Source: Candidatus Hermodarchaeota archaeon (GTDB lineage: Archaea > Asgardarchaeota > Hermodarchaeia > Hermodarchaeales > Hermodarchaeaceae). From it: a DNA stretch of 64,000 nt. The stretch covers positions 1-64,000 of the forward strand of contig JAEOTB010000054.1 in assembly GCA_016840065.1 (NCBI GenBank). Direction: 5' to 3'. Shown piece after piece: positions 1-64,000 of this stretch (the first letter of the stretch is position 1; the number at the start of each line of letters is the position of its first letter). The notes beneath the pieces were generated by a model. It saw only the letters and a list, made by a program, of their open reading frames with translations. It had not been told where the DNA came from and did no database searches. The position numbers and the translations under genes are program-made.

Positions 1-141
1 ACAGGCGGTGACTCCCTAATCAATATAGTTGCAGGATATGAGGGAATCATCTGCGGCTTCAGTGCCATCTACTTGGCTATGGCTGAGGTCTTGAACGAGA
101 CCTACGGAAAGGACGTCATGCCCATCGGACGCGTCAACTAG
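1..141 (+). CDS. GPR1/FUN34/YaaH-family acetate transporter, C-terminal end (partial)
   Basis: The window opens inside this gene; only the last 46 codons and a TAG stop are visible. The peptide has the features of the last helix and tail of GPR1/FUN34/YaaH (SatP-like) carriers: a Gly-rich helix with [10 protein letters not shown], then [18 protein letters not shown]. Members of the family are six-helix inner-membrane proteins linked to uptake of acetate or other small monocarboxylates. The family assignment rests on this short tail alone, so it is likely but not certain. A T7 run about 50 bases past the stop probably ends the transcript, and the next gene is convergent. Confidence 0.72.
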
Positions 142-187
142 GATATAGTTGTGAGAAATGGACTGGGAGTTAATCCGGTCCTCCTCT

Positions 188-197
188 CTCTTTTTTT
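188..197 (+). terminator. T-rich transcription stop after the transporter gene
   Basis: A pyrimidine stretch ending in seven T residues (191-197) lies between the convergent stops at 141 and 207. Archaeal RNA polymerase commonly terminates at such T runs. No strong stem-loop is visible. The assignment rests on position and base composition only. Confidence 0.4.
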
Positions 198-206
198 GGA
201 ATCCGA

Positions 207-1394
207 TTAGAAGGCTGCTTTGACCTTTTGTCCGAGTTTCTTTCCTAGTTCGAAGCAGCGTTTGAGGTCTTCTTCTGTTGGTCGCCACTTAACATCTAGG
301 GGGTCGAGTACTTCGCCGAATTTCATTGCGGTGAGTTGTTTGGTTATGTCGCTTGTTGCGCCGCCTCCCCAGCCATACGAGCCAAAGGCTACACCAATCT
401 TGTCTGTTGGGCGTAGGTGCTTGATGTATGGCATGAAGGCTTGGGTGGGATAGTATGGATCTACGTTGTAGGTCATTGCCCCTACTGCGATGGCTTTTGC
501 TTCCATCGCTGCGCCTTGTATCCGGCTGTGGGGGTCTCGTTCGAGGTCGAAGATTTCGCAGGGAACGCCTGTGCTGGCTACGCCTTCTCGGATTGCGTGA
601 GCCATCTTTCTTGTGGAACCCCACACAGTTGAGTAAACAACCAAGGCTTGTGGCTTCTCGGGGCTGCTAGACCAGCGTTTGTAGATTTCGACGATTTTCC
701 CGAGGTCCTTGCGCCAGATGAGCCCGTGGGAGGGGGCGATAATCTTGATGGGTACGTCCTTTGTCTTTTCCAGTGCTTTGAGAACTGGGCGGGCGTTCCA
801 GCGTACGATGTAGCTGTAGTAGGAACGGAGCGGCTCATACCATTCCTCAACCTGGTCAGCGAAGCGCTGGGAGGAAGCTATCTGCATCCCAAAGGCGTCA
901 TTACTGAAGAGGAGCTGTTCCTCTACGAGATAGCTTACCATGGTCTCTGGCCAATGAACCATCGGTACTGCTACAAACTGTAGCGTCCGCTTACCAAGGC
1001 TAAGTGTTCCTCCATCCTCTACAATCTTGTAGGGGAAATCTATACCAGGATAGTGAGCGCTGAGATATTCTGCACCCCGTTTAGAGGTTACAATCTTTGC
1101 TTTGGGCGCAACTTCAATCAAACGAGCATAAGAGGCAGAGTGGTCCGGCTCAACATGTTGACAAATAATATAGTCGATTTTTGCCGGATCTATAATGGTT
1201 CGAATTCTGTCCAACAATTCATCAGTGAAGTTTGGTGCTACCGTGTCGATGAGTGTAATCTTCTCGTCAATAATCAAATAAGCATTGTAGGTGCCGCCAC
1301 GAGGTGTCCAGAGTCCGTGGAAGTCTCTGAGCATCCAGTCTATTGCACCAACCCAATATACACCTTTAACAAGTTCAACTTTTTCTGTGGGCAT
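207..1394 (-). CDS. fprA: Flavodiiron protein (FprA-type A flavoprotein)
   Basis: A 395-residue two-domain flavodiiron protein that reduces O2 to water and/or NO to N2O in the cytoplasm. In methanogen homologues the electron donor is F420H2. The N-terminal metallo-beta-lactamase-like domain keeps all expected diiron ligands: H80, E82 and D84 in HVEPDHS, H147 in VHWPET, D166 in FSNDAFG and H223 in PSHGLIW. The C-terminal flavodoxin domain starts near residue 250 with YSTVWGSTRKMA as the FMN phosphate loop and has SYGWGGGAT near residue 340. Length is normal for the short class A form, with no rubredoxin extension. The ATG start is preceded by a good GGAGG Shine-Dalgarno sequence. The likely role is protection of an anaerobe from oxygen; donor and substrate preference cannot be read from sequence. 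Confidence 0.95.
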   Translation of the reverse strand: MPTEKVELVKGVYWVGAIDWMLRDFHGLWTPRGGTYNAYLIIDEKITLIDTVAPNFTDELLDRIRTIIDPAKIDYIICQHVEPDHSASYARLIEVAPKAKIVTSKRGAEYLSAHYPGIDFPYKIVEDGGTLSLGKRTLQFVAVPMVHWPETMVSYLVEEQLLFSNDAFGMQIASSQRFADQVEEWYEPLRSYYSYIVRWNARPVLKALEKTKDVPIKIIAPSHGLIWRKDLGKIVEIYKRWSSSPEKPQALVVYSTVWGSTRKMAHAIREGVASTGVPCEIFDLERDPHSRIQGAAMEAKAIAVGAMTYNVDPYYPTQAFMPYIKHLRPTDKIGVAFGSYGWGGGATSDITKQLTAMKFGEVLDPLDVKWRPTEEDLKRCFELGKKLGQKVKAAF

Positions 1395-1501
1395 TCAGTG
1401 AACCCTCCATGAAACTTGGGGATTTACAGCACATAATTGAATGTTCTATATTTATTACTATTCATCTTACATACTGCAAAGATGTTTAGGAGTTTTTGTT
1501 T

Positions 1502-2608
1502 ATGTCAAAGCAGCCTCTGATGATGGTGCCAGGCCCGGTGTGCTGTAGTTCGAGTGTGCTTCAGGCACTGGCAAATCAACCCTTGCATCCTATGGACCCA
1601 CAATATGTTGAGGTGTTCCAGCGCGTGTTCAAGGGTATGCGCAAGGTCTTTGGTGCACCCAATGGACAGCCGGTGTTACTCAACGGGGGAGGGTTACTTG
1701 CCCTCGAGTCGGCCTGTGCTAGCCTGCTTGAACCCAATGACGAAGTGTTGGTTGTTGATAACGGGTTTTTCGGCAAGATGTTCACACAAATCATCAAATG
1801 TCATGTAAGACATGTAACAGTCCTTACTGCCCCTCTAGGTGAACGGGTCACAACAGAGAAGGTCGAAGAAAAACTAGGAAAGGGAAGGTTCCGGGTACTC
1901 GCCTTTAGCCACGTCGAAACCAGCAGCAGTGTCAAGGCACAAATCAAAGAGCTGGCAGCAACGGCACAAGCTCACGGAGCTTTAACAATAGTAGACGGCG
2001 TTTCTGCTGTCGGTGGTGAAACCGTAGAACAGGAGGCGTGGGGAGTGGACTTGTACTGTGCTAGCACCCAGAAAGCATTAGCTGCACCCCCAGGGCTTAC
2101 CTTACTCATGTTGGGTCCCCAAGCCCTAGAGGCACTTGAGAACCGGAAAACACCAGTAAATGGCTTCTATCTTGATTTACGAAAATGGGTCGACTCGATG
2201 CGGTCTTATGAGGAAGGTGGTCCTCCAAGGCTGGTGTCCACCCCATCAACGAATCTCGTGATGGCACTGGCTACTGCTCTAAACGATATCACAACAGAAG
2301 GAATATCAAATAGGGTTCAGCGTCACCGGAAAATCGCTGAAGCAATGCGTAGTGGTCTTGTGGCTCACGGTCTTGCTCTTGTGCCAAAGCATTCTAGCTT
2401 CTTCGCAAACACCGTGACTGCGGCATACGCGCCTGAAAGAACGCAAGCTACTCACCTTGTCAAGCAGATAGCTCAGCAGGGTGTGTTGATTGCTCCGGGA
2501 ATCGGGGAATACAGGAATCAACTCGTAAGAATTGGTCACATGGGCGGCGTGACGATGGAGGATGTGAAGACCACCCTCAGCGCAGTTGGTCAAGCCATCA
2601 ATCGCTAG
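1502..2608 (+). CDS. Class V PLP-dependent aminotransferase (alanine-glyoxylate/serine-pyruvate type)
   Basis: A fold-type I PLP enzyme of the class V aminotransferase family, about 368 residues. It starts with the family N-terminus MMVPGPV, has the Gly-rich segment LLNGGGLLALE, the aspartate in IVDGVSAVGG and the Schiff-base lysine in STQKALAAPPG. C-terminal features GIGEYRNQLVRIGHMG are typical of alanine-glyoxylate and serine-pyruvate transaminases. Substrates cannot be fixed from sequence. The ORF track starts at a TTG (1496), but AGGAG at 1488-1492 sits 9 bases before the ATG at 1502, so I prefer the ATG. It is divergent from the flavodiiron gene across a ~107-base promoter region containing a TATA-like CTATATTTATT. 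It ends 5 bases before the convergent stop of the giant gene. Confidence 0.9.
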   Translation: MSKQPLMMVPGPVCCSSSVLQALANQPLHPMDPQYVEVFQRVFKGMRKVFGAPNGQPVLLNGGGLLALESACASLLEPNDEVLVVDNGFFGKMFTQIIKCHVRHVTVLTAPLGERVTTEKVEEKLGKGRFRVLAFSHVETSSSVKAQIKELAATAQAHGALTIVDGVSAVGGETVEQEAWGVDLYCASTQKALAAPPGLTLLMLGPQALEALENRKTPVNGFYLDLRKWVDSMRSYEEGGPPRLVSTPSTNLVMALATALNDITTEGISNRVQRHRKIAEAMRSGLVAHGLALVPKHSSFFANTVTAAYAPERTQATHLVKQIAQQGVLIAPGIGEYRNQLVRIGHMGGVTMEDVKTTLSAVGQAINR

Positions 2609-2613
2609 TCATT

Positions 2614-5600
2614 CTATCCTCCGAATGCTGCTCGGAGCGATTGGTAGACTGCATCTCTTTCTTCCTTTGACATGGCCTTGAGCCGTTCAATGAGATCCGC
2701 TTTCTCTTCTTCTTGGAGTCCGGGGATTTTGTCAAGTTCCTGACGAATTGCCACTTCCAGGCTTGGCACCTCAGGCTCAGGGGGCTCTATCGGTGGTTCT
2801 AGGGGTTCCACTTCTTCGATATCTATTGGCTCGGGGGGTTCTAAGGGCACATCGGTGTCTGGTTCTGTAGTGGGTGTTGGTTCAGTAGGTACTGGTTCTG
2901 CTGGCTCTAGTGGTGTAACAGGTTCTGCGGGTTCTATTGGTGTTTCGACTTCAGGTTCTAGTGGTGTGATCGGCTCAGAGGGCTCAACCGGCACGGATGG
3001 TTCAACAGGCTCTGGTATAGGCTCTGGCTCATCAGGTTCAACGAATTCTGTAGATTCAGTTACTTCCGGCTCTGTTTCAGGTTCATCCTCAGGCTCAGGT
3101 TGCTCCTCCACAACTTCAGGCTCAGGTTCAGGCTCTTCATCCTCAATTGGTGGAGGTGGCTCGTCTGGTATCGACGGTTCCTCGATTGGCTCAGTTGGTT
3201 CAACTGGCTCAGGTTGCTGTTCAGGTTCTGATGGAGTATCTGTGCGGCGTGTGAGGGGATCCATCCTACGCTCGCTCATCTGGCGGCGCAAATCGTCGAG
3301 GAACCATACCCTGTCTGTCCGGGGTATCTTCATCATTTGTCTTGCCAGTTCAGATCTTTCAGCTGGGCTAAGACCAGAAATCGCTTCAAGTTGGACCAGG
3401 ATGTCTTCTTCAGAGTCACTTACTTCCTCGATGGTTGTTGTGACTGGAACAATGGCGGGTTGTACGGGGATGTCTATCTGGTCGAAGGCTTGGCGAACGC
3501 TCTTGCTCATGATTGCGTCGCGTGTACGGATTCTGTCACGGTCCTTACTGCTAAGCTCAAAGGAGCCTTCTCGGCCAACCTTCCGGGCAAGCCTTCGTAG
3601 GCGGCGAACTTCAGGTGGAACTGAGAGCATCCTCGTCCAGAGTAGCCAGAATAGGACGATGATTATGAGGATGACAGCGAGAGCGATTCCGCCGTTTATC
3701 ATCATGTTCATTAGTGGATTGTGTTCGAAGAAGAAGCCCACTTGGAGTTCAGAAGAGCTATAATCTTGCTTCACTGCTGTGAATGTCACCATACCCTGAC
3801 TTGGTGCAGGTCCAAAGACGGATACGATATAGTAGCCTGGACGTCCCGTGTCTTCTACAACTGAAACAGATGTGGAAGACAGACTACCAGAGAAGCTTAT
3901 TTCTATGGTTGCGTTTGTGACGCCGCAGATGTGGTAAGTATCGTTTAGGTAAAATTCGAAACTATAACTCTGACCGACGTAGAACATGTTGTCCGCTGGA
4001 AACAGTCCTAACGACTCGGCTGTCCAGTCTAGTAACACTGGAATGGGTGTAACTGAGAGGCTGCGTGAAAACTCTGCCTGCTGATGGTAGTCAAGGTCGA
4101 AGGTGAATTGGATTTCTGCGTCTTCATAGAAAGTCAATGGGAATTCAACGCGCCAGTATCCTGTCAAGCTGTCGAAGGAGAAGTCTTCATGAGCGGTGGA
4201 ATACTGTGAGGCTCCAAGAGCACCCATAACATCGGTGAGTGTAACATTCGAGTAATCGGCGAACCAGACCACGACGACAAGAGTGTCATGGATTGGAGCG
4301 TCCCAGCTGCTAAGAGTATAATCGATACTCACATTGTATAGGACTCCATCAATCTCTCGAAGTGTGTAGGCACCGATTATTTCATACTGGGTTTCACGAG
4401 GAGTAACAGTCAAGGATATGATTTCCTCATCATAGGCGTACCTTTGTTGGGTTTCATGAGTGATTACGAGCTGGTAGGTCTTGGGGATGTCGGAGGTCAC
4501 AAGCACTGTCGTGTAGTACCCAAGTGTTCCATTGGAGGTGAGGGAGCCTGAATGGGTTCCCCAAGTAAAGGCTAGCGTGCTACCGTCAATGCCTAGAGAT
4601 GTTTGAGAGTCTCCCAGGAATACGGTTAACTCGACTGAATCACCATACTGGCTGGTAATGGTCGATGATTCTACGGTAATTTCACAAGGTTTGTAATCAA
4701 GGGTAATTACAAAGAGGGTTGTCTGAAGCTCATAGTTGGTCGCATAGGCATAGATTAGAATCTGGTAGGGTCGGGCAGCCCACTCGGATTCAGAGGTGTT
4801 TAACCAGCACTCATAGTAGCCACTAGTAGCGTTTAGTAACAGAGTTTCTATTGGAAGTGATCCGTTGTATGCAGTTAGGGTAGCACCAGTAATTGTGCTT
4901 CCTCCTGAAACATTGTAGATCACCCGTAGCTGAATCATGGTGTCAAGGTAGGTGGTTATTGTTGATGTATCACCAGCTGGTATGTCGATTACTGTGCTAA
5001 CAGGATGAATTGTGAGGGTGTAGGTGAGAAGTGGTGTGGTGTAGTTGCTACCCATCGTCACCTGGACCGCGATTACGTAGGTCTGTGCATTCACATCGCT
5101 TGTGTTCAGTAAGACATAGTAGAAGCCGCCACTCAGCTCAACAAGCCAATCTGATGGTAGGCTCGCCCAGGTGAAGTTCACCTGCCCACTAGTTATCGGG
5201 AGACCTGTGTGATTACTTGAAAGGTAGACTGTGATATTGAATTGGTCAAGGTAGTAGCATTCTGAGGTAAGACCTGATGGATCGACACGGTCAATTTGGA
5301 GTATGTGGGGCCTTATCTGTAGGTCGATTCGGCGCTCTTGGCTAAGATAGTTAGACTTGTTAGCCATCAATGTGATGCTCCATTCCATCGCGGAGAGAAG
5401 AGAGGTGTCAATGGTGATGTTCCAGCTACCGTCGAGGTTCAGAGTTGCAGTGAAGGAGAGGGCTGGATCCAAGGACCAGAGACCTGAATCAGTCTGGTTG
5501 ACCCCAGTATAGAGGTCATAGTACCAGGCAGTGATGTTCAGCTTCATGCCATAGTAGACGATTTCATGTTGTACCCAGTCGAGTAAGGTAGTAACTTCTG

Positions 5601-8600
5601 TGATGCGAGCTGAAACCTGGTGAGTGGCTGAAGAGTAGTAAGGTGGTACTGGCGGCGAGGAAGGCCAGGTCATATTGATTTGGAATACATAGGTGCCTAC
5701 ATCCAGATCCATGTAGCCGTGAATGGTGACCACATAGACTCCGCTCAGGTGAGAGGAGTTGTCCAGTGACCAGAAGGTGGAATTGAACCCCGGTATATCA
5801 GCACAGCCTATCTCGAAACCGACCAAGAGGGAGGAGTTGTCAATGGGGTTGCCCCCGTCAGTCTCAAAGTGAAGTGTGATATTGATGTCAGACTGGTAAG
5901 AAACCGCACTTGGTGCATCAGAATAGAGAACCGTCGCTGTCCCTGTGACGCGGCAGGAGAAGACACTGGTTGCGTTTGCATAGAATGGAGCGTTTCCACC
6001 GACCCACGATACGTTGACCTGGAAGTCGAGGAATTCATAGATAGCTCCAAGCTGACTTGCATTAATGCGAATCTGGAACTCGTAAGTAGGATTAGTGGTT
6101 GCGTTCTCCACTACATATTCGGTCAGTAGTTCTGCACCAGTTGTGGCATTGCATACAATTATGCTGACATAGCCGCCCCTGGTGATGTTATCGTTGTTCC
6201 AACCACTAATCGAATCCCTGTAGTTAAGGTACACCACGATGTCATCGGCATATCCTGTATCAGTTGGGTAGGTTTGGACAACCGTGGTGGGGCGCTCCTC
6301 TGAAATCAAGTAGGCTTCAACCCACTGCTCCTCGTAATTGGGAGTAGCGGCATCCCACTCAGCGGAGATGTTGACCCACCACCTACCAGGGTAGGGTGTG
6401 AGGCTAGAGTTGAGAGTGATTTCATAGACGCCGTTGCCCAGATGGTTCACCGAGTAGTTACTGGGTGTCAGCGTCCAGCCAAGGCTGCCGTTCGTTGTGA
6501 CATATATGTGGTCCACGTTTGGAATACCATCCAGGTTCTGGGTGCTATCATCATCAAGAACCTTGTATATGACCTGGAAGACAAAGTTCTCCTCAAAGGC
6601 CACTTCATCAACTGGGGGACGCTCTAGCTCTGTGTAGACTGTTCGTACATGGAAAGTAATCTCAGAAATTGAGGCATTATCGTACTGGCTGCTGGGAGCG
6701 ATGGCATCAACCTGAATCTTGTAGCTGCCGATGTCCAGAGATGCATTGATAGTTATGAGATAGTAGGTGCCATAATCCGCCACTGTATAGTTGACATCGA
6801 GGACAAGGACAAGACCATCGAGTCCAGTTACATTCAAGGTGGCACTAGGAATGAAGTCTCCGTTGAACTGGCTTTCACCATCCAACACAAGGTAGTAGAG
6901 AGTGATATTCACATCGTCACCATAAGGCGTGCTGGAAACCTGGTTGTAAATCATGGTGGTAATCAGCGGACGAACCGTCATCACCAGACCCACAATCTGG
7001 CCATCCTCATAGTAGGCATGGGGGCTTGCCATGCTAATGGTGAAGGAGTGTTCGCCAACACTGCTCAACATCGTGGTAGTGAAGGTGATGGTATAGTTAC
7101 CGTCACCGTGATCGGTAACGAAGAAATCGGTTCCTAAGCTCCAGCCAGAAATCGATATTACTCCATTAGCGATGACTTGAGTGTCATTCGCGCTCACCGA
7201 ATCATCAACTTGGTACTGCACCACCAAGGTACCGTTCTCACCCCAAGGCACCGAGGAGGGTGGCGTGTAGAGGAAGGATATCGCGAGGGTGCGTATTGTA
7301 ACCTTGGTATTCACAACTCCGTCATTATACTCCAGGGTCGTTTCGATTGTAATCTGTACTGAGTGCTGTCCAAGGGACCAGGAGGAAGACTGGAGATAAA
7401 CCAGGTACTCGCCCTCAGATACATTGTACACGTAGGTGCCCCAGTGAGTCGTGTTATAGATTACACTGCTATAGCCTGAGCAGCTGATGGTAAGCTGGAC
7501 GACAGAACCGTTAAGGGCTTCACCCGTATCACTGTCGTTCACCCGGAGTGTAAACCAGGTATTGTTCTGATACGGAATGGAAGAAATCGGGTCAATGATA
7601 CCAACAATACTATGCTTACGGATGGTGACCGTAACCAAGCCCCAGCCAATATCAAAGAGGGTTAGATCATTGGGGAAGACAGTAACATTCAAGGTATGCA
7701 CAGTTAGCGTCCAGCCCTCCGCAGAGAGAAGGAAGGAAACCGAATAGTTAATCGCTGGCAGATTGGGATAGGAGGCTTCACTACCCGTAGTGTTGATGTA
7801 GTTAAGGTAGAGCGAAGCATTGATGACACCACCAACATCAGCGTCCTCCCACGAAACAGTAATGTTCACAGTCCCATCAGCTGGAACTGGGCTAGGAGGC
7901 GTGACTACCACGTTCACACGGTGCCCACGGATGACAACCGTCACACTACCACTAGCATCGCTGTAGTTGCGCGGGCCAGTGGTCGCATAAACACTAATGC
8001 TAAGGCTGTAGCCAGCATTCACCGACCAACCATCAGTATCCAAAGAGAAGGAGAAGACCCCAGTAAAGACCTGATCGCCGCCAACTGGACACCCAGAGAC
8101 AGTCACGTTAACCAAGTTGCTCGCGTCTAGGATACTGCCAGTGTCAAGGTCCAGCCACAAAAGCACTATTGACGTATTCTGACCCCACGGAGTAGGTTCA
8201 GGAGTCTGAATAGAAACCGACGTATAATGCAGACGAATCACAACAGTAACCGTCGAGCTGCTATTCTGATAGAAACCCAAGCTAGCATTCGCAACCACCA
8301 TGATGGTCAAGCTGTAGGAGCCCACCGACCACGAATCAGTGTCAAGCGTGAAACTCAGACTAGCAAAGGACTGATCACCGCCCACTGGACAGTTCGAGAC
8401 AATCACCAAGGAAAGGTTGCCACTCGGCACATCTGAGCTACCCAAGTCCAGGTCCAACCAGTCAACGGACATGCTGGTATTGAAGTCAAAGGGAGTCTGC
8501 TCGGGCGGCGAAGCGACGGTTTGAGTCTGGTGAGCCCGGATGGTCACAGTCACCGAGCCCGTTCCCGTATCATAGGAGGAGTTCCCATAGACCGTTACTG

Positions 8601-11600
8601 TCAAATCAAACGAGCCGACACTCCAATTAGCGGTCTCCAAGGAGAAGCTCAAGCTACCCGTGAACACTTGGTTCCCCCCTGTCGGACAGTCAGAGATAGT
8701 AATGTTAACCAAAGCCGAGACTGGGATGGCTTCACCAGTGTCGATGTCAATCCAGTACACCACTAAGCTGGTATTTACACCCCAAGCAGTCTGGGATGGA
8801 GGATCAAGAGTGACACTGACATAGTGTACCCGGATAGTGATGGTAACTGTATAGCTGTCGATGTCATAGAGTTGTGGTGACATGTCTGGGAAGACCGTGA
8901 CAACAACCTGGTACGCCCCAACGCTCCAAGCCTCAGTATCCAGGGTGAAGCTGAGGACGCCAGCAAAGGTCTGATTACCCCCAACAGGACAGTTCGAGAC
9001 GGTCACGTTATCAACATTGAGGGCAGCGATAGTAGTGCCTGTATCAAGGTCGTTCCAGGTAACTGTTATCGATGTGTTCTGACCTCGACCTGTCGCTGGA
9101 GGAGTGGCTGCTACTACCTCAACGCGGTGGACGCGAATCACCACAGTGACACTACCGCTGGCATCGGTGTAGTTCCGAGGGCCAGTCAGAGCATACACAT
9201 CCACGGTCAGAGTGTAGCCAGCACTAATGGACCAAGAATCAGTATCAAGAACTGGAGACAAGGTGCCAGAGAATGACTGATCGCCCCCAACAGGACAACC
9301 AGAGATCGTCACATTGTCAAGGCTAGAGGTACCAAGAATCGCACCAGTATCCAAGTCCATCCAGGTAATTACTAGTGTAGTGTTAAAGCCCCACGGAGTC
9401 GAATCAGGGGTCTGAACAACAATCGCAGTGTAATGTACCCGAATCACAACAGTGACTGTAGAGCTGCTGTTCTGGTAAAAGCCCAAGGTACCGTTGGCAT
9501 AGATGGTCACTGTTAGCAGGTATGTTCCCACGGTCCAATTATCCGTGATTAAAGTGAAGCTTAGACTGTTGAAGGACTGGTCGCCACCAGTTGGGCAACT
9601 CGACACTACGACCAAGGATAGGTTACCGCTGGGCACATCACTGCTACCCGAATCCAGATCCGTCCACTGAATAGAAAGGCTGGTATTAAAGTCGAAGGGA
9701 GTCTGCTCAGGTGGCGAGGTAATGGTTTGGGTCTGGTGGGCCCGGATAGTCACTGTGACAGAACCCGAACCAGTGTCATAGGAGGAGTTCCCGTAGACAG
9801 TAACTGTAAGGCCAAAGGAGCCCACACTCCAGTTCTGTGTAAAGAGTGCAAAGCTCAAGCTACCAGTAAAGGTCTGGTTACCGCCCGTTGGGCAACCAGA
9901 GATAGTAATATTATCAAGGGCCGAGACAGGGATAGCCTCACCAGTGTCCACATCAACCCAGTAAACAACGAGACTCGTGTTTGAGCCCCATGGTGTCTGG
10001 GCTGGAGGATCAAGGGTGACGCTCGTATAATGAACTCGTATTGTGACTGTTACTGTGTAGCTGTCAATGTCATAAAGCTGGGGTGACATGTCAGGGAAGA
10101 CTGTCACAACGACTTGGTAGTCTCCCACACTCCATGCTTCGGTATCCAGGGTGAAGCTAAGGACACCAGCGAAAGTCTGATTACCCCCGACCGGGCAATT
10201 CGAAACCGTCGCATTATCCACATTAACACTTGCGATAGTGGTGCCTGTGTCTAAGTCATTCCAGGTCACAGTGATGGAGGTGTTTTGGCCCCGACCTGTA
10301 GGTGAGGGTGTAGCAACGATTACCTCAGTCCGGTGGATTCGTATTACCACAGTAAGACTACCGCTTGAATCATCATAGTATCGAGGACCAGTAGTGGCAT
10401 AGGCCGTCACGGTTAAGCTGTAGCCTACGCTGATAGACCAGGAGTCAGTATCTAAGGTCGGTGTGAAGGACCCGGTGAAGGTCTGATCGCCGCCTACAGG
10501 GCAACCTGAAACAGTGATGTTCTGAAGATTACTGGTGTCCAAGATGGTGCTGGTGTCGAGGTCAATCCACTGAATGCTAAGCGATGTATTGAAGCCCCAT
10601 GGAGTCGGGTTAGGTGTCTGAACGACAACCGCAGTAAAGTGAATCCTGATAATCACAGTGACTGTACTGCTACTATTCAGGTAGAATCCAAGACTGGCAC
10701 TGGCATTAACCGAAACCGTCAGAACATATGTACCAGTTACCCAGCTATCCGTGTCCAAATCGAAGCTGAGACTGGAGAATGATTGATCACCACCAACAGG
10801 ACAACCTGAGACAACAACAGAGCTCAGGTTCCCACCAGGAACATCAGAGCTACCCAGGTCCAAATCCAACCAGTCAACCGACATGCTAGTATTGAAGTCA
10901 AAGGGAGTCTGCTGCGGCGGTGAAACAACTGTCTGGGTTTGGTGGGCACGGATAGTCACTGTGACGGTGCCGCTGTCGTCACTGTATGAGGTGTTGCCAT
11001 AGACCCAGACTGTGAGGGAGTATCCGCCGACACCCCAATCCTCCGTGTCAAGCTCGAAGCTCAGACTACTAGTAAATACCTGGTCGCCGCCCACTGGGCA
11101 TCCGGTGACGGTGATGTTGTCCAGGGCGTCAACCGGGATAGAGGTGCTTGTGTCGGTGTCTACCCAATTGACCTCCAAGCTAGTATTGGTGCCCCACGGG
11201 CTCTGGTCTGGAGGATTAACTGTTGCGCTCACGTAATGATTACGGATAGTGATTGTAACCTGATAGGAGTCAACCTCGTACAACTGAGGTGACATGACAG
11301 GATAGATAGTCACCGTGACGAGATGGCTACCCACACCCCAATCATCAGTGACCAGGATGAAGGAGAGGCTACCAGTGAAGGACTGATTACCACCCACTGG
11401 GCAATCCGACACGGTAACATTGTCCAAGTTGACGACATTGATTGTGGTGCCCGTGTCAAGATCATTCCAGGTCAACGTGACAGAGGTATTTAGACCCCAA
11501 CCAGTCGGAGCAGGAGTAGAAACGATGACCTCAACCCGGTGAATCTCGATGACAACAGTCACGCTACCCGAAGCATCACTGTAATTTCTAGGACCAGTCG

Positions 11601-14600
11601 TCGCATAAGCAGTTACAGTCAAGGTGTAGCCAGCGCTAATGGACCAGCCATCAGTGTCCAAGACAGGAGTGAAGGTACCTGTAAAGGTTTGATCCCCGCC
11701 CACAGGACACCCAGAGACTGTTATGTTCGCTAGATTGCTAGTATCGAGAATTTGGCCTGTATCAAGATCTGTCCAGATAATAGTCAAAGAAGTGTTGAAG
11801 CCCCAAGGTGTAGGCTCGGGTGACTGGACCACAACCGCAGCATAATGAAGACGGATAGTGACGGTGACGCTTGCACTGCCATTCTGATAGAAGCCCAAGC
11901 TAGCATTTGCATAGATTGTCACTGTCAGCGTGTAGGACCCAACAGTCCAGCTATCCGTATCCAGAGTAAAGGACAACGAAGCAAAGGCCTGATCACCGCC
12001 CACCGGGCAACTGGATACCACAACAGATGAAAGGTTACCACTGGCGACATCGCTGCTACCAAGATCAAGATCCACCCACTGGACCGTGATGGAGGCATTG
12101 AAGTCGAAGGGAGTCTGTTCGGGAGGTGAGATTATACCCTGTGTCTGATGGGAGCGAATCGTCACTGTGACCAGACCACTACCATCTGCATAGGAGACAT
12201 TACTATATACGTATACAGTCAGGACGTAGCCAGCAACACCCCAATCTTTGGTATCAAGGGTGAAGGAGTAACTCCCAGTGAAGACCTGATCGCCTCCAAC
12301 AGGACAGCCTGTCACTGTGATGTTGTCAAGAGCATCAACTGAGATTGTAGTGCTGGTGTCAGTATCGGTGTAGGTGACGGTGAGACTGGTATTGGTTCCC
12401 CAGGCTGATTGTTGCGGCGGGTCAACAACCACACTTGAATAGTGGTTGCGAATCGTCACCGTTAAGGTGTAGCTGTCACCATTATATTGCTGCGGTGACA
12501 TATCAGGATAGAGGGTCACAGTCACCTGGTGTGAACCGACACCCCAGTCATCTGTAACCAGAGTGAAGGTGAAGCTACCAGTGAAGGTTTGATCACCGCC
12601 CACCGGACAATCACTAACAGTGATGTTGTCCAAGTTGACGACCGCGATGGTAGAGATGGTGTCAAGGTCGTTCCATGTGAGGGTTATTGAGGTGTTGAGC
12701 CCCCATCCAGTGGGTTCTGGAGTGGTTACGATGATTTCTGTGCGATGAACCCGAATGACTACGGTAACAGTAGTTATGGGGTCGCTGTAGTTGCGCGGAC
12801 CCGTGGTTGCATAGAGGTTCACCGTCAAGGTGTAGCCAGCGCTGATAGACCAGCCATCCGTATCTAATACAAAAGTGAAAGCTCCTGTGAAGACCTGGTC
12901 ACCACCAATCGGACAATTTGTAATGGTGATGTTCTCAAGATTACTTGTATCAAGAATAGAGCCTGTATCGAGGTCCGTCCATACAAGGGTGAGGGATGTG
13001 TTTTCGCCCCAAGGTGTTTGTTCGGGTGATTGAGCAACGACTGCTGTATAATGAAGTCTTATTGTAACCGTGACGCTTGCGCTGCTGTTCTGGTAGAAGC
13101 CCAGACTTGTATTGGCATAGATGGTAACTGTCAGTGTATAAGATCCAGTGATCCAAGAATCTGTGTCGAGGGTGAAGCTCAAACTGGCGAAGGTTTGATC
13201 ACCACCCAACGGACAGTTAGACACTACAACGGAGGATAGGTTCCCGCTGGCAACATCAGCGCTACCCAAGTCTAGATCGACCCATTGCACGGTGAGTGAG
13301 GTGTTGAAATCGAAGGGAGTCTGTTCAGGAGGAGACACTATAGTCTGGGTCTGGTGGGAGCGGATGGTTACTGTTACGAGGCCGCTACCATCAGCATAAG
13401 AGACATTGCTGTACACATACACGGTCAAGACGTGGCCTGCAACGCCCCAATCCTCAGTGTCGACTGTGAAAGTGAAGCTGCCTGTGAATACCTGATCGCC
13501 GCCTACAGGACACCCAGTTACCGTTATGTTGATTAGGGCGTCTACAGAGATTGTGGTGCTGGTGTCAGTATCGGTGTATGTAACCGAAAGGCTGGTGTTG
13601 GTTCCCCAGGCTGATTGTTGCGGCGGGTCAACAACCACACTTGAATAGTGGTTTCGGATTGTTACAGTCACAGTATAGCTATCCCAATCGTACAGTTGAG
13701 GTGACATATCGGGGTAAAGGGTGACATTCACCTGATGTGACCCAACACCCCAATCATCAGTGACCAGGGTGAAGGTGAAGCTACCCATGAAAGTCTGGTC
13801 GCCGCCCACTGGACAATTGGACACCGTGATGTTGTCCATATTTGCGATGGTGACGGTGGAGCCAGTGTCAAGGTCATTCCATACTAGGATTATTGAGGTG
13901 TTCAGCCCCCAACCAGTAGGTTCTGGCGTGGTGACGATGATTTCCGTGTTGTGAATACGAATAATCACCGTGACAGTGCTAGAAGCGTCGCTGTAGTTTT
14001 GAGGACCAGTGGTCGCAAAGAGATCCACCGTCAGGGAGTAGCCTGTACTAATTGACCAAGAATCAGTGTCCAGTACAAACGTGAAGGCCCCAGTGAAGAC
14101 CTGGTCACCACCCAACGGGCAGTTGGAGATGGTGATGTTCTCGAGATTACTGGTATCAAGAATAGCTCCTGTGTCAAGATCTGTCCACACAAGAGTAAGG
14201 GAGGTGTTCTCTCCCCAAGGAGTTTGTTCAGGTGATTGAACCACTACAGAAGTGTAGTGGATTCTGATTGTTATGGTTACACTGGAGCTGCTGTTCTGGT
14301 AGAAGCCTAGGCTAGCATTGGCATAAACGGTAACCGTTAGCGTATAGGAACTGGTGGTCCATGAGTCCGTATCGAGGATGAAACTCAAGCCACCAAATGT
14401 TTGGTCTCCTCCTACAGGACAGTTGGATACAACAATAGAGGAGAGGTTACCACTGGCGACATCGATGCTACCCAGATCTAGGTCGACCCATTGGACGGTG
14501 ATGGAGGTGTTGAAGTCGAATGGAGTTTGTTCTGGAGGAGACACTATAGTCTGGGTTTGGTGTGCTCGAATCGTTACTGTTACTGAACCGCTGCCATCAG

Positions 14601-17600
14601 CATAGGAGTCGTTACCGTACACATATACAGTTAGGACATGGTCTACGACACTCCAATCCTCAGTATCGAGGGTGAAGGAGTAGCTTCCGGTAAAGACTTG
14701 GTCGCCGCCCACTGGACAACCAGTGACTGTGATATTGATGAGCGCATCAACAGAGATTGTTGTGCTTGTATCGGTATCAGTGTAGGTAACCGTGAGGCTA
14801 GTATTGGTGCCCCAAGCCGATTGCTGCGGCGGATTCACAACCACGCTCGTGTAGTGGTTGCGAATCGTCACTGTTACTGTGTAACTATCAATGTCATATT
14901 GTTGCGGTGCCATGTCTGGGTAGAGGGTAATATTGACCGGGTGTGCGCCGACGCCCCAATAGTCAGTCACTAAGGTGAAGGTAAAGCTTCCCGTGAAAGT
15001 CTGATCCCCACCTACTGGACAATTACTCACGGTGATGTTGTCCAAGTTGACAACAGCGATAATGGAGCCAGTATCGAGGTCATTCCAGACCAGGGTGACG
15101 GAGGTGTTGAGTCCCCAGCCTGTAGGCTCAGGGGTTGTAACGATGATTTCTGTCCGGTGAACACGTATAACCACGGTTACCGTGGTTGTGGGATCGTTGT
15201 AATTGCGAGGTCCGGTCATCGCGTAGAGGTTCACCGTTAGGGAGTAGCCGGCGCTGATAGACCAGGAGTCCGTGTCAAGAGTGAAGGTAAAGGTGCCCGT
15301 GAAGACCTGGTCACCACCTACGGGACAATTGGTGATGGTGATGTTCGCCAAGTTACTCGTATCTAGAATGGCGCCAGTGTCGAGGTCAGTCCATACCAGG
15401 GTAAGGCTGGTGTTGAAGCCCCAAGGCGTTTGTTCGGGTGACTGGGCCACGACCGCTGTATAATGCAACCTGATGGTGACGGTGACACTTGAACTGCTAT
15501 TCTGGTAGAAGCCCAAGCTGACGTTAGCGTAAATCGTCACCGTTAGGGTGTAGGACCCAGTGGTCCACGAGTCCGTGTCAAGGATGAAGCTGAGGCTCGC
15601 GAAGGTCTGATCCCCACCCACTGGACAATTGGACACAACAATGGAGGAGAGGTTACCACTCGGTACATCAGAGCTACCAAGGTCTAGATCTACCCACCGT
15701 ACACTGATGGAGGTGTTGAAGTCGAAAGGCGTCTGTTCGGGTGGTGAGACGATGGCTTGCGTTTGGTGGGAGCGGATGGTTACTGTTACTAGTCCACTAC
15801 CATCGGCGTAGGAATCATTCCCATAAACGTAAACAGTCAAGACGTGGTCTGCTACACCCCAATCTTCAGTGTCGAGGATGAATGAGAAGGTGCCCGTGAA
15901 GACTTGGTCGCCACCCACGGGGCATCCGGTGACGGTGATGTTGATGAGGGCATCTACGGAGATTGTAGTGCTTGTATCAGTGTCCGTGTAGGTTACAGTT
16001 AAACTAGTGTTGGTTCCCCAAGCTGACTGTTGCGGTGGATCTACAACCACGCTCGTATAATGGTTGCGAATTGTGATGGTTACCGTGTAACTGTCGATAT
16101 CATAGAGTTGGGGTGCCATGTCTGGGTAGAGGGTGACACTCACTTGATGTGAACCCACACCCCAATTGTCGGTTACCAGGGTGAAAGTGTAGCTGCCAGT
16201 GAAGACTTGGTCGCCACCCACCGGGCAATTACTAACGGTGATATTGTCCAAGTTGACAACAGCAATAGTGGAGCCAGTATCGAGGTCATTCCAGACCAAG
16301 GTACTGGAGGTGTTCAGTCCCCAGCCTGTGGGCGCGGGGGTAGTGACGATGATTTCAGTACGGTGGGTTCTTACTACTACTGTGACGCTTGTTGTGGGAT
16401 CGTTGTAATTGCGAGGTCCGGTCGTCGCGTAGAGGTTCACCGTCAGTGTGTAGCCGGCGCTGATAGACCAGCTGTCTGTGTCAAGAGTGAAGGTAAAGGT
16501 GCCCGTGAAGACTTGGTCGCCGCCCACGGGGCAATTGGTGATGGTGATGTTCTGCAGGTTACTGGTGTCGAGGATAGCTCCCGTGTCCAAGTCAGTCCAA
16601 ACTAGGATAAGACTAGTGTTTTCACCCCAAGGCGTATGTTCGGGTGATTGAGCCACAACGGCAGTGTAGTGCAGCCGTATTGTTACCGTGACGCTGGCGC
16701 TGCTGTTCTGGTAGAAGCCCAGGCTGACGTTGGCATAAACGGTAACCGTTAGCGTATAGGACCCAGTGGTCCAAGAGTCCGTATCGAGGGTGAAGCTGAG
16801 GCTAGTAAACGTCTGATCGCCACCCACCGGGCAATTCGAAATCACAACTGATGAAAGGTTACCACTGGCGACATCTACACTTCCTAGGTCGAGGTCCACC
16901 CACTGCACAGTTATGGAGGTGTTGAAATCGAAGGGGGTTTGCTCAGGAGGAGATACAATGGTTTGAGTTTGGTGGCTTCTGATGGTGACCGTCACTGAAC
17001 CACTGCCAGTGTCGTAGGAAGTGTTGCCGTAGACGTATACGGTTAGGGTATGTCCGTCAACGCCCCAACCCTCTGTATCCAAAATTATGGTGAGACTGCC
17101 AGTGAAGGTTTGATCGCCGCCTACTGGACAGCCCGTGACGGTTATGTTGTCGAGAGCGGAGACGGAGATAGTGGTGCTGGTATCTACATCCTCCCAGTTC
17201 ACGACCAGAGTTGTGTTTTCACCCCAAGCGGTTTGGGCGGGAGGATTGATGGTCACGGAAACATAGTGGGCACGGATGGTTATTGTCACCGTGTAGATGT
17301 CCGTCTCATATTGCTGTGGTGACATATCGGGGTAGACCGTGATTGTGATTTGATAGCTGCCTACGCTCCAGTCATCGGTTTTTAGCGTGAAGCTTAGGCT
17401 ACCGGTGAAGGTCTGGTTGCCGCCGACAGGACAGTTGGACACGGTAATGTTGTCGAGGTTGCTGACATTGATTGATGTGCCTGTGTCGAGGTCGTTCCAT
17501 GTAACGGTAATGGAGGTGTTTAGGTCAAAGGCAGTAGGTGCCGGTGTGGAAGCGATGGCTTCTGCCTGATGGATGCGGATGACCACCGTGACGCTTCCTG

Positions 17601-20600
17601 TGGCATCACTATAGTTGCGTGGACCAGTGGTCGCATAGATGGTCACACTGAGCGAGTAACCTGCGCTGATGGACCAAGAGTCCGTGTCCAAGGTCGGAGC
17701 GAAGGTGCCAGTGAAAGTTTGGTTACCACCCACCGGACATCCTGACACTGTTATATTACTCAGGTTACTGGTGTCAAGAATAGCTCCTGTATCGAGATCT
17801 GTCCAGATGATAGTGAGCGAGGTGTTTTCACTCCAAGGCGTGGGTTCGGGGGATTGAACCACTACGGTTGTGTAGTGGATTCTGATGATGACGGTTACGC
17901 TACTGCTGCTATTCTGATAGAAGCCAAGGGCAGCACTAGCGTTGATGGTGATTGTTAGTGTGTAAGATCCTACGGACCAGCTGTCAGTGTCGAGGGTGAA
18001 GCTTAAGCTACTGAAAGTTTGGTCGCCGCCCACTGGGCAATTAGACACAACCACGGCGGAGAGGTTGCCGCTAGGCACATCACTGCTACCTAAATCGATG
18101 TCCACCCACTGCACAGTTATGGAGGTGTTGAAATCGAAGGGGGTCTGCTCAGGGGGTGAGGTTATTGTCTGGGTTTGGTGGGCGCGGATGGTTATGGTGA
18201 CGGTGCCGTCTCCAGTGTCGTAGGAGGTGTTGCCGTATACGTAGACGGTGAGGCTGTAGGAGTTGACGCCCCAGTCCTCTGTATCGAGGGTGAAGGTGAG
18301 GGAACCGGTGAATACCTGGTCTCCTCCTACGGGACAGTTGGTGACGGTGATGTTGATGAGGGCGGAGACACTGATGTCGCTATCAGTGTCGATGTCTCGC
18401 CAATTGACGGTGAGGCTCGTGTTTGTGCCCCATGGATTTTGGGCTGGTGGGTCAACGGTAACTGTGACATAGTGGGCGCGGATGGTTATGGTGAGGTTGT
18501 AGCTGTCGATGTCGTAGAGTTGGGGTGCCATGTCTGGGTAGGCGGTGACGGTGATGAGGTGGGCTCCGACATTCCAGTCGTCACAGACCAAGGTGAAGAT
18601 GAAGCTGCCTGTGAAGGTCTGGTTGCCGCCAACGGGAGTGTTGGAAACGGTGATATTGTCGAGGTTGCTGACATCGATGGTTGTTCCTAGGTCTAGGTCA
18701 TTCCAGGTCACGGTCAGGGAGGTGTTGAGACCCCAGGCAATGGGTGCGGGGGTGTTGACTATGACTTCGACTCGGTGGAGCCGTACCACCACAGTGACTG
18801 ACCCACTCGCGTCAGCATAGTTACCTGAAGCGGTATAGACGGTCACAGTGAGCGAGTAACCGGTGCTGATGGACCAGGAGTCCGTGTCCAAAGTGGGCGA
18901 GAAAGTACCAGTGAAGGTTTGGTCGCCACCGACCGGGCAATCAGAGACCGTGATATTATCAAGCTGGCTGGTGCTCAATATTTGGCCCGTATCGAGATCT
19001 GTCCAGATGACAGTAAGGGTGGTGTTCAACCCATAAGGTGTGGAGTTGGGTGGCTGAACTGTTACAGCGGTGTAGTGGATTCGTATGATGACGGTTAAGC
19101 TACTGCTACTGTTCAGGTAGTAGCCGAAGGCTCCGTTTGCATAAACGGAAACAGTTAGGACATAGGTTCCAACCGTCCAAGAGTCGGTATCTAGAGTGAA
19201 GCTAAGGGAATAGAAGGTTTGGTCGCCACCGACCGGACAATTGGATACGACGATGGAGGAGAGGTTACCGCTGGGCACATCACTGCTACCCAAGTCTAGA
19301 TCCACCCAATCAACTGAGATTGAGGTGTTGAAGTCGAATGGAGTCTGTTCAGGGGGTGATACTACAGTTTGGGTTTGGTGTTCTCTTATGGTTATGATGA
19401 CAGGTCCGTTGGTCGCGTAGTAACTGGAGTTGCCGTAGACATAGATTGTGAGACTAAAACTCCCTACGCTCCAGGCTTCAGTGTCAAGGATGAAGGTGAA
19501 ACTGCCAGTGAAGGTTTGGTCACCGCCCACCGGGCATCCAGTGACGGTGATATTATCGAGGGCGGTGAGGTCGATGGCAGTGGAGGTGTCAGAGTCCTGC
19601 CAGTTGATGGTCACAGAGGTGTTGGTACCCCATGGGCTTTGAGCGGGTGGGTCGGCTGTGACGCTGGCGTAGTGGGCGCGGATAGTGACGGTTACTTGAT
19701 AGCTACCGATTTGGTAGTTGTTTGTGTTGGAGTAGACGGTTGCGTTGACGAGGTGGTCGCCCACACTCCAGGTATCTGTTTTGAGGGTGAAGGGGCCAAT
19801 GGTGGAGGAGCTTTGGTCGCCGCCCACCGGGCAGTTGCTGATGGTTACATTGTCTAGTTCGGTGTCTGTGAGAGTGGTTCCGTTGTCCAGATCTGTCCAG
19901 GTGACGGTGAGGCTTGCGTTGAGTCCCCAGGCTGTTGGGTTGGGTGTTTGGATTGAGACGCTTACTCGGTGGGCTCGGATGGTGACTTGGACGGTGGCGT
20001 TGTCGTCTTCGTAGAGGCGGGGTGAGGTGAGGGCATATACCTGGACTGTGAGGGTTTCGGTGGCCAAGTTCCAGGTGCTTGTGTCGAGCCAGAAGGTAAG
20101 GCTGTTGGCTGTTGTTACCAAGCTGCCGTTAGCGAATAGTACGGTGACGTTCAGGAGGTCCGAGTCAGTGAGGAGGGATCCATCTTCGAGGTCCGTCCAT
20201 TGGACGACTAGCTGGGTTTGCCATCCCCAGGGCGTTTCATCTGGGGGTTCGACAAAGACGGCTGTCTGGTGGGTGCGGATCGTTATTCTTAGGTTGCCCT
20301 GGCTGTAAACATAGAGGCTAGTGTTGGAGTAGACATAGGCGGTCAGGTTGTAGGTGTTCGTCGTCCAGTCATCAGTGTCGAGGATGAAGGTGAGGCTGGT
20401 GTGGTTGGAGATTGCGGTACCATTCTGGAAGCGGACATCCACACGATCTAGGACACTAGCTGTGAGGTCAGTATTTGTGTCAAGATCTGTCCAGGTGACG
20501 GTAACGGTGACGTTGTTGCCGATGCCTACGGGGTCGGGCTGGTCTACTATTGTTTGTGTGAGGTGCGCCCTTATGTCGAAGGTAAGGCTCCGGCTGGCAC

Positions 20601-23600
20601 TGGTGTAGTCAGTACTAGTGGGTGTGACCGTTATGTCTAGCTCATAGAGGGCGACCTCGGTGAGTACTGAGGCGTTAATCGTGATAAGGTATTCTCCGCC
20701 CCCTAGGGAGGTCCAGGTGAAGTTGATGTTTAGGACCAGTGGCGTCCCATTTAGTTCACAGGTTATGGTTGTGACTGCTGGGAAGGTTCCGTGTTCGCTA
20801 CTGGCGGAGTCATCAACAAAGTAGTTGATGGTGACGCTCATGTCGGTGCCCCAGGGTTCGGGGTTGGGGGCGTCGTAGAAGACTACGGTGTTAATCTGCC
20901 GGAGCGTTAAGATCACATCTACTGTGCGGTTAGCGTAGAAGGGGTTGTTTGCTCCAGCGGCATCATACCAGGTGAAGTTAACAGTAAAGGTGTATTGACC
21001 TGCTCCTGGGAGGGTGGAGGTGTCGATGGTGATGTTCCATATTCCAGCGGCAAATTCAGTTATGGTCGCGTCGGTCCAGAGGGCTCCTGAATACCAGAGG
21101 GTGAGGTTGACGTTGGGGGAGCTGGGGAGATTTGCTCCACCTTCATCCAGGTCGGTTATGGTGACTGTGAGGTTAGCTTGCTCGTTGAGTGGGAGGGTGG
21201 AGGGAGTGGTTGAGGAGAGTTGGGTGTTTCTGGCCCGTACGCTGACATAAGCAGTCACGGTCCTGTTGGCAAAGAAGGGGTCATTGGCTGAGCCGTTGAG
21301 GTACCAGTAGAAGCGGATTTCAAAGGTGTGGGTGCCAAGCCCCTCAAGATAGCTGGTGTTTAAACTGATTTCGTACACTCCTATTGAGCCGCTATAGGTG
21401 ATGGTAGCATACCCGAGGGTATCCCATCGGTGGGTGCTGTTCCAGACTTGGAGGTGGATGTGCCCGGTACTGTTACTTACGGGGTTGCTGCTGTTATCAA
21501 GGTCTGTAAGGGTGATGTCGAATACCGAGTCATTCCCGAAGGGAACGGTGAGGATGGCCCCGGTAGAGAGTTGAGTGTTTCGTGCTTGTACCAAGATGGT
21601 TAGGGTGAGGGTTTGGGTCTGGTAGCTTGTTCTTTGGGCTGTGACGGTCATGTAGTAGGTTCCAGGTTCGCTGACTTCGCCCGAGTCTATAGTGAAGTTG
21701 TACCATCCGCTGCCCTGCGCGGTGGGATTGACGGCGTTGGTCCAGTTTGAGGTGACTGTGGCGCTTTCGATTCCCGTCTCATCCACTTCTCGTCTATAGG
21801 CGAAGTTGACATTGGTTGTCTCCCCATAGGGAATCGAGAATCCTGGAGTGGAGGGAGATGTCAGGGTTGTCTCCTCGACCACACTGACGGTTATCAGGCA
21901 GTAGGCATCAGCATGGTACTGTTTTGTGGCGTTCACTCGGAGAGTATAGTTTCCTGCATTCTGGGCAGTAGAGTCGAGTTCTACGACATAGAAACCGCCG
22001 ACTAGCTCGAAGGTGTCAGAGCCCGTCCAATTACCCACAACGGTTGCACCCTCAAGGAAGGTGTCCGTGGGAGAGGTATCATTACTATAGAAACGGACTC
22101 GCGGGTAGAAATAGCTGCCCGTCTGACGAATCACCTCAATCGTACTATATTGGGGAATAAGGGTGGTTGTCCCGTGGGTAACTGTTATAATGGTGGAGTT
22201 AAAGCCAGCCGCAGTCATGGATTGTGTGTCGCCATTATCATAGCTTACGCAGAGAGTGTATTCGCCTGCAGCGAATTCGGTTCCATTGTCAAAACTTACC
22301 GCGGAGAAGGAGGCGGCGCCTGCGACGACTGATTGTGTGTCCTCAGCGACAATGGTACCTGAGGGATCATAAAGAGTGAGGTTTGCTTCACCAGTGGTCT
22401 TGCCGAAGGTTGCGCTAACAGAAAGGCTGTTCGGCGTATTAGGTGCAATTTGGAAGGTATCAAAATTAAGGGTGACCGTATCGACTCGATTTGGTGAGGT
22501 TAGGGTAAAGTTCCACCAGCCGTAGGCATCGTTGATGGTGGAGTGGGTCATGCGGATGTGAGTACTGTTGCTGTCAGTGGTTACAGGGCTTGTACGGTTA
22601 TTGAAGAGCGCGTCGATGACCGTATCTATTGTCCATGTCTCAGTGGTGGGCAGAGCGATAGTGAGGTTATAATCGTCAAAGTAGAAAGGTTGGTACGCAT
22701 AGTACCATGTGTTCCAGTATACACTGGTTTCGTTCTGAGCCGAGAAGGTTGTACCCTCTGGCCCTGTCTGCTGCTCGGTGGTGGAATCCTTTGTTATGTA
22801 AAGAGTGAGATTGTAATCAAAGTAGACGCCGCTGCTGTTGCTGGAGTAGGTCTCCCAGAGGGCTTGCACCGTTGAATGGCTAGCACCCGGGTTTGCCCAG
22901 GTTCCGGTGAGGGTGATGGTGCCGGTTCCATAACCGGTGCTGGTCACAGCGGTGCTGTTCAGGCGGAGGTCAACCCAGGCATGGTCTGGTTGTGCCTTTC
23001 CTGTTATCTCCAGTGTGACATCATCGAAGTCTAGAGCCCATTCCTCAGCTGCCGGGGCGTCGACGTCCGCGGTGAAGCTGAGTCCCAGCCGGACTGTGAG
23101 AAGTGGCAGGCTCCATGTGAGAATGTCATCATAAGGAATACTCACATTGACCTGATACCATTGCCCATCGTTCGGAGCTGTTGATGCTAGGAGTCTTGGG
23201 TAAACTATCCCTTCAACTTCGACATAGATGACTAGGTTACCTCGGCAGTCTGGTTGACCCACAGAGATTTGGTTTACTTGGACATAGAATGTCAGCTTTG
23301 CATATGATACGTCGGTTCGGGGAATGCTTATGTTGTTGAACCAGGCAGCATAGGAGTCGTCATTCATGTCATAGTTATTGCTCCAGGCGGCTTGAACGCG
23401 AACACCATTTGTACTAGACCGACCATAGGAAGTTCCATACGAACCAGAATGGGAGTTAGGGCTTGCGACCCAGTAGCTGGTGTAGTTCCATTCGGTGGGG
23501 TCTGATCCGCTGCTGGCTTCAAAGTCGCCGTTCTCGCGGGTTCCATTTATCCAGTAGAGTTTGTCGTGGAGGTTATCGACATTGCCTATTAGCTCGTAGC

Positions 23601-23943
23601 CAGTCCATCCCGCGGGTAGGCGTATCTCTCCGTATCGGTCGTCGCCATAGTCCATTGGATTTGATTCGGGAACCTCCAGCGATTGGTTTGTTCCCACAGC
23701 ATACTCGGTCGTGTTCAGTACGGTTCCAAGCCCGTCGTACTGGTATTCTCCATCAACCAAGGTGGGTCCAGCAGGTGGTAAGGGGGTAGATATACCCAAG
23801 AGGGAGGAAGGCACCTCAGAGCTAGACCCAGCAGAATCTGGTATCCCCGCCATGTTGATTAATGGAAATGCGGGTGCTATGAGGGAGGAGGACAGAATGA
23901 AGAGTGAAAAGAGAAGAAGTAACGCTTGTTTCCTGAATCTCAT
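2614..23943 (-). CDS. Giant cell-surface protein of Ig-like tandem modules (7,109 aa), membrane-anchored
   Basis: A single uninterrupted ORF. Residues 1-27 form a signal peptide with a Leu-rich core. Residues ~100-330 look like a beta-jelly-roll domain. Beta-sandwich, Ig-like modules follow to about residue 6740. Residues 1325-5340 are a 40-module array in which nearly every module carries WxDxDxG, an NTS sequon, CPVGGDQ and LDTxxW. More divergent modules of ~100-115 residues lie on either side. One transmembrane helix (~6746-6768, GIALAVILIIIVLFWLLW) precedes a ~340-residue tail with basic residues, a helical motif, a long Pro/Glu-rich stretch and a second related helical motif ending RAAFGG. 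The topology implies an exterior stalk or adhesin with a cytoplasmic tail. Asn-x-Ser/Thr sequons are very dense, suggesting heavy N-glycosylation. AGGGG lies upstream of the ATG. No enzymatic domain is recognised; a role in adhesion or as an envelope fibre is inference. Many long antisense ORFs are by-products of the repeats. Confidence 0.93.
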   Translation of the reverse strand: MRFRKQALLLLFSLFILSSSLIAPAFPLINMAGIPDSAGSSSEVPSSLLGISTPLPPAGPTLVDGEYQYDGLGTVLNTTEYAVGTNQSLEVPESNPMDYGDDRYGEIRLPAGWTGYELIGNVDNLHDKLYWINGTRENGDFEASSGSDPTEWNYTSYWVASPNSHSGSYGTSYGRSSTNGVRVQAAWSNNYDMNDDSYAAWFNNISIPRTDVSYAKLTFYVQVNQISVGQPDCRGNLVIYVEVEGIVYPRLLASTAPNDGQWYQVNVSIPYDDILTWSLPLLTVRLGLSFTADVDAPAAEEWALDFDDVTLEITGKAQPDHAWVDLRLNSTAVTSTGYGTGTITLTGTWANPGASHSTVQALWETYSSNSSGVYFDYNLTLYITKDSTTEQQTGPEGTTFSAQNETSVYWNTWYYAYQPFYFDDYNLTIALPTTETWTIDTVIDALFNNRTSPVTTDSNSTHIRMTHSTINDAYGWWNFTLTSPNRVDTVTLNFDTFQIAPNTPNSLSVSATFGKTTGEANLTLYDPSGTIVAEDTQSVVAGAASFSAVSFDNGTEFAAGEYTLCVSYDNGDTQSMTAAGFNSTIITVTHGTTTLIPQYSTIEVIRQTGSYFYPRVRFYSNDTSPTDTFLEGATVVGNWTGSDTFELVGGFYVVELDSTAQNAGNYTLRVNATKQYHADAYCLITVSVVEETTLTSPSTPGFSIPYGETTNVNFAYRREVDETGIESATVTSNWTNAVNPTAQGSGWYNFTIDSGEVSEPGTYYMTVTAQRTSYQTQTLTLTILVQARNTQLSTGAILTVPFGNDSVFDITLTDLDNSSNPVSNSTGHIHLQVWNSTHRWDTLGYATITYSGSIGVYEISLNTSYLEGLGTHTFEIRFYWYLNGSANDPFFANRTVTAYVSVRARNTQLSSTTPSTLPLNEQANLTVTITDLDEGGANLPSSPNVNLTLWYSGALWTDATITEFAAGIWNITIDTSTLPGAGQYTFTVNFTWYDAAGANNPFYANRTVDVILTLRQINTVVFYDAPNPEPWGTDMSVTINYFVDDSASSEHGTFPAVTTITCELNGTPLVLNINFTWTSLGGGEYLITINASVLTEVALYELDITVTPTSTDYTSASRSLTFDIRAHLTQTIVDQPDPVGIGNNVTVTVTWTDLDTNTDLTASVLDRVDVRFQNGTAISNHTSLTFILDTDDWTTNTYNLTAYVYSNTSLYVYSQGNLRITIRTHQTAVFVEPPDETPWGWQTQLVVQWTDLEDGSLLTDSDLLNVTVLFANGSLVTTANSLTFWLDTSTWNLATETLTVQVYALTSPRLYEDDNATVQVTIRAHRVSVSIQTPNPTAWGLNASLTVTWTDLDNGTTLTDTELDNVTISNCPVGGDQSSSTIGPFTLKTDTWSVGDHLVNATVYSNTNNYQIGSYQVTVTIRAHYASVTADPPAQSPWGTNTSVTINWQDSDTSTAIDLTALDNITVTGCPVGGDQTFTGSFTFILDTEAWSVGSFSLTIYVYGNSSYYATNGPVIITIREHQTQTVVSPPEQTPFDFNTSISVDWVDLDLGSSDVPSGNLSSIVVSNCPVGGDQTFYSLSFTLDTDSWTVGTYVLTVSVYANGAFGYYLNSSSSLTVIIRIHYTAVTVQPPNSTPYGLNTTLTVIWTDLDTGQILSTSQLDNITVSDCPVGGDQTFTGTFSPTLDTDSWSISTGYSLTVTVYTASGNYADASGSVTVVVRLHRVEVIVNTPAPIAWGLNTSLTVTWNDLDLGTTIDVSNLDNITVSNTPVGGNQTFTGSFIFTLVCDDWNVGAHLITVTAYPDMAPQLYDIDSYNLTITIRAHYVTVTVDPPAQNPWGTNTSLTVNWRDIDTDSDISVSALINITVTNCPVGGDQVFTGSLTFTLDTEDWGVNSYSLTVYVYGNTSYDTGDGTVTITIRAHQTQTITSPPEQTPFDFNTSITVQWVDIDLGSSDVPSGNLSAVVVSNCPVGGDQTFSSLSFTLDTDSWSVGSYTLTITINASAALGFYQNSSSSVTVIIRIHYTTVVVQSPEPTPWSENTSLTIIWTDLDTGAILDTSNLSNITVSGCPVGGNQTFTGTFAPTLDTDSWSISAGYSLSVTIYATTGPRNYSDATGSVTVVIRIHQAEAIASTPAPTAFDLNTSITVTWNDLDTGTSINVSNLDNITVSNCPVGGNQTFTGSLSFTLKTDDWSVGSYQITITVYPDMSPQQYETDIYTVTITIRAHYVSVTINPPAQTAWGENTTLVVNWEDVDTSTTISVSALDNITVTGCPVGGDQTFTGSLTIILDTEGWGVDGHTLTVYVYGNTSYDTGSGSVTVTIRSHQTQTIVSPPEQTPFDFNTSITVQWVDLDLGSVDVASGNLSSVVISNCPVGGDQTFTSLSFTLDTDSWTTGSYTLTVTVYANVSLGFYQNSSASVTVTIRLHYTAVVAQSPEHTPWGENTSLILVWTDLDTGAILDTSNLQNITITNCPVGGDQVFTGTFTFTLDTDSWSISAGYTLTVNLYATTGPRNYNDPTTSVTVVVRTHRTEIIVTTPAPTGWGLNTSSTLVWNDLDTGSTIAVVNLDNITVSNCPVGGDQVFTGSYTFTLVTDNWGVGSHQVSVTLYPDMAPQLYDIDSYTVTITIRNHYTSVVVDPPQQSAWGTNTSLTVTYTDTDTSTTISVDALINITVTGCPVGGDQVFTGTFSFILDTEDWGVADHVLTVYVYGNDSYADGSGLVTVTIRSHQTQAIVSPPEQTPFDFNTSISVRWVDLDLGSSDVPSGNLSSIVVSNCPVGGDQTFASLSFILDTDSWTTGSYTLTVTIYANVSLGFYQNSSSSVTVTIRLHYTAVVAQSPEQTPWGFNTSLTLVWTDLDTGAILDTSNLANITITNCPVGGDQVFTGTFTFTLDTDSWSISAGYSLTVNLYAMTGPRNYNDPTTTVTVVIRVHRTEIIVTTPEPTGWGLNTSVTLVWNDLDTGSIIAVVNLDNITVSNCPVGGDQTFTGSFTFTLVTDYWGVGAHPVNITLYPDMAPQQYDIDSYTVTVTIRNHYTSVVVNPPQQSAWGTNTSLTVTYTDTDTSTTISVDALINITVTGCPVGGDQVFTGSYSFTLDTEDWSVVDHVLTVYVYGNDSYADGSGSVTVTIRAHQTQTIVSPPEQTPFDFNTSITVQWVDLDLGSIDVASGNLSSIVVSNCPVGGDQTFGGLSFILDTDSWTTSSYTLTVTVYANASLGFYQNSSSSVTITIRIHYTSVVVQSPEQTPWGENTSLTLVWTDLDTGAILDTSNLENITISNCPLGGDQVFTGAFTFVLDTDSWSISTGYSLTVDLFATTGPQNYSDASSTVTVIIRIHNTEIIVTTPEPTGWGLNTSIILVWNDLDTGSTVTIANMDNITVSNCPVGGDQTFMGSFTFTLVTDDWGVGSHQVNVTLYPDMSPQLYDWDSYTVTVTIRNHYSSVVVDPPQQSAWGTNTSLSVTYTDTDTSTTISVDALINITVTGCPVGGDQVFTGSFTFTVDTEDWGVAGHVLTVYVYSNVSYADGSGLVTVTIRSHQTQTIVSPPEQTPFDFNTSLTVQWVDLDLGSADVASGNLSSVVVSNCPLGGDQTFASLSFTLDTDSWITGSYTLTVTIYANTSLGFYQNSSASVTVTIRLHYTAVVAQSPEQTPWGENTSLTLVWTDLDTGSILDTSNLENITITNCPIGGDQVFTGAFTFVLDTDGWSISAGYTLTVNLYATTGPRNYSDPITTVTVVIRVHRTEIIVTTPEPTGWGLNTSITLTWNDLDTISTIAVVNLDNITVSDCPVGGDQTFTGSFTFTLVTDDWGVGSHQVTVTLYPDMSPQQYNGDSYTLTVTIRNHYSSVVVDPPQQSAWGTNTSLTVTYTDTDTSTTISVDALDNITVTGCPVGGDQVFTGSYSFTLDTKDWGVAGYVLTVYVYSNVSYADGSGLVTVTIRSHQTQGIISPPEQTPFDFNASITVQWVDLDLGSSDVASGNLSSVVVSSCPVGGDQAFASLSFTLDTDSWTVGSYTLTVTIYANASLGFYQNGSASVTVTIRLHYAAVVVQSPEPTPWGFNTSLTIIWTDLDTGQILDTSNLANITVSGCPVGGDQTFTGTFTPVLDTDGWSISAGYTLTVTAYATTGPRNYSDASGSVTVVIEIHRVEVIVSTPAPTGWGLNTSVTLTWNDLDTGTTINVVNLDNVTVSDCPVGGNQSFTGSLSFILVTDDWGVGSHLVTVTIYPVMSPQLYEVDSYQVTITIRNHYVSATVNPPDQSPWGTNTSLEVNWVDTDTSTSIPVDALDNITVTGCPVGGDQVFTSSLSFELDTEDWGVGGYSLTVWVYGNTSYSDDSGTVTVTIRAHQTQTVVSPPQQTPFDFNTSMSVDWLDLDLGSSDVPGGNLSSVVVSGCPVGGDQSFSSLSFDLDTDSWVTGTYVLTVSVNASASLGFYLNSSSTVTVIIRIHFTAVVVQTPNPTPWGFNTSLSIQWIDLDTSTILDTSNLQNITVSGCPVGGDQTFTGSFTPTLDTDSWSISVGYSLTVTAYATTGPRYYDDSSGSLTVVIRIHRTEVIVATPSPTGRGQNTSITVTWNDLDTGTTIASVNVDNATVSNCPVGGNQTFAGVLSFTLDTEAWSVGDYQVVVTVFPDMSPQLYDIDSYTVTVTIRVHYTSVTLDPPAQTPWGSNTSLVVYWVDVDTGEAIPVSALDNITISGCPTGGNQTFTGSLSFALFTQNWSVGSFGLTVTVYGNSSYDTGSGSVTVTIRAHQTQTITSPPEQTPFDFNTSLSIQWTDLDSGSSDVPSGNLSLVVVSSCPTGGDQSFNSLSFTLITDNWTVGTYLLTVTIYANGTLGFYQNSSSTVTVVIRVHYTAIVVQTPDSTPWGFNTTLVITWMDLDTGAILGTSSLDNVTISGCPVGGDQSFSGTLSPVLDTDSWSISAGYTLTVDVYALTGPRNYTDASGSVTVVIRVHRVEVVAATPPATGRGQNTSITVTWNDLDTGTTIAALNVDNVTVSNCPVGGNQTFAGVLSFTLDTEAWSVGAYQVVVTVFPDMSPQLYDIDSYTVTITIRVHYVSVTLDPPSQTAWGVNTSLVVYWIDIDTGEAIPVSALVNITISDCPTGGNQVFTGSLSFSLETANWSVGSFDLTVTVYGNSSYDTGTGSVTVTIRAHQTQTVASPPEQTPFDFNTSMSVDWLDLDLGSSDVPSGNLSLVIVSNCPVGGDQSFASLSFTLDTDSWSVGSYSLTIMVVANASLGFYQNSSSTVTVVIRLHYTSVSIQTPEPTPWGQNTSIVLLWLDLDTGSILDASNLVNVTVSGCPVGGDQVFTGVFSFSLDTDGWSVNAGYSLSISVYATTGPRNYSDASGSVTVVIRGHRVNVVVTPPSPVPADGTVNITVSWEDADVGGVINASLYLNYINTTGSEASYPNLPAINYSVSFLLSAEGWTLTVHTLNVTVFPNDLTLFDIGWGLVTVTIRKHSIVGIIDPISSIPYQNNTWFTLRVNDSDTGEALNGSVVQLTISCSGYSSVIYNTTHWGTYVYNVSEGEYLVYLQSSSWSLGQHSVQITIETTLEYNDGVVNTKVTIRTLAISFLYTPPSSVPWGENGTLVVQYQVDDSVSANDTQVIANGVISISGWSLGTDFFVTDHGDGNYTITFTTTMLSSVGEHSFTISMASPHAYYEDGQIVGLVMTVRPLITTMIYNQVSSTPYGDDVNITLYYLVLDGESQFNGDFIPSATLNVTGLDGLVLVLDVNYTVADYGTYYLITINASLDIGSYKIQVDAIAPSSQYDNASISEITFHVRTVYTELERPPVDEVAFEENFVFQVIYKVLDDDSTQNLDGIPNVDHIYVTTNGSLGWTLTPSNYSVNHLGNGVYEITLNSSLTPYPGRWWVNISAEWDAATPNYEEQWVEAYLISEERPTTVVQTYPTDTGYADDIVVYLNYRDSISGWNNDNITRGGYVSIIVCNATTGAELLTEYVVENATTNPTYEFQIRINASQLGAIYEFLDFQVNVSWVGGNAPFYANATSVFSCRVTGTATVLYSDAPSAVSYQSDINITLHFETDGGNPIDNSSLLVGFEIGCADIPGFNSTFWSLDNSSHLSGVYVVTIHGYMDLDVGTYVFQINMTWPSSPPVPPYYSSATHQVSARITEVTTLLDWVQHEIVYYGMKLNITAWYYDLYTGVNQTDSGLWSLDPALSFTATLNLDGSWNITIDTSLLSAMEWSITLMANKSNYLSQERRIDLQIRPHILQIDRVDPSGLTSECYYLDQFNITVYLSSNHTGLPITSGQVNFTWASLPSDWLVELSGGFYYVLLNTSDVNAQTYVIAVQVTMGSNYTTPLLTYTLTIHPVSTVIDIPAGDTSTITTYLDTMIQLRVIYNVSGGSTITGATLTAYNGSLPIETLLLNATSGYYECWLNTSESEWAARPYQILIYAYATNYELQTTLFVITLDYKPCEITVESSTITSQYGDSVELTVFLGDSQTSLGIDGSTLAFTWGTHSGSLTSNGTLGYYTTVLVTSDIPKTYQLVITHETQQRYAYDEEIISLTVTPRETQYEIIGAYTLREIDGVLYNVSIDYTLSSWDAPIHDTLVVVVWFADYSNVTLTDVMGALGASQYSTAHEDFSFDSLTGYWRVEFPLTFYEDAEIQFTFDLDYHQQAEFSRSLSVTPIPVLLDWTAESLGLFPADNMFYVGQSYSFEFYLNDTYHICGVTNATIEISFSGSLSSTSVSVVEDTGRPGYYIVSVFGPAPSQGMVTFTAVKQDYSSSELQVGFFFEHNPLMNMMINGGIALAVILIIIVLFWLLWTRMLSVPPEVRRLRRLARKVGREGSFELSSKDRDRIRTRDAIMSKSVRQAFDQIDIPVQPAIVPVTTTIEEVSDSEEDILVQLEAISGLSPAERSELARQMMKIPRTDRVWFLDDLRRQMSERRMDPLTRRTDTPSEPEQQPEPVEPTEPIEEPSIPDEPPPPIEDEEPEPEPEVVEEQPEPEDEPETEPEVTESTEFVEPDEPEPIPEPVEPSVPVEPSEPITPLEPEVETPIEPAEPVTPLEPAEPVPTEPTPTTEPDTDVPLEPPEPIDIEEVEPLEPPIEPPEPEVPSLEVAIRQELDKIPGLQEEEKADLIERLKAMSKEERDAVYQSLRAAFGG
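2850..3232 (-). repeat. Low-complexity Pro/Glu-rich coding stretch in the giant protein's tail
   Basis: On the coding (minus) strand this region encodes runs such as EPEPEPEVVEEQPEPEDEP and PLEPAEPVTPLEP, about 125 residues dominated by Pro, Glu, Thr, Ser and Val. On the plus strand it reads as repeated GGTTCTGGCTC-like words, which creates a false 302-residue Ser/Gly ORF. It separates two related helical motifs and is probably an extended, highly acidic spacer in the cytoplasm. Confidence 0.85.
7924..19971 (-). repeat. Ten-copy ~1.2 kb higher-order repeat encoding 40 Ig-like modules (DABC x10)
   Basis: Within the giant gene, four module types recur in fixed order. D starts HRxEVIVxTP, A starts HYxSVxxDPP, B starts HQTQTIxSPPEQTPFDF, and C starts HYTxVxxQSPEPTPWG. 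Each module is about 100 residues and ends TVTIR. The B-type word (antisense of PFDFNTS) recurs near 8485, 9687, 10890, 12094, 13302, 14503, 15714, 16922, 18126 and 19327. The spacing is 1,201-1,211 bases, so there are ten 4-module units. Counted from the translation, 39 modules keep the CPxGG cysteine and one has Thr. The array spans residues 1325-5340 (4,016 residues). The central copies are the most alike. Boundaries are set at the first His of the first D module and the last residue before the degenerate module HRVNVVV. Confidence 0.95.
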
Positions 23944-24325
23944 ATTATCTAACCCCTGATGCTTTAGGCGATGAATAAGGGTTGTAAAGCCTTGTGCTGA
24001 TCGTTAGAAGGACACCTAGGTGTGTTGGGTTCTGATATTTTAGAGCCACTTAAGAACTCCAATAAACGGTCTGGCAGCATACACACTTCAAAACCTCATG
24101 AATCCACCGCAATGCATTATAAAGGAGCCAGCAATGCTGTATAAATAGATTTTCAGTTTAATTTTAATTTATATTGTAATCTGCCCTGTTTTTGTGATTT
24201 CGTGAATTAAATCCCTGTTTTTCGAGAAAAATAGCTCTCATTCTTCTGTCAGAAGGTTTTCCATTAGTTGTCGCTGAATGAGGAGTTTAGTTTCCTGGGG
24301 TACTGCTATGCTTCTTAAAGCGTAT
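23944..24325 (-). promoter_or_regulatory. 382-base AT-rich intergenic region, probable promoter of the giant gene
   Basis: No gene is apparent here; a 70-residue minus-strand ORF overlapping it is out of frame with the downstream coiled-coil gene. Two TATA-like elements on the minus strand could drive the giant gene: the complement of TGTATAAATAG (24139-24149) and of CATTATAAAGG (24116-24126). Either implies a 5' leader of roughly 150 bases. The stretch 24150-24230 is very AT-rich. Confidence 0.5.
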
Positions 24326-26452
24326 CTATTCATCATTTGGTGTAACACGGAAGGCTTCGATGCATGAGAGTTTGGTCTGGGTGTGTAGGCGCTCTGGTAT
24401 GAGCTGGGCTTGCCATAGTTTGTGAAGCCCCTGGTATATGATGACCTCAACTTCAGGATCTTTTAGCAGATTGTTTCGTTGGGCTTGACGTTCTAGGGTT
24501 TCTGCAAATTCTGGGTTCTCCTCCCAGGAGGTTTCTATTTTCTCTTTAAGGAATGTGAGGAAGTCAGGGTCGAGTTCGGTGACTGGTGCTGTCCGCTGTT
24601 CTAGGTTACGGGGAACCCGTCGATCGAGATCCATTAAGAGAAGGGGAGGGATGGCGAAAAGGTGGGTTGTCTCGTTATCTCGCTGAAATCCTAGTAGGAA
24701 GAAGGGTATCTGTAGCTCAAGAACGGTATCGGTGGGCAGTAGTGCCTCTGGTTCCATGAGATATTCTTCAAATAACTCCTTTCTTCCCTGACAATGTTTA
24801 ATCTGGTCCTGAATTGATTCTTGAATTTTGGTGGAGAGATTCTCCAATGTTTGTTGGCGTTCTTGGATTTCTTGGAGCTTCTGATCTCGTTCCTGGTCTA
24901 GGGCAACAAGTCGGGCTTTCTCTTGTCGAACCAGTTCTGCATAGTGGTTGCGGAGTCCAGATATTCTCTCTTCAGCGTTACGGTTCAATTCTTCAAGATC
25001 CTTCTCAATTTGCTGAATGAGCTTACGCCGATCCTTTATCTTATCCCGCAACTCACTGCTGAAGGATTTATCAAAAACATCGAGCACAGACCTCATATCA
25101 TCCATGAATCGAGGAACATTGGGGTCAACCTCTGAATCTACTTTGATGAGTTGGGCAAGGGCTTCTCTTTGCTGTACAAAATCCTCATCAACTGGCTCCA
25201 AGCTAAATCTTAGCCTTTCGACGAGTTTGGACTCTTCACCCTGCCACCACTCCTTCGCTTCGTCTATTGCTGAGTTTTCCTGTCGGGATAGCTCTTCTAG
25301 GTTCCGATTGATTTCCTGTACCAGATTCTCACGCCGTGTTTCATAGTAGGATTGCATTTCATCAAACTCTCTCTCAGCTCGCTTAGTCCAGTTTCGAACT
25401 TCTTCTTGGAAATGAATCCTGAACTTGTCCCACTGTCCTGCTGCAGAGACATGGCTCTGGATGGCTTCATCATAGAACCTTTCAGTTGCGTGGATACTCT
25501 GGGACTGAACTACCTTTGGGGGGAGAGGTGAAGCATATTCTACCTTTGAGCTTGCTAGGCTGCTCAGCTTCCTGATTAGCTTGGCAAATTTAGGAGTAAC
25601 AAGATAGGTTTCGAAGGGGCTGGTTCGAGGGCTCGCGATGATGTCTTCTTGAAGTTTCTCAAGCCCTGCAAGGAACTCGAGGTTAGTTTCGACTTTGAGG
25701 AGGGCTTCGTATCTGCTGGTGGAGGGCATATTACCCCGTTCTACTGCATGCTGATTTAGGGCTAACCCATCGATAATCGCAATGTTTCCATTTTGTTGAC
25801 GCACAATCCATAGGGGCCAAAGAACCTTAGAGAAGAATTGATAGCATCCTTTTTTGAGTGGCTTGAGCTGTCTTGTATTCTGGCGGATGTCCTCAGCCAG
25901 GAGGTAAACAGCTGCTAGTTCTTGGTGGGTGTCTAGCACCAGAGAACTATCCATTTCGAGAGAGTGAATTGATGGCTCATCTAAGCTTTTTCCGTCTAGG
26001 GAAAAGGGAAGCGAGAATTGTGCATCCCCTTCTGTACGCCGACTCTCCGCAACAATTACTTCGATATCCTCTGTAAAGTCCCCAAAGGGGGCTGGATTAC
26101 CGTCCCAATCAGTAAGCATAGTTTGATATTTCTCAACAAAGCGTCGCTTGATCTCGGTGAGGACCTTTTGTCCATCTTGTGGATTATGGGCTTTATCGGT
26201 GGCGACGGCGAAGAGGATGTCATTTGACTTGTGAAGTAGGAAGTAGAAACTCACTTCGCCTAGATTGATGGTTTCGATGCCGCCATGGCCCAGTTCTTCG
26301 GCAAAGGCGTTTAAGGCGCTGTAGAACCCGCTAAATACCGCTTCGTCTACTCCTCGTCTGCTAAACGTCTTGTGGACCATTACTTCACCGGTTGCTCGCT
26401 TGAGCACATAGACATCACGTATCATTTCGACCAACATCCGATAATGTTTCAA
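24326..26452 (-). CDS. Longin/roadblock-like domain protein with long coiled coil
   Basis: A 708-residue cytoplasmic protein of unknown function. Residues ~10-120 have the strand-strand-helix-three strands-helix pattern of longin/profilin-like small domains: VYVLKRATGEVMVHKTF, an amphipathic helix, VSFYFLLHK and ILFAVATD, then a helix. Residues ~350-560 are Glu/Lys/Arg/Gln-rich and strongly predicted coiled coil (for example RKLIQQIEKDLEELNRNAEE). A ~130-residue C-terminal globular part follows. In Asgard archaea, longin and roadblock domains are associated with small GTPases and membrane traffic, so a scaffold or GTPase-linked role is possible but inferred. The ORF track starts at a TTG. A TATA-like GGCTTAATAATCT at 26454-26466 suggests the true start may be an ATG at 26437 or 26425. 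Confidence 0.75.
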   Translation of the reverse strand: MKHYRMLVEMIRDVYVLKRATGEVMVHKTFSRRGVDEAVFSGFYSALNAFAEELGHGGIETINLGEVSFYFLLHKSNDILFAVATDKAHNPQDGQKVLTEIKRRFVEKYQTMLTDWDGNPAPFGDFTEDIEVIVAESRRTEGDAQFSLPFSLDGKSLDEPSIHSLEMDSSLVLDTHQELAAVYLLAEDIRQNTRQLKPLKKGCYQFFSKVLWPLWIVRQQNGNIAIIDGLALNQHAVERGNMPSTSRYEALLKVETNLEFLAGLEKLQEDIIASPRTSPFETYLVTPKFAKLIRKLSSLASSKVEYASPLPPKVVQSQSIHATERFYDEAIQSHVSAAGQWDKFRIHFQEEVRNWTKRAEREFDEMQSYYETRRENLVQEINRNLEELSRQENSAIDEAKEWWQGEESKLVERLRFSLEPVDEDFVQQREALAQLIKVDSEVDPNVPRFMDDMRSVLDVFDKSFSSELRDKIKDRRKLIQQIEKDLEELNRNAEERISGLRNHYAELVRQEKARLVALDQERDQKLQEIQERQQTLENLSTKIQESIQDQIKHCQGRKELFEEYLMEPEALLPTDTVLELQIPFFLLGFQRDNETTHLFAIPPLLLMDLDRRVPRNLEQRTAPVTELDPDFLTFLKEKIETSWEENPEFAETLERQAQRNNLLKDPEVEVIIYQGLHKLWQAQLIPERLHTQTKLSCIEAFRVTPNDE

Positions 26453-26527
26453 AGATTATTAAGCCTAGCGCCAGTACAATAACAGGTATCACCTTTTTGA
26501 AGATAACTATAGGAGATTGTATAGGCA

Positions 26528-28000
26528 ATGATGCTAGCCGGGTTGTTAGAAAGAGATAGTAAGCTCCGAAGCCTTGCTAATCCCCTCTTCTGGGGCCCCC
26601 TTCTAGCTATCATCGTTGTAAAACTTTGGGTCTTTCATCTCTCCATAGTTAGGTATATTGAGAGCCAAACAGTTTACTTTAGCTACGGATACTTTTACTT
26701 CGGAATGGATTTTGAGATTGTAGAACCTTATGGTGACTTCCAAGCATACTATATGAACTTTGTAGAGCAGTTTACGCAAGGATATCTGCCATATACACCG
26801 GATTTGTACATGGTCGAAGAAAGCCAAGTCTATATTTATCCCCCCCTTTTTCTTTACATCATTACTGCGTTCTATTTCCTGCCCGTAGAATTGGGTTTTC
26901 CTGACTTGCTGCTGATGGGGCAGGACCTTCATTTTGCACGAGTTGGATTCAGTTTCATTTTCTTCGATATTGCCACCTGTATCATTATCTACGGTGCAGC
27001 TAAGAAACTGACATCCAATCGAATTCTTCCTGCTACCGCAATGTTGTTGTTTGGTCTGAATCCCATCACCCTCTGGTGGGGTGACTACATTTGGATGAGT
27101 ACACCCATCCATACCTTCTTTCTCATCCTGGGGTTCTACTTCATGTTAGATGGGCGGCTCCGTTGGGCTGCGTTTTGGGTTGCAATTGCTACGATGGTAA
27201 AACAGACCGCAGGACTTCTGCTTCCTCTTATACTCATGGTGGAGCTATCTCGTGGCTGGCGTCGTGTTCCCATCAGCCTTGGCATTATGGCTTTCGTGAT
27301 CGTTACCCTCTCATTGCCCTATCTAGTTATCTATCCTGTGAATTATATCTCAGCTGTGGCTAGCGGAATGGGGGGTTACTGGATGGAGTCCCTACCCCTT
27401 CAGACCTATCCTGTTCCTATCTCTGTTCTTGCCTGGTATCTGCCACCAGTTCTGAATAGCATTATCCTTTGGGCTGTGTATCTTGGTATACCATTTCTTG
27501 TTTCTCTCACAATGCTCTGGGTTATTGCGTATTTGGTCGAGGAGAAAACTGGTCGCCGTTATAGAGAACAAATCCTGGTGCTTTGTCTTCTTCTCTCCTT
27601 GGCATTGCATTCCTTCTTTTCCCGGGGAATCTACAAGTACTATCTTATTGCCTTGTTGCCCTTCCTTGTCCTCCTTATTCCTGCTCTTAGTGGCCCACTT
27701 GTTCCCCTTCGACAAACTAGGTTAATGGACTCGGTGTTTTCGCGGAGTCCTTTGCGGTTGCTTCCTATTAGGCTTCAGCATGCGGCCAGGTCTTTTCTTA
27801 CGTTAGGACAGTCGGTTGTTAATCGTTTAGCGACTTGGGCTTTGCTACTTGTTTCTTTCGTGAGTATAGCCCTCTTCACGGTCCATCGTTTTGTTTCGCC
27901 TGCTATCCTACTTACGCTTTTTCTATGCTGTCTTCTAGGAGCTTGGTATCATTTCGATTGGAAATCCCGTTCAAAACCGACGAAGAAAAATGAAGGATAG
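26528..28000 (+). CDS. Polytopic GT-C-like glycosyltransferase family membrane protein
   Basis: A 490-residue integral membrane protein with about ten hydrophobic helices. After the first helix comes a luminal-type loop with DFQAYYMNF, then YIYPPLFLYIITAFY, LFGLNPITLWWGDYIW and KQTAGLLLPLIL. This resembles GT-C lipid-linked-sugar transferases of the PIG-M/DUF2029 kind, where an acidic residue in the first loop is catalytic. Donor (a polyprenyl-phosphate sugar) and acceptor are unknown. The start ATG-ATG is preceded by AGGAG at about 12 bases. It is divergent from the longin/coiled-coil gene with 75 bases between. A role in building N- or O-linked surface glycans would fit the sequon-rich surface proteins in the window, but that is inference. 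Confidence 0.7.
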   Translation: MMLAGLLERDSKLRSLANPLFWGPLLAIIVVKLWVFHLSIVRYIESQTVYFSYGYFYFGMDFEIVEPYGDFQAYYMNFVEQFTQGYLPYTPDLYMVEESQVYIYPPLFLYIITAFYFLPVELGFPDLLLMGQDLHFARVGFSFIFFDIATCIIIYGAAKKLTSNRILPATAMLLFGLNPITLWWGDYIWMSTPIHTFFLILGFYFMLDGRLRWAAFWVAIATMVKQTAGLLLPLILMVELSRGWRRVPISLGIMAFVIVTLSLPYLVIYPVNYISAVASGMGGYWMESLPLQTYPVPISVLAWYLPPVLNSIILWAVYLGIPFLVSLTMLWVIAYLVEEKTGRRYREQILVLCLLLSLALHSFFSRGIYKYYLIALLPFLVLLIPALSGPLVPLRQTRLMDSVFSRSPLRLLPIRLQHAARSFLTLGQSVVNRLATWALLLVSFVSIALFTVHRFVSPAILLTLFLCCLLGAWYHFDWKSRSKPTKKNEG

Positions 28001-28079
28001 TTACTAGAAGCAGTCATATCATGAGCATCTGCTGCAAAACAAGTAATACGGTGCACGTTAAACGAACCCAGATACCAAC

Positions 28080-28367
28080 CTAGGCTCTAATTCGCTCTCC
28101 ACAATGTGGACAGTAGGTTTCATCAGGTTCCAGACTGACTGTTTTTCCGCAGAATCTACATTCCATTACCAGGGACTGTTGAACCCCAACTCGATCTGCC
28201 TCAAATGCAGTCTCCTGTTCTTCTTTAGATGTCTGAGAGCCCCAGAAAAAGATAGGCGGGAGAAGGAAGAAGATTAGGAAGGGGAACCCAGGGATGAGCA
28301 GCCAGAGAACCACCATTAGAAGTGTGAGAATCACACTGATTATGGATATCAGGTACCACCGTTTCAT
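28080..28367 (-). CDS. Small membrane protein with C-terminal zinc ribbon
   Basis: A 95-residue protein with a hydrophobic N-terminal hairpin (two helices within residues 4-42). A short polar linker follows, then a zinc ribbon with CRFCGKT and CPHCGERIRA. It is the third gene of a likely operon with the M28-type aminopeptidase and the coiled-coil protein: 14 and about 36 bases separate the genes. GAGGAAATG places a ribosome site right before the start. Function unknown; the ribbon most likely faces the cytoplasm and mediates a protein interaction. Confidence 0.75.
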   Translation of the reverse strand: MKRWYLISIISVILTLLMVVLWLLIPGFPFLIFFLLPPIFFWGSQTSKEEQETAFEADRVGVQQSLVMECRFCGKTVSLEPDETYCPHCGERIRA

Positions 28368-28403
28368 TTCCTCAGTGAACTCCTTTGGGTGATTCCCAAG
28401 CCC

Positions 28404-28856
28404 TCATTTGGGATCAGGAACCTCGTCTAGGTGCTCTGTGATTCTATTGATAATGTAGTGGGAACGTCGGATTGCTGTAAGGGAGCCGAATTCGGCATAG
28501 TGTAGCTCATCGGAGGATAAGGTTTTTCCGCGTTTTCCCCTCAATTTTTCAAGGAAATCTTCGAGGTGGTGCTTTACCTCCCGGAGGGAGGAAATAGCTT
28601 CTGAGGATGCGCCTATTAGCAGTTGTGCGAGTTCCTTTGCTGGAGGAATTCCTGATGTATCAGAGAGTAGGTTGCGCACCTCCTTAAAATGGGATTTTAT
28701 ATTTTCGAGTACAACTCGTAGTTCTTCAGCTGTTCGCAGCATGGTCTCGAGTTCTTCTAGACTCTGAGAGGGGGATATTTTCTCAATTGCTTTCTCAAAG
28801 GGACTGAGGATTGTTTCGAGTTGGTTTTGTAATTTCAGGATTTTTGCACGGCTCAT
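28404..28856 (-). CDS. Hypothetical helical/coiled-coil protein
   Basis: A 150-residue, almost all-helical soluble protein rich in Leu, Glu, Lys and Ser with heptad spacing (for example KLQNQLETILSPFEKAIEKI). There is no cysteine, membrane helix or recognised motif. It lies between the aminopeptidase gene (14 bases upstream) and the membrane zinc-ribbon gene, all on the minus strand, so all three are probably co-transcribed. I do not recognise the family. A role as partner or adaptor of the operon's other products is only a suggestion. Confidence 0.7.
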   Translation of the reverse strand: MSRAKILKLQNQLETILSPFEKAIEKISPSQSLEELETMLRTAEELRVVLENIKSHFKEVRNLLSDTSGIPPAKELAQLLIGASSEAISSLREVKHHLEDFLEKLRGKRGKTLSSDELHYAEFGSLTAIRRSHYIINRITEHLDEVPDPK

Positions 28857-28870
28857 AACATCACCATAGT

Positions 28871-30859
28871 TCAGGTTTTTGTGGTTTTTTGTATTCTGAC
28901 GAGTCTTAAGCCCTCAAGGAGATTTATTAATTTTAGTACTGCTTCTATGTTTGCTATGGTACCAAATTCAGCTTCTAGTACTATTTGTATCTCAAAGAGG
29001 TTTCGGTCACCATCAATGAAGTTAGTTAGCTCCAAGAGGAACTCTGTGAATCGGGGTCTCTCTCTTTGACTCCTGAGCCATTCTGCTTCCTTTGGTGGGA
29101 GGGCTCTGTTTAGTTGGTATAATGAGAGGGGCCCAGTGAACTCTCTGTGAGGAATTATTTGTTGAGCTTCATTCTCTGGTTTTCGAAGGCGAAGTCTTGT
29201 AGGAGGTTTATAATCGAGTGATTCGCATCGTAGTTTTTCGAATTCGAGGAGCCGTTTTTCTTCAACCTCTTTCACTCGCTTAAGGTCGGCAATAAGGCTG
29301 TTGACGAATCGTTGAACCTTATCTTTTCTTGAGAGTTTAATAACGCTCTTTATTGCGAGTTCATCACAGCTCACAAGCCTCCTAATTTTTCTGATGCCCT
29401 TCCTGAGGGCTGTAAACATGGTGTATCCCTTTTGAGTTGAAAAGGCGCTGCGAATGGTCTCCTGACTTGTGTGGCTTAGCCGCTTAAGGGACCGAGCATA
29501 GACCTCGGTGGCGATGAAGGTAGCCTCCTCTTGCTCTGCGTTGGCTTGAAGGAGGGTACTCATTGCAACTGCATATGCAACGCGTTTTAATTGGGAGGCG
29601 TCGCACTTGTCCATCGAGTCCTCGCTAGAGTGATAGAAGGCATCAGGCCAGTGGTTCAGCATCGGACAAGGCACACCGATAGTGGAATCCACCAGCATCA
29701 CATGATCGCTTCCTCCTCCAAAACCCATAACTTTGAACCGAAAGGGTTGACGACTTCCCCGAGGAGAGAGAAGTCGTGGCTCTTGAGAGGCTTCTTCTAA
29801 TAGATACTCAAGTAGATCGTTTATATAACTAGGAATAGAATGGGGAGTACGATAAAGAATCAGAGAACCACCGCACCTTAGAGAGTCTTGGCCCACCATG
29901 TCGCAGTTTATTGCGCTTATGGTTCGTTTTGCTAGCTCTGGGTATTCATGGAGATAACAGATGGTTCCAAAAAACTCGGGGACCCACATAAACCGGATTG
30001 TGCGAAGGGGTCGAGGAAGTCGACCCTGATTAATGAGCGAGCTTATCGTCCTAGCAATCTCCATTATTAAGGCGCTGCCACTAGCGTTGTCATTTGCGCT
30101 TGGACGCGGATGACAGAGGTGAGCTATGAGTAGTACCTCCTCCTCTGGGTACTTCTCACCCTCGATGACTGCAGTTAGAACTCTTTGTTCCCCTTTGTAG
30201 AGTTCAGCTTCAATCTTTGCATGTAACAATACTTCTTTCTCAGTTTCCACTAGTCTTCGGAGCCTCAATCCTGTCTTACCCGAGATAGAAAAGGCAAAGC
30301 CAATGTTCTTCACTTCATCTTTGACAGGCCAGAGTCCTTCATATTGTACAAGATCCGGGTGTAGAGTTCTTCGTTCTGTGGGAGGGAAGTGAACTGTTCC
30401 AAGGGCACCACGACGGAGAACTGCTTGCCGATGAACGTCCCGGGCACGACCATAGGAGAGCACGATCTTCCCTTCAACTTCAACCTTCTGGTAATCTCGG
30501 TCATGGCTACCCTCCCCCACGTAAACGAGGGGAGCTTCTACATCTGTTCCCTGACTGTGCGCAACGACACTTACCGGCGTTTCCGAGAAACGTGTGAGGA
30601 GTTTCTGATGTGGGTGAATGAGACGGAGTTCGCCGCTTGTTACGCGCCAGCCCATGGGTGCTGTCCACTGCCAAGTTCTCGTGTATCCGTCTGCAGGGTA
30701 AACACTAATCCTAGTCGTGACACCAGGTAGAGGTTTCATCTGCTGCTCCACATATCGTATCGCTTCATGAAACCCTGGTGAAGCCTGGATCCTGTGAAAT
30801 CGTGTTATTTCACTGATGAAATCCTTGGCAATCGACCCGGACAATTCTTCGATAAGCAC
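28871..30859 (-). CDS. M28-family (DUF4910-like) aminopeptidase with C-terminal winged-helix-like domain
   Basis: A 662-residue predicted zinc aminopeptidase without signal peptide. The M28-type metal site is visible: LIAHLCHP and ANDNASGSA (His/Asp ligands), WVPEFFGT (catalytic/ligand Glu), NCDMVGQD, GGGSDH, and FYHSSEDSMDKCD near residue 430. A PA-like insert covers about residues 100-220 (LVYVGEGSHDRDYQKVEVEGKIVLSYG). This arrangement matches the DUF4910 aminopeptidase-like family. Residues ~450-560 are helical and basic. The last ~60 residues (FIDGDRNLFEIQIVLEAEFG, then VLKLINLLEGLRLVRI) look like a winged-helix fold, as in PqqD or the C-terminus of DUF4910 proteins. It probably trims peptides in the cytoplasm; the substrate is unknown. 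It leads a three-gene operon and is divergent from the gelsolin-domain gene. Confidence 0.85.
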   Translation of the reverse strand: MLIEELSGSIAKDFISEITRFHRIQASPGFHEAIRYVEQQMKPLPGVTTRISVYPADGYTRTWQWTAPMGWRVTSGELRLIHPHQKLLTRFSETPVSVVAHSQGTDVEAPLVYVGEGSHDRDYQKVEVEGKIVLSYGRARDVHRQAVLRRGALGTVHFPPTERRTLHPDLVQYEGLWPVKDEVKNIGFAFSISGKTGLRLRRLVETEKEVLLHAKIEAELYKGEQRVLTAVIEGEKYPEEEVLLIAHLCHPRPSANDNASGSALIMEIARTISSLINQGRLPRPLRTIRFMWVPEFFGTICYLHEYPELAKRTISAINCDMVGQDSLRCGGSLILYRTPHSIPSYINDLLEYLLEEASQEPRLLSPRGSRQPFRFKVMGFGGGSDHVMLVDSTIGVPCPMLNHWPDAFYHSSEDSMDKCDASQLKRVAYAVAMSTLLQANAEQEEATFIATEVYARSLKRLSHTSQETIRSAFSTQKGYTMFTALRKGIRKIRRLVSCDELAIKSVIKLSRKDKVQRFVNSLIADLKRVKEVEEKRLLEFEKLRCESLDYKPPTRLRLRKPENEAQQIIPHREFTGPLSLYQLNRALPPKEAEWLRSQRERPRFTEFLLELTNFIDGDRNLFEIQIVLEAEFGTIANIEAVLKLINLLEGLRLVRIQKTTKT

Positions 30860-30945
30860 ATTCCGATACTTGTTATGAAAAATGGCAAGATGCCCTCCTG
30901 CTTTGGGTAAATATTTGTTTAGAATCCTTTTATTGTTGGTTAACC

Positions 30946-30952
30946 TTTAAAA
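30946..30952 (+). promoter_or_regulatory. TATA-like box for a leaderless gelsolin-domain mRNA
   Basis: CTTTAAAAG, with core 30946-30952, is centred 31 bases before the GTG at 30980. No Shine-Dalgarno sequence precedes that GTG. This spacing is what archaeal leaderless transcripts show, so it also supports the GTG as the real start. Confidence 0.55.
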
Positions 30953-30979
30953 GCACATGAACTATACTCTGTTAAACAG

Positions 30980-31921
30980 GTGAGTGGCTTGTCAGCGAGC
31001 CTCCAATTACATGATGTCCAGGACACAGGCGAGATTCTAGAGATAAAGCCAAAGGGTGACATTAGGGACGAGCTCGCTGGTGACCGAGTTCTCATAATTG
31101 TAAATCATGAGGACCGAAAGATATGGGTGTGGATGGGGGGACAGGCTCGCGTTCGCAGGAAATTTATTGGTGCCCGCCAAGCACAAGCCATCCGTAGTCA
31201 GGTTGGCCTCACATACAAGGTTATATCTGTTGAAGCTGGCGATGAGTCAGGAGAATTTCTCACAGCAGTTGGTCTTAAGGCACCCACAAAGGTTGAGAAA
31301 CCTGAAGTTGTCACTGAGGTGGATATCCCCACCCGTCCAGCCTCTAAGCCAAAACCTGTAACTACCCCAAAACCCAAACCAAAGACAACCCCAAAACCCA
31401 AACCAAAGACAACACCCACCCCAACCCGTCCAGTTGCGACTACACCAGCACCTTCGAGCCAGCTAGGCCAAGAATATGAGGGGTTAGAGAAGGTTTTCCC
31501 GCTTAAGGAAACAGGCTTAACCTCACCAACAAAGTTGGACCGCATCATCAGCATCATTGAGAGTACTACACTACCACCAGGCTATGCACGTGAACTGGTT
31601 ATCATTGGCCATGAGGTCTTTACAACTGTAGAACGTACAGTAGATCAGATGGGTAAGACAAAAACTACAATCCAACTAGAGCGCAGCCACACGTTACCCG
31701 AGGGCACATTTTTTGGCGGCGATTACACTCCACGAATCATCGTTGAAGCTGGACGGGTGCTTGCCACCGAGTTCTTAAAGAGAGTTAATAATGGAGACAG
31801 AACAAGTCTTCGTGACACAACTCAAGACGCTGGGGTTTCACAACTCCTTGACATTTTCCAAATCAGCACAGAAAAACCGAAGCCCCCAAAGCGGAAGAGA
31901 AAAGCTAAGGCAAAGCCATAA
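30980..31921 (+). CDS. Gelsolin-like domain protein with Lys/Pro linker and C-terminal domain
   Basis: A 313-residue protein. Residues ~30-100 match a gelsolin/villin repeat: RVLIIVNHEDRKIWVWMGG (core strand with the W-x-G turn), a helix with ARQAQAIR, then YKVISVEAGDESGEFLTAVG, equivalent to the family's EGxExxEF segment. A Lys/Pro/Thr linker follows (~110-160, KPKPKTTPKPKPKTTPTP), then a ~130-residue domain I do not recognise (LVIIGHEVFTTVERTVDQMG, FFGGDYTPRIIVEAGRVLA). The tail is very basic (KPPKRKRKAKAKP). Asgard gelsolins bind and remodel Asgard and eukaryotic actin, so an actin-regulating role is plausible. The extra domain and basic tail could bind membrane, nucleic acid or partner proteins. 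Start is GTG, apparently leaderless. The zinc-ribbon gene follows 97 bases later with its own SD. Confidence 0.8.
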   Translation: MSGLSASLQLHDVQDTGEILEIKPKGDIRDELAGDRVLIIVNHEDRKIWVWMGGQARVRRKFIGARQAQAIRSQVGLTYKVISVEAGDESGEFLTAVGLKAPTKVEKPEVVTEVDIPTRPASKPKPVTTPKPKPKTTPKPKPKTTPTPTRPVATTPAPSSQLGQEYEGLEKVFPLKETGLTSPTKLDRIISIIESTTLPPGYARELVIIGHEVFTTVERTVDQMGKTKTTIQLERSHTLPEGTFFGGDYTPRIIVEAGRVLATEFLKRVNNGDRTSLRDTTQDAGVSQLLDIFQISTEKPKPPKRKRKAKAKP

Positions 31922-32018
31922 CCTCAAGCTCTTCGGCTCATTGGTTCCTTTTTGCAAAAATAGATAAAGGCGGGGTTCTTAGCTCAACTCGTCAAATAAT
32001 TGGCGGAGTAAGAGAACA

Positions 32019-33275
32019 ATGAGTCGAAACTGCACGAAGTGTGGTGCAACTGTTCCTGGTATTGCAAAATTCTGCCGCGTCTGCGGTACAGCCATAAAGC
32101 CAAAGGTTAGCCCGAAACCGCGTAAGTGCCCTACCTGTAATGATATGGTTCCAGGAGGTCAGCGGAGTTGTCCAAAATGTGGCACCCGGCTCCCCCGCCC
32201 CAAAACCCCATCAGCCACTGGTGAAACAAAGACCTGTTCCAGCTGTGGCTATGATAAGATACCTGTTACGGGTAAATTCTGTACCAAGTGTGGAATCTCC
32301 CTTTCTGAAGCTGCCCCCCCAGAAGAGGAGCCAGTAGAACCTGAGACTTCCACGGTTTCAGTAAGTGAAGGTGTGTGCCCAAAATGTGGCAAACCTACTA
32401 AACCGAGGGCAAAGTTCTGCACCGGCTGCGGTTCAAGCCTTTCAAACCCATCGTCCTCTACCGTTTCTGTTGTTGAGAAGGTCACGACTCCCCGGGTTGT
32501 ATCTGGGTCTGAACCTTCCATTTCCTATGATCCCATCCCAGTTCCAGCAAAGGCTCTCAGTCAGCTTGTAGCAAGAGGAAAACAACTGGCTCTAGAGAAG
32601 ACGTACACGGGGAAGGAGGGTGACGAGAAGGTCATCAAGCGTATAAGCGAGGTAGAGAAGGATGGCGGTTTCCCATTAGAAGAGATTGTAGATACATACA
32701 TCCAGGAAAGGGGAGAGCAGGAAAGACTGGAGATGCTTCTTGAGAATGGAGAGGTAACTGAAAGGGTCTACTCTCGACTATCAAAGGAGTACGATGAGAA
32801 ACTCCTAGACCTTGAGGAGAAAATCAAGGACGGTAGAGCAACGCTTCTAGGTTATCTTACTAAGCTTAGAAGTGACCTTCAGGATGCGGAGGAAAAGCTA
32901 GAAACCATTGAAACCAAATCCCAGATTGATGACGATAAAACCCTAAAGGCAAAGCAGAAAAAACTCAAGAAGAAGATTCAGAAGCTTCAGCTAGCCATCT
33001 CTGCCGCGGTCCACATTCTTAACAAGGAGAGCGCCATAAGTGGTGGAACTCCTATCCGCTTTGAAATCTCGGAGGTAACTCTTGGAGAGGCAGCTACAGA
33101 TATATCCGAATCCAGCGATAAAGACACTAGCACTACCTCACCACCTAAGGAAGATGAGAGTACTCCAGAAGAGAAACCAACCGAAGATATCGAAGGCGGG
33201 AAAATTTGCCCTCGATGTGGTGTGGTCACAGCACCTTCAGCGAAATACTGCACTAAATGTGGTCAGATAATCTGA
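32019..33275 (+). CDS. Multi-zinc-ribbon coiled-coil protein
   Basis: A 418-residue cytoplasmic protein with five CxxC...CxxC zinc ribbons. Four lie in residues 1-150 (CTKCGATV/CRVCGTAI, CPTCNDMV/CPKCGTRL, CSSCGYDK/CTKCGISL, CPKCGKPT/CTGCGSSL). The fifth closes the protein (CPRCGVVT...CTKCGQII). Between them is a Ser/Pro linker and a charged helical region (~190-335) with clear coiled-coil character (DLEEKIKDGRATLLGYLTKL), then an acidic Ser/Thr-rich segment. Such proteins are common and unnamed in Asgard genomes. The architecture suggests a scaffold whose ribbons bind protein partners, by analogy with ubiquitin-pathway and ESCRT-associated ribbons, but that is inference. ATG start with GGAG 12 bases upstream. 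It lies in the same direction as the gelsolin-domain gene. Confidence 0.85.
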   Translation: MSRNCTKCGATVPGIAKFCRVCGTAIKPKVSPKPRKCPTCNDMVPGGQRSCPKCGTRLPRPKTPSATGETKTCSSCGYDKIPVTGKFCTKCGISLSEAAPPEEEPVEPETSTVSVSEGVCPKCGKPTKPRAKFCTGCGSSLSNPSSSTVSVVEKVTTPRVVSGSEPSISYDPIPVPAKALSQLVARGKQLALEKTYTGKEGDEKVIKRISEVEKDGGFPLEEIVDTYIQERGEQERLEMLLENGEVTERVYSRLSKEYDEKLLDLEEKIKDGRATLLGYLTKLRSDLQDAEEKLETIETKSQIDDDKTLKAKQKKLKKKIQKLQLAISAAVHILNKESAISGGTPIRFEISEVTLGEAATDISESSDKDTSTTSPPKEDESTPEEKPTEDIEGGKICPRCGVVTAPSAKYCTKCGQII

Positions 33276-33302
33276 TGAGCTGTCGCCTTGAACTGGGCCG
33301 CA

Positions 33303-33884
33303 TTAGATATTTCTAGTTTCTAGCGCATCGAAGAAAGCGTCAGTGAGTCCAGCTCTGTACCTGAATCCACCTGATTTTGATGCAAGAAGTAGTGGACGAA
33401 TCTCCTTTTGTAGTTCATCACGTGTTCTGAGTTGGACATCAGAAATCTCAGTTGTGTCTTGTGTTTCTAGTTCTCCCCCCACTGATTGAGCCAGAAAAAC
33501 ATAGGAGACCCAATCGATTGGGGAGTGACCTTTACAGTAGAAGGTGACATGGCATTCTAGGACCCATCTCTGAAGTTCTATGTCCAGTCCTGTCTCCTCT
33601 TTTCCTTCGCGGATGGCGGCCGCTTCGAGGCGCTCACCAGGGGATGCGCCTCCGGAGGGGGCGCGGAGAATCCCAGTCTTGGCGTAGAGGTGCTTCTCTA
33701 TTACAACGTATTTGTCTTGGTGTAGGATGAATAGAGTAACATCATGATAGCGTCCCTGTTGGGTTGATTGGATTACTAGCTTGAATTCTTCTGGATTCAT
33801 TTCAAAACAGAATTCAAGTCGTCGTGGTTTTCCAAAACGTGCTTCCAGGACATTGAGTTCTGCCTGAAAATCCTCATGAGCCAT
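33303..33884 (-). CDS. Nudix hydrolase
   Basis: A 193-residue protein with a complete Nudix box: G-x5-E-x7-RE-x2-EETGL, seen as GGASPGERLEAAAIREG followed by KEETGL at residues ~78-100. The enzyme is expected to hydrolyse a nucleoside diphosphate linked to another moiety, using Mg2+ bound by the Glu residues. The N-terminal ~45 residues and a C-terminal helical tail after the box are longer than in minimal Nudix proteins; the tail (KEIRPLLLASKSGGFRYRAG) is seen in some archaeal family members. Substrate unknown. It is convergent with the zinc-ribbon gene (27-base gap) and is separated from hsp20 upstream by a terminator-like hairpin, so it is probably transcribed independently. Confidence 0.93.
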   Translation of the reverse strand: MAHEDFQAELNVLEARFGKPRRLEFCFEMNPEEFKLVIQSTQQGRYHDVTLFILHQDKYVVIEKHLYAKTGILRAPSGGASPGERLEAAAIREGKEETGLDIELQRWVLECHVTFYCKGHSPIDWVSYVFLAQSVGGELETQDTTEISDVQLRTRDELQKEIRPLLLASKSGGFRYRAGLTDAFFDALETRNI

Positions 33885-33919
33885 AGAAGAAGCCTCAGGG
33901 CAAGAATTTGATTCAACCT

Positions 33920-33980
33920 AAAAAAATGTTGGGAACAGCGAGAGGGAGGGCGGGTGAGGTTAGTTCCCGCCCTTCTCGCT
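33920..33980 (-). terminator. GC-rich stem-loop plus T7: terminator of hsp20
   Basis: GGGCGGG and CCCGCCC form a perfect 7-bp stem around an 11-base loop. The stem extends, with a small bulge, into AGCGAGA/TCTCGCT (33937-33980). On the minus strand it is followed within about 10 bases by TTTTTTT (33920-33926). It lies just past the Hsp20 stop codon (34013) and before the Nudix start, so it looks like an intrinsic-type terminator for the heat-shock gene. Confidence 0.6.
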
Positions 33981-34012
33981 TCTCAGGTCTTCTATCTCTG
34001 CTGATTATGGGA

Positions 34013-34618
34013 TTATAGGTGTTTAAGCTGGATTTCGATAACTCCGTTCTTGAATTGTTGTTCTTCGAGTTCTACTGGGACTGGCAGTTCGAGCTCACGG
34101 AAGGGATTACCGTTCACTTGGACAAAGATGCGTCTTCCCTTGACACTGGTTTGCACGTCTTCAGCGTTGGTTGCAGGCAATTCAAAGATCACTATGAAGC
34201 CGTTCTCCTTGTCGATGACATCGATTAGGTAGTTATCAGACTCTTTTAGCTGTGGATGGGGTAAGGGATTGGGTGTTGGATCAAGGGGCTTAGGATAGGG
34301 CTCTGCGGGTCTGGGTCGTGGCCTTTGTGGAGGTGCTTGGAGGCCAGGAGGAAGAACATGTTCTGCGATGGAGTCGTTGAAATTCTGTTTATCTGTAGGT
34401 AGGTTGCTGAACTCTTTGGTTTCTACTCGTCCGTCGGGAGTTACGATTGTGGTTCGACCATAGACTATTGGGCCCCATGTGATTGTTTTCCCGTGTTCGT
34501 CTTCTTTGATTTGGGGTTGGAGTTGCCTTGCTTGGCTAAGTCGACTGGATTGGAGCATGCTGAGGAGAGCTTGGAACTCTCGCTGTATCATCTTGTTGAA
34601 TTCGTCTATTAGGCTCAT
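34013..34618 (-). CDS. hsp20: Hsp20/alpha-crystallin-like small heat-shock protein
   Basis: About 201 residues. The C-terminal ~75 residues are an alpha-crystallin/CS-type beta-sandwich: NYLIDVIDKENGFIVIFELP, then NAEDVQTSVKGRRIFVQVNG, ELPVPVELEEQQFKNGVIEI. This is close to the GvpH-like archaeal Hsp20 pattern. A Pro-rich linker (PPQRPRPRPAEPYPKP) joins it to an N-terminal region beginning with a helix (MSLIDEFNKMIQREFQ). The protein stops right after the last strand and so lacks the usual C-terminal I-x-I tail used in oligomer assembly. The ORF track starts at a TTG at 34645, but that lies inside the operator palindrome. GGAGTGAGG directly precedes the ATG at 34618, so I use the ATG. A TATA box and palindromes upstream indicate control by the divergent ArsR-type regulator. 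Confidence 0.82.
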   Translation of the reverse strand: MSLIDEFNKMIQREFQALLSMLQSSRLSQARQLQPQIKEDEHGKTITWGPIVYGRTTIVTPDGRVETKEFSNLPTDKQNFNDSIAEHVLPPGLQAPPQRPRPRPAEPYPKPLDPTPNPLPHPQLKESDNYLIDVIDKENGFIVIFELPATNAEDVQTSVKGRRIFVQVNGNPFRELELPVPVELEEQQFKNGVIEIQLKHL

Positions 34619-34635
34619 TATTGCCTCACTCCATT

Positions 34636-34670
34636 TTACTAACAATTTGTGACTAACTCGTTGTTAGTAA
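34636..34670. promoter_or_regulatory. Operator palindrome over the hsp20 transcription start
   Basis: A perfect 10-bp inverted repeat TTACTAACAA (34636-34645) / TTGTTAGTAA (34661-34670) with a 15-base spacer that holds a further GACTAAC. It lies between the hsp20 TATA box and its start codon, where a repressor would block initiation. The half-site ACTAAC recurs in the second palindrome beside the regulator gene. Confidence 0.75.
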
Positions 34671-34673
34671 CTC

Positions 34674-34684
34674 TATAATATAAA
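34674..34684 (-). promoter_or_regulatory. TATA box of hsp20
   Basis: The minus strand reads TTTATATTATA here, a near-consensus archaeal TATA box. Transcription would start about 25 bases downstream, inside the 34636-34670 palindrome. Confidence 0.65.
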
Positions 34685-34715
34685 CTTTTTGTCCATTCTA
34701 GAGCAAACCACAACA

Positions 34716-34738
34716 TTTACTAACATAAAGTGAGTAAA
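34716..34738. promoter_or_regulatory. Second operator palindrome, before the ArsR-type regulator
   Basis: TTTACTAAC-ATAAA-GTGAGTAAA: 9-bp arms with one mismatch around a 5-base spacer. The outer TTTA/TAAA and inner AC-N5-GT layout resembles the operator described for the Pyrococcus heat-shock repressor Phr (from memory, each arm here is one base shorter). It overlaps the AT-rich GTAAATAAA that may be the regulator's own TATA element, suggesting autoregulation. Confidence 0.65.
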
Positions 34739-34772
34739 TAAACCAGCTAACCCATAAAAAGGAGCTGCATCA

Positions 34773-35309
34773 ATGCCACCCACAAAAATCAGCGACGAAT
34801 TCGACATCCTCTTCCACCTACTGGGCAACCGAACCCGCTATGAGATTCTACGCCACCTGGTCCGTGAACCTATGTTTCTTGGTCAATTAAGCCGAGAACT
34901 CGCCATTGGACAGCAGGCAATACTACGTCATCTACGGGAACTCATCAAACAGGGACTGCTTGAGACCTATGAGGATGAAAGCATTCGTGGACCCCCAAGG
35001 AAGTACTACAAGTTAGGTAAATGTATTCGTCTCAGTATTCGCATCTCTCCTGAGGGAATTCATGTCATCAGCACGATGCCTGATACTGCTCAGCCTCAGA
35101 CTGTGGAGGAGCTTCTTCGAAGGAACTACCCAGAACTTAGCAGGCTCCTAACCCGCGTCCAATTACTCCCTAGAATCAGAAATCATGAAAAACGTCGTAT
35201 TGCATCAAATGAGCTCCTCAGACAACTAAAAATGAAACGTAGGGAAGTAAGATCAATTGCAGAATATCTTAGCAAGGTAATTAACTGGGTGCAGGAGAAC
35301 CAACACTAG
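34773..35309 (+). CDS. ArsR-family winged-helix regulator, probable Phr-like heat-shock repressor
   Basis: A 178-residue DNA-binding protein. Residues ~8-85 are an ArsR-type winged helix: FHLLGNRTRYEILRHL, a helix-turn-helix MFLGQLSRELAIGQQAILRH, and wing GPPRKYYKLG. No metal-binding cysteines are present. The C-terminal half is helical and basic and probably dimerises. Domain layout, the adjacent hsp20 gene and the shared TTACTAAC-type palindromes all fit a repressor of the Phr type that controls hsp20 and itself and is released on heat stress. Function is inferred from context and family. GGAG precedes the ATG by about 9 bases. Confidence 0.85.
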   Translation: MPPTKISDEFDILFHLLGNRTRYEILRHLVREPMFLGQLSRELAIGQQAILRHLRELIKQGLLETYEDESIRGPPRKYYKLGKCIRLSIRISPEGIHVISTMPDTAQPQTVEELLRRNYPELSRLLTRVQLLPRIRNHEKRRIASNELLRQLKMKRREVRSIAEYLSKVINWVQENQH

Positions 35310-35456
35310 ACTTTTGTTCGTCCAGGTGATATAAGGCTAGTTGATTCTGTTTTTTGCGTGTCTGAAAAACTATTTATGCCCAATGGGGGGATAGTAGGAT
35401 GGAACGAGACAATCACTCCAACAAGCTTTGCAACTCGAGCTTTTGGTGGTTATTTA

Positions 35457-35897
35457 ATGGGGCTTCTAGATAGGTTACGGTCATTGTTCAGACGAAGAAA
35501 AGCAGCTGATGACAAGTCAGCTGGTAGCAAGTCGCTTAAAGGCAGTGAACAGACATTCAAACAAGTAGTAGTAGGAGAGGTATCCGAAAGGAAGGGTGGT
35601 ATGGGTATATCCCATACTCTAGAGCTTTCTGGAACACCAAAGGTTGACAAGTTGTTAAAGGAATACCAGAAGTTAGAATTGGAACGTTTTCGTCTAAGAA
35701 GCGAATTGGATATCATAGAGAAACGCCTGGCCCTTGGTGCCATCACTGAGAAGCAGCGCAACGGTGCTTATAGGACTCGCCTTTCTCGAGCAGGGAAAAT
35801 CAGTTTGCGCCAGGTCACAATTAGAACCAGACTAAGGAAGTTAGGATGTTCCATTCACCGCCATTGGCGTGTTGTTGAACCACAACCTCTAGTCTAA
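35457..35897 (+). CDS. Hypothetical coiled-coil protein
   Basis: An unrecognised protein of 146 residues if it starts at the ATG at 35457, or 179 from the GTG at 35358 in the ORF track. I prefer the ATG: GGTGG lies about 7 bases before it, and a TATA-like CTATTTATG near 35370 lies inside the longer reading. It begins MGLLDRLRSLFRRRK, an amphipathic basic helix that could touch membrane. A Ser/Lys linker follows, then a helical hairpin (KVDKLLKEYQKLELERFRLR) and a basic C-terminus. The stop overlaps the HDAC stop tail to tail by a few bases. Confidence 0.65.
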   Translation: MGLLDRLRSLFRRRKAADDKSAGSKSLKGSEQTFKQVVVGEVSERKGGMGISHTLELSGTPKVDKLLKEYQKLELERFRLRSELDIIEKRLALGAITEKQRNGAYRTRLSRAGKISLRQVTIRTRLRKLGCSIHRHWRVVEPQPLV

Positions 35898-37051
35898 TCT
35901 TTGATTCCTAGTAGAGGAAATGCTAGTTGCTTCACCCTTTCTATGCTGATGTTAATGACTTTCTTCAGTTGATTTCTTTCTGAATCAGTCAATTGAGGGG
36001 CTTTTTGGTCTCGAACGTGGGTGGGTGGCTCTAATCCGGTGGTTTCTTTGAAGAGCTGCAGCCACTCCTTTGGGATTTCATCATCAACAACGAATTCGGC
36101 GTATTCACTAAACATCAGAGTCCAGCACCTGGGTACAGAGAGGTAAGAGTAACCACCTCCGCCCACTGTTATGAGACGTCCCCCTGTATAATGGTTGGTG
36201 AGTTCCGCCACCCGGGCTGCTACCTTTGTGTAGGTTTCTGTTGTCAACCTGAGATGCCCTAGTTGGTCTTGGAAGTGAGTATCTACTCCACTCTGCATGA
36301 CAATGGCTTCGGGTTGATAGGTTTCAATGATGGGAGGGACAATGGCTTCAAAGGCTTGGAGATAGAACTCGTCTGTAGTGTATGGTGGTAAAGGAACATT
36401 GACCGAGTAGCCCTCTCCTTCACCTTCGCCAAGTTCTTCTGGAAAACCTGTGCCTGGGTATAGGGTTCGACCTGTCTCATGGATGGAGAGGGTGAGAACA
36501 CCAGATTCATTGTAGAAGATTTCCTGAACCCCATCCCCGTGGTGAACATCGATATCGATATAGAGGATTCGTTCGAGCCCATATTGTTTTTGTAAGTGGC
36601 GGCAGGCGATGGCAACATCGTTGAAGATACAGAAACCAGCAGCGCTGCCTGGCCTAGCGTGATGGAGTCCTCCAGCGGGGTTCCATCCAATACTAGCCTT
36701 TCCCTTCATGACATAATCTACACAGGCGAGAGTTGCTCCAACTGCAAGGCAGGTCACTTCATAAGCGCCAGGAAATGCGCTGGTGTCTCCCATGTCAAGG
36801 ACGGAGTAATTGTCCTTCTGACTGAGCTTCCGGACTTGATCTATGTAGGATTGAGTGTGGACTAGTCTTACCTGGTCTTCGGTGGCAGGGGAGAACTCTG
36901 GCTCTAGTATGTTGGGACTTTCGAGTATTCCAAGAACTTGACATAACTCATGATGAAGCATTATCCTTTCTTGCCGCAAAGGATGTCTTGGACCGAGATC
37001 GTAGCGGAGGAAGTCGGGATGGTAAAAAAATGCCACTTTTTTTGTCAACAA
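35894..37051 (-). CDS. Histone deacetylase/AcuC-family deacetylase
   Basis: A 385-residue arginase-fold zinc deacetylase of the HDAC/AcuC/AphA superfamily. Key motifs are present: GGLHHARPGSAAGFCIFND (charge-relay His pair), DIDVHHGDGVQEIFY (zinc Asp/His), QSGVDTHFQDQLG (zinc Asp) and VGGGGYS. It should deacetylate acetyl-lysine or small acetyl-amines. Substrates in archaea could include histones, Alba or metabolic enzymes such as acetyl-CoA synthetase; sequence does not decide. Translation starts at TTG (37051 or 37048). A TATA-like box, the complement of GATATTTATAGG (37079-37090), lies ~33 bases upstream, so the mRNA has little or no leader. An unassigned 227-base AT-rich gap separates it from the divergent GTPase gene. 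Confidence 0.93.
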   Translation of the reverse strand: MLTKKVAFFYHPDFLRYDLGPRHPLRQERIMLHHELCQVLGILESPNILEPEFSPATEDQVRLVHTQSYIDQVRKLSQKDNYSVLDMGDTSAFPGAYEVTCLAVGATLACVDYVMKGKASIGWNPAGGLHHARPGSAAGFCIFNDVAIACRHLQKQYGLERILYIDIDVHHGDGVQEIFYNESGVLTLSIHETGRTLYPGTGFPEELGEGEGEGYSVNVPLPPYTTDEFYLQAFEAIVPPIIETYQPEAIVMQSGVDTHFQDQLGHLRLTTETYTKVAARVAELTNHYTGGRLITVGGGGYSYLSVPRCWTLMFSEYAEFVVDDEIPKEWLQLFKETTGLEPPTHVRDQKAPQLTDSERNQLKKVINISIERVKQLAFPLLGIKD

Positions 37052-37278
37052 GTTTACTTCCGAGTTCTTGTTTGTATTGAGATATTTATAGGAGATGATA
37101 GTATTATATGAGAGAATATTGGAGATTCTTCTTCAAGATTACGTTTTTCGAAGGGTACAATGGTTTTGCGATTTCCTCAATTGATATGAGATATGTTTTA
37201 GGATTACTTAATGTTAATGATTCTTATTCAAAGAAAAATAATCCAAAAGCTATTTAAACCAGAAAGACTTAGCACTAT

Positions 37279-37983
37279 TTGGGCAGGCAAGCGAGTCGCA
37301 TTTCGCGATTAACCCGCAATCCTTTAGATCTGGTGCAAATGTTGGGAGAAAATCCACCTGAAAGAGAACCGGTAGAATCCTTGACAAACCAAGCCATGTC
37401 TGTAACTGAAGGAACGCCTATCTTCAAACTTGTTTTTGCGGGCGAAGGAGGAGTAGGTAAAACCTCTATTGTTAACCAATACCTTAGCGGAGAACACAAT
37501 GAGCCACCTATGACGGTGGGCTCAGAGTTCGCTTATCAAGAGGTGGAGTTGGAGAAACAGACAGTAGGTTTGAGTTTGTGGGATTTTGGTGGAGAAATTC
37601 AATTCCGAGACCTCATCCCGGTCTTTTGCATGGGTGCTCACGGTGCTGTGGTCGTTTTCGACTTGAGCCGTTACTCCACTTTTCGACAGATTATTGCCTG
37701 GCTAGACCTCATTAAGCAGACTGAAGACCACATACCAATAATCCTTGTTGGTTCTAAGAGCGATCTTGCGAGCGGGGGCCCCTCTGAGGAGGAAATTCAG
37801 GCGATTCGCGAGAAATATAAAATCAGAGAGTACATTACAGTCTCATCGTTAACTGGAGAGAATATCTCCAAACTGTTTTTACGGATTTCAGAGATACTCA
37901 TCGAGGCCGTTAAGGATGGGGAAATAACTCCTGCCAAGTCGGTCAAGGTACCTTGTCAGGGAAATGAATCCGTCTGCGATTAA
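37279..37983 (+). CDS. Ras/Arf-like small GTPase
   Basis: A 234-residue small GTPase. G1 is GEGGVGKTS (55-63), G2 is probably T79 in PMTVGSEF, and G3 is WDFGGEIQF (101-109, Arf-like WDxGG). G4 is GSKSD (158-162) and G5 is SSLTGEN. Two key positions differ from Ras: the catalytic Gln after DxGG is Glu, and the Asn of NKxD is Ser. A ~45-residue N-terminal extension precedes the G domain if the TTG at 37279 is used; ATGs at 37339 and 37396 are alternatives. A TATA-like GCTATTTAAACC (37246-37257) about 27 bases before the TTG supports the long form as a leaderless mRNA. The C-terminus (CQGNESVCD) has no prenylation box. It probably acts as a regulatory switch; partners are unknown. Confidence 0.92.
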   Translation: MGRQASRISRLTRNPLDLVQMLGENPPEREPVESLTNQAMSVTEGTPIFKLVFAGEGGVGKTSIVNQYLSGEHNEPPMTVGSEFAYQEVELEKQTVGLSLWDFGGEIQFRDLIPVFCMGAHGAVVVFDLSRYSTFRQIIAWLDLIKQTEDHIPIILVGSKSDLASGGPSEEEIQAIREKYKIREYITVSSLTGENISKLFLRISEILIEAVKDGEITPAKSVKVPCQGNESVCD

Positions 37984-38097
37984 GGGTAGACAGGTATACC
38001 CCTATCCACACTAGCTTTCAAGGCATTTTATTTCTTCAAAGGCAACGTTTTTTATTGTTAATCAAAGAGAAGCCTTGCATATCGTGTGGTGGAATAA

Positions 38098-38838
38098 GTG
38101 TTTGAGGGTAAACGTGTTTGTGTAGTAATCCCAGCGTATAATGAGGCGGATGCCATCGGTGAGACAGTCAAGGATTTCCTGATTCCTGTAGTTGATGAAA
38201 TCATCGTCATTGACAACAACTCAACTGACGACACTGCGCGTATAGCCCGTAAGGCAGGAGCAAGGGTGGTCCCTGAACCCATTCAGGGTTATGGTGCTGC
38301 AATCCGCAAGGGGCTCAATGAGGCTCTTGAAGGGGGAAACCATTTCATTGTAATTACAGAGGCAGATGCTTCATTTAGGGGATCGGATGTTGGCAAATTG
38401 CTGGAGAATTGCCGAGATCGCCATTTTGTCGTGGGCACGCGCACAGCTACACCCTATCTAGGCGAAGGAGCAAACATGGGATTATTCCTTGTAGTTGGGA
38501 ACATGGCTGTGGCGAAGCTTCTGGGGCTCCTTCATGGCTATCCTCCCTTAACTGATGTGGGCTGCACTCTTCGCGTCATTAGACGCCCCATGCTAAAGGC
38601 TGTCCTTCCAGAGCTAGAGGCAGATGGAGCTGCCCTTTCACCTGAAATGATTGTGCGGGTTCTCAGACATGGTGGACGTATGAAGGAAATTCCTGTTCAT
38701 TACCTAGCACGTGTTGGCACGGCAAAAATTACTACATCCCGAAGGAAGGCTTTCAGGAATGGCCTTATGATGATTCAGGTAATTCTTGGAACACCAGGGA
38801 AAATATTGGTTGGTCCTTTCCTCCGGCTCTTCAAGTAG
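38098..38838 (+). CDS. Family 2 glycosyltransferase, DPM1/AglJ-like polyprenyl-phosphate sugar transferase
   Basis: A 246-residue GT-A fold enzyme: VCVVIPAYNEADAIGETV at the N-terminus, DEIIVIDNNSTDDTARIA, and EADASFRGSDV, where a DxD-like pair would bind the nucleotide-sugar metal. The acceptor-side features GTRTATP, TDVGCTLRVIRR and SPEMIVRVLRHGGR match dolichol-phosphate mannose/glucose synthases and the archaeal AglJ/AglD group. It has no membrane helices of its own. It probably charges a polyprenyl-phosphate with a sugar on the cytoplasmic face for surface-glycan assembly. GTG start with GGTGG a few bases upstream. Convergent with the nucleotidyltransferase gene (14-base gap). Confidence 0.88.
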   Translation: MFEGKRVCVVIPAYNEADAIGETVKDFLIPVVDEIIVIDNNSTDDTARIARKAGARVVPEPIQGYGAAIRKGLNEALEGGNHFIVITEADASFRGSDVGKLLENCRDRHFVVGTRTATPYLGEGANMGLFLVVGNMAVAKLLGLLHGYPPLTDVGCTLRVIRRPMLKAVLPELEADGAALSPEMIVRVLRHGGRMKEIPVHYLARVGTAKITTSRRKAFRNGLMMIQVILGTPGKILVGPFLRLFK

Positions 38839-38852
38839 TTCTGTAACAATCG

Positions 38853-39596
38853 CTAGCGTTTGTCGTGGTAGCGTAGCATCTCCTCGGCGAAGGTAATATC
38901 TTCGGGGTATGTAACATTCAGGTAGGTTCCTCCGAGGAAGTAGCCATGTACTGCATGCCCCAACTTGGTGAGGGTATTTAGTGTATCAGTTATCTCGATT
39001 TCCTTCTTTGCAGATTTGGGTGTTTTCCGGATAGCATCAAAGACTGTTTCATCAAAGATGTAGGAGCCACACCCGAGAATCTTGTTGGTAACAACTGTGG
39101 GCTTCTCGACAAGATAACGGATACGATGAGTATCCATATCGATGTCCACTGAATAGTTGCGGCGAATTAGTTCCTCCTTCTCCACCCACATGAGACCAAT
39201 AGAAGCGTTGCAGCCAGTTTCGTCAAAGCCTTGGATGAAACCCGTGTGATTTGAACCCAGATATAACTCATCCCCTAAGTAGACTGCAAAGGGCGGCTTT
39301 ACAATTCCTTCAGTCAGGCCAACAGCGTGACCAATACCTTCAGGGTGCGGCTGCCCTACATACTCTATGGACAACCCGAGTTCCGAGCCGTCGCCAAAGT
39401 AATCCTTCACAACATTCGATTCAGGATTAACAATGAGTATTATCTTCTCAAGACCTGCTTGTTTGCAGCGATCCAGCACGTAGGCGAGAATAGGCCGCTC
39501 CAATACCTGAATCATTGGTTTTGGTACTCTCTCCGAGTAGGGCTTAATCCGTTTGCCAGCACCTGCCGCTGGAATCACAGCATAACGGGGGGGCAT
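38853..39596 (-). CDS. Sugar-phosphate nucleotidyltransferase (glucose-1-phosphate thymidylyl/uridylyltransferase type)
   Basis: About 247 residues. The signature loop AAGAGKRIKPYSERVPKPM sits right at the N-terminus, and LGDELYLG, GCGSYIFDETVF and EITDTLNTL follow, as in RmlA/GalU-type enzymes. The reaction is NTP + sugar-1-phosphate to NDP-sugar + PPi. There is no C-terminal left-handed beta-helix, so it is the short form. The ORF track starts at a TTG (39608). A TATA-like CTTTTAAG on the minus strand (39623-39630) is 30 bases from the ATG at 39596, which suits a leaderless start there. With the neighbouring DPM1-like enzyme it could supply the activated sugar. Confidence 0.9.
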   Translation of the reverse strand: MPPRYAVIPAAGAGKRIKPYSERVPKPMIQVLERPILAYVLDRCKQAGLEKIILIVNPESNVVKDYFGDGSELGLSIEYVGQPHPEGIGHAVGLTEGIVKPPFAVYLGDELYLGSNHTGFIQGFDETGCNASIGLMWVEKEELIRRNYSVDIDMDTHRIRYLVEKPTVVTNKILGCGSYIFDETVFDAIRKTPKSAKKEIEITDTLNTLTKLGHAVHGYFLGGTYLNVTYPEDITFAEEMLRYHDKR

Positions 39597-39739
39597 TGCA
39601 AGAAGCAAAACGCTTCCAAGTGCTTAAAAGCCTTGTCAGTTTCCCCCACTAAGAAGTTTGGTAGTAGGGCGAGGATTTTTAGGCTAGCAGATTGCAGAAG
39701 CCTTTACTCTTCATTCAAGGAACACGAAGGGGCTCTGCC

Positions 39740-40753
39740 ATGCGTTCACGAACCTATTATGCTATCGCTGTCATCAGCCTAATACTCATTGTCATCTGGC
39801 TCCACCTTGCTCTTCTTCCAGAGGGGGGCCTCTATGCTATCCTGAATGTACTACTTACTGTGAATCTATTCTGGTTGCTGCCTGCCTTTGGTCTTTTTGC
39901 CATAGCTTATGTTCTCAGAGCTGTTCGTTGGTGGCAGTTACTCAGACCCTTCAAAACAGGAGGCAATCCAGCTAACCTCTTCCCCATCATTGTCGGTGGT
40001 ATCTTCCTAACCTATGTGGTTCCTCTTCGTGCCGGGGATATTGCGACACCATATTGGCTTCGAGAGAAAAGGGGGACTCGCTTTACTGCAGGACTCTCTT
40101 CTGTGCTTCTTGCAAGGCTCCTAGACTTTGCCAGCCTCACGCTAATAGTGATAGTCTTTGCCATTCTCATCTTTGGTACGGTAGCTGACGTGATGCGATA
40201 TATCATTGTAGGTGGAATCATTGGTGTTGCCTTTGTCGCCTTTTTCCTCCTTATTCGTAGCGGGCGATTCGTTGGTTTTCTTTCTCGGATACTTGGTCGT
40301 TTATTCAAACCCTCTGAGCGGCTCCGAGATGATGTGCCTAAATTCGTGGAAAACGCTGCTTCCGATATGAGGACTGTGATTAGCAGTTGGAACTCTGGAG
40401 GTGCACTCCTCACTAGTGTACCCCTCTGGATCCTAGAGACCGCCAAGCTTGTATTCCTTGGTCTAGCCCTTGGTGTTGACATTCCTCTTCTAATATCCTG
40501 CTTTGCTGCCTCTCTTAGCTACATGGGCGGCCACGCCTCTGGTATTTTCTTGCCCGCAGGAATTGGTATATTCCTCTTTCAAAACATCACCCTTGGTTTT
40601 TGGCTCACAACATCAGGTGTTCCTGCTGCGGTAGTGGCGAGTATTGCCCTCTTGGATGGTCTAATCTATATCATTGGTCTTACTGTACTCGGTGTTCCCT
40701 CCATTGCGAGTATGGGACGTGGTTATCGAGAACTTCAAGAAGATGAGAGCTAG
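39740..40753 (+). CDS. UPF0104/LPG-synthase-TM-type flippase-like membrane protein
   Basis: About 337 residues with roughly eight transmembrane helices. Family landmarks are RAVRWWQLLRPF after the second helix, VVPLRAGDIATPYWLRE, LLARLLDFASL and GGHASGIFLPAGIGIF. The family (UPF0104, lysylphosphatidylglycerol synthase membrane domain, AglD C-terminal domain) is linked to lipid-linked sugar or phospholipid transfer and translocation. In haloarchaeal AglD this domain is fused to a GT2 domain; here the GT2 gene is separate, about 900 bases away. The ORF track starts at TTG 39692; the ATG at 39740 fits the first helix better. Function is inferred from family. Confidence 0.85.
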   Translation: MRSRTYYAIAVISLILIVIWLHLALLPEGGLYAILNVLLTVNLFWLLPAFGLFAIAYVLRAVRWWQLLRPFKTGGNPANLFPIIVGGIFLTYVVPLRAGDIATPYWLREKRGTRFTAGLSSVLLARLLDFASLTLIVIVFAILIFGTVADVMRYIIVGGIIGVAFVAFFLLIRSGRFVGFLSRILGRLFKPSERLRDDVPKFVENAASDMRTVISSWNSGGALLTSVPLWILETAKLVFLGLALGVDIPLLISCFAASLSYMGGHASGIFLPAGIGIFLFQNITLGFWLTTSGVPAAVVASIALLDGLIYIIGLTVLGVPSIASMGRGYRELQEDES

Positions 40754-40865
40754 GTAACTCCTCCCTATGTTGACACTCTAGTTCTACTAAAACCAAAAGG
40801 TTAAAAGTTGTCTAGGCACTACGCTGAACCTCAAGATATCCCAATCAACTGTTTGGTGAGAATCT

Positions 40866-41918
40866 ATGCCTTTGAAGAATCCTCCTCTTGCTGTTGTGAA
40901 GACGACTCCGAAGACTTACTTCGACGATGTTTCTCGTCTTTTCAGATTGGCAAAATTTGACAAGGTTATGAACCCAAAGAAGCGTACCGCTATCAAGCTC
41001 AATATTAGTTGGCAGGAATATTTCCCAGCTTGTAGCACTGCTCCATATCAGCTAGAGGGGTTGCTCAAGGTGTTAACCGACCTTGGCTTCAATGATATAA
41101 TCGCTGTTGAGAATATGACAGTGGTCACTGATGCTCGTACTGGTATGTACAAGAACCGATTCGTGCCTGTTCTTGAGAAGTACGATATTCCCTACACGAT
41201 TCTTTTGGATGAGAAGTGGAAAGAGGTGAATCCCTCCAAACCAATGGTGTTTGGTCAGGAGGACATGTTGATGCCAGAGACCATCCTGGGAGCTCAGGTC
41301 ATCCATCTACCTACATTCAAATGTCATGGGCACAGCACAATCACCTGTTCGTTGAAGAACGCTTTTGGTTTTCTCAAGACTGTTCGCCACCATTACCACT
41401 TGAAGATACACGAGATTCTCGTGGACTTGTTACGTATTCAGCAGGAGTTCTGTGGTCCACTCTTTGGCTTCGCGGATAGCACCATTGCCATGGATGGAGC
41501 AGGGCCTCGCACAGGCGTACCCTATGTTAAAGATTACATCGCGGCAAGCGCTGACCTAGTTGCCCTAGATGCTCTGTGTGCCAAGATGCTTGGTTACGAC
41601 CCGATGAGTATCGGTCATGTCCGTATGGCCCACGAGCAGGGATTGGGCAACGCAGATTTAGATTCAGTAGACCTGGTGGGTGACTGTGTGGATAATGTGT
41701 GCTTTGGCTTCAAGACCAAGTTAGATCCAGTTATTCGCTTTGACCGCTTATTCCGTAGCAGCCTCCTTGAGCCCCTGATGATGCGATCCGCATTCTTCAA
41801 GGTCAATGTTAAAATCAGCCACTATCTACGCGACATTTGGCTGAGGACCCGTGGGAGACGACACATCGCTCGGATCATGAAAACCAGATGGGGCAAGTTC
41901 TTCCGCACCTATCTTTAG
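40866..41918 (+). CDS. DUF362 domain-containing protein
   Basis: A 350-residue cytoplasmic protein with the DUF362 pattern: KLNISWQEYFPACSTAP, LPTFKCHGHSTITCSLKNAFGF (Cys/His near the fold centre), DGAGPRTGVPYVKDYIAAS and DLVALDALCAKMLGYDP. DUF362 proteins often carry ferredoxin domains and are suspected redox or iron-sulfur proteins. This one has no 4Fe-4S ferredoxin motif, only scattered cysteines (CVDNVCFG). It lies among glycan and membrane genes without an obvious partner. Function unknown. Confidence 0.9.
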   Translation: MPLKNPPLAVVKTTPKTYFDDVSRLFRLAKFDKVMNPKKRTAIKLNISWQEYFPACSTAPYQLEGLLKVLTDLGFNDIIAVENMTVVTDARTGMYKNRFVPVLEKYDIPYTILLDEKWKEVNPSKPMVFGQEDMLMPETILGAQVIHLPTFKCHGHSTITCSLKNAFGFLKTVRHHYHLKIHEILVDLLRIQQEFCGPLFGFADSTIAMDGAGPRTGVPYVKDYIAASADLVALDALCAKMLGYDPMSIGHVRMAHEQGLGNADLDSVDLVGDCVDNVCFGFKTKLDPVIRFDRLFRSSLLEPLMMRSAFFKVNVKISHYLRDIWLRTRGRRHIARIMKTRWGKFFRTYL

Positions 41919-41978
41919 CCCTTGACGTAAAGCTTTTGTTTAACACCCTCACAACGCTTGTAAGGGAGTACGCTGGCT

Positions 41979-43772
41979 GTGGACTCTGAACAGACAAGTA
42001 CTGGAAAAGAACCTAGTACACTTCAACATCTAATTAGTTGGTTGAACCTTTCTGACATTCCTAAGTTACGTCGTGAATCAAGCTTCTGGGCAGGTCTCAT
42101 CGTCCGATCCGCCACCATTACCACCTTCCTACTCTTCCTCTTCATCGGTGGGGATATAACGGATATGAATGAGCTTCTGTTCAAGGGATTGGCTAACCTT
42201 TTGCAGGGTACCAGTCCTTACGGTCAGTCCTACGCCTTGGCGACCTTTGGTGGGTCCTTCACCCAGTCATACTTTAACTACCCGCCCTTTGCCATCATAT
42301 TTCACATCCCTGGACTCCTCTGGCCTGGTCCTCATAGTATTGGATCTCTAGATTTCATGCCGGGTTTCCTCCTTCTTCACACCTTCTTTGACTTCATTAT
42401 CTATTATCGGCTTCACCAAGCAGGTTACTCCAGAGCTCCCGTTATGCTCTGGGTTAATCCAGGAATGGTCTTTGTTGATGTTGTAACCTTCATCTCATTA
42501 CCCCTCCTTCTCCTTACACTAGCTATCCTAAACATAAATGACGCAGTTCGTTGCGGCCTCTACTCAGCCTTGCTAGCAGCTAGTTATCAGTTGGGAGTTG
42601 TCTTTCTTCCCTTCTTTCTGATTTACCACCTTGACAGGAAGAATTTCCGTCGTGCCATTGCTGGTATGCTACCGGTTTTTGCAGTCACACTATTTTTCTT
42701 CGTGATTTCCCCTTTTGCGTTCACCAATGACCTCTTCATCGCTCAGTTCGGTCGGCCGCCTGTCAATTGGCTTGATTCGAATCCAAGTAGCCCATTCTTT
42801 AACAGGTACTATCCGATGAGTTTCTTGTTCATGGGTTCCTTGCCTGCAATTGTCTTCAACATTGCCATTAGTCTCGGTGTTTCACCTGCCTTGGCGCCGC
42901 GTATCTCCTTACCTATGTTAATCATAGTTGTAGTTATTGCCCTTGTGTTCCTGATTCACTTTCTCCGTAATCCCCGCAGGGGATTGGCAATTCTATATCC
43001 CGGCGTCCTCCTTACTCTTCTGATTGCTAGCATGTCAGAAGGGATTGCCCATTATTGGGTCCTGACAATTACTCTACCATTTCTTGCCTGGAATCAACGT
43101 CACACCTTTTTCTCAAACCCCAGAGCAACAATTATAGGCTCAGGTTCACCTCAACCCATCGCCCTCGCTGAGGGAAAACCTAATAGCTCAGGAATACAAG
43201 CTTCAAAAAGTCGGAGAGAGGCAAGAATGTCACGACTCCCAAAATTCATCCGGCGCATCTTCGAATCCATCGATTTAGAACGTGGGGAACGATTAATCAG
43301 TAAGTTCGAGAGCCTACCCTTCATTTGTGGGATACGACGCTATATAGCGTTTTGGCCCCTGCTTGAGGACCAACTCACACTCGAACTAGGATCTGAAAGA
43401 GGATTCGGTAGCAAGGGAGTCGCAAGCTGTGTACGAACGGACCTTCGCCCAATAAATGGAGTCGACGTTGTCTGCGACGCAACAACCCTCCCCTTCCGAG
43501 ATGACGTTTTTGACCGAACCTGGTGCGTCTACCTCATCCATCACATACCCGATGTTCGTCAACTACTACTTGAGGCAAAGCGAGTCTCTAGAAAAGCATA
43601 TTTCTTTGATTTCATCCCCCGCACTTGGCTGCACTACTTCTCAATAGTCTTTGACAGATTATTCTTTGGTGATAAAATCCACCCGCCCTCACCTCAAGCG
43701 ATGAAGGATATGGCTCCAGGACTACGCGTCTACCCCCAGGGTGCTTTGGGTGGTGTCCTATATGCCCTCTGA
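41979..43772 (+). CDS. Polytopic GT-C-like membrane protein fused to a methyltransferase-like domain
   Basis: A 597-residue single ORF. Residues ~40-385 hold about nine membrane helices. The first long loop has DITDMNELLFKGLANLLQG, SPYGQSYALATFGG and FNYPPFAI, and later come LLLHTFFDFIIYY and FIAQFGRPPVNWL. These words are shared with the next gene, so the two are paralogues of a GT-C-like family. After a Ser/Gln linker, residues ~415-597 look like a class I SAM methyltransferase: LTLELGSERGFGSK, DLRPINGVDVVCDATTLPFR, DDVFDRTWCVYLIHHIPD and LLEAKRVSRKAYFFDFIPR. The glycine-rich loop is atypical. GTG start with GGGAG upstream. It could transfer and methylate a lipid-linked sugar, but this is inferred from domain pairing. 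Confidence 0.75.
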   Translation: MDSEQTSTGKEPSTLQHLISWLNLSDIPKLRRESSFWAGLIVRSATITTFLLFLFIGGDITDMNELLFKGLANLLQGTSPYGQSYALATFGGSFTQSYFNYPPFAIIFHIPGLLWPGPHSIGSLDFMPGFLLLHTFFDFIIYYRLHQAGYSRAPVMLWVNPGMVFVDVVTFISLPLLLLTLAILNINDAVRCGLYSALLAASYQLGVVFLPFFLIYHLDRKNFRRAIAGMLPVFAVTLFFFVISPFAFTNDLFIAQFGRPPVNWLDSNPSSPFFNRYYPMSFLFMGSLPAIVFNIAISLGVSPALAPRISLPMLIIVVVIALVFLIHFLRNPRRGLAILYPGVLLTLLIASMSEGIAHYWVLTITLPFLAWNQRHTFFSNPRATIIGSGSPQPIALAEGKPNSSGIQASKSRREARMSRLPKFIRRIFESIDLERGERLISKFESLPFICGIRRYIAFWPLLEDQLTLELGSERGFGSKGVASCVRTDLRPINGVDVVCDATTLPFRDDVFDRTWCVYLIHHIPDVRQLLLEAKRVSRKAYFFDFIPRTWLHYFSIVFDRLFFGDKIHPPSPQAMKDMAPGLRVYPQGALGGVLYAL

Positions 43773-43824
43773 CCTGAAAGAATAAAAGAAAGAAGAGAGC
43801 CACGAAGAAGCGGTGCGTGTTTCC

Positions 43825-45024
43825 ATGAGTAACCCCCCTCCCTACCCATTGGTTCATCCTGCACCTGAGGTTGATGGTCTACTCTCAACAATAAGCGTTA
43901 AACTACGGCATAGCTTCACTCTTTACCGGAGCTGGTGGAAAGAAATCGGTCTAGGTGCCTATATCCGAATCTTATCTTTCATCGGCATCATGTTAGCAGC
44001 CTTCACAAACCCCCTCTTTCCAGACGTAAATGACATGAACGAGCTAATCACGCTCGGTATAGTCTATATGTTTCAGGGGCAGAACCCCTATGGGCAAACT
44101 TATGTGCTTTCAGCCTTGGGGGCAACGCCTAGTGATACCTACGTTCAGAACTTTCTAAACTATGGTCCCATGAACCTGCTGCTGCACCTTCCTTGTATGA
44201 TTTATCCGTGGATGATTAATGGGGCAGGGTACATGAATTTTCAGCCAAGTTTCTTCCTCTTTCATACAATCTTTGATTTTTTGATGTTTGACAGGTTGAT
44301 GCGGATGAATCAGCGCTTTGTCGCTTTGTTTGTTTGGATTAACCCTCTGTTTGTGACGCTTAACTTGGTGACTCATATGAGTGTCCCATTGCTTCTGGTA
44401 GTTTTGGGGTACGAGAATTGGAAGGATCCGGTGCAATCTGTGTTTTGGTTGGGACTCGGTGCACTCACCTACCAGTATATAGCCTTGCTGCTGATTTTTG
44501 CGATTGCCTACCATATCCGGAGCTGTAAAGGAGTGTTACTTGGTTTACTCCCATCCCTAGCTGTCCTCGGTGCTTTCCAGCTTTGGGCTGTGTTCGAGGG
44601 GCGACCCTTCGTCCTTGTAGATGATTTGTTGCTGCAGCAGTTTGGTAGACCTTATGAGCCTTGGTTCCCTGATCACCAATACAGTTGGTATACTTGGACC
44701 GGCTCTATCCCTGCCGTTGTGTATAACGTGTTGGGTCAGGTTGATCCCCTGATGGTTTTAACCGGTGGTTTGCTTCGACTAAGTACCTTAATGAACGCCA
44801 TCGCGCTATCCATTGCGGTAGTCTTTCTCCTCCATATTGTCATTGAACCGAACTATAAGCGGTCTGTCCTCTATGGTGCTCTTGCCCTTCTTTTAGTATT
44901 GCTTAGTTCACCTTCTGGGATCTGGCATCATAATTTCGTTGTGGCGTTCCCGCTCTACATGACTTCTGTTGAGCGGGGGCAGCTAAAAAGGTGGAAGGAT
45001 TTCCGAGTAAGGTCAGGGACCTAA
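43825..45024 (+). CDS. Polytopic GT-C-like membrane protein, paralogue of the preceding gene
   Basis: About 399 residues and roughly nine membrane helices. It shares with the preceding gene: DVNDMNELITLGIVYMFQG (first loop), NPYGQTYVLSALGA, FLNYGPMNLLLH, FFLFHTIFDFLMF and LQQFGRP. It lacks the C-terminal methyltransferase-like domain. The acidic DMNE loop could play the part of the catalytic carboxylate of GT-C enzymes. The ORF track begins at GTG 43813; ATG at 43825 with GGTG nine bases upstream is also reasonable. About 40 bases separate it from the upstream gene, so the pair is probably one operon produced by tandem duplication. Confidence 0.72.
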   Translation: MSNPPPYPLVHPAPEVDGLLSTISVKLRHSFTLYRSWWKEIGLGAYIRILSFIGIMLAAFTNPLFPDVNDMNELITLGIVYMFQGQNPYGQTYVLSALGATPSDTYVQNFLNYGPMNLLLHLPCMIYPWMINGAGYMNFQPSFFLFHTIFDFLMFDRLMRMNQRFVALFVWINPLFVTLNLVTHMSVPLLLVVLGYENWKDPVQSVFWLGLGALTYQYIALLLIFAIAYHIRSCKGVLLGLLPSLAVLGAFQLWAVFEGRPFVLVDDLLLQQFGRPYEPWFPDHQYSWYTWTGSIPAVVYNVLGQVDPLMVLTGGLLRLSTLMNAIALSIAVVFLLHIVIEPNYKRSVLYGALALLLVLLSSPSGIWHHNFVVAFPLYMTSVERGQLKRWKDFRVRSGT

Positions 45025-45458
45025 CGTCGCATTTAGACTGACTCTGATTTCAGTATTTCCTGAGGGATAATATTAATTTCACGCCAAGCACATTGAACCA
45101 TGCTCAGACGTTATTCCCCAGATAACATTATATAGAATCCGAAAGGAGTATGAGATATTATGTGTCCCAGAAGACCATCTACTTCACGTGAAACACATCC
45201 CGAGAAAGTAAGGAAACCCTCCAAGAGAGGGAGAAGTTCTCGTCAAGTTCAAGATACCCTCGGAATAGAACGTCCCGAGAAAATAGTCAAAGACGAGTAG
45301 CTTGTTCAGTGGTCAATCACTATCCACTCTACATGTGCAATTGGTTGGTCACAACCATCATGCCCTCCGATACTTATGACCATGGAGGGGAATGTTCGTT
45401 AAGTGTTTCACTAAGATTGTGTGCTACGTTCCGTTCGTTTTCAGTAGGCTTGAATTAA
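45025..45458. other. 434-base intergenic region holding one small candidate ORF and hairpins
   Basis: The region lies between convergent genes. The first part contains a TATA-like ATTATATAG (45127-45135) followed by AAGGAG and a 46-codon ORF (listed separately). After that ORF are two short inverted repeats: TGGTTG-GTCA-CAACCA (45342-45357), and CCCTCC/GGAGGG around a 15-base loop (45363-45389). These might help end transcription from either side, though no long T run follows. I see no tRNA or other RNA gene. Confidence 0.5.
45160..45300 (+). CDS. Candidate 46-residue basic peptide
   Basis: This ORF is below the ORF-track limit: ATG at 45160, TAG at 45298-45300. The product begins MCPRRPSTSRE and is rich in Arg, Lys, Ser and Pro, with the word PEK repeated (THPEKVRK, ERPEKIVKDE). 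Support is positional. A TATA-like ATTATATAG is centred about 29 bases before the ATG, and AAGGAG lies 12 bases before it. There is no recognisable family and no membrane segment. It may be a real small protein or a chance reading frame inside an untranslated RNA; another ATG at 45150 in a different frame gives only 13 codons. Confidence 0.35.
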   Translation: MCPRRPSTSRETHPEKVRKPSKRGRSSRQVQDTLGIERPEKIVKDE

Positions 45459-47051
45459 TTAGAAGAGTGGTACATCCTGAACGTATGGTCGTCCCGTCTT
45501 TAAGGCAATCTCTGCTTTAGCAAGTTCATGACCTACATATGCAGCATGGTCTAGTCGGGTGATGAGGTCTTTTGATAATAAAGCGGCGAGGAGTTGCTGT
45601 GATGTCTTGGCAGCGAGAACAACGTCTGGGGTTTGTGCTCGAATTGATGGAAAGTGTCGGATTACAAGTTGCTGCTTTTGTCGGTCTATATGGATTGTTA
45701 AGTATCCCGAAGGATCAAGTTTTACAGGCGATATCTTGGTAGGTGCAGTTTCTGTCGATACGCCCATATTTCCTGCCTTGTCAAAGGCTACTTCGGTGAA
45801 GCGCTTGGTTTTCAGAAGCAACAGGTCTATGCCTAGATCCTTGGGAGATGTTTGTCTTTGTTGGGCTAGGAACATCATTTGGGCAGCACGATGGAGCTCC
45901 CAGACCGCACCTCTGGTTTTGTGGCTGACCTCTGTTGTGAGCATCAAGGTTGCACCAAGTTCACTTGCCATGCCTGCAAGGAGGGCGTTTACACCGATGC
46001 TATCAGCGTCTAGTAATTCTGTGACATTCCCTGCACCCAAGAGGAGGGGTATTGACGGATAGCGGTCTGCGAATAGTGTGTAAGCGTGGATTGCTTGGCT
46101 CAGTCCTGGTGTAACAAGGGAGTCGCAGAGGAGGTCCGCTATAAGATGCGTATATCCTAGTTTTTGAGCAGCATCCAGATTGATTTTCATTTGTTGGAGA
46201 CGGTCTTCGGCTGAGGTTGGTAGTTGTTGCCCCGCCTGGGTAACAGGGATTATGACAAAAGCTGCCTTTTGACGGAGTGACTTGGGGATTGCCGTCATGT
46301 TGTCTCGATCTATGCTGAGAACCAAGGAGGCGCCAGCTTTGATGGCGGCAGCGATTTCCTTTGGGTCACTTGAGTCGATGCTGATGGGAACGGGGACTGC
46401 CCGTTGAACTACCTTAACGGTATGTTTAGCGGCTTTGGAATCAGGTGCATTAGCAATCATCCCCAGGTCAATGATGGTAGCTCCACTCGCTACATATCGG
46501 CGAGACATGGTGACGAGTTCCTTGTCAGGCCTTGCTGGGGCATCGGTGATTTCAGCGACAATTCGAATGGGGTATGTGGGTCCGGTCATGATTGTGCGGC
46601 GACCACTCCCTATCTGAAGTGTTCGTGGTGGTGGCGGAATTGGTAGGGGCGTGGTTTCTGCGGCTATTAGGTCGTTTGCTGCTTTTGCTTGGAGATGTTC
46701 TAGGAAAATGTGGTCTGCCGACTCGGTTGTGGATAGAATCTCTAAGTTCCTGTATAGTGATTGGAGGATGAAGGGGAGATCAACAGCATGGCGTGGTCCC
46801 TTGAAGGTGGGGATACCTGTTGCCTCCTTTACTAGGGTTGTATCACCTGAGGTCATACCAGGAAGGAGGATACAGTCATGCTTGTCAAGGACCTGCTTTC
46901 GAAGCCTGGAGGCTACATATTTTGGGTGGAGGAAGGCTGCGACCGCTACTGGCAAGACCAAGACTTGGCAAGAGTGGATTGGTGGTGCTGTTTTGGCTGC
47001 GTTGCGGACAAGTGGTTCGGCCAGTTGACCGGTGATTAATAGGATTTTCAT
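45459..47051 (-). CDS. Dihydropteroate synthase-like protein (H4MPT biosynthesis)
   Basis: About 530 residues. Residues ~160-400 form a TIM-barrel of the dihydropteroate synthase kind: RIVAEITDAPARP, GATIIDLGMIANAPDS, VPISIDSSDPKEI, LVLSIDRDN, LLLGAGNVTELLDADSIGVN. The N-terminal ~150 residues are a separate domain found in archaeal DHPS-related proteins (DUF6513 type). The C-terminal part (~450-530) is also family-specific. It probably couples the pterin pyrophosphate to a 4-aminobenzoate-derived moiety on the way to tetrahydromethanopterin. The ORF track starts at 47063, but an ATG at 47051 overlaps the upstream mptE stop as ATGA, the usual mark of translational coupling. It is third in an mptA-mptE-DHPS run on the minus strand. 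Confidence 0.88.
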   Translation of the reverse strand: MKILLITGQLAEPLVRNAAKTAPPIHSCQVLVLPVAVAAFLHPKYVASRLRKQVLDKHDCILLPGMTSGDTTLVKEATGIPTFKGPRHAVDLPFILQSLYRNLEILSTTESADHIFLEHLQAKAANDLIAAETTPLPIPPPPRTLQIGSGRRTIMTGPTYPIRIVAEITDAPARPDKELVTMSRRYVASGATIIDLGMIANAPDSKAAKHTVKVVQRAVPVPISIDSSDPKEIAAAIKAGASLVLSIDRDNMTAIPKSLRQKAAFVIIPVTQAGQQLPTSAEDRLQQMKINLDAAQKLGYTHLIADLLCDSLVTPGLSQAIHAYTLFADRYPSIPLLLGAGNVTELLDADSIGVNALLAGMASELGATLMLTTEVSHKTRGAVWELHRAAQMMFLAQQRQTSPKDLGIDLLLLKTKRFTEVAFDKAGNMGVSTETAPTKISPVKLDPSGYLTIHIDRQKQQLVIRHFPSIRAQTPDVVLAAKTSQQLLAALLSKDLITRLDHAAYVGHELAKAEIALKTGRPYVQDVPLF

Positions 47052-47845
47052 TGTGTATCCCACGAAAATTCAGTGATTTCTTGGTCCGGAATCCCCTGTA
47101 TTTGTGTTGTTCCTCCACTGAGGTTAATGATTTTGCTTCGGCTCTGACTGGCTAACCATTCAAGGAGATTTTTGGCTACCGATAGTTTTTCTCGTTTTGT
47201 TTTGCTTGCCAAGACGTCAGAGGATAAGCTTGGCTTTGAATAGCGCCCCACAAAAACTCCTAAATCCATTCCGACAAGTCCGATATTCTTTGCTCCGAGA
47301 GCTTCTGCAAGGAAAACACAACGGTCTCCGTCGGTGAAGCCTCCAGTATTGATAACACCGGGGCGTGGACGTGCCTGCGTTGATCCCAGAACCCTATTTC
47401 CCTCCGCGCATTCTTGTAGGAGTATCGGGACATAGTGTTCCACAGTTGATGTGTTGTCCCCGTGAGCGTGCACTACTACAATCGAGCCATCCTGGTGGGC
47501 CTGGAGAATATCAGGAACCGTACCGTCTAGATCAGTTAGAACCAGATCTGGTTGGAGATCAAATTCTAGTAGTGCTGTTGTTGCACCATCTGCTGAAATC
47601 AATGTAGCTTCATTGTTGATGTTTCTCTGAGTCATCTCCGCTAGATTTCGGGGTAGTGAGGGACCTGCTCCACAGACTAGAACATTCTTATCGGTTATCA
47701 GGTTGCTAACCCTTGACAGGCGTATTGCTCTTCCATCAAGTATTCCGCTTAGCAGGTCTGCTGCTCTTTGGTCTTCTTCAATACTGTATCCGAATCTAGC
47801 TACAATCTCAAGGTACCGAGGCCACCATTCTTCTAGAGCAACCAA
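47048..47845 (-). CDS. mptE: 6-hydroxymethyl-7,8-dihydropterin pyrophosphokinase, MptE
   Basis: A 265-residue archaeal pterin kinase of the DUF115/MptE family. It transfers pyrophosphate from ATP to 6-hydroxymethyl-7,8-dihydropterin. Recognisable segments: WWPRYLEIVARFGYSIEEDQ at the N-terminus, VLVCGAGPSL, LISADGATTALLE, PDLVLTDLDG, VVVHAHGDN, GFTDGDRC and IGLVGMDLG. Length is typical. Translation starts at a TTG; no earlier in-frame ATG is available. The gene sits 48 bases after mptA and overlaps the dihydropteroate-synthase-like gene by 4 bases, forming an H4MPT operon that catalyses successive steps from GTP. Confidence 0.94.
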   Translation of the reverse strand: MVALEEWWPRYLEIVARFGYSIEEDQRAADLLSGILDGRAIRLSRVSNLITDKNVLVCGAGPSLPRNLAEMTQRNINNEATLISADGATTALLEFDLQPDLVLTDLDGTVPDILQAHQDGSIVVVHAHGDNTSTVEHYVPILLQECAEGNRVLGSTQARPRPGVINTGGFTDGDRCVFLAEALGAKNIGLVGMDLGVFVGRYSKPSLSSDVLASKTKREKLSVAKNLLEWLASQSRSKIINLSGGTTQIQGIPDQEITEFSWDTQ

Positions 47846-47893
47846 TTATAATCGCCTACTAGGCTGACGCGTCCCAGGCTATATTATTTCTTA

Positions 47894-48850
47894 TCATTGA
47901 CCGCTGGGGTTGTTTTCTTTAATTTCGCGGCGTGCCTCCCCCATGGTTATGGTCTGTTCAGCGACGAGGTCGTGGCGATGCACGCACTCTTCATTGCGTT
48001 GTCTAAAGGAAAGCTCCATCTCGTCTGGAAGGTCGTGGAAGGCCTGGACGACATCACGAATCATATGGCGTATTGAATCCTCAACAAAGCAAGGATTCTC
48101 TAAGGCTGTTTGTACCACAGCGGCTTCATCAGGACGTTTCAATATCTCAAAGGTGCCCGAGCTCATCGCTTGCTCTACGATCTTGACTAGCTGGAGTGCG
48201 TCAATGGGATAGCCAGCGGGGATCTCAACCATGACGGTTCCATGGCTGCGTTGCATGTGGCTTCCGATTGGCAGGTTATCGATTATTTCCCGGGCTTGTT
48301 CTTGTTTTATCTTGTGGGTGCTAGTAAGTTCGGCTTCGGAGACATCTCGGAGCAGTTCTTGGGCGCAGGGACACGCTGTCATTCCGGTTGCTGTCACGCC
48401 AATCCAGCGTCTGAGGCTGGTGTCTTCTTCGCCTTTACCGCGCTTGGCTAGTGCTTTAGCCTCCATAATGCATGACTCGAAGGTGCGAATGTTGCTCTTG
48501 GGGGTAGTACGAGCATACACAGTGTCCGCTCTTCCAAAGACCTCAGCTTCGCTGGCATAATCGTGACGGCGGAGTAGGTCTTGGGCAATATCTGCACAGA
48601 TGTCCTCAAGGCGATAGAGCTTCTCTGCATATTGACTCACTACTTCGACTGCTGCCTCGATGCTCCTCGATGGATGGATGCCCTTCTGGTGAGCCGGCAA
48701 ATCCACATAGATATCAAAGCTGGGTACAACTATGGCGGGTTGCTCCTCGAAGAAAATACCCTGAATCGGGACTCGAATGTCGGTTACTCCAACTCGACGG
48801 ACGGGTACGGCAACTGGTGGTTTTTGTGTATGTGTGTCAGGACGTGGCAA
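47894..48850 (-). CDS. mptA: GTP cyclohydrolase IV, MptA (FolE2 family)
   Basis: A 318-residue FolE2/MptA family enzyme. It converts GTP to 7,8-dihydroneopterin 2',3'-cyclic phosphate, the first step of archaeal pterin synthesis, with an Fe(II) or similar metal. Diagnostic segments are AHQKGIHPSRS, GVTATGMTACPCAQE (metal-ligand Cys region), HMQRSHGTVMVEIP and LENPCFVEDSIRHMIRDV. Length and order match methanogen MptA. The start is TTG with AGGAG about 11 bases upstream. It is the first gene of the mptA-mptE-DHPS operon, divergent from the beta-helix gene across ~230 bases. Confidence 0.96.
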   Translation of the reverse strand: MPRPDTHTQKPPVAVPVRRVGVTDIRVPIQGIFFEEQPAIVVPSFDIYVDLPAHQKGIHPSRSIEAAVEVVSQYAEKLYRLEDICADIAQDLLRRHDYASEAEVFGRADTVYARTTPKSNIRTFESCIMEAKALAKRGKGEEDTSLRRWIGVTATGMTACPCAQELLRDVSEAELTSTHKIKQEQAREIIDNLPIGSHMQRSHGTVMVEIPAGYPIDALQLVKIVEQAMSSGTFEILKRPDEAAVVQTALENPCFVEDSIRHMIRDVVQAFHDLPDEMELSFRQRNEECVHRHDLVAEQTITMGEARREIKENNPSGQ

Positions 48851-49083
48851 CCAGCAAAGCTCCTATTGATACACTCTTCAAAATAGAAACCAACAGGATA
48901 AAAACCTTCACAAGCTACTGGAATAAATTCTACAGGTTAAATACAAGGGTTGCCTTGAAGGTGATACTTAATTAGGTGTTCAGAGGAAGATTATGTGGGA
49001 GATTCGATATGGTTCACTCCTACTGGTTAGGAGGATTCTCCGTCGAGCACTCTCTACCTTGACACCTAGATTGGAGGATTCCG

Positions 49084-51999
49084 ATGTTGATTTCTCAACG
49101 GATAAGGACCTTTGGATTCATCACCTTACTTCTTATTGGGTTACTTTTGTTAACCCCGCTTTCACGACCCCAGTCGTTCAGTCTTTCTGAAGAGCAGTTG
49201 AAGGCATCATACACTCAAGATGAGGTATTAGGTAAGCATAGTGAAAGGCATAATTACATCTCGAATACCGCAGATGGTACGGAGTTCAGAGACCTTGGGC
49301 TAGATCCCTTTGAAGAGAGAAATCGTTGGGAGAGGGATTTTAGCTTCTGGAACACATCCCGAGAGCCCGAGGAGGTGAGGAAGACTCAACCGAGTAGAAG
49401 CTTCACAATTCCGGTGACAGCGGGGACCCCCCATGATTCTATCCTCATCACCTCCGATGCTGACTTTGCTAGTCAGGGGTGGCCTGGAGCAGGAACCCCA
49501 TCAAATCCTTATCGTATTGAGAATCTTAACATCACAGCAAACCCTGAAAGTAGCTGTATCGACATTCAGGACACCCGTGTACACTTCGTCATTGCCAATT
49601 GTACACTTCACGATGCAGATTATAAATGGGCAGGCATCGATTTACAAAACGTATCCAACGGGTTCATCGTGAATAACACCCTCAATTATAACGGGTTTGG
49701 CATCCGACTCAACGCATCGTCGTGGAACATTATCTATAACAACACGATTGCTGAAGGCGAGTCGTTGTTGATTTACCTTAATCTGTCGCCTTCTAACTCT
49801 ATTATTAACAACACTATTTGGTCAAGTTTGTCACATATCAAAATCAGATCCTCAAATAATATTAGATTAGTCAATAACACCTGCTCAAAGAGTATCGTTG
49901 TAGATTATTCCTTCAATGTCACTATCAGCACAAACACCTTGTCTAGAGTTGAGTTCAATGACGTGAATTCTTCTGTGGTAAATAACAACAAGTTGGGATG
50001 GTCGATGGCACTCTACGATTCCTTTTCTAACCAACTCGAACAGAACACCCTGAAAGGAACTCTCTACCTATTCGACTCTGGCAATAACTCCATCATTCAA
50101 AATTATTTTTCAGATTATGGGATTTTCATTACAAGTTCCATTGAAACGGCACGACAGTTCCTTGTACAGAGTAACACCATCAACAGCCGCCCGTTGGTGT
50201 TCTGGCAGGATCAAATTGGCGGTGCGGTTCCTCCTAACGCAGCGCAAATCATTCTCATTAATTGTACTGGAACCATCATCCGTGACCTAATAATCACTCG
50301 TACTCATAGTTGCATTCGACTCCTACATTCGCGGCAAATCACTGTCCAGAACAACACCTGTACCCCCATATTTGGAGATGGTATTAACCTCTATAACACA
50401 AATGCAAGCATGGTTGTAAACAATACCTGCATTGGCCAGGGCTTTTATGGAGGTAACGAAGGCATCGAACTCAGGAGAGGTTATGAGAATATCATCACCA
50501 ACAACAACTGCACTCAGAACACATTTGGATTCTTGATAGTATATGGCAGTCTCAATGTGATTCATGACAATACAGTGGTTGAGAACAGACAAGCTGACAT
50601 TCAAGTTTCAGCCACTGATAGGAATACCTTAACAAACAACACTGCCGACTGGATAAACCTCTGGTATGCTGACTCAAATAATATTTCTTCAAATTACTTA
50701 GGGGGAGAACGCTCCAGCGCTCTATTTATTGAAATGGCAGGTAACAACACGATATGTGATAACCATTTTGTTAACGGTGGCATTTTCTTAGATCAAACAT
50801 ACCTAATTAGACAAAGGCTAGTTGCAAATAACACGGTTAATGGAAAACCCCTCATCTATCTAGCGGACAAGGTAAACTGGACTATCCCAAGTGTTGGGGG
50901 GCAAATCGTTCTTGTTAATTGTTCTGAAATGGTTGTGTCAGATTACACGATTAGCGATTGCCATACAGGTATACTACTCCTTTATTCAAGGCGGTGTCAA
51001 GTGATGAGTAATTCGCTCACTCGTTCGGGGATACTAGTCCTTTACACCAATTCCACTCTCTTAGAGCATAACACTTGTACAGATTCAGATTATGGAATCC
51101 GCGTGAGAGGCTCAAACAACATAATATCCCAAAACACCTGTGCTCGTAACTTGTTTGGTCTTATCCTAGGTAGTGGACAAAACAATAGAATTGTGAATAA
51201 TCTCTGTACCCAAAACGTATACATCGGTATTAGCGTGCATTATGATAGGAATTTGGTAGTGTCGAATAACACATGCAATTACAATTTGTTAGGCTTGGAG
51301 GTGGCCTCGTGTGAAAACGGTAGAATCGTTGAGAATAATTGTAGCCACAACTTAGAACGCGGAATTCTTATTGATACGCACTGGGGTGCTAATCTGACTC
51401 TAATCCAAAACACTTGTCATAATAACGCTCAAGTTGGAATTTATGGTGGTCACGTCAGAGACGCTTACATCTCGGGGAATGATTGTCAGGACAATGGAGG
51501 GTATGGGATTGGTATTTTCTGGTCTGGAGATAATAACATCATCGAGCAAAACTGGTGCCTTCACAACGGAAAAGATGGACTATATTTGGAGGACCTTACC
51601 AACAGTAGAATCACCTACAACGTGTTTGGTGAGAACCACCGGCACGGTATCGCCTTCAATGGCACAAGCACGAATAACACAGTGATGTGGAATGTCTTTG
51701 CCTTCAATGAGGCATCAAACGGTTTTGATAATACTATGTACAACTTCTTTGATTACAACTTCTGGTCGGACTATCAGGGCTTCGATTTGAATTTCGATGG
51801 AATCGGCGATACGCCCTATGTTATTCAGCATCCTTTTGGAAATAGTGATAATCACCCCTTGTTACAATGGCCCGGGGCAGTTGTCGTTAACAGGATGATA
51901 GGAATTATCTTCGGAGCAGCCTTAATCACTGGCATCGTTGTCATCAGCGTCTTTGGTATCATTGGCTTCAGTATTAGACATAGGCGAATGAAAAAATAA
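49084..51999 (+). CDS. Secreted parallel beta-helix (NosD/PbH1) surface protein with C-terminal membrane anchor
   Basis: 971 residues. An N-terminal hydrophobic segment (FGFITLLLIGLLLLTPL) acts as signal or anchor. After a ~90-residue spacer the NosD-type entry ITSDADFASQGWPGAGTP, then NPYRIENLNI, starts a long right-handed parallel beta-helix. Its turns are seen as repeated NNTC/NNxxGI words (for example VVSNNTCNYNLLGLEV). The last coil is followed by FDYNFWSDYQGFDLN and one C-terminal helix (IGIIFGAALITGIVVISVFGIIGF) with a short basic tail. Sequons (NNT, NNS) are extremely frequent. Such proteins are typical archaeal surface proteins that may bind or cleave glycans; no catalytic residues can be assigned. 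GGAGG lies 6 bases before the ATG. A short overlapping ORF from 48993 is out of frame. Confidence 0.88.
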   Translation: MLISQRIRTFGFITLLLIGLLLLTPLSRPQSFSLSEEQLKASYTQDEVLGKHSERHNYISNTADGTEFRDLGLDPFEERNRWERDFSFWNTSREPEEVRKTQPSRSFTIPVTAGTPHDSILITSDADFASQGWPGAGTPSNPYRIENLNITANPESSCIDIQDTRVHFVIANCTLHDADYKWAGIDLQNVSNGFIVNNTLNYNGFGIRLNASSWNIIYNNTIAEGESLLIYLNLSPSNSIINNTIWSSLSHIKIRSSNNIRLVNNTCSKSIVVDYSFNVTISTNTLSRVEFNDVNSSVVNNNKLGWSMALYDSFSNQLEQNTLKGTLYLFDSGNNSIIQNYFSDYGIFITSSIETARQFLVQSNTINSRPLVFWQDQIGGAVPPNAAQIILINCTGTIIRDLIITRTHSCIRLLHSRQITVQNNTCTPIFGDGINLYNTNASMVVNNTCIGQGFYGGNEGIELRRGYENIITNNNCTQNTFGFLIVYGSLNVIHDNTVVENRQADIQVSATDRNTLTNNTADWINLWYADSNNISSNYLGGERSSALFIEMAGNNTICDNHFVNGGIFLDQTYLIRQRLVANNTVNGKPLIYLADKVNWTIPSVGGQIVLVNCSEMVVSDYTISDCHTGILLLYSRRCQVMSNSLTRSGILVLYTNSTLLEHNTCTDSDYGIRVRGSNNIISQNTCARNLFGLILGSGQNNRIVNNLCTQNVYIGISVHYDRNLVVSNNTCNYNLLGLEVASCENGRIVENNCSHNLERGILIDTHWGANLTLIQNTCHNNAQVGIYGGHVRDAYISGNDCQDNGGYGIGIFWSGDNNIIEQNWCLHNGKDGLYLEDLTNSRITYNVFGENHRHGIAFNGTSTNNTVMWNVFAFNEASNGFDNTMYNFFDYNFWSDYQGFDLNFDGIGDTPYVIQHPFGNSDNHPLLQWPGAVVVNRMIGIIFGAALITGIVVISVFGIIGFSIRHRRMKK

Positions 52000-52102
52000 C
52001 CCGAATGTCTCCTTTGAACGGTCAAGAGAGACTATTCTACTTGGATGTGAATTTTTGCCCCGATAATCTGTCTTATTAAGATGTAGAAGAGATAGCCGGC
52101 GT

Positions 52103-54148
52103 ATGGGCGGCTGCTATTCAAAAGGAAGGAAGAGCCGGTATGTTATAGTGCTTCTTCTTGTGTACACATTTTTTTGGGGAGTTCTGTCCCAGATGAGCCT
52201 GCTTTTTACCCCCTTTGATTTAAAACAGGAAGGTTTTTTGAGGTATAAGCTGCCCCTGAAGAGTAACAGGAGTCGGCGATTCCTAGATCATGATGTTACT
52301 TCTGTACGAAAGGGACTCCACAAGCGTTCAACAACCAGTTTTAGGGGAGACATGGGGCGTTCATACCTTGTTTCTGGTCCAATCGATATCAGAAGCGATG
52401 ACGACTTTGCCCTCCAAGGCTGGCCAGGTGAAGGAACACCTGGGAATCCTTACAGAATTGAGAACCTCACCATCGATCCCCACTCTTATGCTGATAGTTG
52501 TATTGACATTCGTGGCACTCGGGCCCATTTCATTATCCGTAATTGCCTGCTTGTGAATGCTCAGTGGTGGTTTAGCGGGGCTGGAGTCTTCTTGTTTGAT
52601 GTTATGAATGGTCAGATAGTCAACAACACCCTAGTTGACAACGTTTACGGTGTTCGGTTGATACAGTCAACGTCGAACTTGATCGCGAACAACACGAGTT
52701 CTAGACAATGGGCTGGTATCCGTTTCGATAATTCGTACACTAATATCGTCCTGAACAACACGGTGTCTGTTAACGAGCGTGGTGTCTCACTTCAGAGTTC
52801 GAATGACAACACTATTTCAAATAATACACTGATAGCTAATGACTTTGGAGTTCACATCTATATCTCAAATGATAATACAATCACGAATAACACCTTCATC
52901 GGTTGTGGCATGTATATAACGGGTTTTTCACTACAGGATACGGAACAAGCATTAGTGGCAGACAACACTGTTAACAATAAGCCGCTAGTTCTATTGTATG
53001 ATTTAGTGGGAGAAACTATCCTTGGCCCAGCGGGGCAAATCATCCTAATCAACTGTACCAATGTTGTTGTACGAGATTTCATCTTGTCCAACTGTTCTGT
53101 AGGAATTCTTTTTCTCTTCTCGAGTCAGATAACAGTGACGAATAACACTTGCTCTGCGAATAGCGGTTCTGGCATACGCTTCATATATTCAAACTATTGC
53201 ACCGCAACCAATAATACCTGTATAGCTAATGGGCTTTACAACGATAGCCTCTCTGCAGGTATCTCCCTATTATACTCGCATAATTCAACCATTACATCGA
53301 ACAAATGCACCAGCAACCAGATTGGGATTCTTCTCGAGACCTCTAACGACAACACAATAACAAACAACAGCTGTACCAATGACTGGAATGGTATCTACCT
53401 TCACATTACAATTAACAGCACACTGAATTACAATAGCATCAATTCGAACTACTCGGCGATTTTGATGCAATCAGCATATCACAGCGTCGTCACCCACAAC
53501 AATTGCTCTAGTCTAGTTAATGATGGCATCCACATCTACGCCTCCGAACACTGCATCATTGAAGATAATTTCTGCACGGAAAACGGTGAAGCCGGAATCT
53601 CTATCTTATCTTCCCTGGAGAACGTTTTTTCCGGGAATACCTGTACGAGGAGCGGAATGGGTTTTGAGATGTACGGATCTGACGAAAATCTAATAGAGGA
53701 CAACATCAGCAGCGAAAACGAGGAATACGGATTCTACATCGACTACAGTGCTGATAATATCATTTCTTACAATCTGGTTGAGCAGAATGGTCTCTGGGGC
53801 GTTTACATAACCAATCGCTCCTTGAATAACACTATCTACAGGAACTCCTTCATAGGCAACAATGGTAACGTAAACGGGTTTGATGATGGCTCTGGCAACT
53901 TGTTCGACTACAATTTCTGGTCAGAGTACACAGGCCCTGACCTTGATTTAAACGGGATAGGAGATTTACCTCACCCCATTGAAGGGATTGCGAATAACAC
54001 CGATCCACACCCCTTGATGGCACCACAGGGCATTCGACCCCCGACAATGTTTATTTATCAGATGCTAATGTTATCTGGGAACATTGCTACCGTAATAATC
54101 CTTGCAGGGGCAATATTGAGATTACGTAGGCTTTCTCGAAGTAGCTGA
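52103..54148 (+). CDS. Second secreted parallel beta-helix (NosD/PbH1) surface protein
   Basis: 681 residues, paralogous to the preceding gene. It has an N-terminal hydrophobic segment (YVIVLLLVYTFFWGVL), spacer, NosD-like entry DDDFALQGWPGEGTP, then beta-helix coils with words such as NNTLVDNVYGVRL and TNNTCSANSGSGIRF. The closing segment FDYNFWSEYTGPDLDLNG matches that of its neighbour, followed by one C-terminal helix and a basic end (RLRRLSRSS). The body is ~290 residues shorter, mainly fewer coils. The gap from the upstream gene is 103 bases. A methyltransferase gene follows 28 bases later and a GNAT gene 14 bases after that, suggesting one operon. Confidence 0.87.
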   Translation: MGGCYSKGRKSRYVIVLLLVYTFFWGVLSQMSLLFTPFDLKQEGFLRYKLPLKSNRSRRFLDHDVTSVRKGLHKRSTTSFRGDMGRSYLVSGPIDIRSDDDFALQGWPGEGTPGNPYRIENLTIDPHSYADSCIDIRGTRAHFIIRNCLLVNAQWWFSGAGVFLFDVMNGQIVNNTLVDNVYGVRLIQSTSNLIANNTSSRQWAGIRFDNSYTNIVLNNTVSVNERGVSLQSSNDNTISNNTLIANDFGVHIYISNDNTITNNTFIGCGMYITGFSLQDTEQALVADNTVNNKPLVLLYDLVGETILGPAGQIILINCTNVVVRDFILSNCSVGILFLFSSQITVTNNTCSANSGSGIRFIYSNYCTATNNTCIANGLYNDSLSAGISLLYSHNSTITSNKCTSNQIGILLETSNDNTITNNSCTNDWNGIYLHITINSTLNYNSINSNYSAILMQSAYHSVVTHNNCSSLVNDGIHIYASEHCIIEDNFCTENGEAGISILSSLENVFSGNTCTRSGMGFEMYGSDENLIEDNISSENEEYGFYIDYSADNIISYNLVEQNGLWGVYITNRSLNNTIYRNSFIGNNGNVNGFDDGSGNLFDYNFWSEYTGPDLDLNGIGDLPHPIEGIANNTDPHPLMAPQGIRPPTMFIYQMLMLSGNIATVIILAGAILRLRRLSRSS

Positions 54149-54176
54149 CGTCGATAGTCTGTATGGAGGTTTCGAA

Positions 54177-54896
54177 TTGATTGATTATGACAGGATAGCA
54201 TCAGAGTATGCACAACACCGGCGGGTCCACCCAGAGGTGCTCAATCGACTCCACCTTGATAGCGGCATAGACATGAACTCGATTGTGCTTGAGGTGGGCT
54301 GCGGAACAGGAAACTACATCCTCGCCATTGAAGGACTGACGGGTGCACAATGCTGGGGAACAGACCCCTCAGACATCATGTTAGAAAAAGCGCGATTACG
54401 TTCCGAGACCGCAACCTTCCAGCGTGGGTTAGCGGAGAGTCTCGATTTCCCAACCGTGTTTGACTTTGTGTTCTCCGTTGATGTTATCCACCACCTAAAG
54501 AAACCCCGTACCTACTTTGAACAAGCATATCGAATCCTGAAGAGTGGAGGCAAGTTATGCACTGTTACTGACTCGGAGGAGATAATTCGAAATCGAGAAC
54601 CTCTCGCTATTTACTTCCCTGAAACCGTCAAGGCAGACTTGAAGCGTTACCATCCAATTGCTGAGCTTCGTGAAGAAATGGAGACCGCAGGATTTGTCAA
54701 ACTATCCGAAACCACCGTCGAGTTCACCTACTTGCTCACCGACATACAAGCCTACAAAGACAAAGCCTTTTCCTGCCTTCACCTAATATCAAAGGGATCA
54801 TTCAAGCGAGGGATCGAAGAAATGGAGCGGGACTTAGAAACAGGATCCATAAAGTGTACACCGCGTTACCTGCTTCTCTGGGGTACTAGAATCTAG
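54177..54896 (+). CDS. Class I SAM-dependent methyltransferase
   Basis: 239 residues. The SAM-binding site is clear: IVLEVGCGTGNYI near residue 37, an acidic end of strand 2 at GTDPSDIML, FDFVFSVDVIHHL as motif IV region, and AYRILKSGGKLCTVTD after it. The C-terminal part is variable (YLLTDIQAYKDKAFSCLHLI) and gives no substrate clue; UbiE/Methyltransf_11-type members act on small molecules. GGAGG is seven bases before the TTG start. It lies between the second beta-helix gene and the double GNAT gene with very short gaps, so it is probably co-transcribed with both. Confidence 0.92.
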   Translation: MIDYDRIASEYAQHRRVHPEVLNRLHLDSGIDMNSIVLEVGCGTGNYILAIEGLTGAQCWGTDPSDIMLEKARLRSETATFQRGLAESLDFPTVFDFVFSVDVIHHLKKPRTYFEQAYRILKSGGKLCTVTDSEEIIRNREPLAIYFPETVKADLKRYHPIAELREEMETAGFVKLSETTVEFTYLLTDIQAYKDKAFSCLHLISKGSFKRGIEEMERDLETGSIKCTPRYLLLWGTRI

Positions 54897-54910
54897 GAGA
54901 AATAGTAAAG

Positions 54911-55885
54911 GTGCCATTTACGATTCGGAGAGCAGAAACCAGCCAAGACTTTGAAGACTACTACTCGATAAGTTTCGACCTCTTCAAACGGTACTTTTAC
55001 AAGGGTTCAAAGGAACCAGATGAGGTGCTGTTTGAAAAGCACAGAATTGAACTTCAGAAAGTAGATTTTAGCGATCCCACCCGTTCCCTCTATGTCGCAC
55101 ACGACGAAAAAGGTGTCTTTGCTGGGGCATTATGGGTGGGAGTGCGTGAGCAAGGCTTTGTATGGGACTTACCAGAAGAAATCCCCAGCTGGGTCTATGA
55201 TGTGGAAGTGGTGCCATCCTTCAGAGGCCAGGGGCTAGGTCGACAACTTATGCTACAGGCAGAAGAATGGACCAGAGAGAAAGGAATCAAGACGATTGGG
55301 CTGCACACAAGCCATGACCTTGAAGCAGCACTCCATCTCTACAGGTCAATGGGCTACAAAGAGAATAGTGTCATCATGAAAAAGAGCCTTACAAGCGGGA
55401 TATCCGTTTTACCTGACACACCGTTCACGACAAGAACGCCAAGTGCAACTGATAACCTTTCTGAGTATTATGAACTAAGAATCGATTCTTTCCGTATGCT
55501 TATCACTGATGGCGCGGCATTATCAAATGAGGATATCCGTGAACGTTATCCAGAATTCAAGGTTATCTTTGATCTGGCAGATCCTGCGCATAGGGCATAT
55601 CTTGCTGAAACCGCGGAAGGCACGTTTGCTGGCTTCATCTTAGCACGCTTACAAGAAAGGGGAGAAGAGAAGCGGGCATGGTTTCTAAGCATCCACGTGA
55701 GTCCCAAGTTCAGGCGCCAAGGACTCGGCACACTCCTCGTACACAAGATCGAGAGCTGGTGCCAAGCCCAAGGATTCAAGGATGTACTGATGTTCTTGAA
55801 TGTTCGCTTCAAGGGTGCCGTCAAGCTCCTCCAGTCAATGGGGTTTAAAGCCACTAATTTCTACATGGAAAAAGAACTAATCTGA
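54911..55885 (+). CDS. Tandem double-GNAT acetyltransferase
   Basis: 324 residues containing two GNAT domains. The first has the acyl-CoA loop VVPSFRGQGLGRQLM and ends near residue 155 (YRSMGYKEN). The second has VSPKFRRQGLGTLLV and ends LLQSMGFKATNFYMEKEL. Both keep the R/Q-x-x-G-x-G/A pyrophosphate loop, so both could bind acetyl-CoA. Substrate unknown. GTG start with AGGAG about 10 bases before it. The short gap after the methyltransferase suggests one transcript. Confidence 0.92.
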   Translation: MPFTIRRAETSQDFEDYYSISFDLFKRYFYKGSKEPDEVLFEKHRIELQKVDFSDPTRSLYVAHDEKGVFAGALWVGVREQGFVWDLPEEIPSWVYDVEVVPSFRGQGLGRQLMLQAEEWTREKGIKTIGLHTSHDLEAALHLYRSMGYKENSVIMKKSLTSGISVLPDTPFTTRTPSATDNLSEYYELRIDSFRMLITDGAALSNEDIRERYPEFKVIFDLADPAHRAYLAETAEGTFAGFILARLQERGEEKRAWFLSIHVSPKFRRQGLGTLLVHKIESWCQAQGFKDVLMFLNVRFKGAVKLLQSMGFKATNFYMEKELI

Positions 55886-55954
55886 CCGCTTTACTACGAA
55901 AACCGATCCTTTGGAGAAGTCAACGGTTTGGATTCTATTGAGCGTTATTTAAAT

Positions 55955-56242
55955 CTAGAATTTGAGTGTTCTGTCGGTTGAGAGGTAAAGAACCTCTGTG
56001 ATGATGTCGACTGTGATTTCGGGTATCTTATTTGGTGACCTCGTGTAGTAGGTGATTCCTTTATCGACGGCGATGTAAACATAGTATTTGTCTATGACTC
56101 CTACCCGCCCCTGAATGACCTCAAGGCCCTTCCCAGTAATAATATCGATGAAGTCTTCAGACTTGACCTGTACTACTATTGATCCCGTCACTAGAATCTT
56201 CATTGCTTTGATTGGTTCTACTTTTGGTTTTCCTTCAGTCAT
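55955..56242 (-). CDS. Small protein of unknown function, tandem paralogue A
   Basis: A ~95-residue beta-rich protein without cysteines or membrane helices. It aligns over its whole length with the next gene upstream: SEDFIDIITGKGLEVI matches PEDFVEIVLEKSLTVI, and GITYYTRS with EITVDI matches GIVYYTRS with EIRVDI. The ORF track starts at 56257. The ATG at 56242 (MTEGKPKVEPIK) aligns with the first residue of the paralogue (MPKAKTKIQPIE), so it is the better start. I do not recognise the family. Confidence 0.7.
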   Translation of the reverse strand: MTEGKPKVEPIKAMKILVTGSIVVQVKSEDFIDIITGKGLEVIQGRVGVIDKYYVYIAVDKGITYYTRSPNKIPEITVDIITEVLYLSTDRTLKF

Positions 56243-56285
56243 CTCGTGATTCACCATCCGATTGTGGGATTCACCTTAATTATCT

Positions 56286-56567
56286 TCAATCCTTGTATCT
56301 AAGACGTGCTTTGAATTTTGGTATTAAGATATCAACTCGGATTTCTGTTAACTCGACCTTCGATCGGGTATAGTACACGATTCCTGGTTCAAGGGTGTAG
56401 TAGTAATAGAAAGCCTTTCTGATTTCTTTTCGGCGAATAACAGTAAGGCTCTTTTCTAGCACAATCTCGACGAAATCTTCAGGTGTGACCTGTAAGAATA
56501 GACCTGCATAACCCCACGCATGGCAGAGGGGTTCGATTGGTTGGATTTTCGTTTTCGCTTTTGGCAT
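56286..56567 (-). CDS. Small protein of unknown function, tandem paralogue B
   Basis: 93 residues, the duplicate of the gene downstream (shared PEDF...E/DI, GIxYYTRS and EIxVDI words). Its ATG directly follows the TAG of the broken oxidase ORF. The region just before it, CCGGATGGTGAA, is nearly repeated before paralogue A (CCGATGGTGAA), so the duplicated unit includes the ribosome-binding segment (GGTG). The aromatic stretch AFYYYYTLEPG is distinctive. Function unknown. Confidence 0.7.
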   Translation of the reverse strand: MPKAKTKIQPIEPLCHAWGYAGLFLQVTPEDFVEIVLEKSLTVIRRKEIRKAFYYYYTLEPGIVYYTRSKVELTEIRVDILIPKFKARLRYKD

Positions 56568-56825
56568 CTATTGTTTCACCATCCGGTCCTTGTGAAGCCG
56601 TGGGCTCCCCGAGCTTACGGGAATCAGAGAGATACTTGCCTCCTTGGCTGCAAGCACAATCTTCTGCACATCTTCGGTGTTACGGGGCCAGACCACTCCA
56701 AGGGGTGTGCTGGGTTTTGTGAAGCTTTGGTCCTTTGAGTACTGTTCAAGGAGTTCGGGGCTCCAAGAAACATTCTCTGAGCCAGTAATATCAACTAATT
56801 TTTGGAGAATGGGGTGTTGTGTCAA
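56568..56825 (-). pseudogene. N-terminal stump of an FAD-linked oxidase (GlcD-like)
   Basis: 85 codons. The sequence is the usual start of FAD_binding_4 oxidases/glycolate oxidase GlcD: LVDITGSENVSWSPELLEQY, SKDQSFTKPSTPLGVVWP, NTEDVQKIVLAAKEASISLI, then PVSSG. Full-length members run to about 450-500 residues, but this frame stops at HKDRMVKQ, just where the Gly-rich FAD loop should continue. The rest of the gene is absent; unrelated small genes follow immediately. It is probably a truncated, non-functional remnant, though a short expressed peptide cannot be excluded. TTG start. Confidence 0.75.
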
Positions 56826-56856
56826 GAAGGAATTTCCACCTATTCGTGTATGGGTT

Positions 56857-57225
56857 TTAGGCTGGCGCGTATCGCTTCTGAATGTAGATGCCGAAATAGA
56901 GTTCCAGTGGGTAGACTGCGAATAGAACTGCTGCTACTGCATCAATCAGGCCGACCGTCAGAGCTGGGTCAGAAGGAAAGGGGAAGATTAGTGAGTTAAT
57001 CATGAAGTCCCGCCCTGATGTTGCGAAGGGGAAGAAGGGACGCCACATCCAATCCATCACCGGATTGTTCAGGTATAGTGATACGCCGGCGAAGGACATC
57101 ACTGCGAAACTGAAGTAGGCAAGGAACTTGGCAATGGGGATACGGGTTCTGTGACCGTACCTATCACCTATGTAGTAGGAGAGGAACCCGAAGAGGATTA
57201 GTAGAAAAGGGTCAATGAGGAACAT
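56857..57225 (-). CDS. Small polytopic membrane protein
   Basis: 122 residues with four predicted membrane helices: FLIDPFLLILFGFLSYYIG, FLAYFSFAVMSFAGVSLYL, a shorter third around residues 70-85, and VGLIDAVAAVLFAVYPLELYF. A polar, conserved-looking loop SGRDFMINS lies between helices 2 and 4. I do not recognise the family. It is the first gene on the minus strand before the oxidase stump (31-base gap) and the two small paralogues. Confidence 0.7.
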   Translation of the reverse strand: MFLIDPFLLILFGFLSYYIGDRYGHRTRIPIAKFLAYFSFAVMSFAGVSLYLNNPVMDWMWRPFFPFATSGRDFMINSLIFPFPSDPALTVGLIDAVAAVLFAVYPLELYFGIYIQKRYAPA

Positions 57226-57354
57226 TATTCAATCACCATCAATGAATTAGGTTCTATTCGTCTCATATTCTTAAGAATTCTTTTACTATTCTAACTCGGC
57301 CATGATTTTCAAGCGGATGCCTAAAGGCTGATAAATGAAGTTGTGTGATGTTCA

Positions 57355-58026
57355 GTGGTGGTTCCTTTGGTTTCCTTCACCCCTTCTTCGCTACGTAGGA
57401 TGGGCTTTGTCCCTGGAACTGTCGTGGAGACTATTCTTACTACCATCGCATCAGATGGCACACCGAATGCTGCACCAATGGGGGTCTGGGTTCATCCAGG
57501 CTCAAATCTGGTAATCCGTCCCTATGCTGAGACACAGACTGCCAAGAACCTGCTTGAGGTACCGGAGGCGGTCATCAATATCACCGATGACTCACGCATC
57601 TTCTTCAATACTGCGTTCAAACGCCGTGGAACCGATACGGAGGACTTCTTTTTTGACCCCTCAAAGAGTGTAAGACCACCACGGCTTCGTGGGATGCTTG
57701 GCTATCTTGAGGTGGAGATTGAGGAACCTCTGAAGCCCCAAGAAATAGAGAATCCCCTTGAGTATGAATGCAAGATAAAGGAGGTGGATGCTCCTTCTAG
57801 GCTACCTCAGGTCTACTCACGGGCTCGTTTTGCTGCTATCGAATCTGTGATTCATGCTACTAGGATTGTTGCTTTATCTGATTCTGATCCTGACCTAACA
57901 GAGAGACTTTACAGGCTCGTCCAGGAATATCACAGTCTAGTTCACCGTATTGCACCGAATTCGGTTCATTCAGGTGTGGTGGACGATGTTCTATATCTAG
58001 TAAAACAGTTGGTATATTGGCTATGA
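57355..58026 (+). CDS. DUF447 family protein, H4MPT-linked flavin-binding-like barrel
   Basis: 223 residues. The N-terminal half has the split-barrel flavoprotein pattern: VVETILTTIASDGTPNAAPMGVWV, RPYAETQTAKNLLE, AVINITDDSRIFFNTAFK. The remainder is helical. This matches the archaeal DUF447 family, which in methanogens and methylotrophs often sits beside H4MPT genes. Here its stop overlaps the start of the beta-RFAP synthase gene as ATGA, giving tight coupling to that pathway. Its reaction is unknown to me. GTG start (57355 or 57358). Confidence 0.85.
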   Translation: MVVPLVSFTPSSLRRMGFVPGTVVETILTTIASDGTPNAAPMGVWVHPGSNLVIRPYAETQTAKNLLEVPEAVINITDDSRIFFNTAFKRRGTDTEDFFFDPSKSVRPPRLRGMLGYLEVEIEEPLKPQEIENPLEYECKIKEVDAPSRLPQVYSRARFAAIESVIHATRIVALSDSDPDLTERLYRLVQEYHSLVHRIAPNSVHSGVVDDVLYLVKQLVYWL

Positions 58027-59021
58027 CCTCTGACAACAGGACTGTCACAGTGGAAGCCGGGGCACGCCTTCACCTTGGGTTCATCGACCCTCTGGGAGGA
58101 TCGGGGCGCAGGTATGGCTCCCTGGGCGTAGCCATTCGCCGTCCATTCTTCTCCCTAACTGCTGAGCGTATGAAGCGCGGTGTTTCAGTGAAAGGCCCTT
58201 CAGGTCAGCGCGTTCGAAATCTTGTGAGAATTTACAAGAGGTACTTCGAATATACTGGAGGATTGAGGGTTACAGTCCATGAGGAAATCCCAGAACATAT
58301 TGGGTTAGGATCGGGAACACAGATGTCGCTAGCCTTAGGCACAGCCTTCGCAACTCTATTGGAACAAGAGGTGAACATCCAAGAACTGGCTAAAACAACC
58401 GGACGAGGTGAAGTTTCTGGAGTCGGTACAGCCACCTTTGAGAAAGGCGGATTTGTCATCGATGGAGGTATCCCAGTTCCAACAGAAGACAAGGATGCTA
58501 AGGTTGCTGAAGGCTATGTACCATCCCTTCTTTTCCATCATGAGGTACCAAAGGATTGGGTGTTTATAGTTGCACTACCGAATATCCCCCGTGGCTTCAG
58601 TGGTACCGCAGAAGAGCAGGCATTCTCCAGGATGTCACCAGCCCAGGCGGAAGAATCTAATGAGATTGGCAGGCTTGTGTTGATGCAGCTCCTGCCTGCT
58701 CTGGTTGAAGACGATATCATTGGCTTTGGGCGGGCACTGACTACAATTCAGCGGCTCGTTGGGGATTGTTTTGCCCAGGCCCAGGGTGGACGTTTCGCAA
58801 ATCCAGTGATTGCTACATGTATCACAGCTATGCTTGAAGCGGGAGCCTACGGTGCAGGGCAGAGTTCTTGGGGACCTGCCTGCTATGGACTGTCAAGAGG
58901 TTCTACCGCTGTGATGGCAATCAAGCAGGCTATCTCCCGGGTTTTGGATGCCACAAGTGGTGGCACAATCATTACTACTCAGGCTAACAATTATGGTGCT
59001 CGTGTAATCACTTCACCATAA
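58023..59021 (+). CDS. mptG: Beta-ribofuranosylaminobenzene 5'-phosphate synthase, MptG
   Basis: A GHMP-kinase-fold enzyme of ~332 residues. It joins PRPP with 4-hydroxy- or 4-aminobenzoate, with CO2 release, to make the arylamine ribofuranosyl phosphate used in H4MPT synthesis. Recognisable: ARLHLGFIDPLGGSGRRYGS at the N-terminus, EIPEHIGLGSGTQMSLALG (Gly-rich loop), GRGEVSGVGTATFEKGGFVI, and GAYGAGQSSWGPACYG near the C-terminus. I place the start at the ATG (58023) overlapping the DUF447 stop rather than the TTG at 58017. Confidence 0.95.
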   Translation: MTSDNRTVTVEAGARLHLGFIDPLGGSGRRYGSLGVAIRRPFFSLTAERMKRGVSVKGPSGQRVRNLVRIYKRYFEYTGGLRVTVHEEIPEHIGLGSGTQMSLALGTAFATLLEQEVNIQELAKTTGRGEVSGVGTATFEKGGFVIDGGIPVPTEDKDAKVAEGYVPSLLFHHEVPKDWVFIVALPNIPRGFSGTAEEQAFSRMSPAQAEESNEIGRLVLMQLLPALVEDDIIGFGRALTTIQRLVGDCFAQAQGGRFANPVIATCITAMLEAGAYGAGQSSWGPACYGLSRGSTAVMAIKQAISRVLDATSGGTIITTQANNYGARVITSP

Positions 59022-59059
59022 CGCTTTATGCTTCCCTTGTTGGAGCCCTGTTTGGGCTG

Positions 59060-60157
59060 CTAGGCTTCTTTATACATTTGGCGAATCATTTTTGCCTGTG
59101 GTAATGAAATCCAGTCCAGCACTGAGCCGCCGCATTCTCTTAGTTGCATCGCCTCAATAATTTCCTCGTAGGGCCCTCCTGCAAGGCCATCAGCAAATAT
59201 TGCTGCACCCTGAGCAGCCTCTTTGGATTTGTCTCCCAACCGAGCTATCTGTCTTACTGGGACACCAAACTGGGTCATGCGTTTTTCTAGGTCTTTGGCT
59301 AGCTTGCCTACCCGAGTGAGTCGCCCTGAGAGGAGGATTTCTCGTACATCAGGCACTGCTACCTTTAGCTGAGCTACGGCTTTTGCAAGTCCTTCAGCGA
59401 CGCCATTCCAAGCTGCTTGTGCTCTTTTGTCACCTTTGGCAAGGCGTTTCGCGAAATCTTCTGGGCTAAGATTCGGTTCACCCATCATCGAGAGAACCCC
59501 TCCTTGGAAGAGGGTGCCTTTAGAGAAGCCGCGAAGCAGATAGGCGAGTTCACCGTCCATTCCACCAAGAGTTAGGAAGCCTGGACCACCGATTGTGCCT
59601 CCGACGCCGTCAACGACTAATCCCTTGTCGGCAGCCATCGCCGCTGGGTAACCGTATCCTAGCTCAACAACGATTACTGATGTCTCGTTATAGGGGATGC
59701 CAAGACGTTTGGCTTGGTCATAAACGCCAAGTATTGTGCAGCATAATTTGTCTGCTGTGCCGAGGTCGATGCGGTTATGCTTCCGCCATACTGGGACAGA
59801 GTCAAGGTGGATTACGCCTGGGATGAACATCATTTCAATATCGGATTTCTGAACTAGACGCACCATGTCCTTGATAGCTTCTAACACTGGTATCTTGTCA
59901 TCGTCGTGGCGTACAAGGACTAGCTGGAAGAATTCTTCGTCTTCAACCTCTTCAGAGTAGAGAAGTGGAAGGCCATATCCGCTGGGTCCAACTACAAGAT
60001 CGATGTCGCCAGCTTTGTTAATCACATCAAGGATGCATTGGGGGTCCTTGGCCACATCCACGCTTGTGATGCTCGACTCGAGGAACACCTTCCCATCCTC
60101 AAGTCCACAGAAATCAAAACTACGAGTACCTGGGTCAATACCAATTACGCGAACCAT
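59060..60157 (-). CDS. DUF1464 ASKHA-fold kinase-like protein
   Basis: 365 residues, archaeal DUF1464 family (annotated elsewhere as predicted butyrate kinase, unproven). An ASKHA (acetate kinase/Hsp70/actin) fold is indicated by VIGIDPGTRSFDFCGLEDGK (phosphate 1 loop), VVELGYGYPAAMAADKG (phosphate 2 region), GGTIGGPGFLTLGGMDGE and ILLSGRLTRVG with AQGAAIFADGLAGG (adenosine region). It is probably an ATP-dependent small-molecule kinase in the cytoplasm. It is convergent with mptG (38-base gap), and with DUF447 the cluster suggests, but does not prove, a link to cofactor metabolism. Confidence 0.88.
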   Translation of the reverse strand: MVRVIGIDPGTRSFDFCGLEDGKVFLESSITSVDVAKDPQCILDVINKAGDIDLVVGPSGYGLPLLYSEEVEDEEFFQLVLVRHDDDKIPVLEAIKDMVRLVQKSDIEMMFIPGVIHLDSVPVWRKHNRIDLGTADKLCCTILGVYDQAKRLGIPYNETSVIVVELGYGYPAAMAADKGLVVDGVGGTIGGPGFLTLGGMDGELAYLLRGFSKGTLFQGGVLSMMGEPNLSPEDFAKRLAKGDKRAQAAWNGVAEGLAKAVAQLKVAVPDVREILLSGRLTRVGKLAKDLEKRMTQFGVPVRQIARLGDKSKEAAQGAAIFADGLAGGPYEEIIEAMQLRECGGSVLDWISLPQAKMIRQMYKEA

Positions 60158-60406
60158 TTTTTCCGAACCTCATCATATGATTGATCTCTTGTCACTATCG
60201 AGTCTTCGAGGTTCTTGTTACTTAAACATTTGTCCTTTCCTCTCATCAACAAGTACAAAAAGCTAGAAACAAATAGCCTCTGATTGTGGCTTGGTTTAGT
60301 ACTGCTTTCTAATAGTTAAAAGATTTTATACGCGAATAACTATAGGTCTATTGCAGATAGCTTCGGCGGACGCGTATGAGGAACGCGTTTTAGGTCGTGA
60401 GGAAAG

Positions 60407-61219
60407 ATGTCGTTTTCGGGTCTAGTCAAGAAACACTGGGTCTATGTTCTTGTAGTAATAATTGCGGTGATTATAGGCGTTCTTGGCGTCCTAAATCCAG
60501 TAACCCTGCCGAACCCCCTTGAAGGGTTGCCTTTCGAAGACGTAATGCTTCTAGGTCTTTCGATGAACTCACTGATTCTACTTTGGGGCGTAGCCATCTA
60601 CCTGTTTTATCGATGGGTGATTACTGGGCAGCAGATATCATCGACACTATGTTGGGCGATAGCATTCCTAGTCTATGGATTTCTCTTTGTTGCCATGAGT
60701 GCCCAAGCCCTTGGTGTACCATGGGCCAACATGAAAAACGCACTGGTCTTCTTCGAGTTTCGCCAAGCGATGATCTGGTTCCTCGCCTTCCTCTGGCTCG
60801 GAGTCGCCATGCGACTGACTGAGAACTCACAGGTTCGCTATATCCCAGCTATATTGATAGTAGGTGTGAGTTATGTCTGGTTCGCATGGTGCTTGATTTC
60901 TCTCTATGGTGTCGTTCCCGATAACGTCTTGATTGATACGATTATGTATGGCTTTACCTTCGGTGTCCTGATTCCCGTTTGCTTCACGCTCGCGTACAGT
61001 TTCTTCCTTTATGGCCGCAAAGGAGGAATCAAAGCGCCCTATTACCTTGCTGCTGGGTTCACTTGGCTGGGCTTAACTTATGGCAGCTGGGCTCCGTGGC
61101 ATGGAACCAGTTTCTATTTCATCTGCTATTTCCTGTTCATGATATCACTAATACTCATAGCCATAGGCTTTTTGATGTTGTCAAGAGACGTGGAGCTCCA
61201 ACGGCTTCGTTCAAGATAG
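60407..61219 (+). CDS. Seven-helix membrane protein of unknown function
   Basis: 270 residues with about seven hydrophobic helices (VYVLVVIIAVIIGVLGV, LILLWGVAIYLFYRWVI, WAIAFLVYGFLFVAMSA, FLAFLWLGVAM and others), and a short charged C-terminus (SRDVELQRLRSR). There is no recognised motif; the size and helix count resemble archaeal sensor-like or 7TMR-type proteins but no cofactor lysine is evident. The region upstream (60158-60406) is an AT-rich divergent promoter region with TTTTATACG near 60325 and a direct repeat of ACGCGT around 60373-60391. Confidence 0.75.
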   Translation: MSFSGLVKKHWVYVLVVIIAVIIGVLGVLNPVTLPNPLEGLPFEDVMLLGLSMNSLILLWGVAIYLFYRWVITGQQISSTLCWAIAFLVYGFLFVAMSAQALGVPWANMKNALVFFEFRQAMIWFLAFLWLGVAMRLTENSQVRYIPAILIVGVSYVWFAWCLISLYGVVPDNVLIDTIMYGFTFGVLIPVCFTLAYSFFLYGRKGGIKAPYYLAAGFTWLGLTYGSWAPWHGTSFYFICYFLFMISLILIAIGFLMLSRDVELQRLRSR

Positions 61220-61355
61220 ACCACGTATAAAACGAAGAATCTTACCAGGTGAAATACCTAGGATTAGTTCAAGTAATTCGTTCGATATGCTAGTAAAAAG
61301 AAAAGAGAGGAAAGAGAGGCGACTCCTCTTTCCATTTGTACATCCAAGGAAGGTT

Positions 61356-61859
61356 CTATTTTCGGAAGTAGGTCAATGAAGGATCTGGTCTGCCGACAAA
61401 GCAGATGTATCTGAATCCGTATTTCTTGATGATATTGAAAGCCTGTCTAGCTTCTCCAGCGTTGCTCTCAAAGTCCATGATCCAATGTGATCCCTCGACA
61501 ATCTTCCATCGTCCATTGATTTCCTTTACTTCGATATTGGCTGGGTTGAAGCCGATTGCGTCTTCACCCGGGAATGGACCAGAGGGAGCCATTCTGCCAA
61601 CGAGGAAGTAGGTCATCGAAGGGTCAGGTCGTCCCACAAAGCAACTTCGGTTCATCCGGTAGTGCTTGATGATGGAAAAAGCTAGTCTAGCCTCTGCTTC
61701 GAGGTTTTCAAAGTCGAGAAGCCAACGGCGTCCTTGAATGATTTTCCAGCGTCCACGGACTTTTTTGACTTCGATTCGGTCGGGGTTGAAAGTAAGGCAG
61801 TCTTCTCTGACTGGTCTACGTATTTTTAGTCGTCCTTGCCATCTTGGTGGTCTACTCAT
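61356..61859 (-). CDS. Two-copy 80-residue repeat protein (CFVGRPDPS motif)
   Basis: 167 residues made of two copies of one domain with an exact 80-residue register. Copy 1 (20-88): CLTFNPDRIEVKKVRGRWKI, WLLDFE, EARLAF, RSCFVGRPDPSMTYF. Copy 2 (100-167): AIGFNPANIEVKEINGRWKI, WIMDFE, EARQAF, YICFVGRPDPSLTYF. There is no signal peptide or membrane helix. Similar GRWK...DF...CFVGRP units occur, to my knowledge, as unnamed repeats in diverse bacterial and some eukaryotic proteins. The pattern suggests a small beta-rich binding fold. Function unknown. Confidence 0.8.
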   Translation of the reverse strand: MSRPPRWQGRLKIRRPVREDCLTFNPDRIEVKKVRGRWKIIQGRRWLLDFENLEAEARLAFSIIKHYRMNRSCFVGRPDPSMTYFLVGRMAPSGPFPGEDAIGFNPANIEVKEINGRWKIVEGSHWIMDFESNAGEARQAFNIIKKYGFRYICFVGRPDPSLTYFRK

Positions 61860-61915
61860 ATTCAGTTCACCGTTTATCTTCGGGTCTTGCGTGGTTTATA
61901 TCTGCTTTCTTTTTC

Positions 61916-62884
61916 CTATTGGTCTTGAATTTGTAGTCCGAGGCGTGTGAAGAAATCGTTTAGGTCGATGTTTCCGCCGCTGATTATGACTCCGATTTTC
62001 TGGTCCTCCATAGGTAATCCGCTGTAAAGGAGTCCTGCCATGGAAACGGCGCCTGAGGGCTCTACGACGAGTTTCATTCGTTCCCATAGTATTCTCATCG
62101 CGACGAGTATTTCCTTTTCTGATACAGTGACGATGTCGTCGACCTTGTCACTGATTATTTTGAACGTGTGGCTTCCCAATGATGTGCGAAGGCCATCGGC
62201 TATCGTCTTGGGGTCAATTGAGGGGAGTATTTTACCTTCCTTAAGAGAACGGTAGGCGTCATCGGCGTTTTTGGGTTCCACACCGATTACATTCGCGTCT
62301 GGGCAAAGCCCCTTGGTTGCGATTGCTGTACCGCTTAGTAGTCCGCCTCCCCCAACTGGTGCGAAAATCCAGTCTAACGGACCGACTTCTTTTATCAGCT
62401 CATAAGCTGCTGTGCCGGCGCCGTGGATGACACGGAGATCATTGTAAGGGTGGATTAGGGTGTAGCCATGTTCTTCAATGAGTTCTGTTGTTCTCTTTTC
62501 ACGGTCAGCTGCAGAATTGCCACAGGTTATGATTTTTGCGCCGTAGCCGCGAGTTGCTTCCATCTTTATTGGTGATGAATTCTTTGGCATGACTATTGTA
62601 GCTTTGACGCCAAGCAGTATTGCAGCTAATGCCACTGCCTGTGCGTGGTTGCCTGAGGAGTGGGTAATGACTCCCTTTCGTCGCTCCGTTGTGGACAGCT
62701 GACTGATGGCGTTGTAGGCTCCTCTGAACTTGAAGGCACCAACCCGCTGGAAGTTTTCGCACTTGAAAAACACCTCTCCACCTGTAAGAGTGTTTACAGT
62801 CCGGCTAGTCATAACGGGAGTGTGATGAGTGACCTGTCGAATCCTGGCAAGGGCAGCTTCTACTTCTTCAAACATCTTGGACAC
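61916..62884 (-). CDS. Threonine/serine dehydratase-family PLP enzyme (fold type II)
   Basis: About 322 residues, a type II PLP enzyme. The Schiff-base lysine is in GAFKFRGAYNA, the substrate loop is SSGNHAQ, and the Gly-rich phosphate cup is APVGGGGLLSG. The C-terminal VEPSGAVSMA and GVIISGGNIDL are also typical. There is no C-terminal ACT domain, so it resembles catabolic threonine dehydratase, serine racemase or beta-hydroxyaspartate dehydratase rather than IlvA. GLRTSLGSHTF near residue 230 is shared with that eukaryotic-like racemase/dehydratase subgroup. Likely reaction: dehydration of L-threonine or L-serine to the oxoacid and ammonia. Start TTG at 62884, or ATG at 62875. Confidence 0.92.
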   Translation of the reverse strand: MSKMFEEVEAALARIRQVTHHTPVMTSRTVNTLTGGEVFFKCENFQRVGAFKFRGAYNAISQLSTTERRKGVITHSSGNHAQAVALAAILLGVKATIVMPKNSSPIKMEATRGYGAKIITCGNSAADREKRTTELIEEHGYTLIHPYNDLRVIHGAGTAAYELIKEVGPLDWIFAPVGGGGLLSGTAIATKGLCPDANVIGVEPKNADDAYRSLKEGKILPSIDPKTIADGLRTSLGSHTFKIISDKVDDIVTVSEKEILVAMRILWERMKLVVEPSGAVSMAGLLYSGLPMEDQKIGVIISGGNIDLNDFFTRLGLQIQDQ

Positions 62885-62927
62885 AACATTCGCTGAAGCA
62901 ACGAAGGAATATAGCGTTTCCTATCCA

Positions 62928-64000
62928 CTAGCCTTTCGGTAGTGGACGGAGTTGCTTGTAAATCGATTCAACGGTTTGCCATGCACCTTCTAGTGCCTCT
63001 TTATGGGTTGAAGCCACAGAATTCACAGTGCAGATAGGGTCCCCAAAGCCTGCGTGGCTACCTGGGATTGGAATATCCACGACATCAGGAATGAATCTAA
63101 GATCGGGAATCTCACAATGTTCCCGAGCGTAAACGATGATACGAGCACAGCTAGATGTGTGCAGAGGCGCCTCATCTGGGAGGTTTCCTTCGCAGGCAGC
63201 AAGATGTTGTTTCACTTGGTTGACACCCGTCGTTAGTTCTATGGCTTCAATGGTAGCCTGAAAACGGGGGTTAATTTCCATGAAATAAGGTGTGCCGTCT
63301 TGTGTAATTACAAAGTCGAGTCCGTTACTTCCTAGAAGTCCAAGGCTCTCAGTCATCTCTTCTGCTGTCGAAGCAAGGCCTGATAAGATAGAGGAGTCCG
63401 CCTTTAGAGGGATTACATTTCCACAGTAGGCTTTAGTGCGTTCTCGCCCCAGCTCTGGAAGCCCGATTAGTTGTTCATTGACTGAGACGGCACATGCTCT
63501 TTGACCAGTCCCGAGGACTGAGACACTGGCGTCTGTTCCTACTACTAGTTCCTGTACAATAACGGGCACTGAATCGAACGCATGATGAATCGCATAGCTG
63601 GCGGCTTCTTCTTCGGTACGTAGAACTCTGGTGTAGAAGCCACCGCTCCCATGATAGGGTTTGACAACGACTGGAAGAGCCAGTCTAGTAACTGCGTTCT
63701 TGAAGGTCTTTCGGGATTTTGCTGACTCTCCTACTGGAATTTCCGCGCCACAGCGCTGGGCCAAGTCAGCTGTTGCCTTGCGGTCGCGTGCAGATTTCAA
63801 GAGTTCAGGTGTATTACCTGTAAGAGGTCCAAGATTTGTTAGTGCCTCCCATTCAGTGGGGTTGTCATCGAAGCCCCCACCAACTAGTACATGCTGAACC
63901 CCACCACGCCCTATAAGGATTTGTTCTGCGCCCTCAATTAGTGTCTGTGTTGTGGGAATCGATGGACGGTCTGGACGTGCATCGGGTTGCTGGTCGAGCA
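62928..64000 (-). CDS. ATP-grasp family enzyme, 5' end beyond the window
   Basis: The ORF track starts at an internal TTG (63800), but the same frame stays open to the window edge and is clearly coding upstream: it reads HVLVGGGFDDNPTEWEALTN, LGPLTGNTPELLKSARDRKA. The visible part is at least 357 residues and its start lies outside. ATP-grasp features: PVVVKPYHGSGGFYTRVL, VPVIVQELVVGTDASVSVLG, YCGNVIPL, NGLDFVITQDGTPYFMEINP, RFQATIEAIE. The pattern fits the archaeal COG2232-type ATP-grasp group, some of which sit with H4MPT genes in methylotrophs (from memory). It forms an amide or similar bond using ATP; the substrates are unknown. Confidence 0.88.
   Translation of the reverse strand, partial: LDQQPDARPDRPSIPTTQTLIEGAEQILIGRGGVQHVLVGGGFDDNPTEWEALTNLGPLTGNTPELLKSARDRKATADLAQRCGAEIPVGESAKSRKTFKNAVTRLALPVVVKPYHGSGGFYTRVLRTEEEAASYAIHHAFDSVPVIVQELVVGTDASVSVLGTGQRACAVSVNEQLIGLPELGRERTKAYCGNVIPLKADSSILSGLASTAEEMTESLGLLGSNGLDFVITQDGTPYFMEINPRFQATIEAIELTTGVNQVKQHLAACEGNLPDEAPLHTSSCARIIVYAREHCEIPDLRFIPDVVDIPIPGSHAGFGDPICTVNSVASTHKEALEGAWQTVESIYKQLRPLPKG

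Follow-up and report, generated by a model that had tools for sequence, protein, structure and literature searches.

A ten-fold, four-module higher-order repeat of Ig-like domains in a giant predicted surface protein of an Asgard archaeon

INTRODUCTION

Higher-order domain repeats within one protein are best known from titin. The A-band region of titin contains super-repeats of Ig and Fn domains, with six copies of a 7-domain cassette and 11 copies of an 11-domain cassette, and the 11-domain super-repeat (∼44 nm) equals the thick-filament period (PMC7427331). Long chains of Ig-like domains are also found in bacterial adhesins. The adhesin of Mobiluncus mulieris (7,651 aa) has 51 Ig-like domains, which bear isopeptide and ester cross-links, and an N-terminal adhesive domain (PMC10619420). 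Salmonella SiiE, a calcium-binding protein exported through a type 1 secretion system, has 53 BIg domains (PMC5466336). Giant genes, encoding proteins of over 3,000 aa, have already been reported across Asgard archaea (PMC8813620). Literature searches for Ig-like surface proteins of Asgard archaea turned up no relevant papers. Here we describe a giant protein encoded in the window, a 64,000-nucleotide stretch of a Candidatus Hermodarchaeota contig.

RESULTS

Overall architecture of the protein

The ORF encodes 7,109 aa, and its parts, excluding the central array, are as follows.

2614–23943, minus strand: whole ORF; predicted type-I membrane topology, N-terminus outside and C-terminus inside
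23854–23943, minus strand: signal-peptide-like N-terminus, residues 1–30; hydropathy peak at residues 6–29
22144–23853, minus strand: N-terminal head, residues ∼31–600; jelly-roll domains and an Ig-like domain, predicted distal tip
19972–22143, minus strand: pre-array Ig-like modules, residues ∼601–1324
3724–7923, minus strand: post-array Ig-like stalk, residues ∼5341–6740; 27–53% identity to sister-genus orthologues
3634–3711, minus strand: single predicted transmembrane helix, residues ∼6745–6770; hydropathy up to 2.78
3250–3627, minus strand: cytoplasmic tail part 1 with helical repeat h1 (EDILVQLEAISGLSPAERSELARQM...); 126-aa tail homologues
2767–3249, minus strand: Pro/Glu-rich cytoplasmic linker, from tail composition
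2617–2766, minus strand: C-terminal helical repeat h2 (IRQELDKIPGLQEEEKADLIERLKAM...), related to tail repeats of other Asgard giants

The export signal and transmembrane helix were called from hydropathy only; by this measure the protein has the signal and C-terminal membrane anchor of a giant Ig-stalk surface adhesin. A basic stretch (RRLRRLARK) directly follows the transmembrane helix, and the tail of 369 residues contains 61 P and 68 E. N-glycosylation sequons number 230 in the protein, compared to 91 expected. The pre-array stretch includes one 113-aa-type module and a module at 19972–20271, and from residue ∼5441 on the post-array stalk is colinear with sister-genus orthologues, with matches in order. 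The N-terminal part is 86% identical to its counterpart in another species of the genus (G009), and both begin MRFRK.... The 126-aa tail is present in 7 of 196 genomes of the phylum, all in the same family. The h2 scores against the tail repeats of two other giants (L082 and G047) exceed those of all 500 shuffles.

Homologues of the head occur in 28 of the 196 genomes. Its AlphaFold2 model (pLDDT 77.3, pTM 0.62) matches CBM11 (1v0a, prob 1.00, TMt 0.50), CBM4 (3k4z) and EphA ectodomains in Foldseek, and residues 507–572 give a Pfam match to FlgD_ig above the cut-off. As a candidate distal ligand-binding domain, the modeled head folds like the CBM11, CBM4 and Eph jelly rolls, a match of fold only. 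The likeness to carbohydrate-binding modules is at fold level (TMt ∼0.5) and does not in itself imply sugar binding.

Ten rounds of four module classes

Between the flanking Ig-like stretches, 40 modules tile the DNA without gaps from 19971 down to 7924, and the order D-A-B-C is kept in all ten rounds.

7924–19971, minus strand: higher-order repeat, 40 Ig-like modules of ∼100 aa, (DABC)×10
18778–19971, minus strand: round 1, 398 aa; orthologous to G009 round 1
17572–18777, minus strand: round 2, 402 aa; orthologous to G009 round 2
16366–17571, minus strand: round 3, 402 aa
15160–16365, minus strand: round 4, 402 aa; in the most similar central group (rounds 4–7)
13954–15159, minus strand: round 5, 402 aa
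12748–13953, minus strand: round 6, 402 aa
11542–12747, minus strand: round 7, 402 aa
10336–11541, minus strand: round 8, 402 aa
9130–10335, minus strand: round 9, 402 aa; sister of round 10
7924–9129, minus strand: round 10, 402 aa

Class lengths are 101 (D), 98 (A), 101 (B) and 102 aa (C), except in round 1 (D, 99; C, 100). From round 2 to round 10 the length is constant at exactly 402 aa (1,206 bp); round 1 spans 398 aa (1,194 bp). Modules of the same class are 68–80% identical, compared to 47–52% across classes, and every module (40/40) finds its best match in its own class. Mean module identity is 0.785 at lag 4 versus 0.48–0.50 at lags 1–3; when module order was shuffled 20,000 times, the lag-4 mean was 0.541 and the maximum 0.625. 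The residue-shuffled protein gave no lag peak. Each class forms one clade in the module tree, which requires three changes, the minimum for four classes; none of 200 shuffles was as low. The array resembles a titin super-repeat in having a fixed order of distinct domain types at a constant period, here 402 aa. Tandem Repeats Finder missed it, its period limit being 500 bp and the copies diverged.

A first-pass annotation of this DNA had placed 40 modules at 7924–19971 in one 7,109-residue protein, and our coordinates agree with it to the base. Its view that four module types recur ten times in set order, rather than as a simple tandem array, is borne out by the lag-4 peak and the four class clades. 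The spacing of ∼1,201–1,211 bp that it gave between B modules is near the measured values without being exact, these being 1,200 bp once and 1,206 bp eight times.

The source genome is in 131 contigs and 83.9% complete, and repeats are a known assembly hazard. An artefact or an inflated copy number must hence be considered, yet we regard either as extremely improbable. DNA identity between rounds is only 59–77%, and no exact repeat exceeds 56 bp. With rounds differing by at least 23% in DNA and exact repeats this short, short reads suffice. Moreover, every round carries its own substitutions, and a contig of the second species bears this cassette with its modules in identical order. On the divergence of the rounds, we rejected an assembly artefact.

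Module fold and class-specific loops

We modeled two rounds with AlphaFold2 and obtained a chain of 7-stranded sandwiches (mean pLDDT 78.3, pTM 0.40, one good model of five). Each module is folded in this model, and the relative orientation of modules is left unfixed. The best Foldseek matches of the stalk model are to Grappling hook protein A (GhpA) of Aureispira (9flp, E 2.9e-20; 9fly, E 5.0e-18), and a thick-filament chain (8q6t_I) is also among those listed. With its 40 modules and the flanking ones, the protein has the dozens of tandem Ig-like β-sandwich domains typical of a giant adhesin. Pfam, scanned over the C-terminal part of the array, gave no match above cut-off, Ig and Fn3 included. 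The Ig-like label of the first-pass annotation is therefore upheld by fold, through Foldseek, but not by Pfam over that part. A profile of the array searched against PDB sequences found no relatives, the two weak matches (E 0.27 and 0.77) not being titin.

The FG loop carries the most between-class information (1.21 bits), ahead of the BC (0.93) and AB (0.79) loops, and the CPVGGDQ loop carries the least (0.13). A structural unit of ∼400 residues, as proposed earlier, is consistent with the exact 402 aa over nine rounds and with the class-specific BC and FG loops. The further suggestion that it may act as four faces or a helical pitch finds no support in the two-round model, which leaves module orientation unfixed. 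It is equally possible that ligands bind at the BC and FG loops.

A lone cysteine, within CPVGGDQ, marks 39 of the 40 modules, and none of 47 other giant ORFs has it. The motif Cys and Gln occur together in those 39 modules. The exception is the round 2 D module, which in both species has the Gln without the Cys, so in that module, at least, the Gln serves some other purpose. This speaks against a thioester in every single module, and an isopeptide bond in each module, as in Mobiluncus, was excluded because lysine makes up 0.1% of the array. It is conceivable, if rather doubtful, that the stalk is a covalent ladder, in which the cysteine would link neighboring chains by disulfides or capture a partner through a Cys-Gln thioester, with the four-module order setting a 16-nm register for side-by-side assembly. 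It would mean that a titin-like, cross-linked filament is assembled outside the cell by Asgard archaea.

Age and mode of growth of the array

Between rounds, pS is 0.69–0.85, dS at least 1.9 and dN 0.08–0.28. Class-diagnostic residues are fixed despite the near-saturation of synonymous sites. Rounds 1 and 2 of G009, whose gene ends at a contig edge inside round 4 and can be compared only before that point, pair with rounds 1 and 2 of the window, respectively. Near-saturated synonymous sites, few protein changes and this orthology point, at the level of sequence, to an old origin of the cassettes and to purifying selection on them. Because the pattern has been kept since before the two related species split, the four-module unit itself probably matters.

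Identity matrices between rounds correlate among classes (Mantel r 0.28–0.80), with five of six class pairs at or below 39 of 2,000 permutations. Growth by duplication of a four-module cassette, as the first-pass annotation held, is well supported by the sequences: the classes are monophyletic, their matrices correlate and block duplication is seen in a sister-genus orthologue. Gene conversion or recent homogenization was rejected, since even rounds 4 and 6 are close to saturation at synonymous sites and cross-class identity is equal within and between rounds (0.490 versus 0.485). Codon identity at conserved residues is 0.41, compared to 0.35 for random draws; being still slightly above random, it gives no support to diversifying codon choice as a means to avoid recombination.

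Homologous Ig-like stretches are found in 41 of the 196 genomes, mostly in very long ORFs. In sister-genus orthologues, the head and the C-terminal half are colinear with the window protein and the array is different (113-aa modules). In one of these (G047), modules 3–7 recur as modules 8–12 with 70–86% identity, a 5-module block present twice, while another (G018) has six corresponding modules in the same order and no second set. A distant Asgard family (L082) has an independent ZXY array of six 337-aa rounds. Most giants surveyed show a simple tandem or irregular pattern. A viral origin was rejected, as no relative was found among viral contigs.

These comparisons bear on whether the period is a neutral by-product, that is, whether unequal exchange amplified a four-module unit in a protein that needs only length, the period being functionless and the class differences inherited history. 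The central rounds 4–7 are the most similar, as unequal exchange predicts, and at the corresponding position the sister-genus protein carries modules of another type with another period, which means that the family as a whole can do without this exact unit. However, neutrality sits poorly with the fixation of class-diagnostic residues, with nine rounds of exactly 402 aa and no indel, and with the finding that neither species has gained or lost a module out of register. We consider this account somewhat unlikely.

DISCUSSION

We favor, with moderate confidence, a giant adhesin or surface stalk with a type-I membrane anchor, whose array grew by duplication of the DABC block. The order is most likely fixed because neighboring modules are not interchangeable. 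The protein would be exported, and its jelly-roll head, the presumed adhesive part, would be held off the cell by ∼60 Ig-like modules with almost no linker. The stalk would end in one transmembrane helix, followed by a cytoplasmic tail in which a Pro/Glu-rich spacer separates two helical repeats. By analogy with titin, a module length of ∼4 nm would make each round ∼16 nm and the whole array ∼160 nm long. The D-A-B-C block would have been duplicated repeatedly, largely before the two species of the genus split, and kept intact thereafter by purifying selection. Class-specific BC, FG and AB loops may make four different junctions (D-A, A-B, B-C and C-D), so that only whole cassettes could be added or removed without breaking one. 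Matched junctions are put forward as a hypothesis, since the model leaves inter-module geometry unfixed.

The 402-aa unit (∼16 nm) might instead be a ruler like that of titin, spacing binding sites for some partner, for example a glycan, a second chain or an S-layer lattice. The match between the 11-domain super-repeat of titin and the thick filament is a clear precedent (PMC7427331). Class-specific FG loops return every fourth module, and through the single cysteine of each module chains could be cross-linked in register. Set against this are the lack of a known partner or lattice of that period and the sister-genus orthologues, which do without it; we judge a ruler improbable.

Across the membrane-anchored giants of Asgard archaea, blocks of several modules have evolved on more than one occasion (4×10, 5×2 and 3×6), a natural series for asking why stalk domain order is fixed. 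Asgard archaea are relatives of the ancestors of eukaryotes, and their cells are known to have an actin cytoskeleton. An old, in-register, titin-style higher-order repeat is now found in one of them. Given the helical repeat shared among their tails, these giants may connect the outside to the cytoplasm.

Like titin, the protein is a giant β-sandwich chain with several distinct domain types in a fixed-order higher-order repeat. Titin, however, is intracellular and eukaryotic, and its period fits myosin, whereas the archaeal stalk is predicted to be exported and its four Ig-like types share one origin. Homology to titin Ig/Fn3 by sequence was not detected in the PDB profile search or by Pfam on the C-terminal array part. 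The neck and base of GhpA, a giant bacterial protein, are built of similar sandwiches; with aligned identity of at most 14% and a whole-chain TM-score of ∼0.2, GhpA shares the fold and not the arrangement. For Asgard giants, the passages of PMC8813620 consulted describe no higher-order module order. The Mobiluncus adhesin and SiiE are near-equal in size and design, as chains of dozens of Ig-like domains. They are bacterial; the protein described here is archaeal and has a predicted C-terminal transmembrane helix, a cytoplasmic tail, the CPVGGDQ cysteine in nearly every module and the four-module order.

An exact four-module periodicity

The first-pass annotation had described a 7,109-residue surface protein in which Ig-like modules of four classes follow one another in the order DABC for ten rounds (7924-19971). 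The protein length is borne out (ORF 2614-23943, minus strand), and the array bounds are exact, with 40 modules tiling 19971 to 7924 when the ORF is split at a recurring 'TIRxH' junction. Module length is set by class (D, 101; A, 98; B, 101; C, 102 residues), and each of rounds 2-10 is exactly 402 residues (1,206 bp) long, while round 1 has 398. Mean identity within a class is 68% (D), 70% (A), 80% (B) and 73% (C); between classes it is 47-52%. At lags of 1-4 modules, mean identity is 0.49, 0.50, 0.49 and 0.79, with further peaks at lags 8, 12, 16 and 20, and lag-4 identity did not exceed 0.625 in 20,000 trials with shuffled module order. In a tree that combines two species (59 modules), each class is set apart by one branch. 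The ten-fold order and its four-module period are confirmed as exact.

We rejected the idea that the copy number is an assembly artefact, as DNA identity between rounds is 59-77%, the longest exact repeat within the ORF is 56 bp, and another species of this genus, Candidatus Hermodarchaeota YT_063 (G009; contig JAEOSX010000161.1, which stops within round 4), carries the cassette in the identical order. When 84,980 species genomes, possibly excluding records of the window's own genome, were scanned with array peptides, this contig was the sole match.

There is one cysteine per array module, lying within the motif CPVGGDQ in 39 of the 40; in module D2 (round 2) the motif cysteine is lost in both species and the Gln retained. 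Counts of the pattern CxxGG[DN]Q are 39 for the window and 13 for the G009 fragment; none of the 47 other Asgard giant ORFs surveyed contains it. For a surface protein, it is unusual to conserve a single cysteine at intervals of 100 residues.

Age of the amplification

Synonymous differences between rounds (0.69-0.85 per site) are at or near saturation, and nonsynonymous distances are only 0.08-0.28. For scale, a 267-codon head block gives a dS of about 0.95 and a dN of 0.03 between the window and G009. Identical residues use the same codon in 41% of cases, versus 35% in random draws. In the round tree, the first two G009 rounds each join the window round of the same number (support 100/100 and 92/96), G009 round 4 groups with window rounds 4-7, and window round 9 groups with window round 10. 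This pairing, combined with near-saturated synonymous and low nonsynonymous change, shows that the amplification largely predates the species split and that the classes have since been maintained by purifying selection.

Higher-order repeats in relatives

Orthologues from two sister-genus genomes (G047:C28, 4,075 aa; G018:C35, 3,536 aa) are colinear with the window protein at residues 31-830 and 5441-7109, and between these parts carry 113-aa Ig-like modules in place of the array. Given that one module of the 113-aa type directly precedes the array in the window protein, it appears that different modules of a single ancestral stalk were amplified in the sister lineages. In G047 (L042:1298-13522), modules 3-7 recur once as modules 8-12 (identities 71, 79, 86, 84 and 70%); in the G018 protein (L041), six modules correspond, their order is unchanged, and the second set is missing. 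Growth by duplication of a four-module cassette, as originally proposed, is supported by class clades and blocks in relatives.

A 4,972-aa giant from another Asgard family (L082:328-15243) contains 18 modules arranged as six ZXY rounds, with a constant period of 337 aa and identities of 58-69% for the same type versus 23-26% across types. This is an independent higher-order repeat. Among the surveyed giants, simple tandem or irregular arrays predominate, so higher-order repeats are recurrent without being the rule. Other giants, of one phylum family (L044:2-10507, L045, L046, L049 and L051), repeatedly show self-similarity at a lag near 540 aa, and the L044 giant at 674 aa; these lags suggest further multi-module blocks.

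Class-specific loops and proposed class-specific junctions

Secondary structure was assigned from a model of two rounds (804 aa; mean local confidence 78.3, pTM 0.40, one good model of five). The model supports an Ig-like fold in every module, with very short predicted linkers; it lends no support to any claim about twist or to the suggested four faces or helical pitch of the ~400-residue unit. What distinguishes the classes lies chiefly in the FG loop (1.21 bits of information), BC loop (0.93), AB loop (0.79) and strand A (0.78); the NCPVGGD loop and strand C' are near-identical across all classes (0.13). Fifteen columns are at least 90% conserved across classes, including His1, Asn18, the Asp27/Asp29 pair and the Gln of CPVGGDQ.

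In the standard Ig fold, the BC and FG loops lie at the end toward the preceding module and the AB loop at the opposite end. The fixed order could alternatively stem from ligand sites specific to each class; with class information located in loops at the module ends, class-specific junctions are a natural explanation.

Head, membrane anchor and tail

Hydropathy gives a signal-like N-terminus and one predicted transmembrane stretch (residues about 6745-6770), with a basic stretch after it. The head model (residues 31-600; pLDDT 77.3, pTM 0.62) comprises jelly rolls and an Ig-like domain and matches CBM11, CBM4 and Eph receptors in fold. In other phylum families (L095-L110), the head domain also occurs in ORFs that are far shorter, mostly 1,200-1,800 aa; hence head and long stalk are separable. 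The tail consists of two helical repeats flanking a Pro/Glu-rich linker. Among 196 phylum genomes, 7 encode its first part; every one belongs to the family of the window genome, and there are often several copies per genome, including one in a second giant of the window genome (on C9). Related helical repeats are present in the tail of the L082 giant, which belongs to a distant family. Acidic residues far outnumber basic ones in the array (363 D/E versus 62 K/R), and N-glycosylation sequons are enriched in the protein (230 versus 91 expected). Because lysine is almost missing from the array, an isopeptide-linked stalk was rejected.

Gene neighborhood

Genes and repeats elsewhere in the window are as follows.

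24326-26452, upstream neighbor: 708-aa ORF with no convincing Pfam match; judged by eye, N-terminal part longin-like and middle coiled-coil
28871-30859, upstream neighbor: M28 peptidase/DUF4910 gene
31364-31418, within ORF 30980-31921: 24-bp tandem repeat, 2.2 copies
35894-37983: Ras-family small GTPase gene adjoining a divergent histone-deacetylase-family gene
45459-48850, minus strand: pterin gene cluster (pterin-binding DUF4346/DUF6513 protein, MptE-like kinase, GTP cyclohydrolase of the FolE2/MptA type)
49084-54148: two neighboring NosD-like right-handed beta-helix proteins (971 and 681 aa), possibly further surface proteins

Counterparts of both upstream neighbors lie beside the G009 gene (locus L038) in the same order, so the neighborhood is conserved.

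Comparison with known systems

Giant proteins are already known from Asgard archaea, and the available part of that report describes no conserved higher-order domain order for them (PMC8813620). Among solved structures, the stalk model matched the GhpA neck and base best, and a thick-filament chain of entry 8q6t ranked 33rd. Membership of the titin family was rejected, because searching PDB sequences with the array profile revealed no sequence relation. By analogy, the protein may resemble the 7,651-aa Mobiluncus adhesin (PMC10619420) and SiiE (PMC5466336) in function, as a long Ig-stalk adhesin; its likeness to titin super-repeats (PMC7427331) is one of construction.
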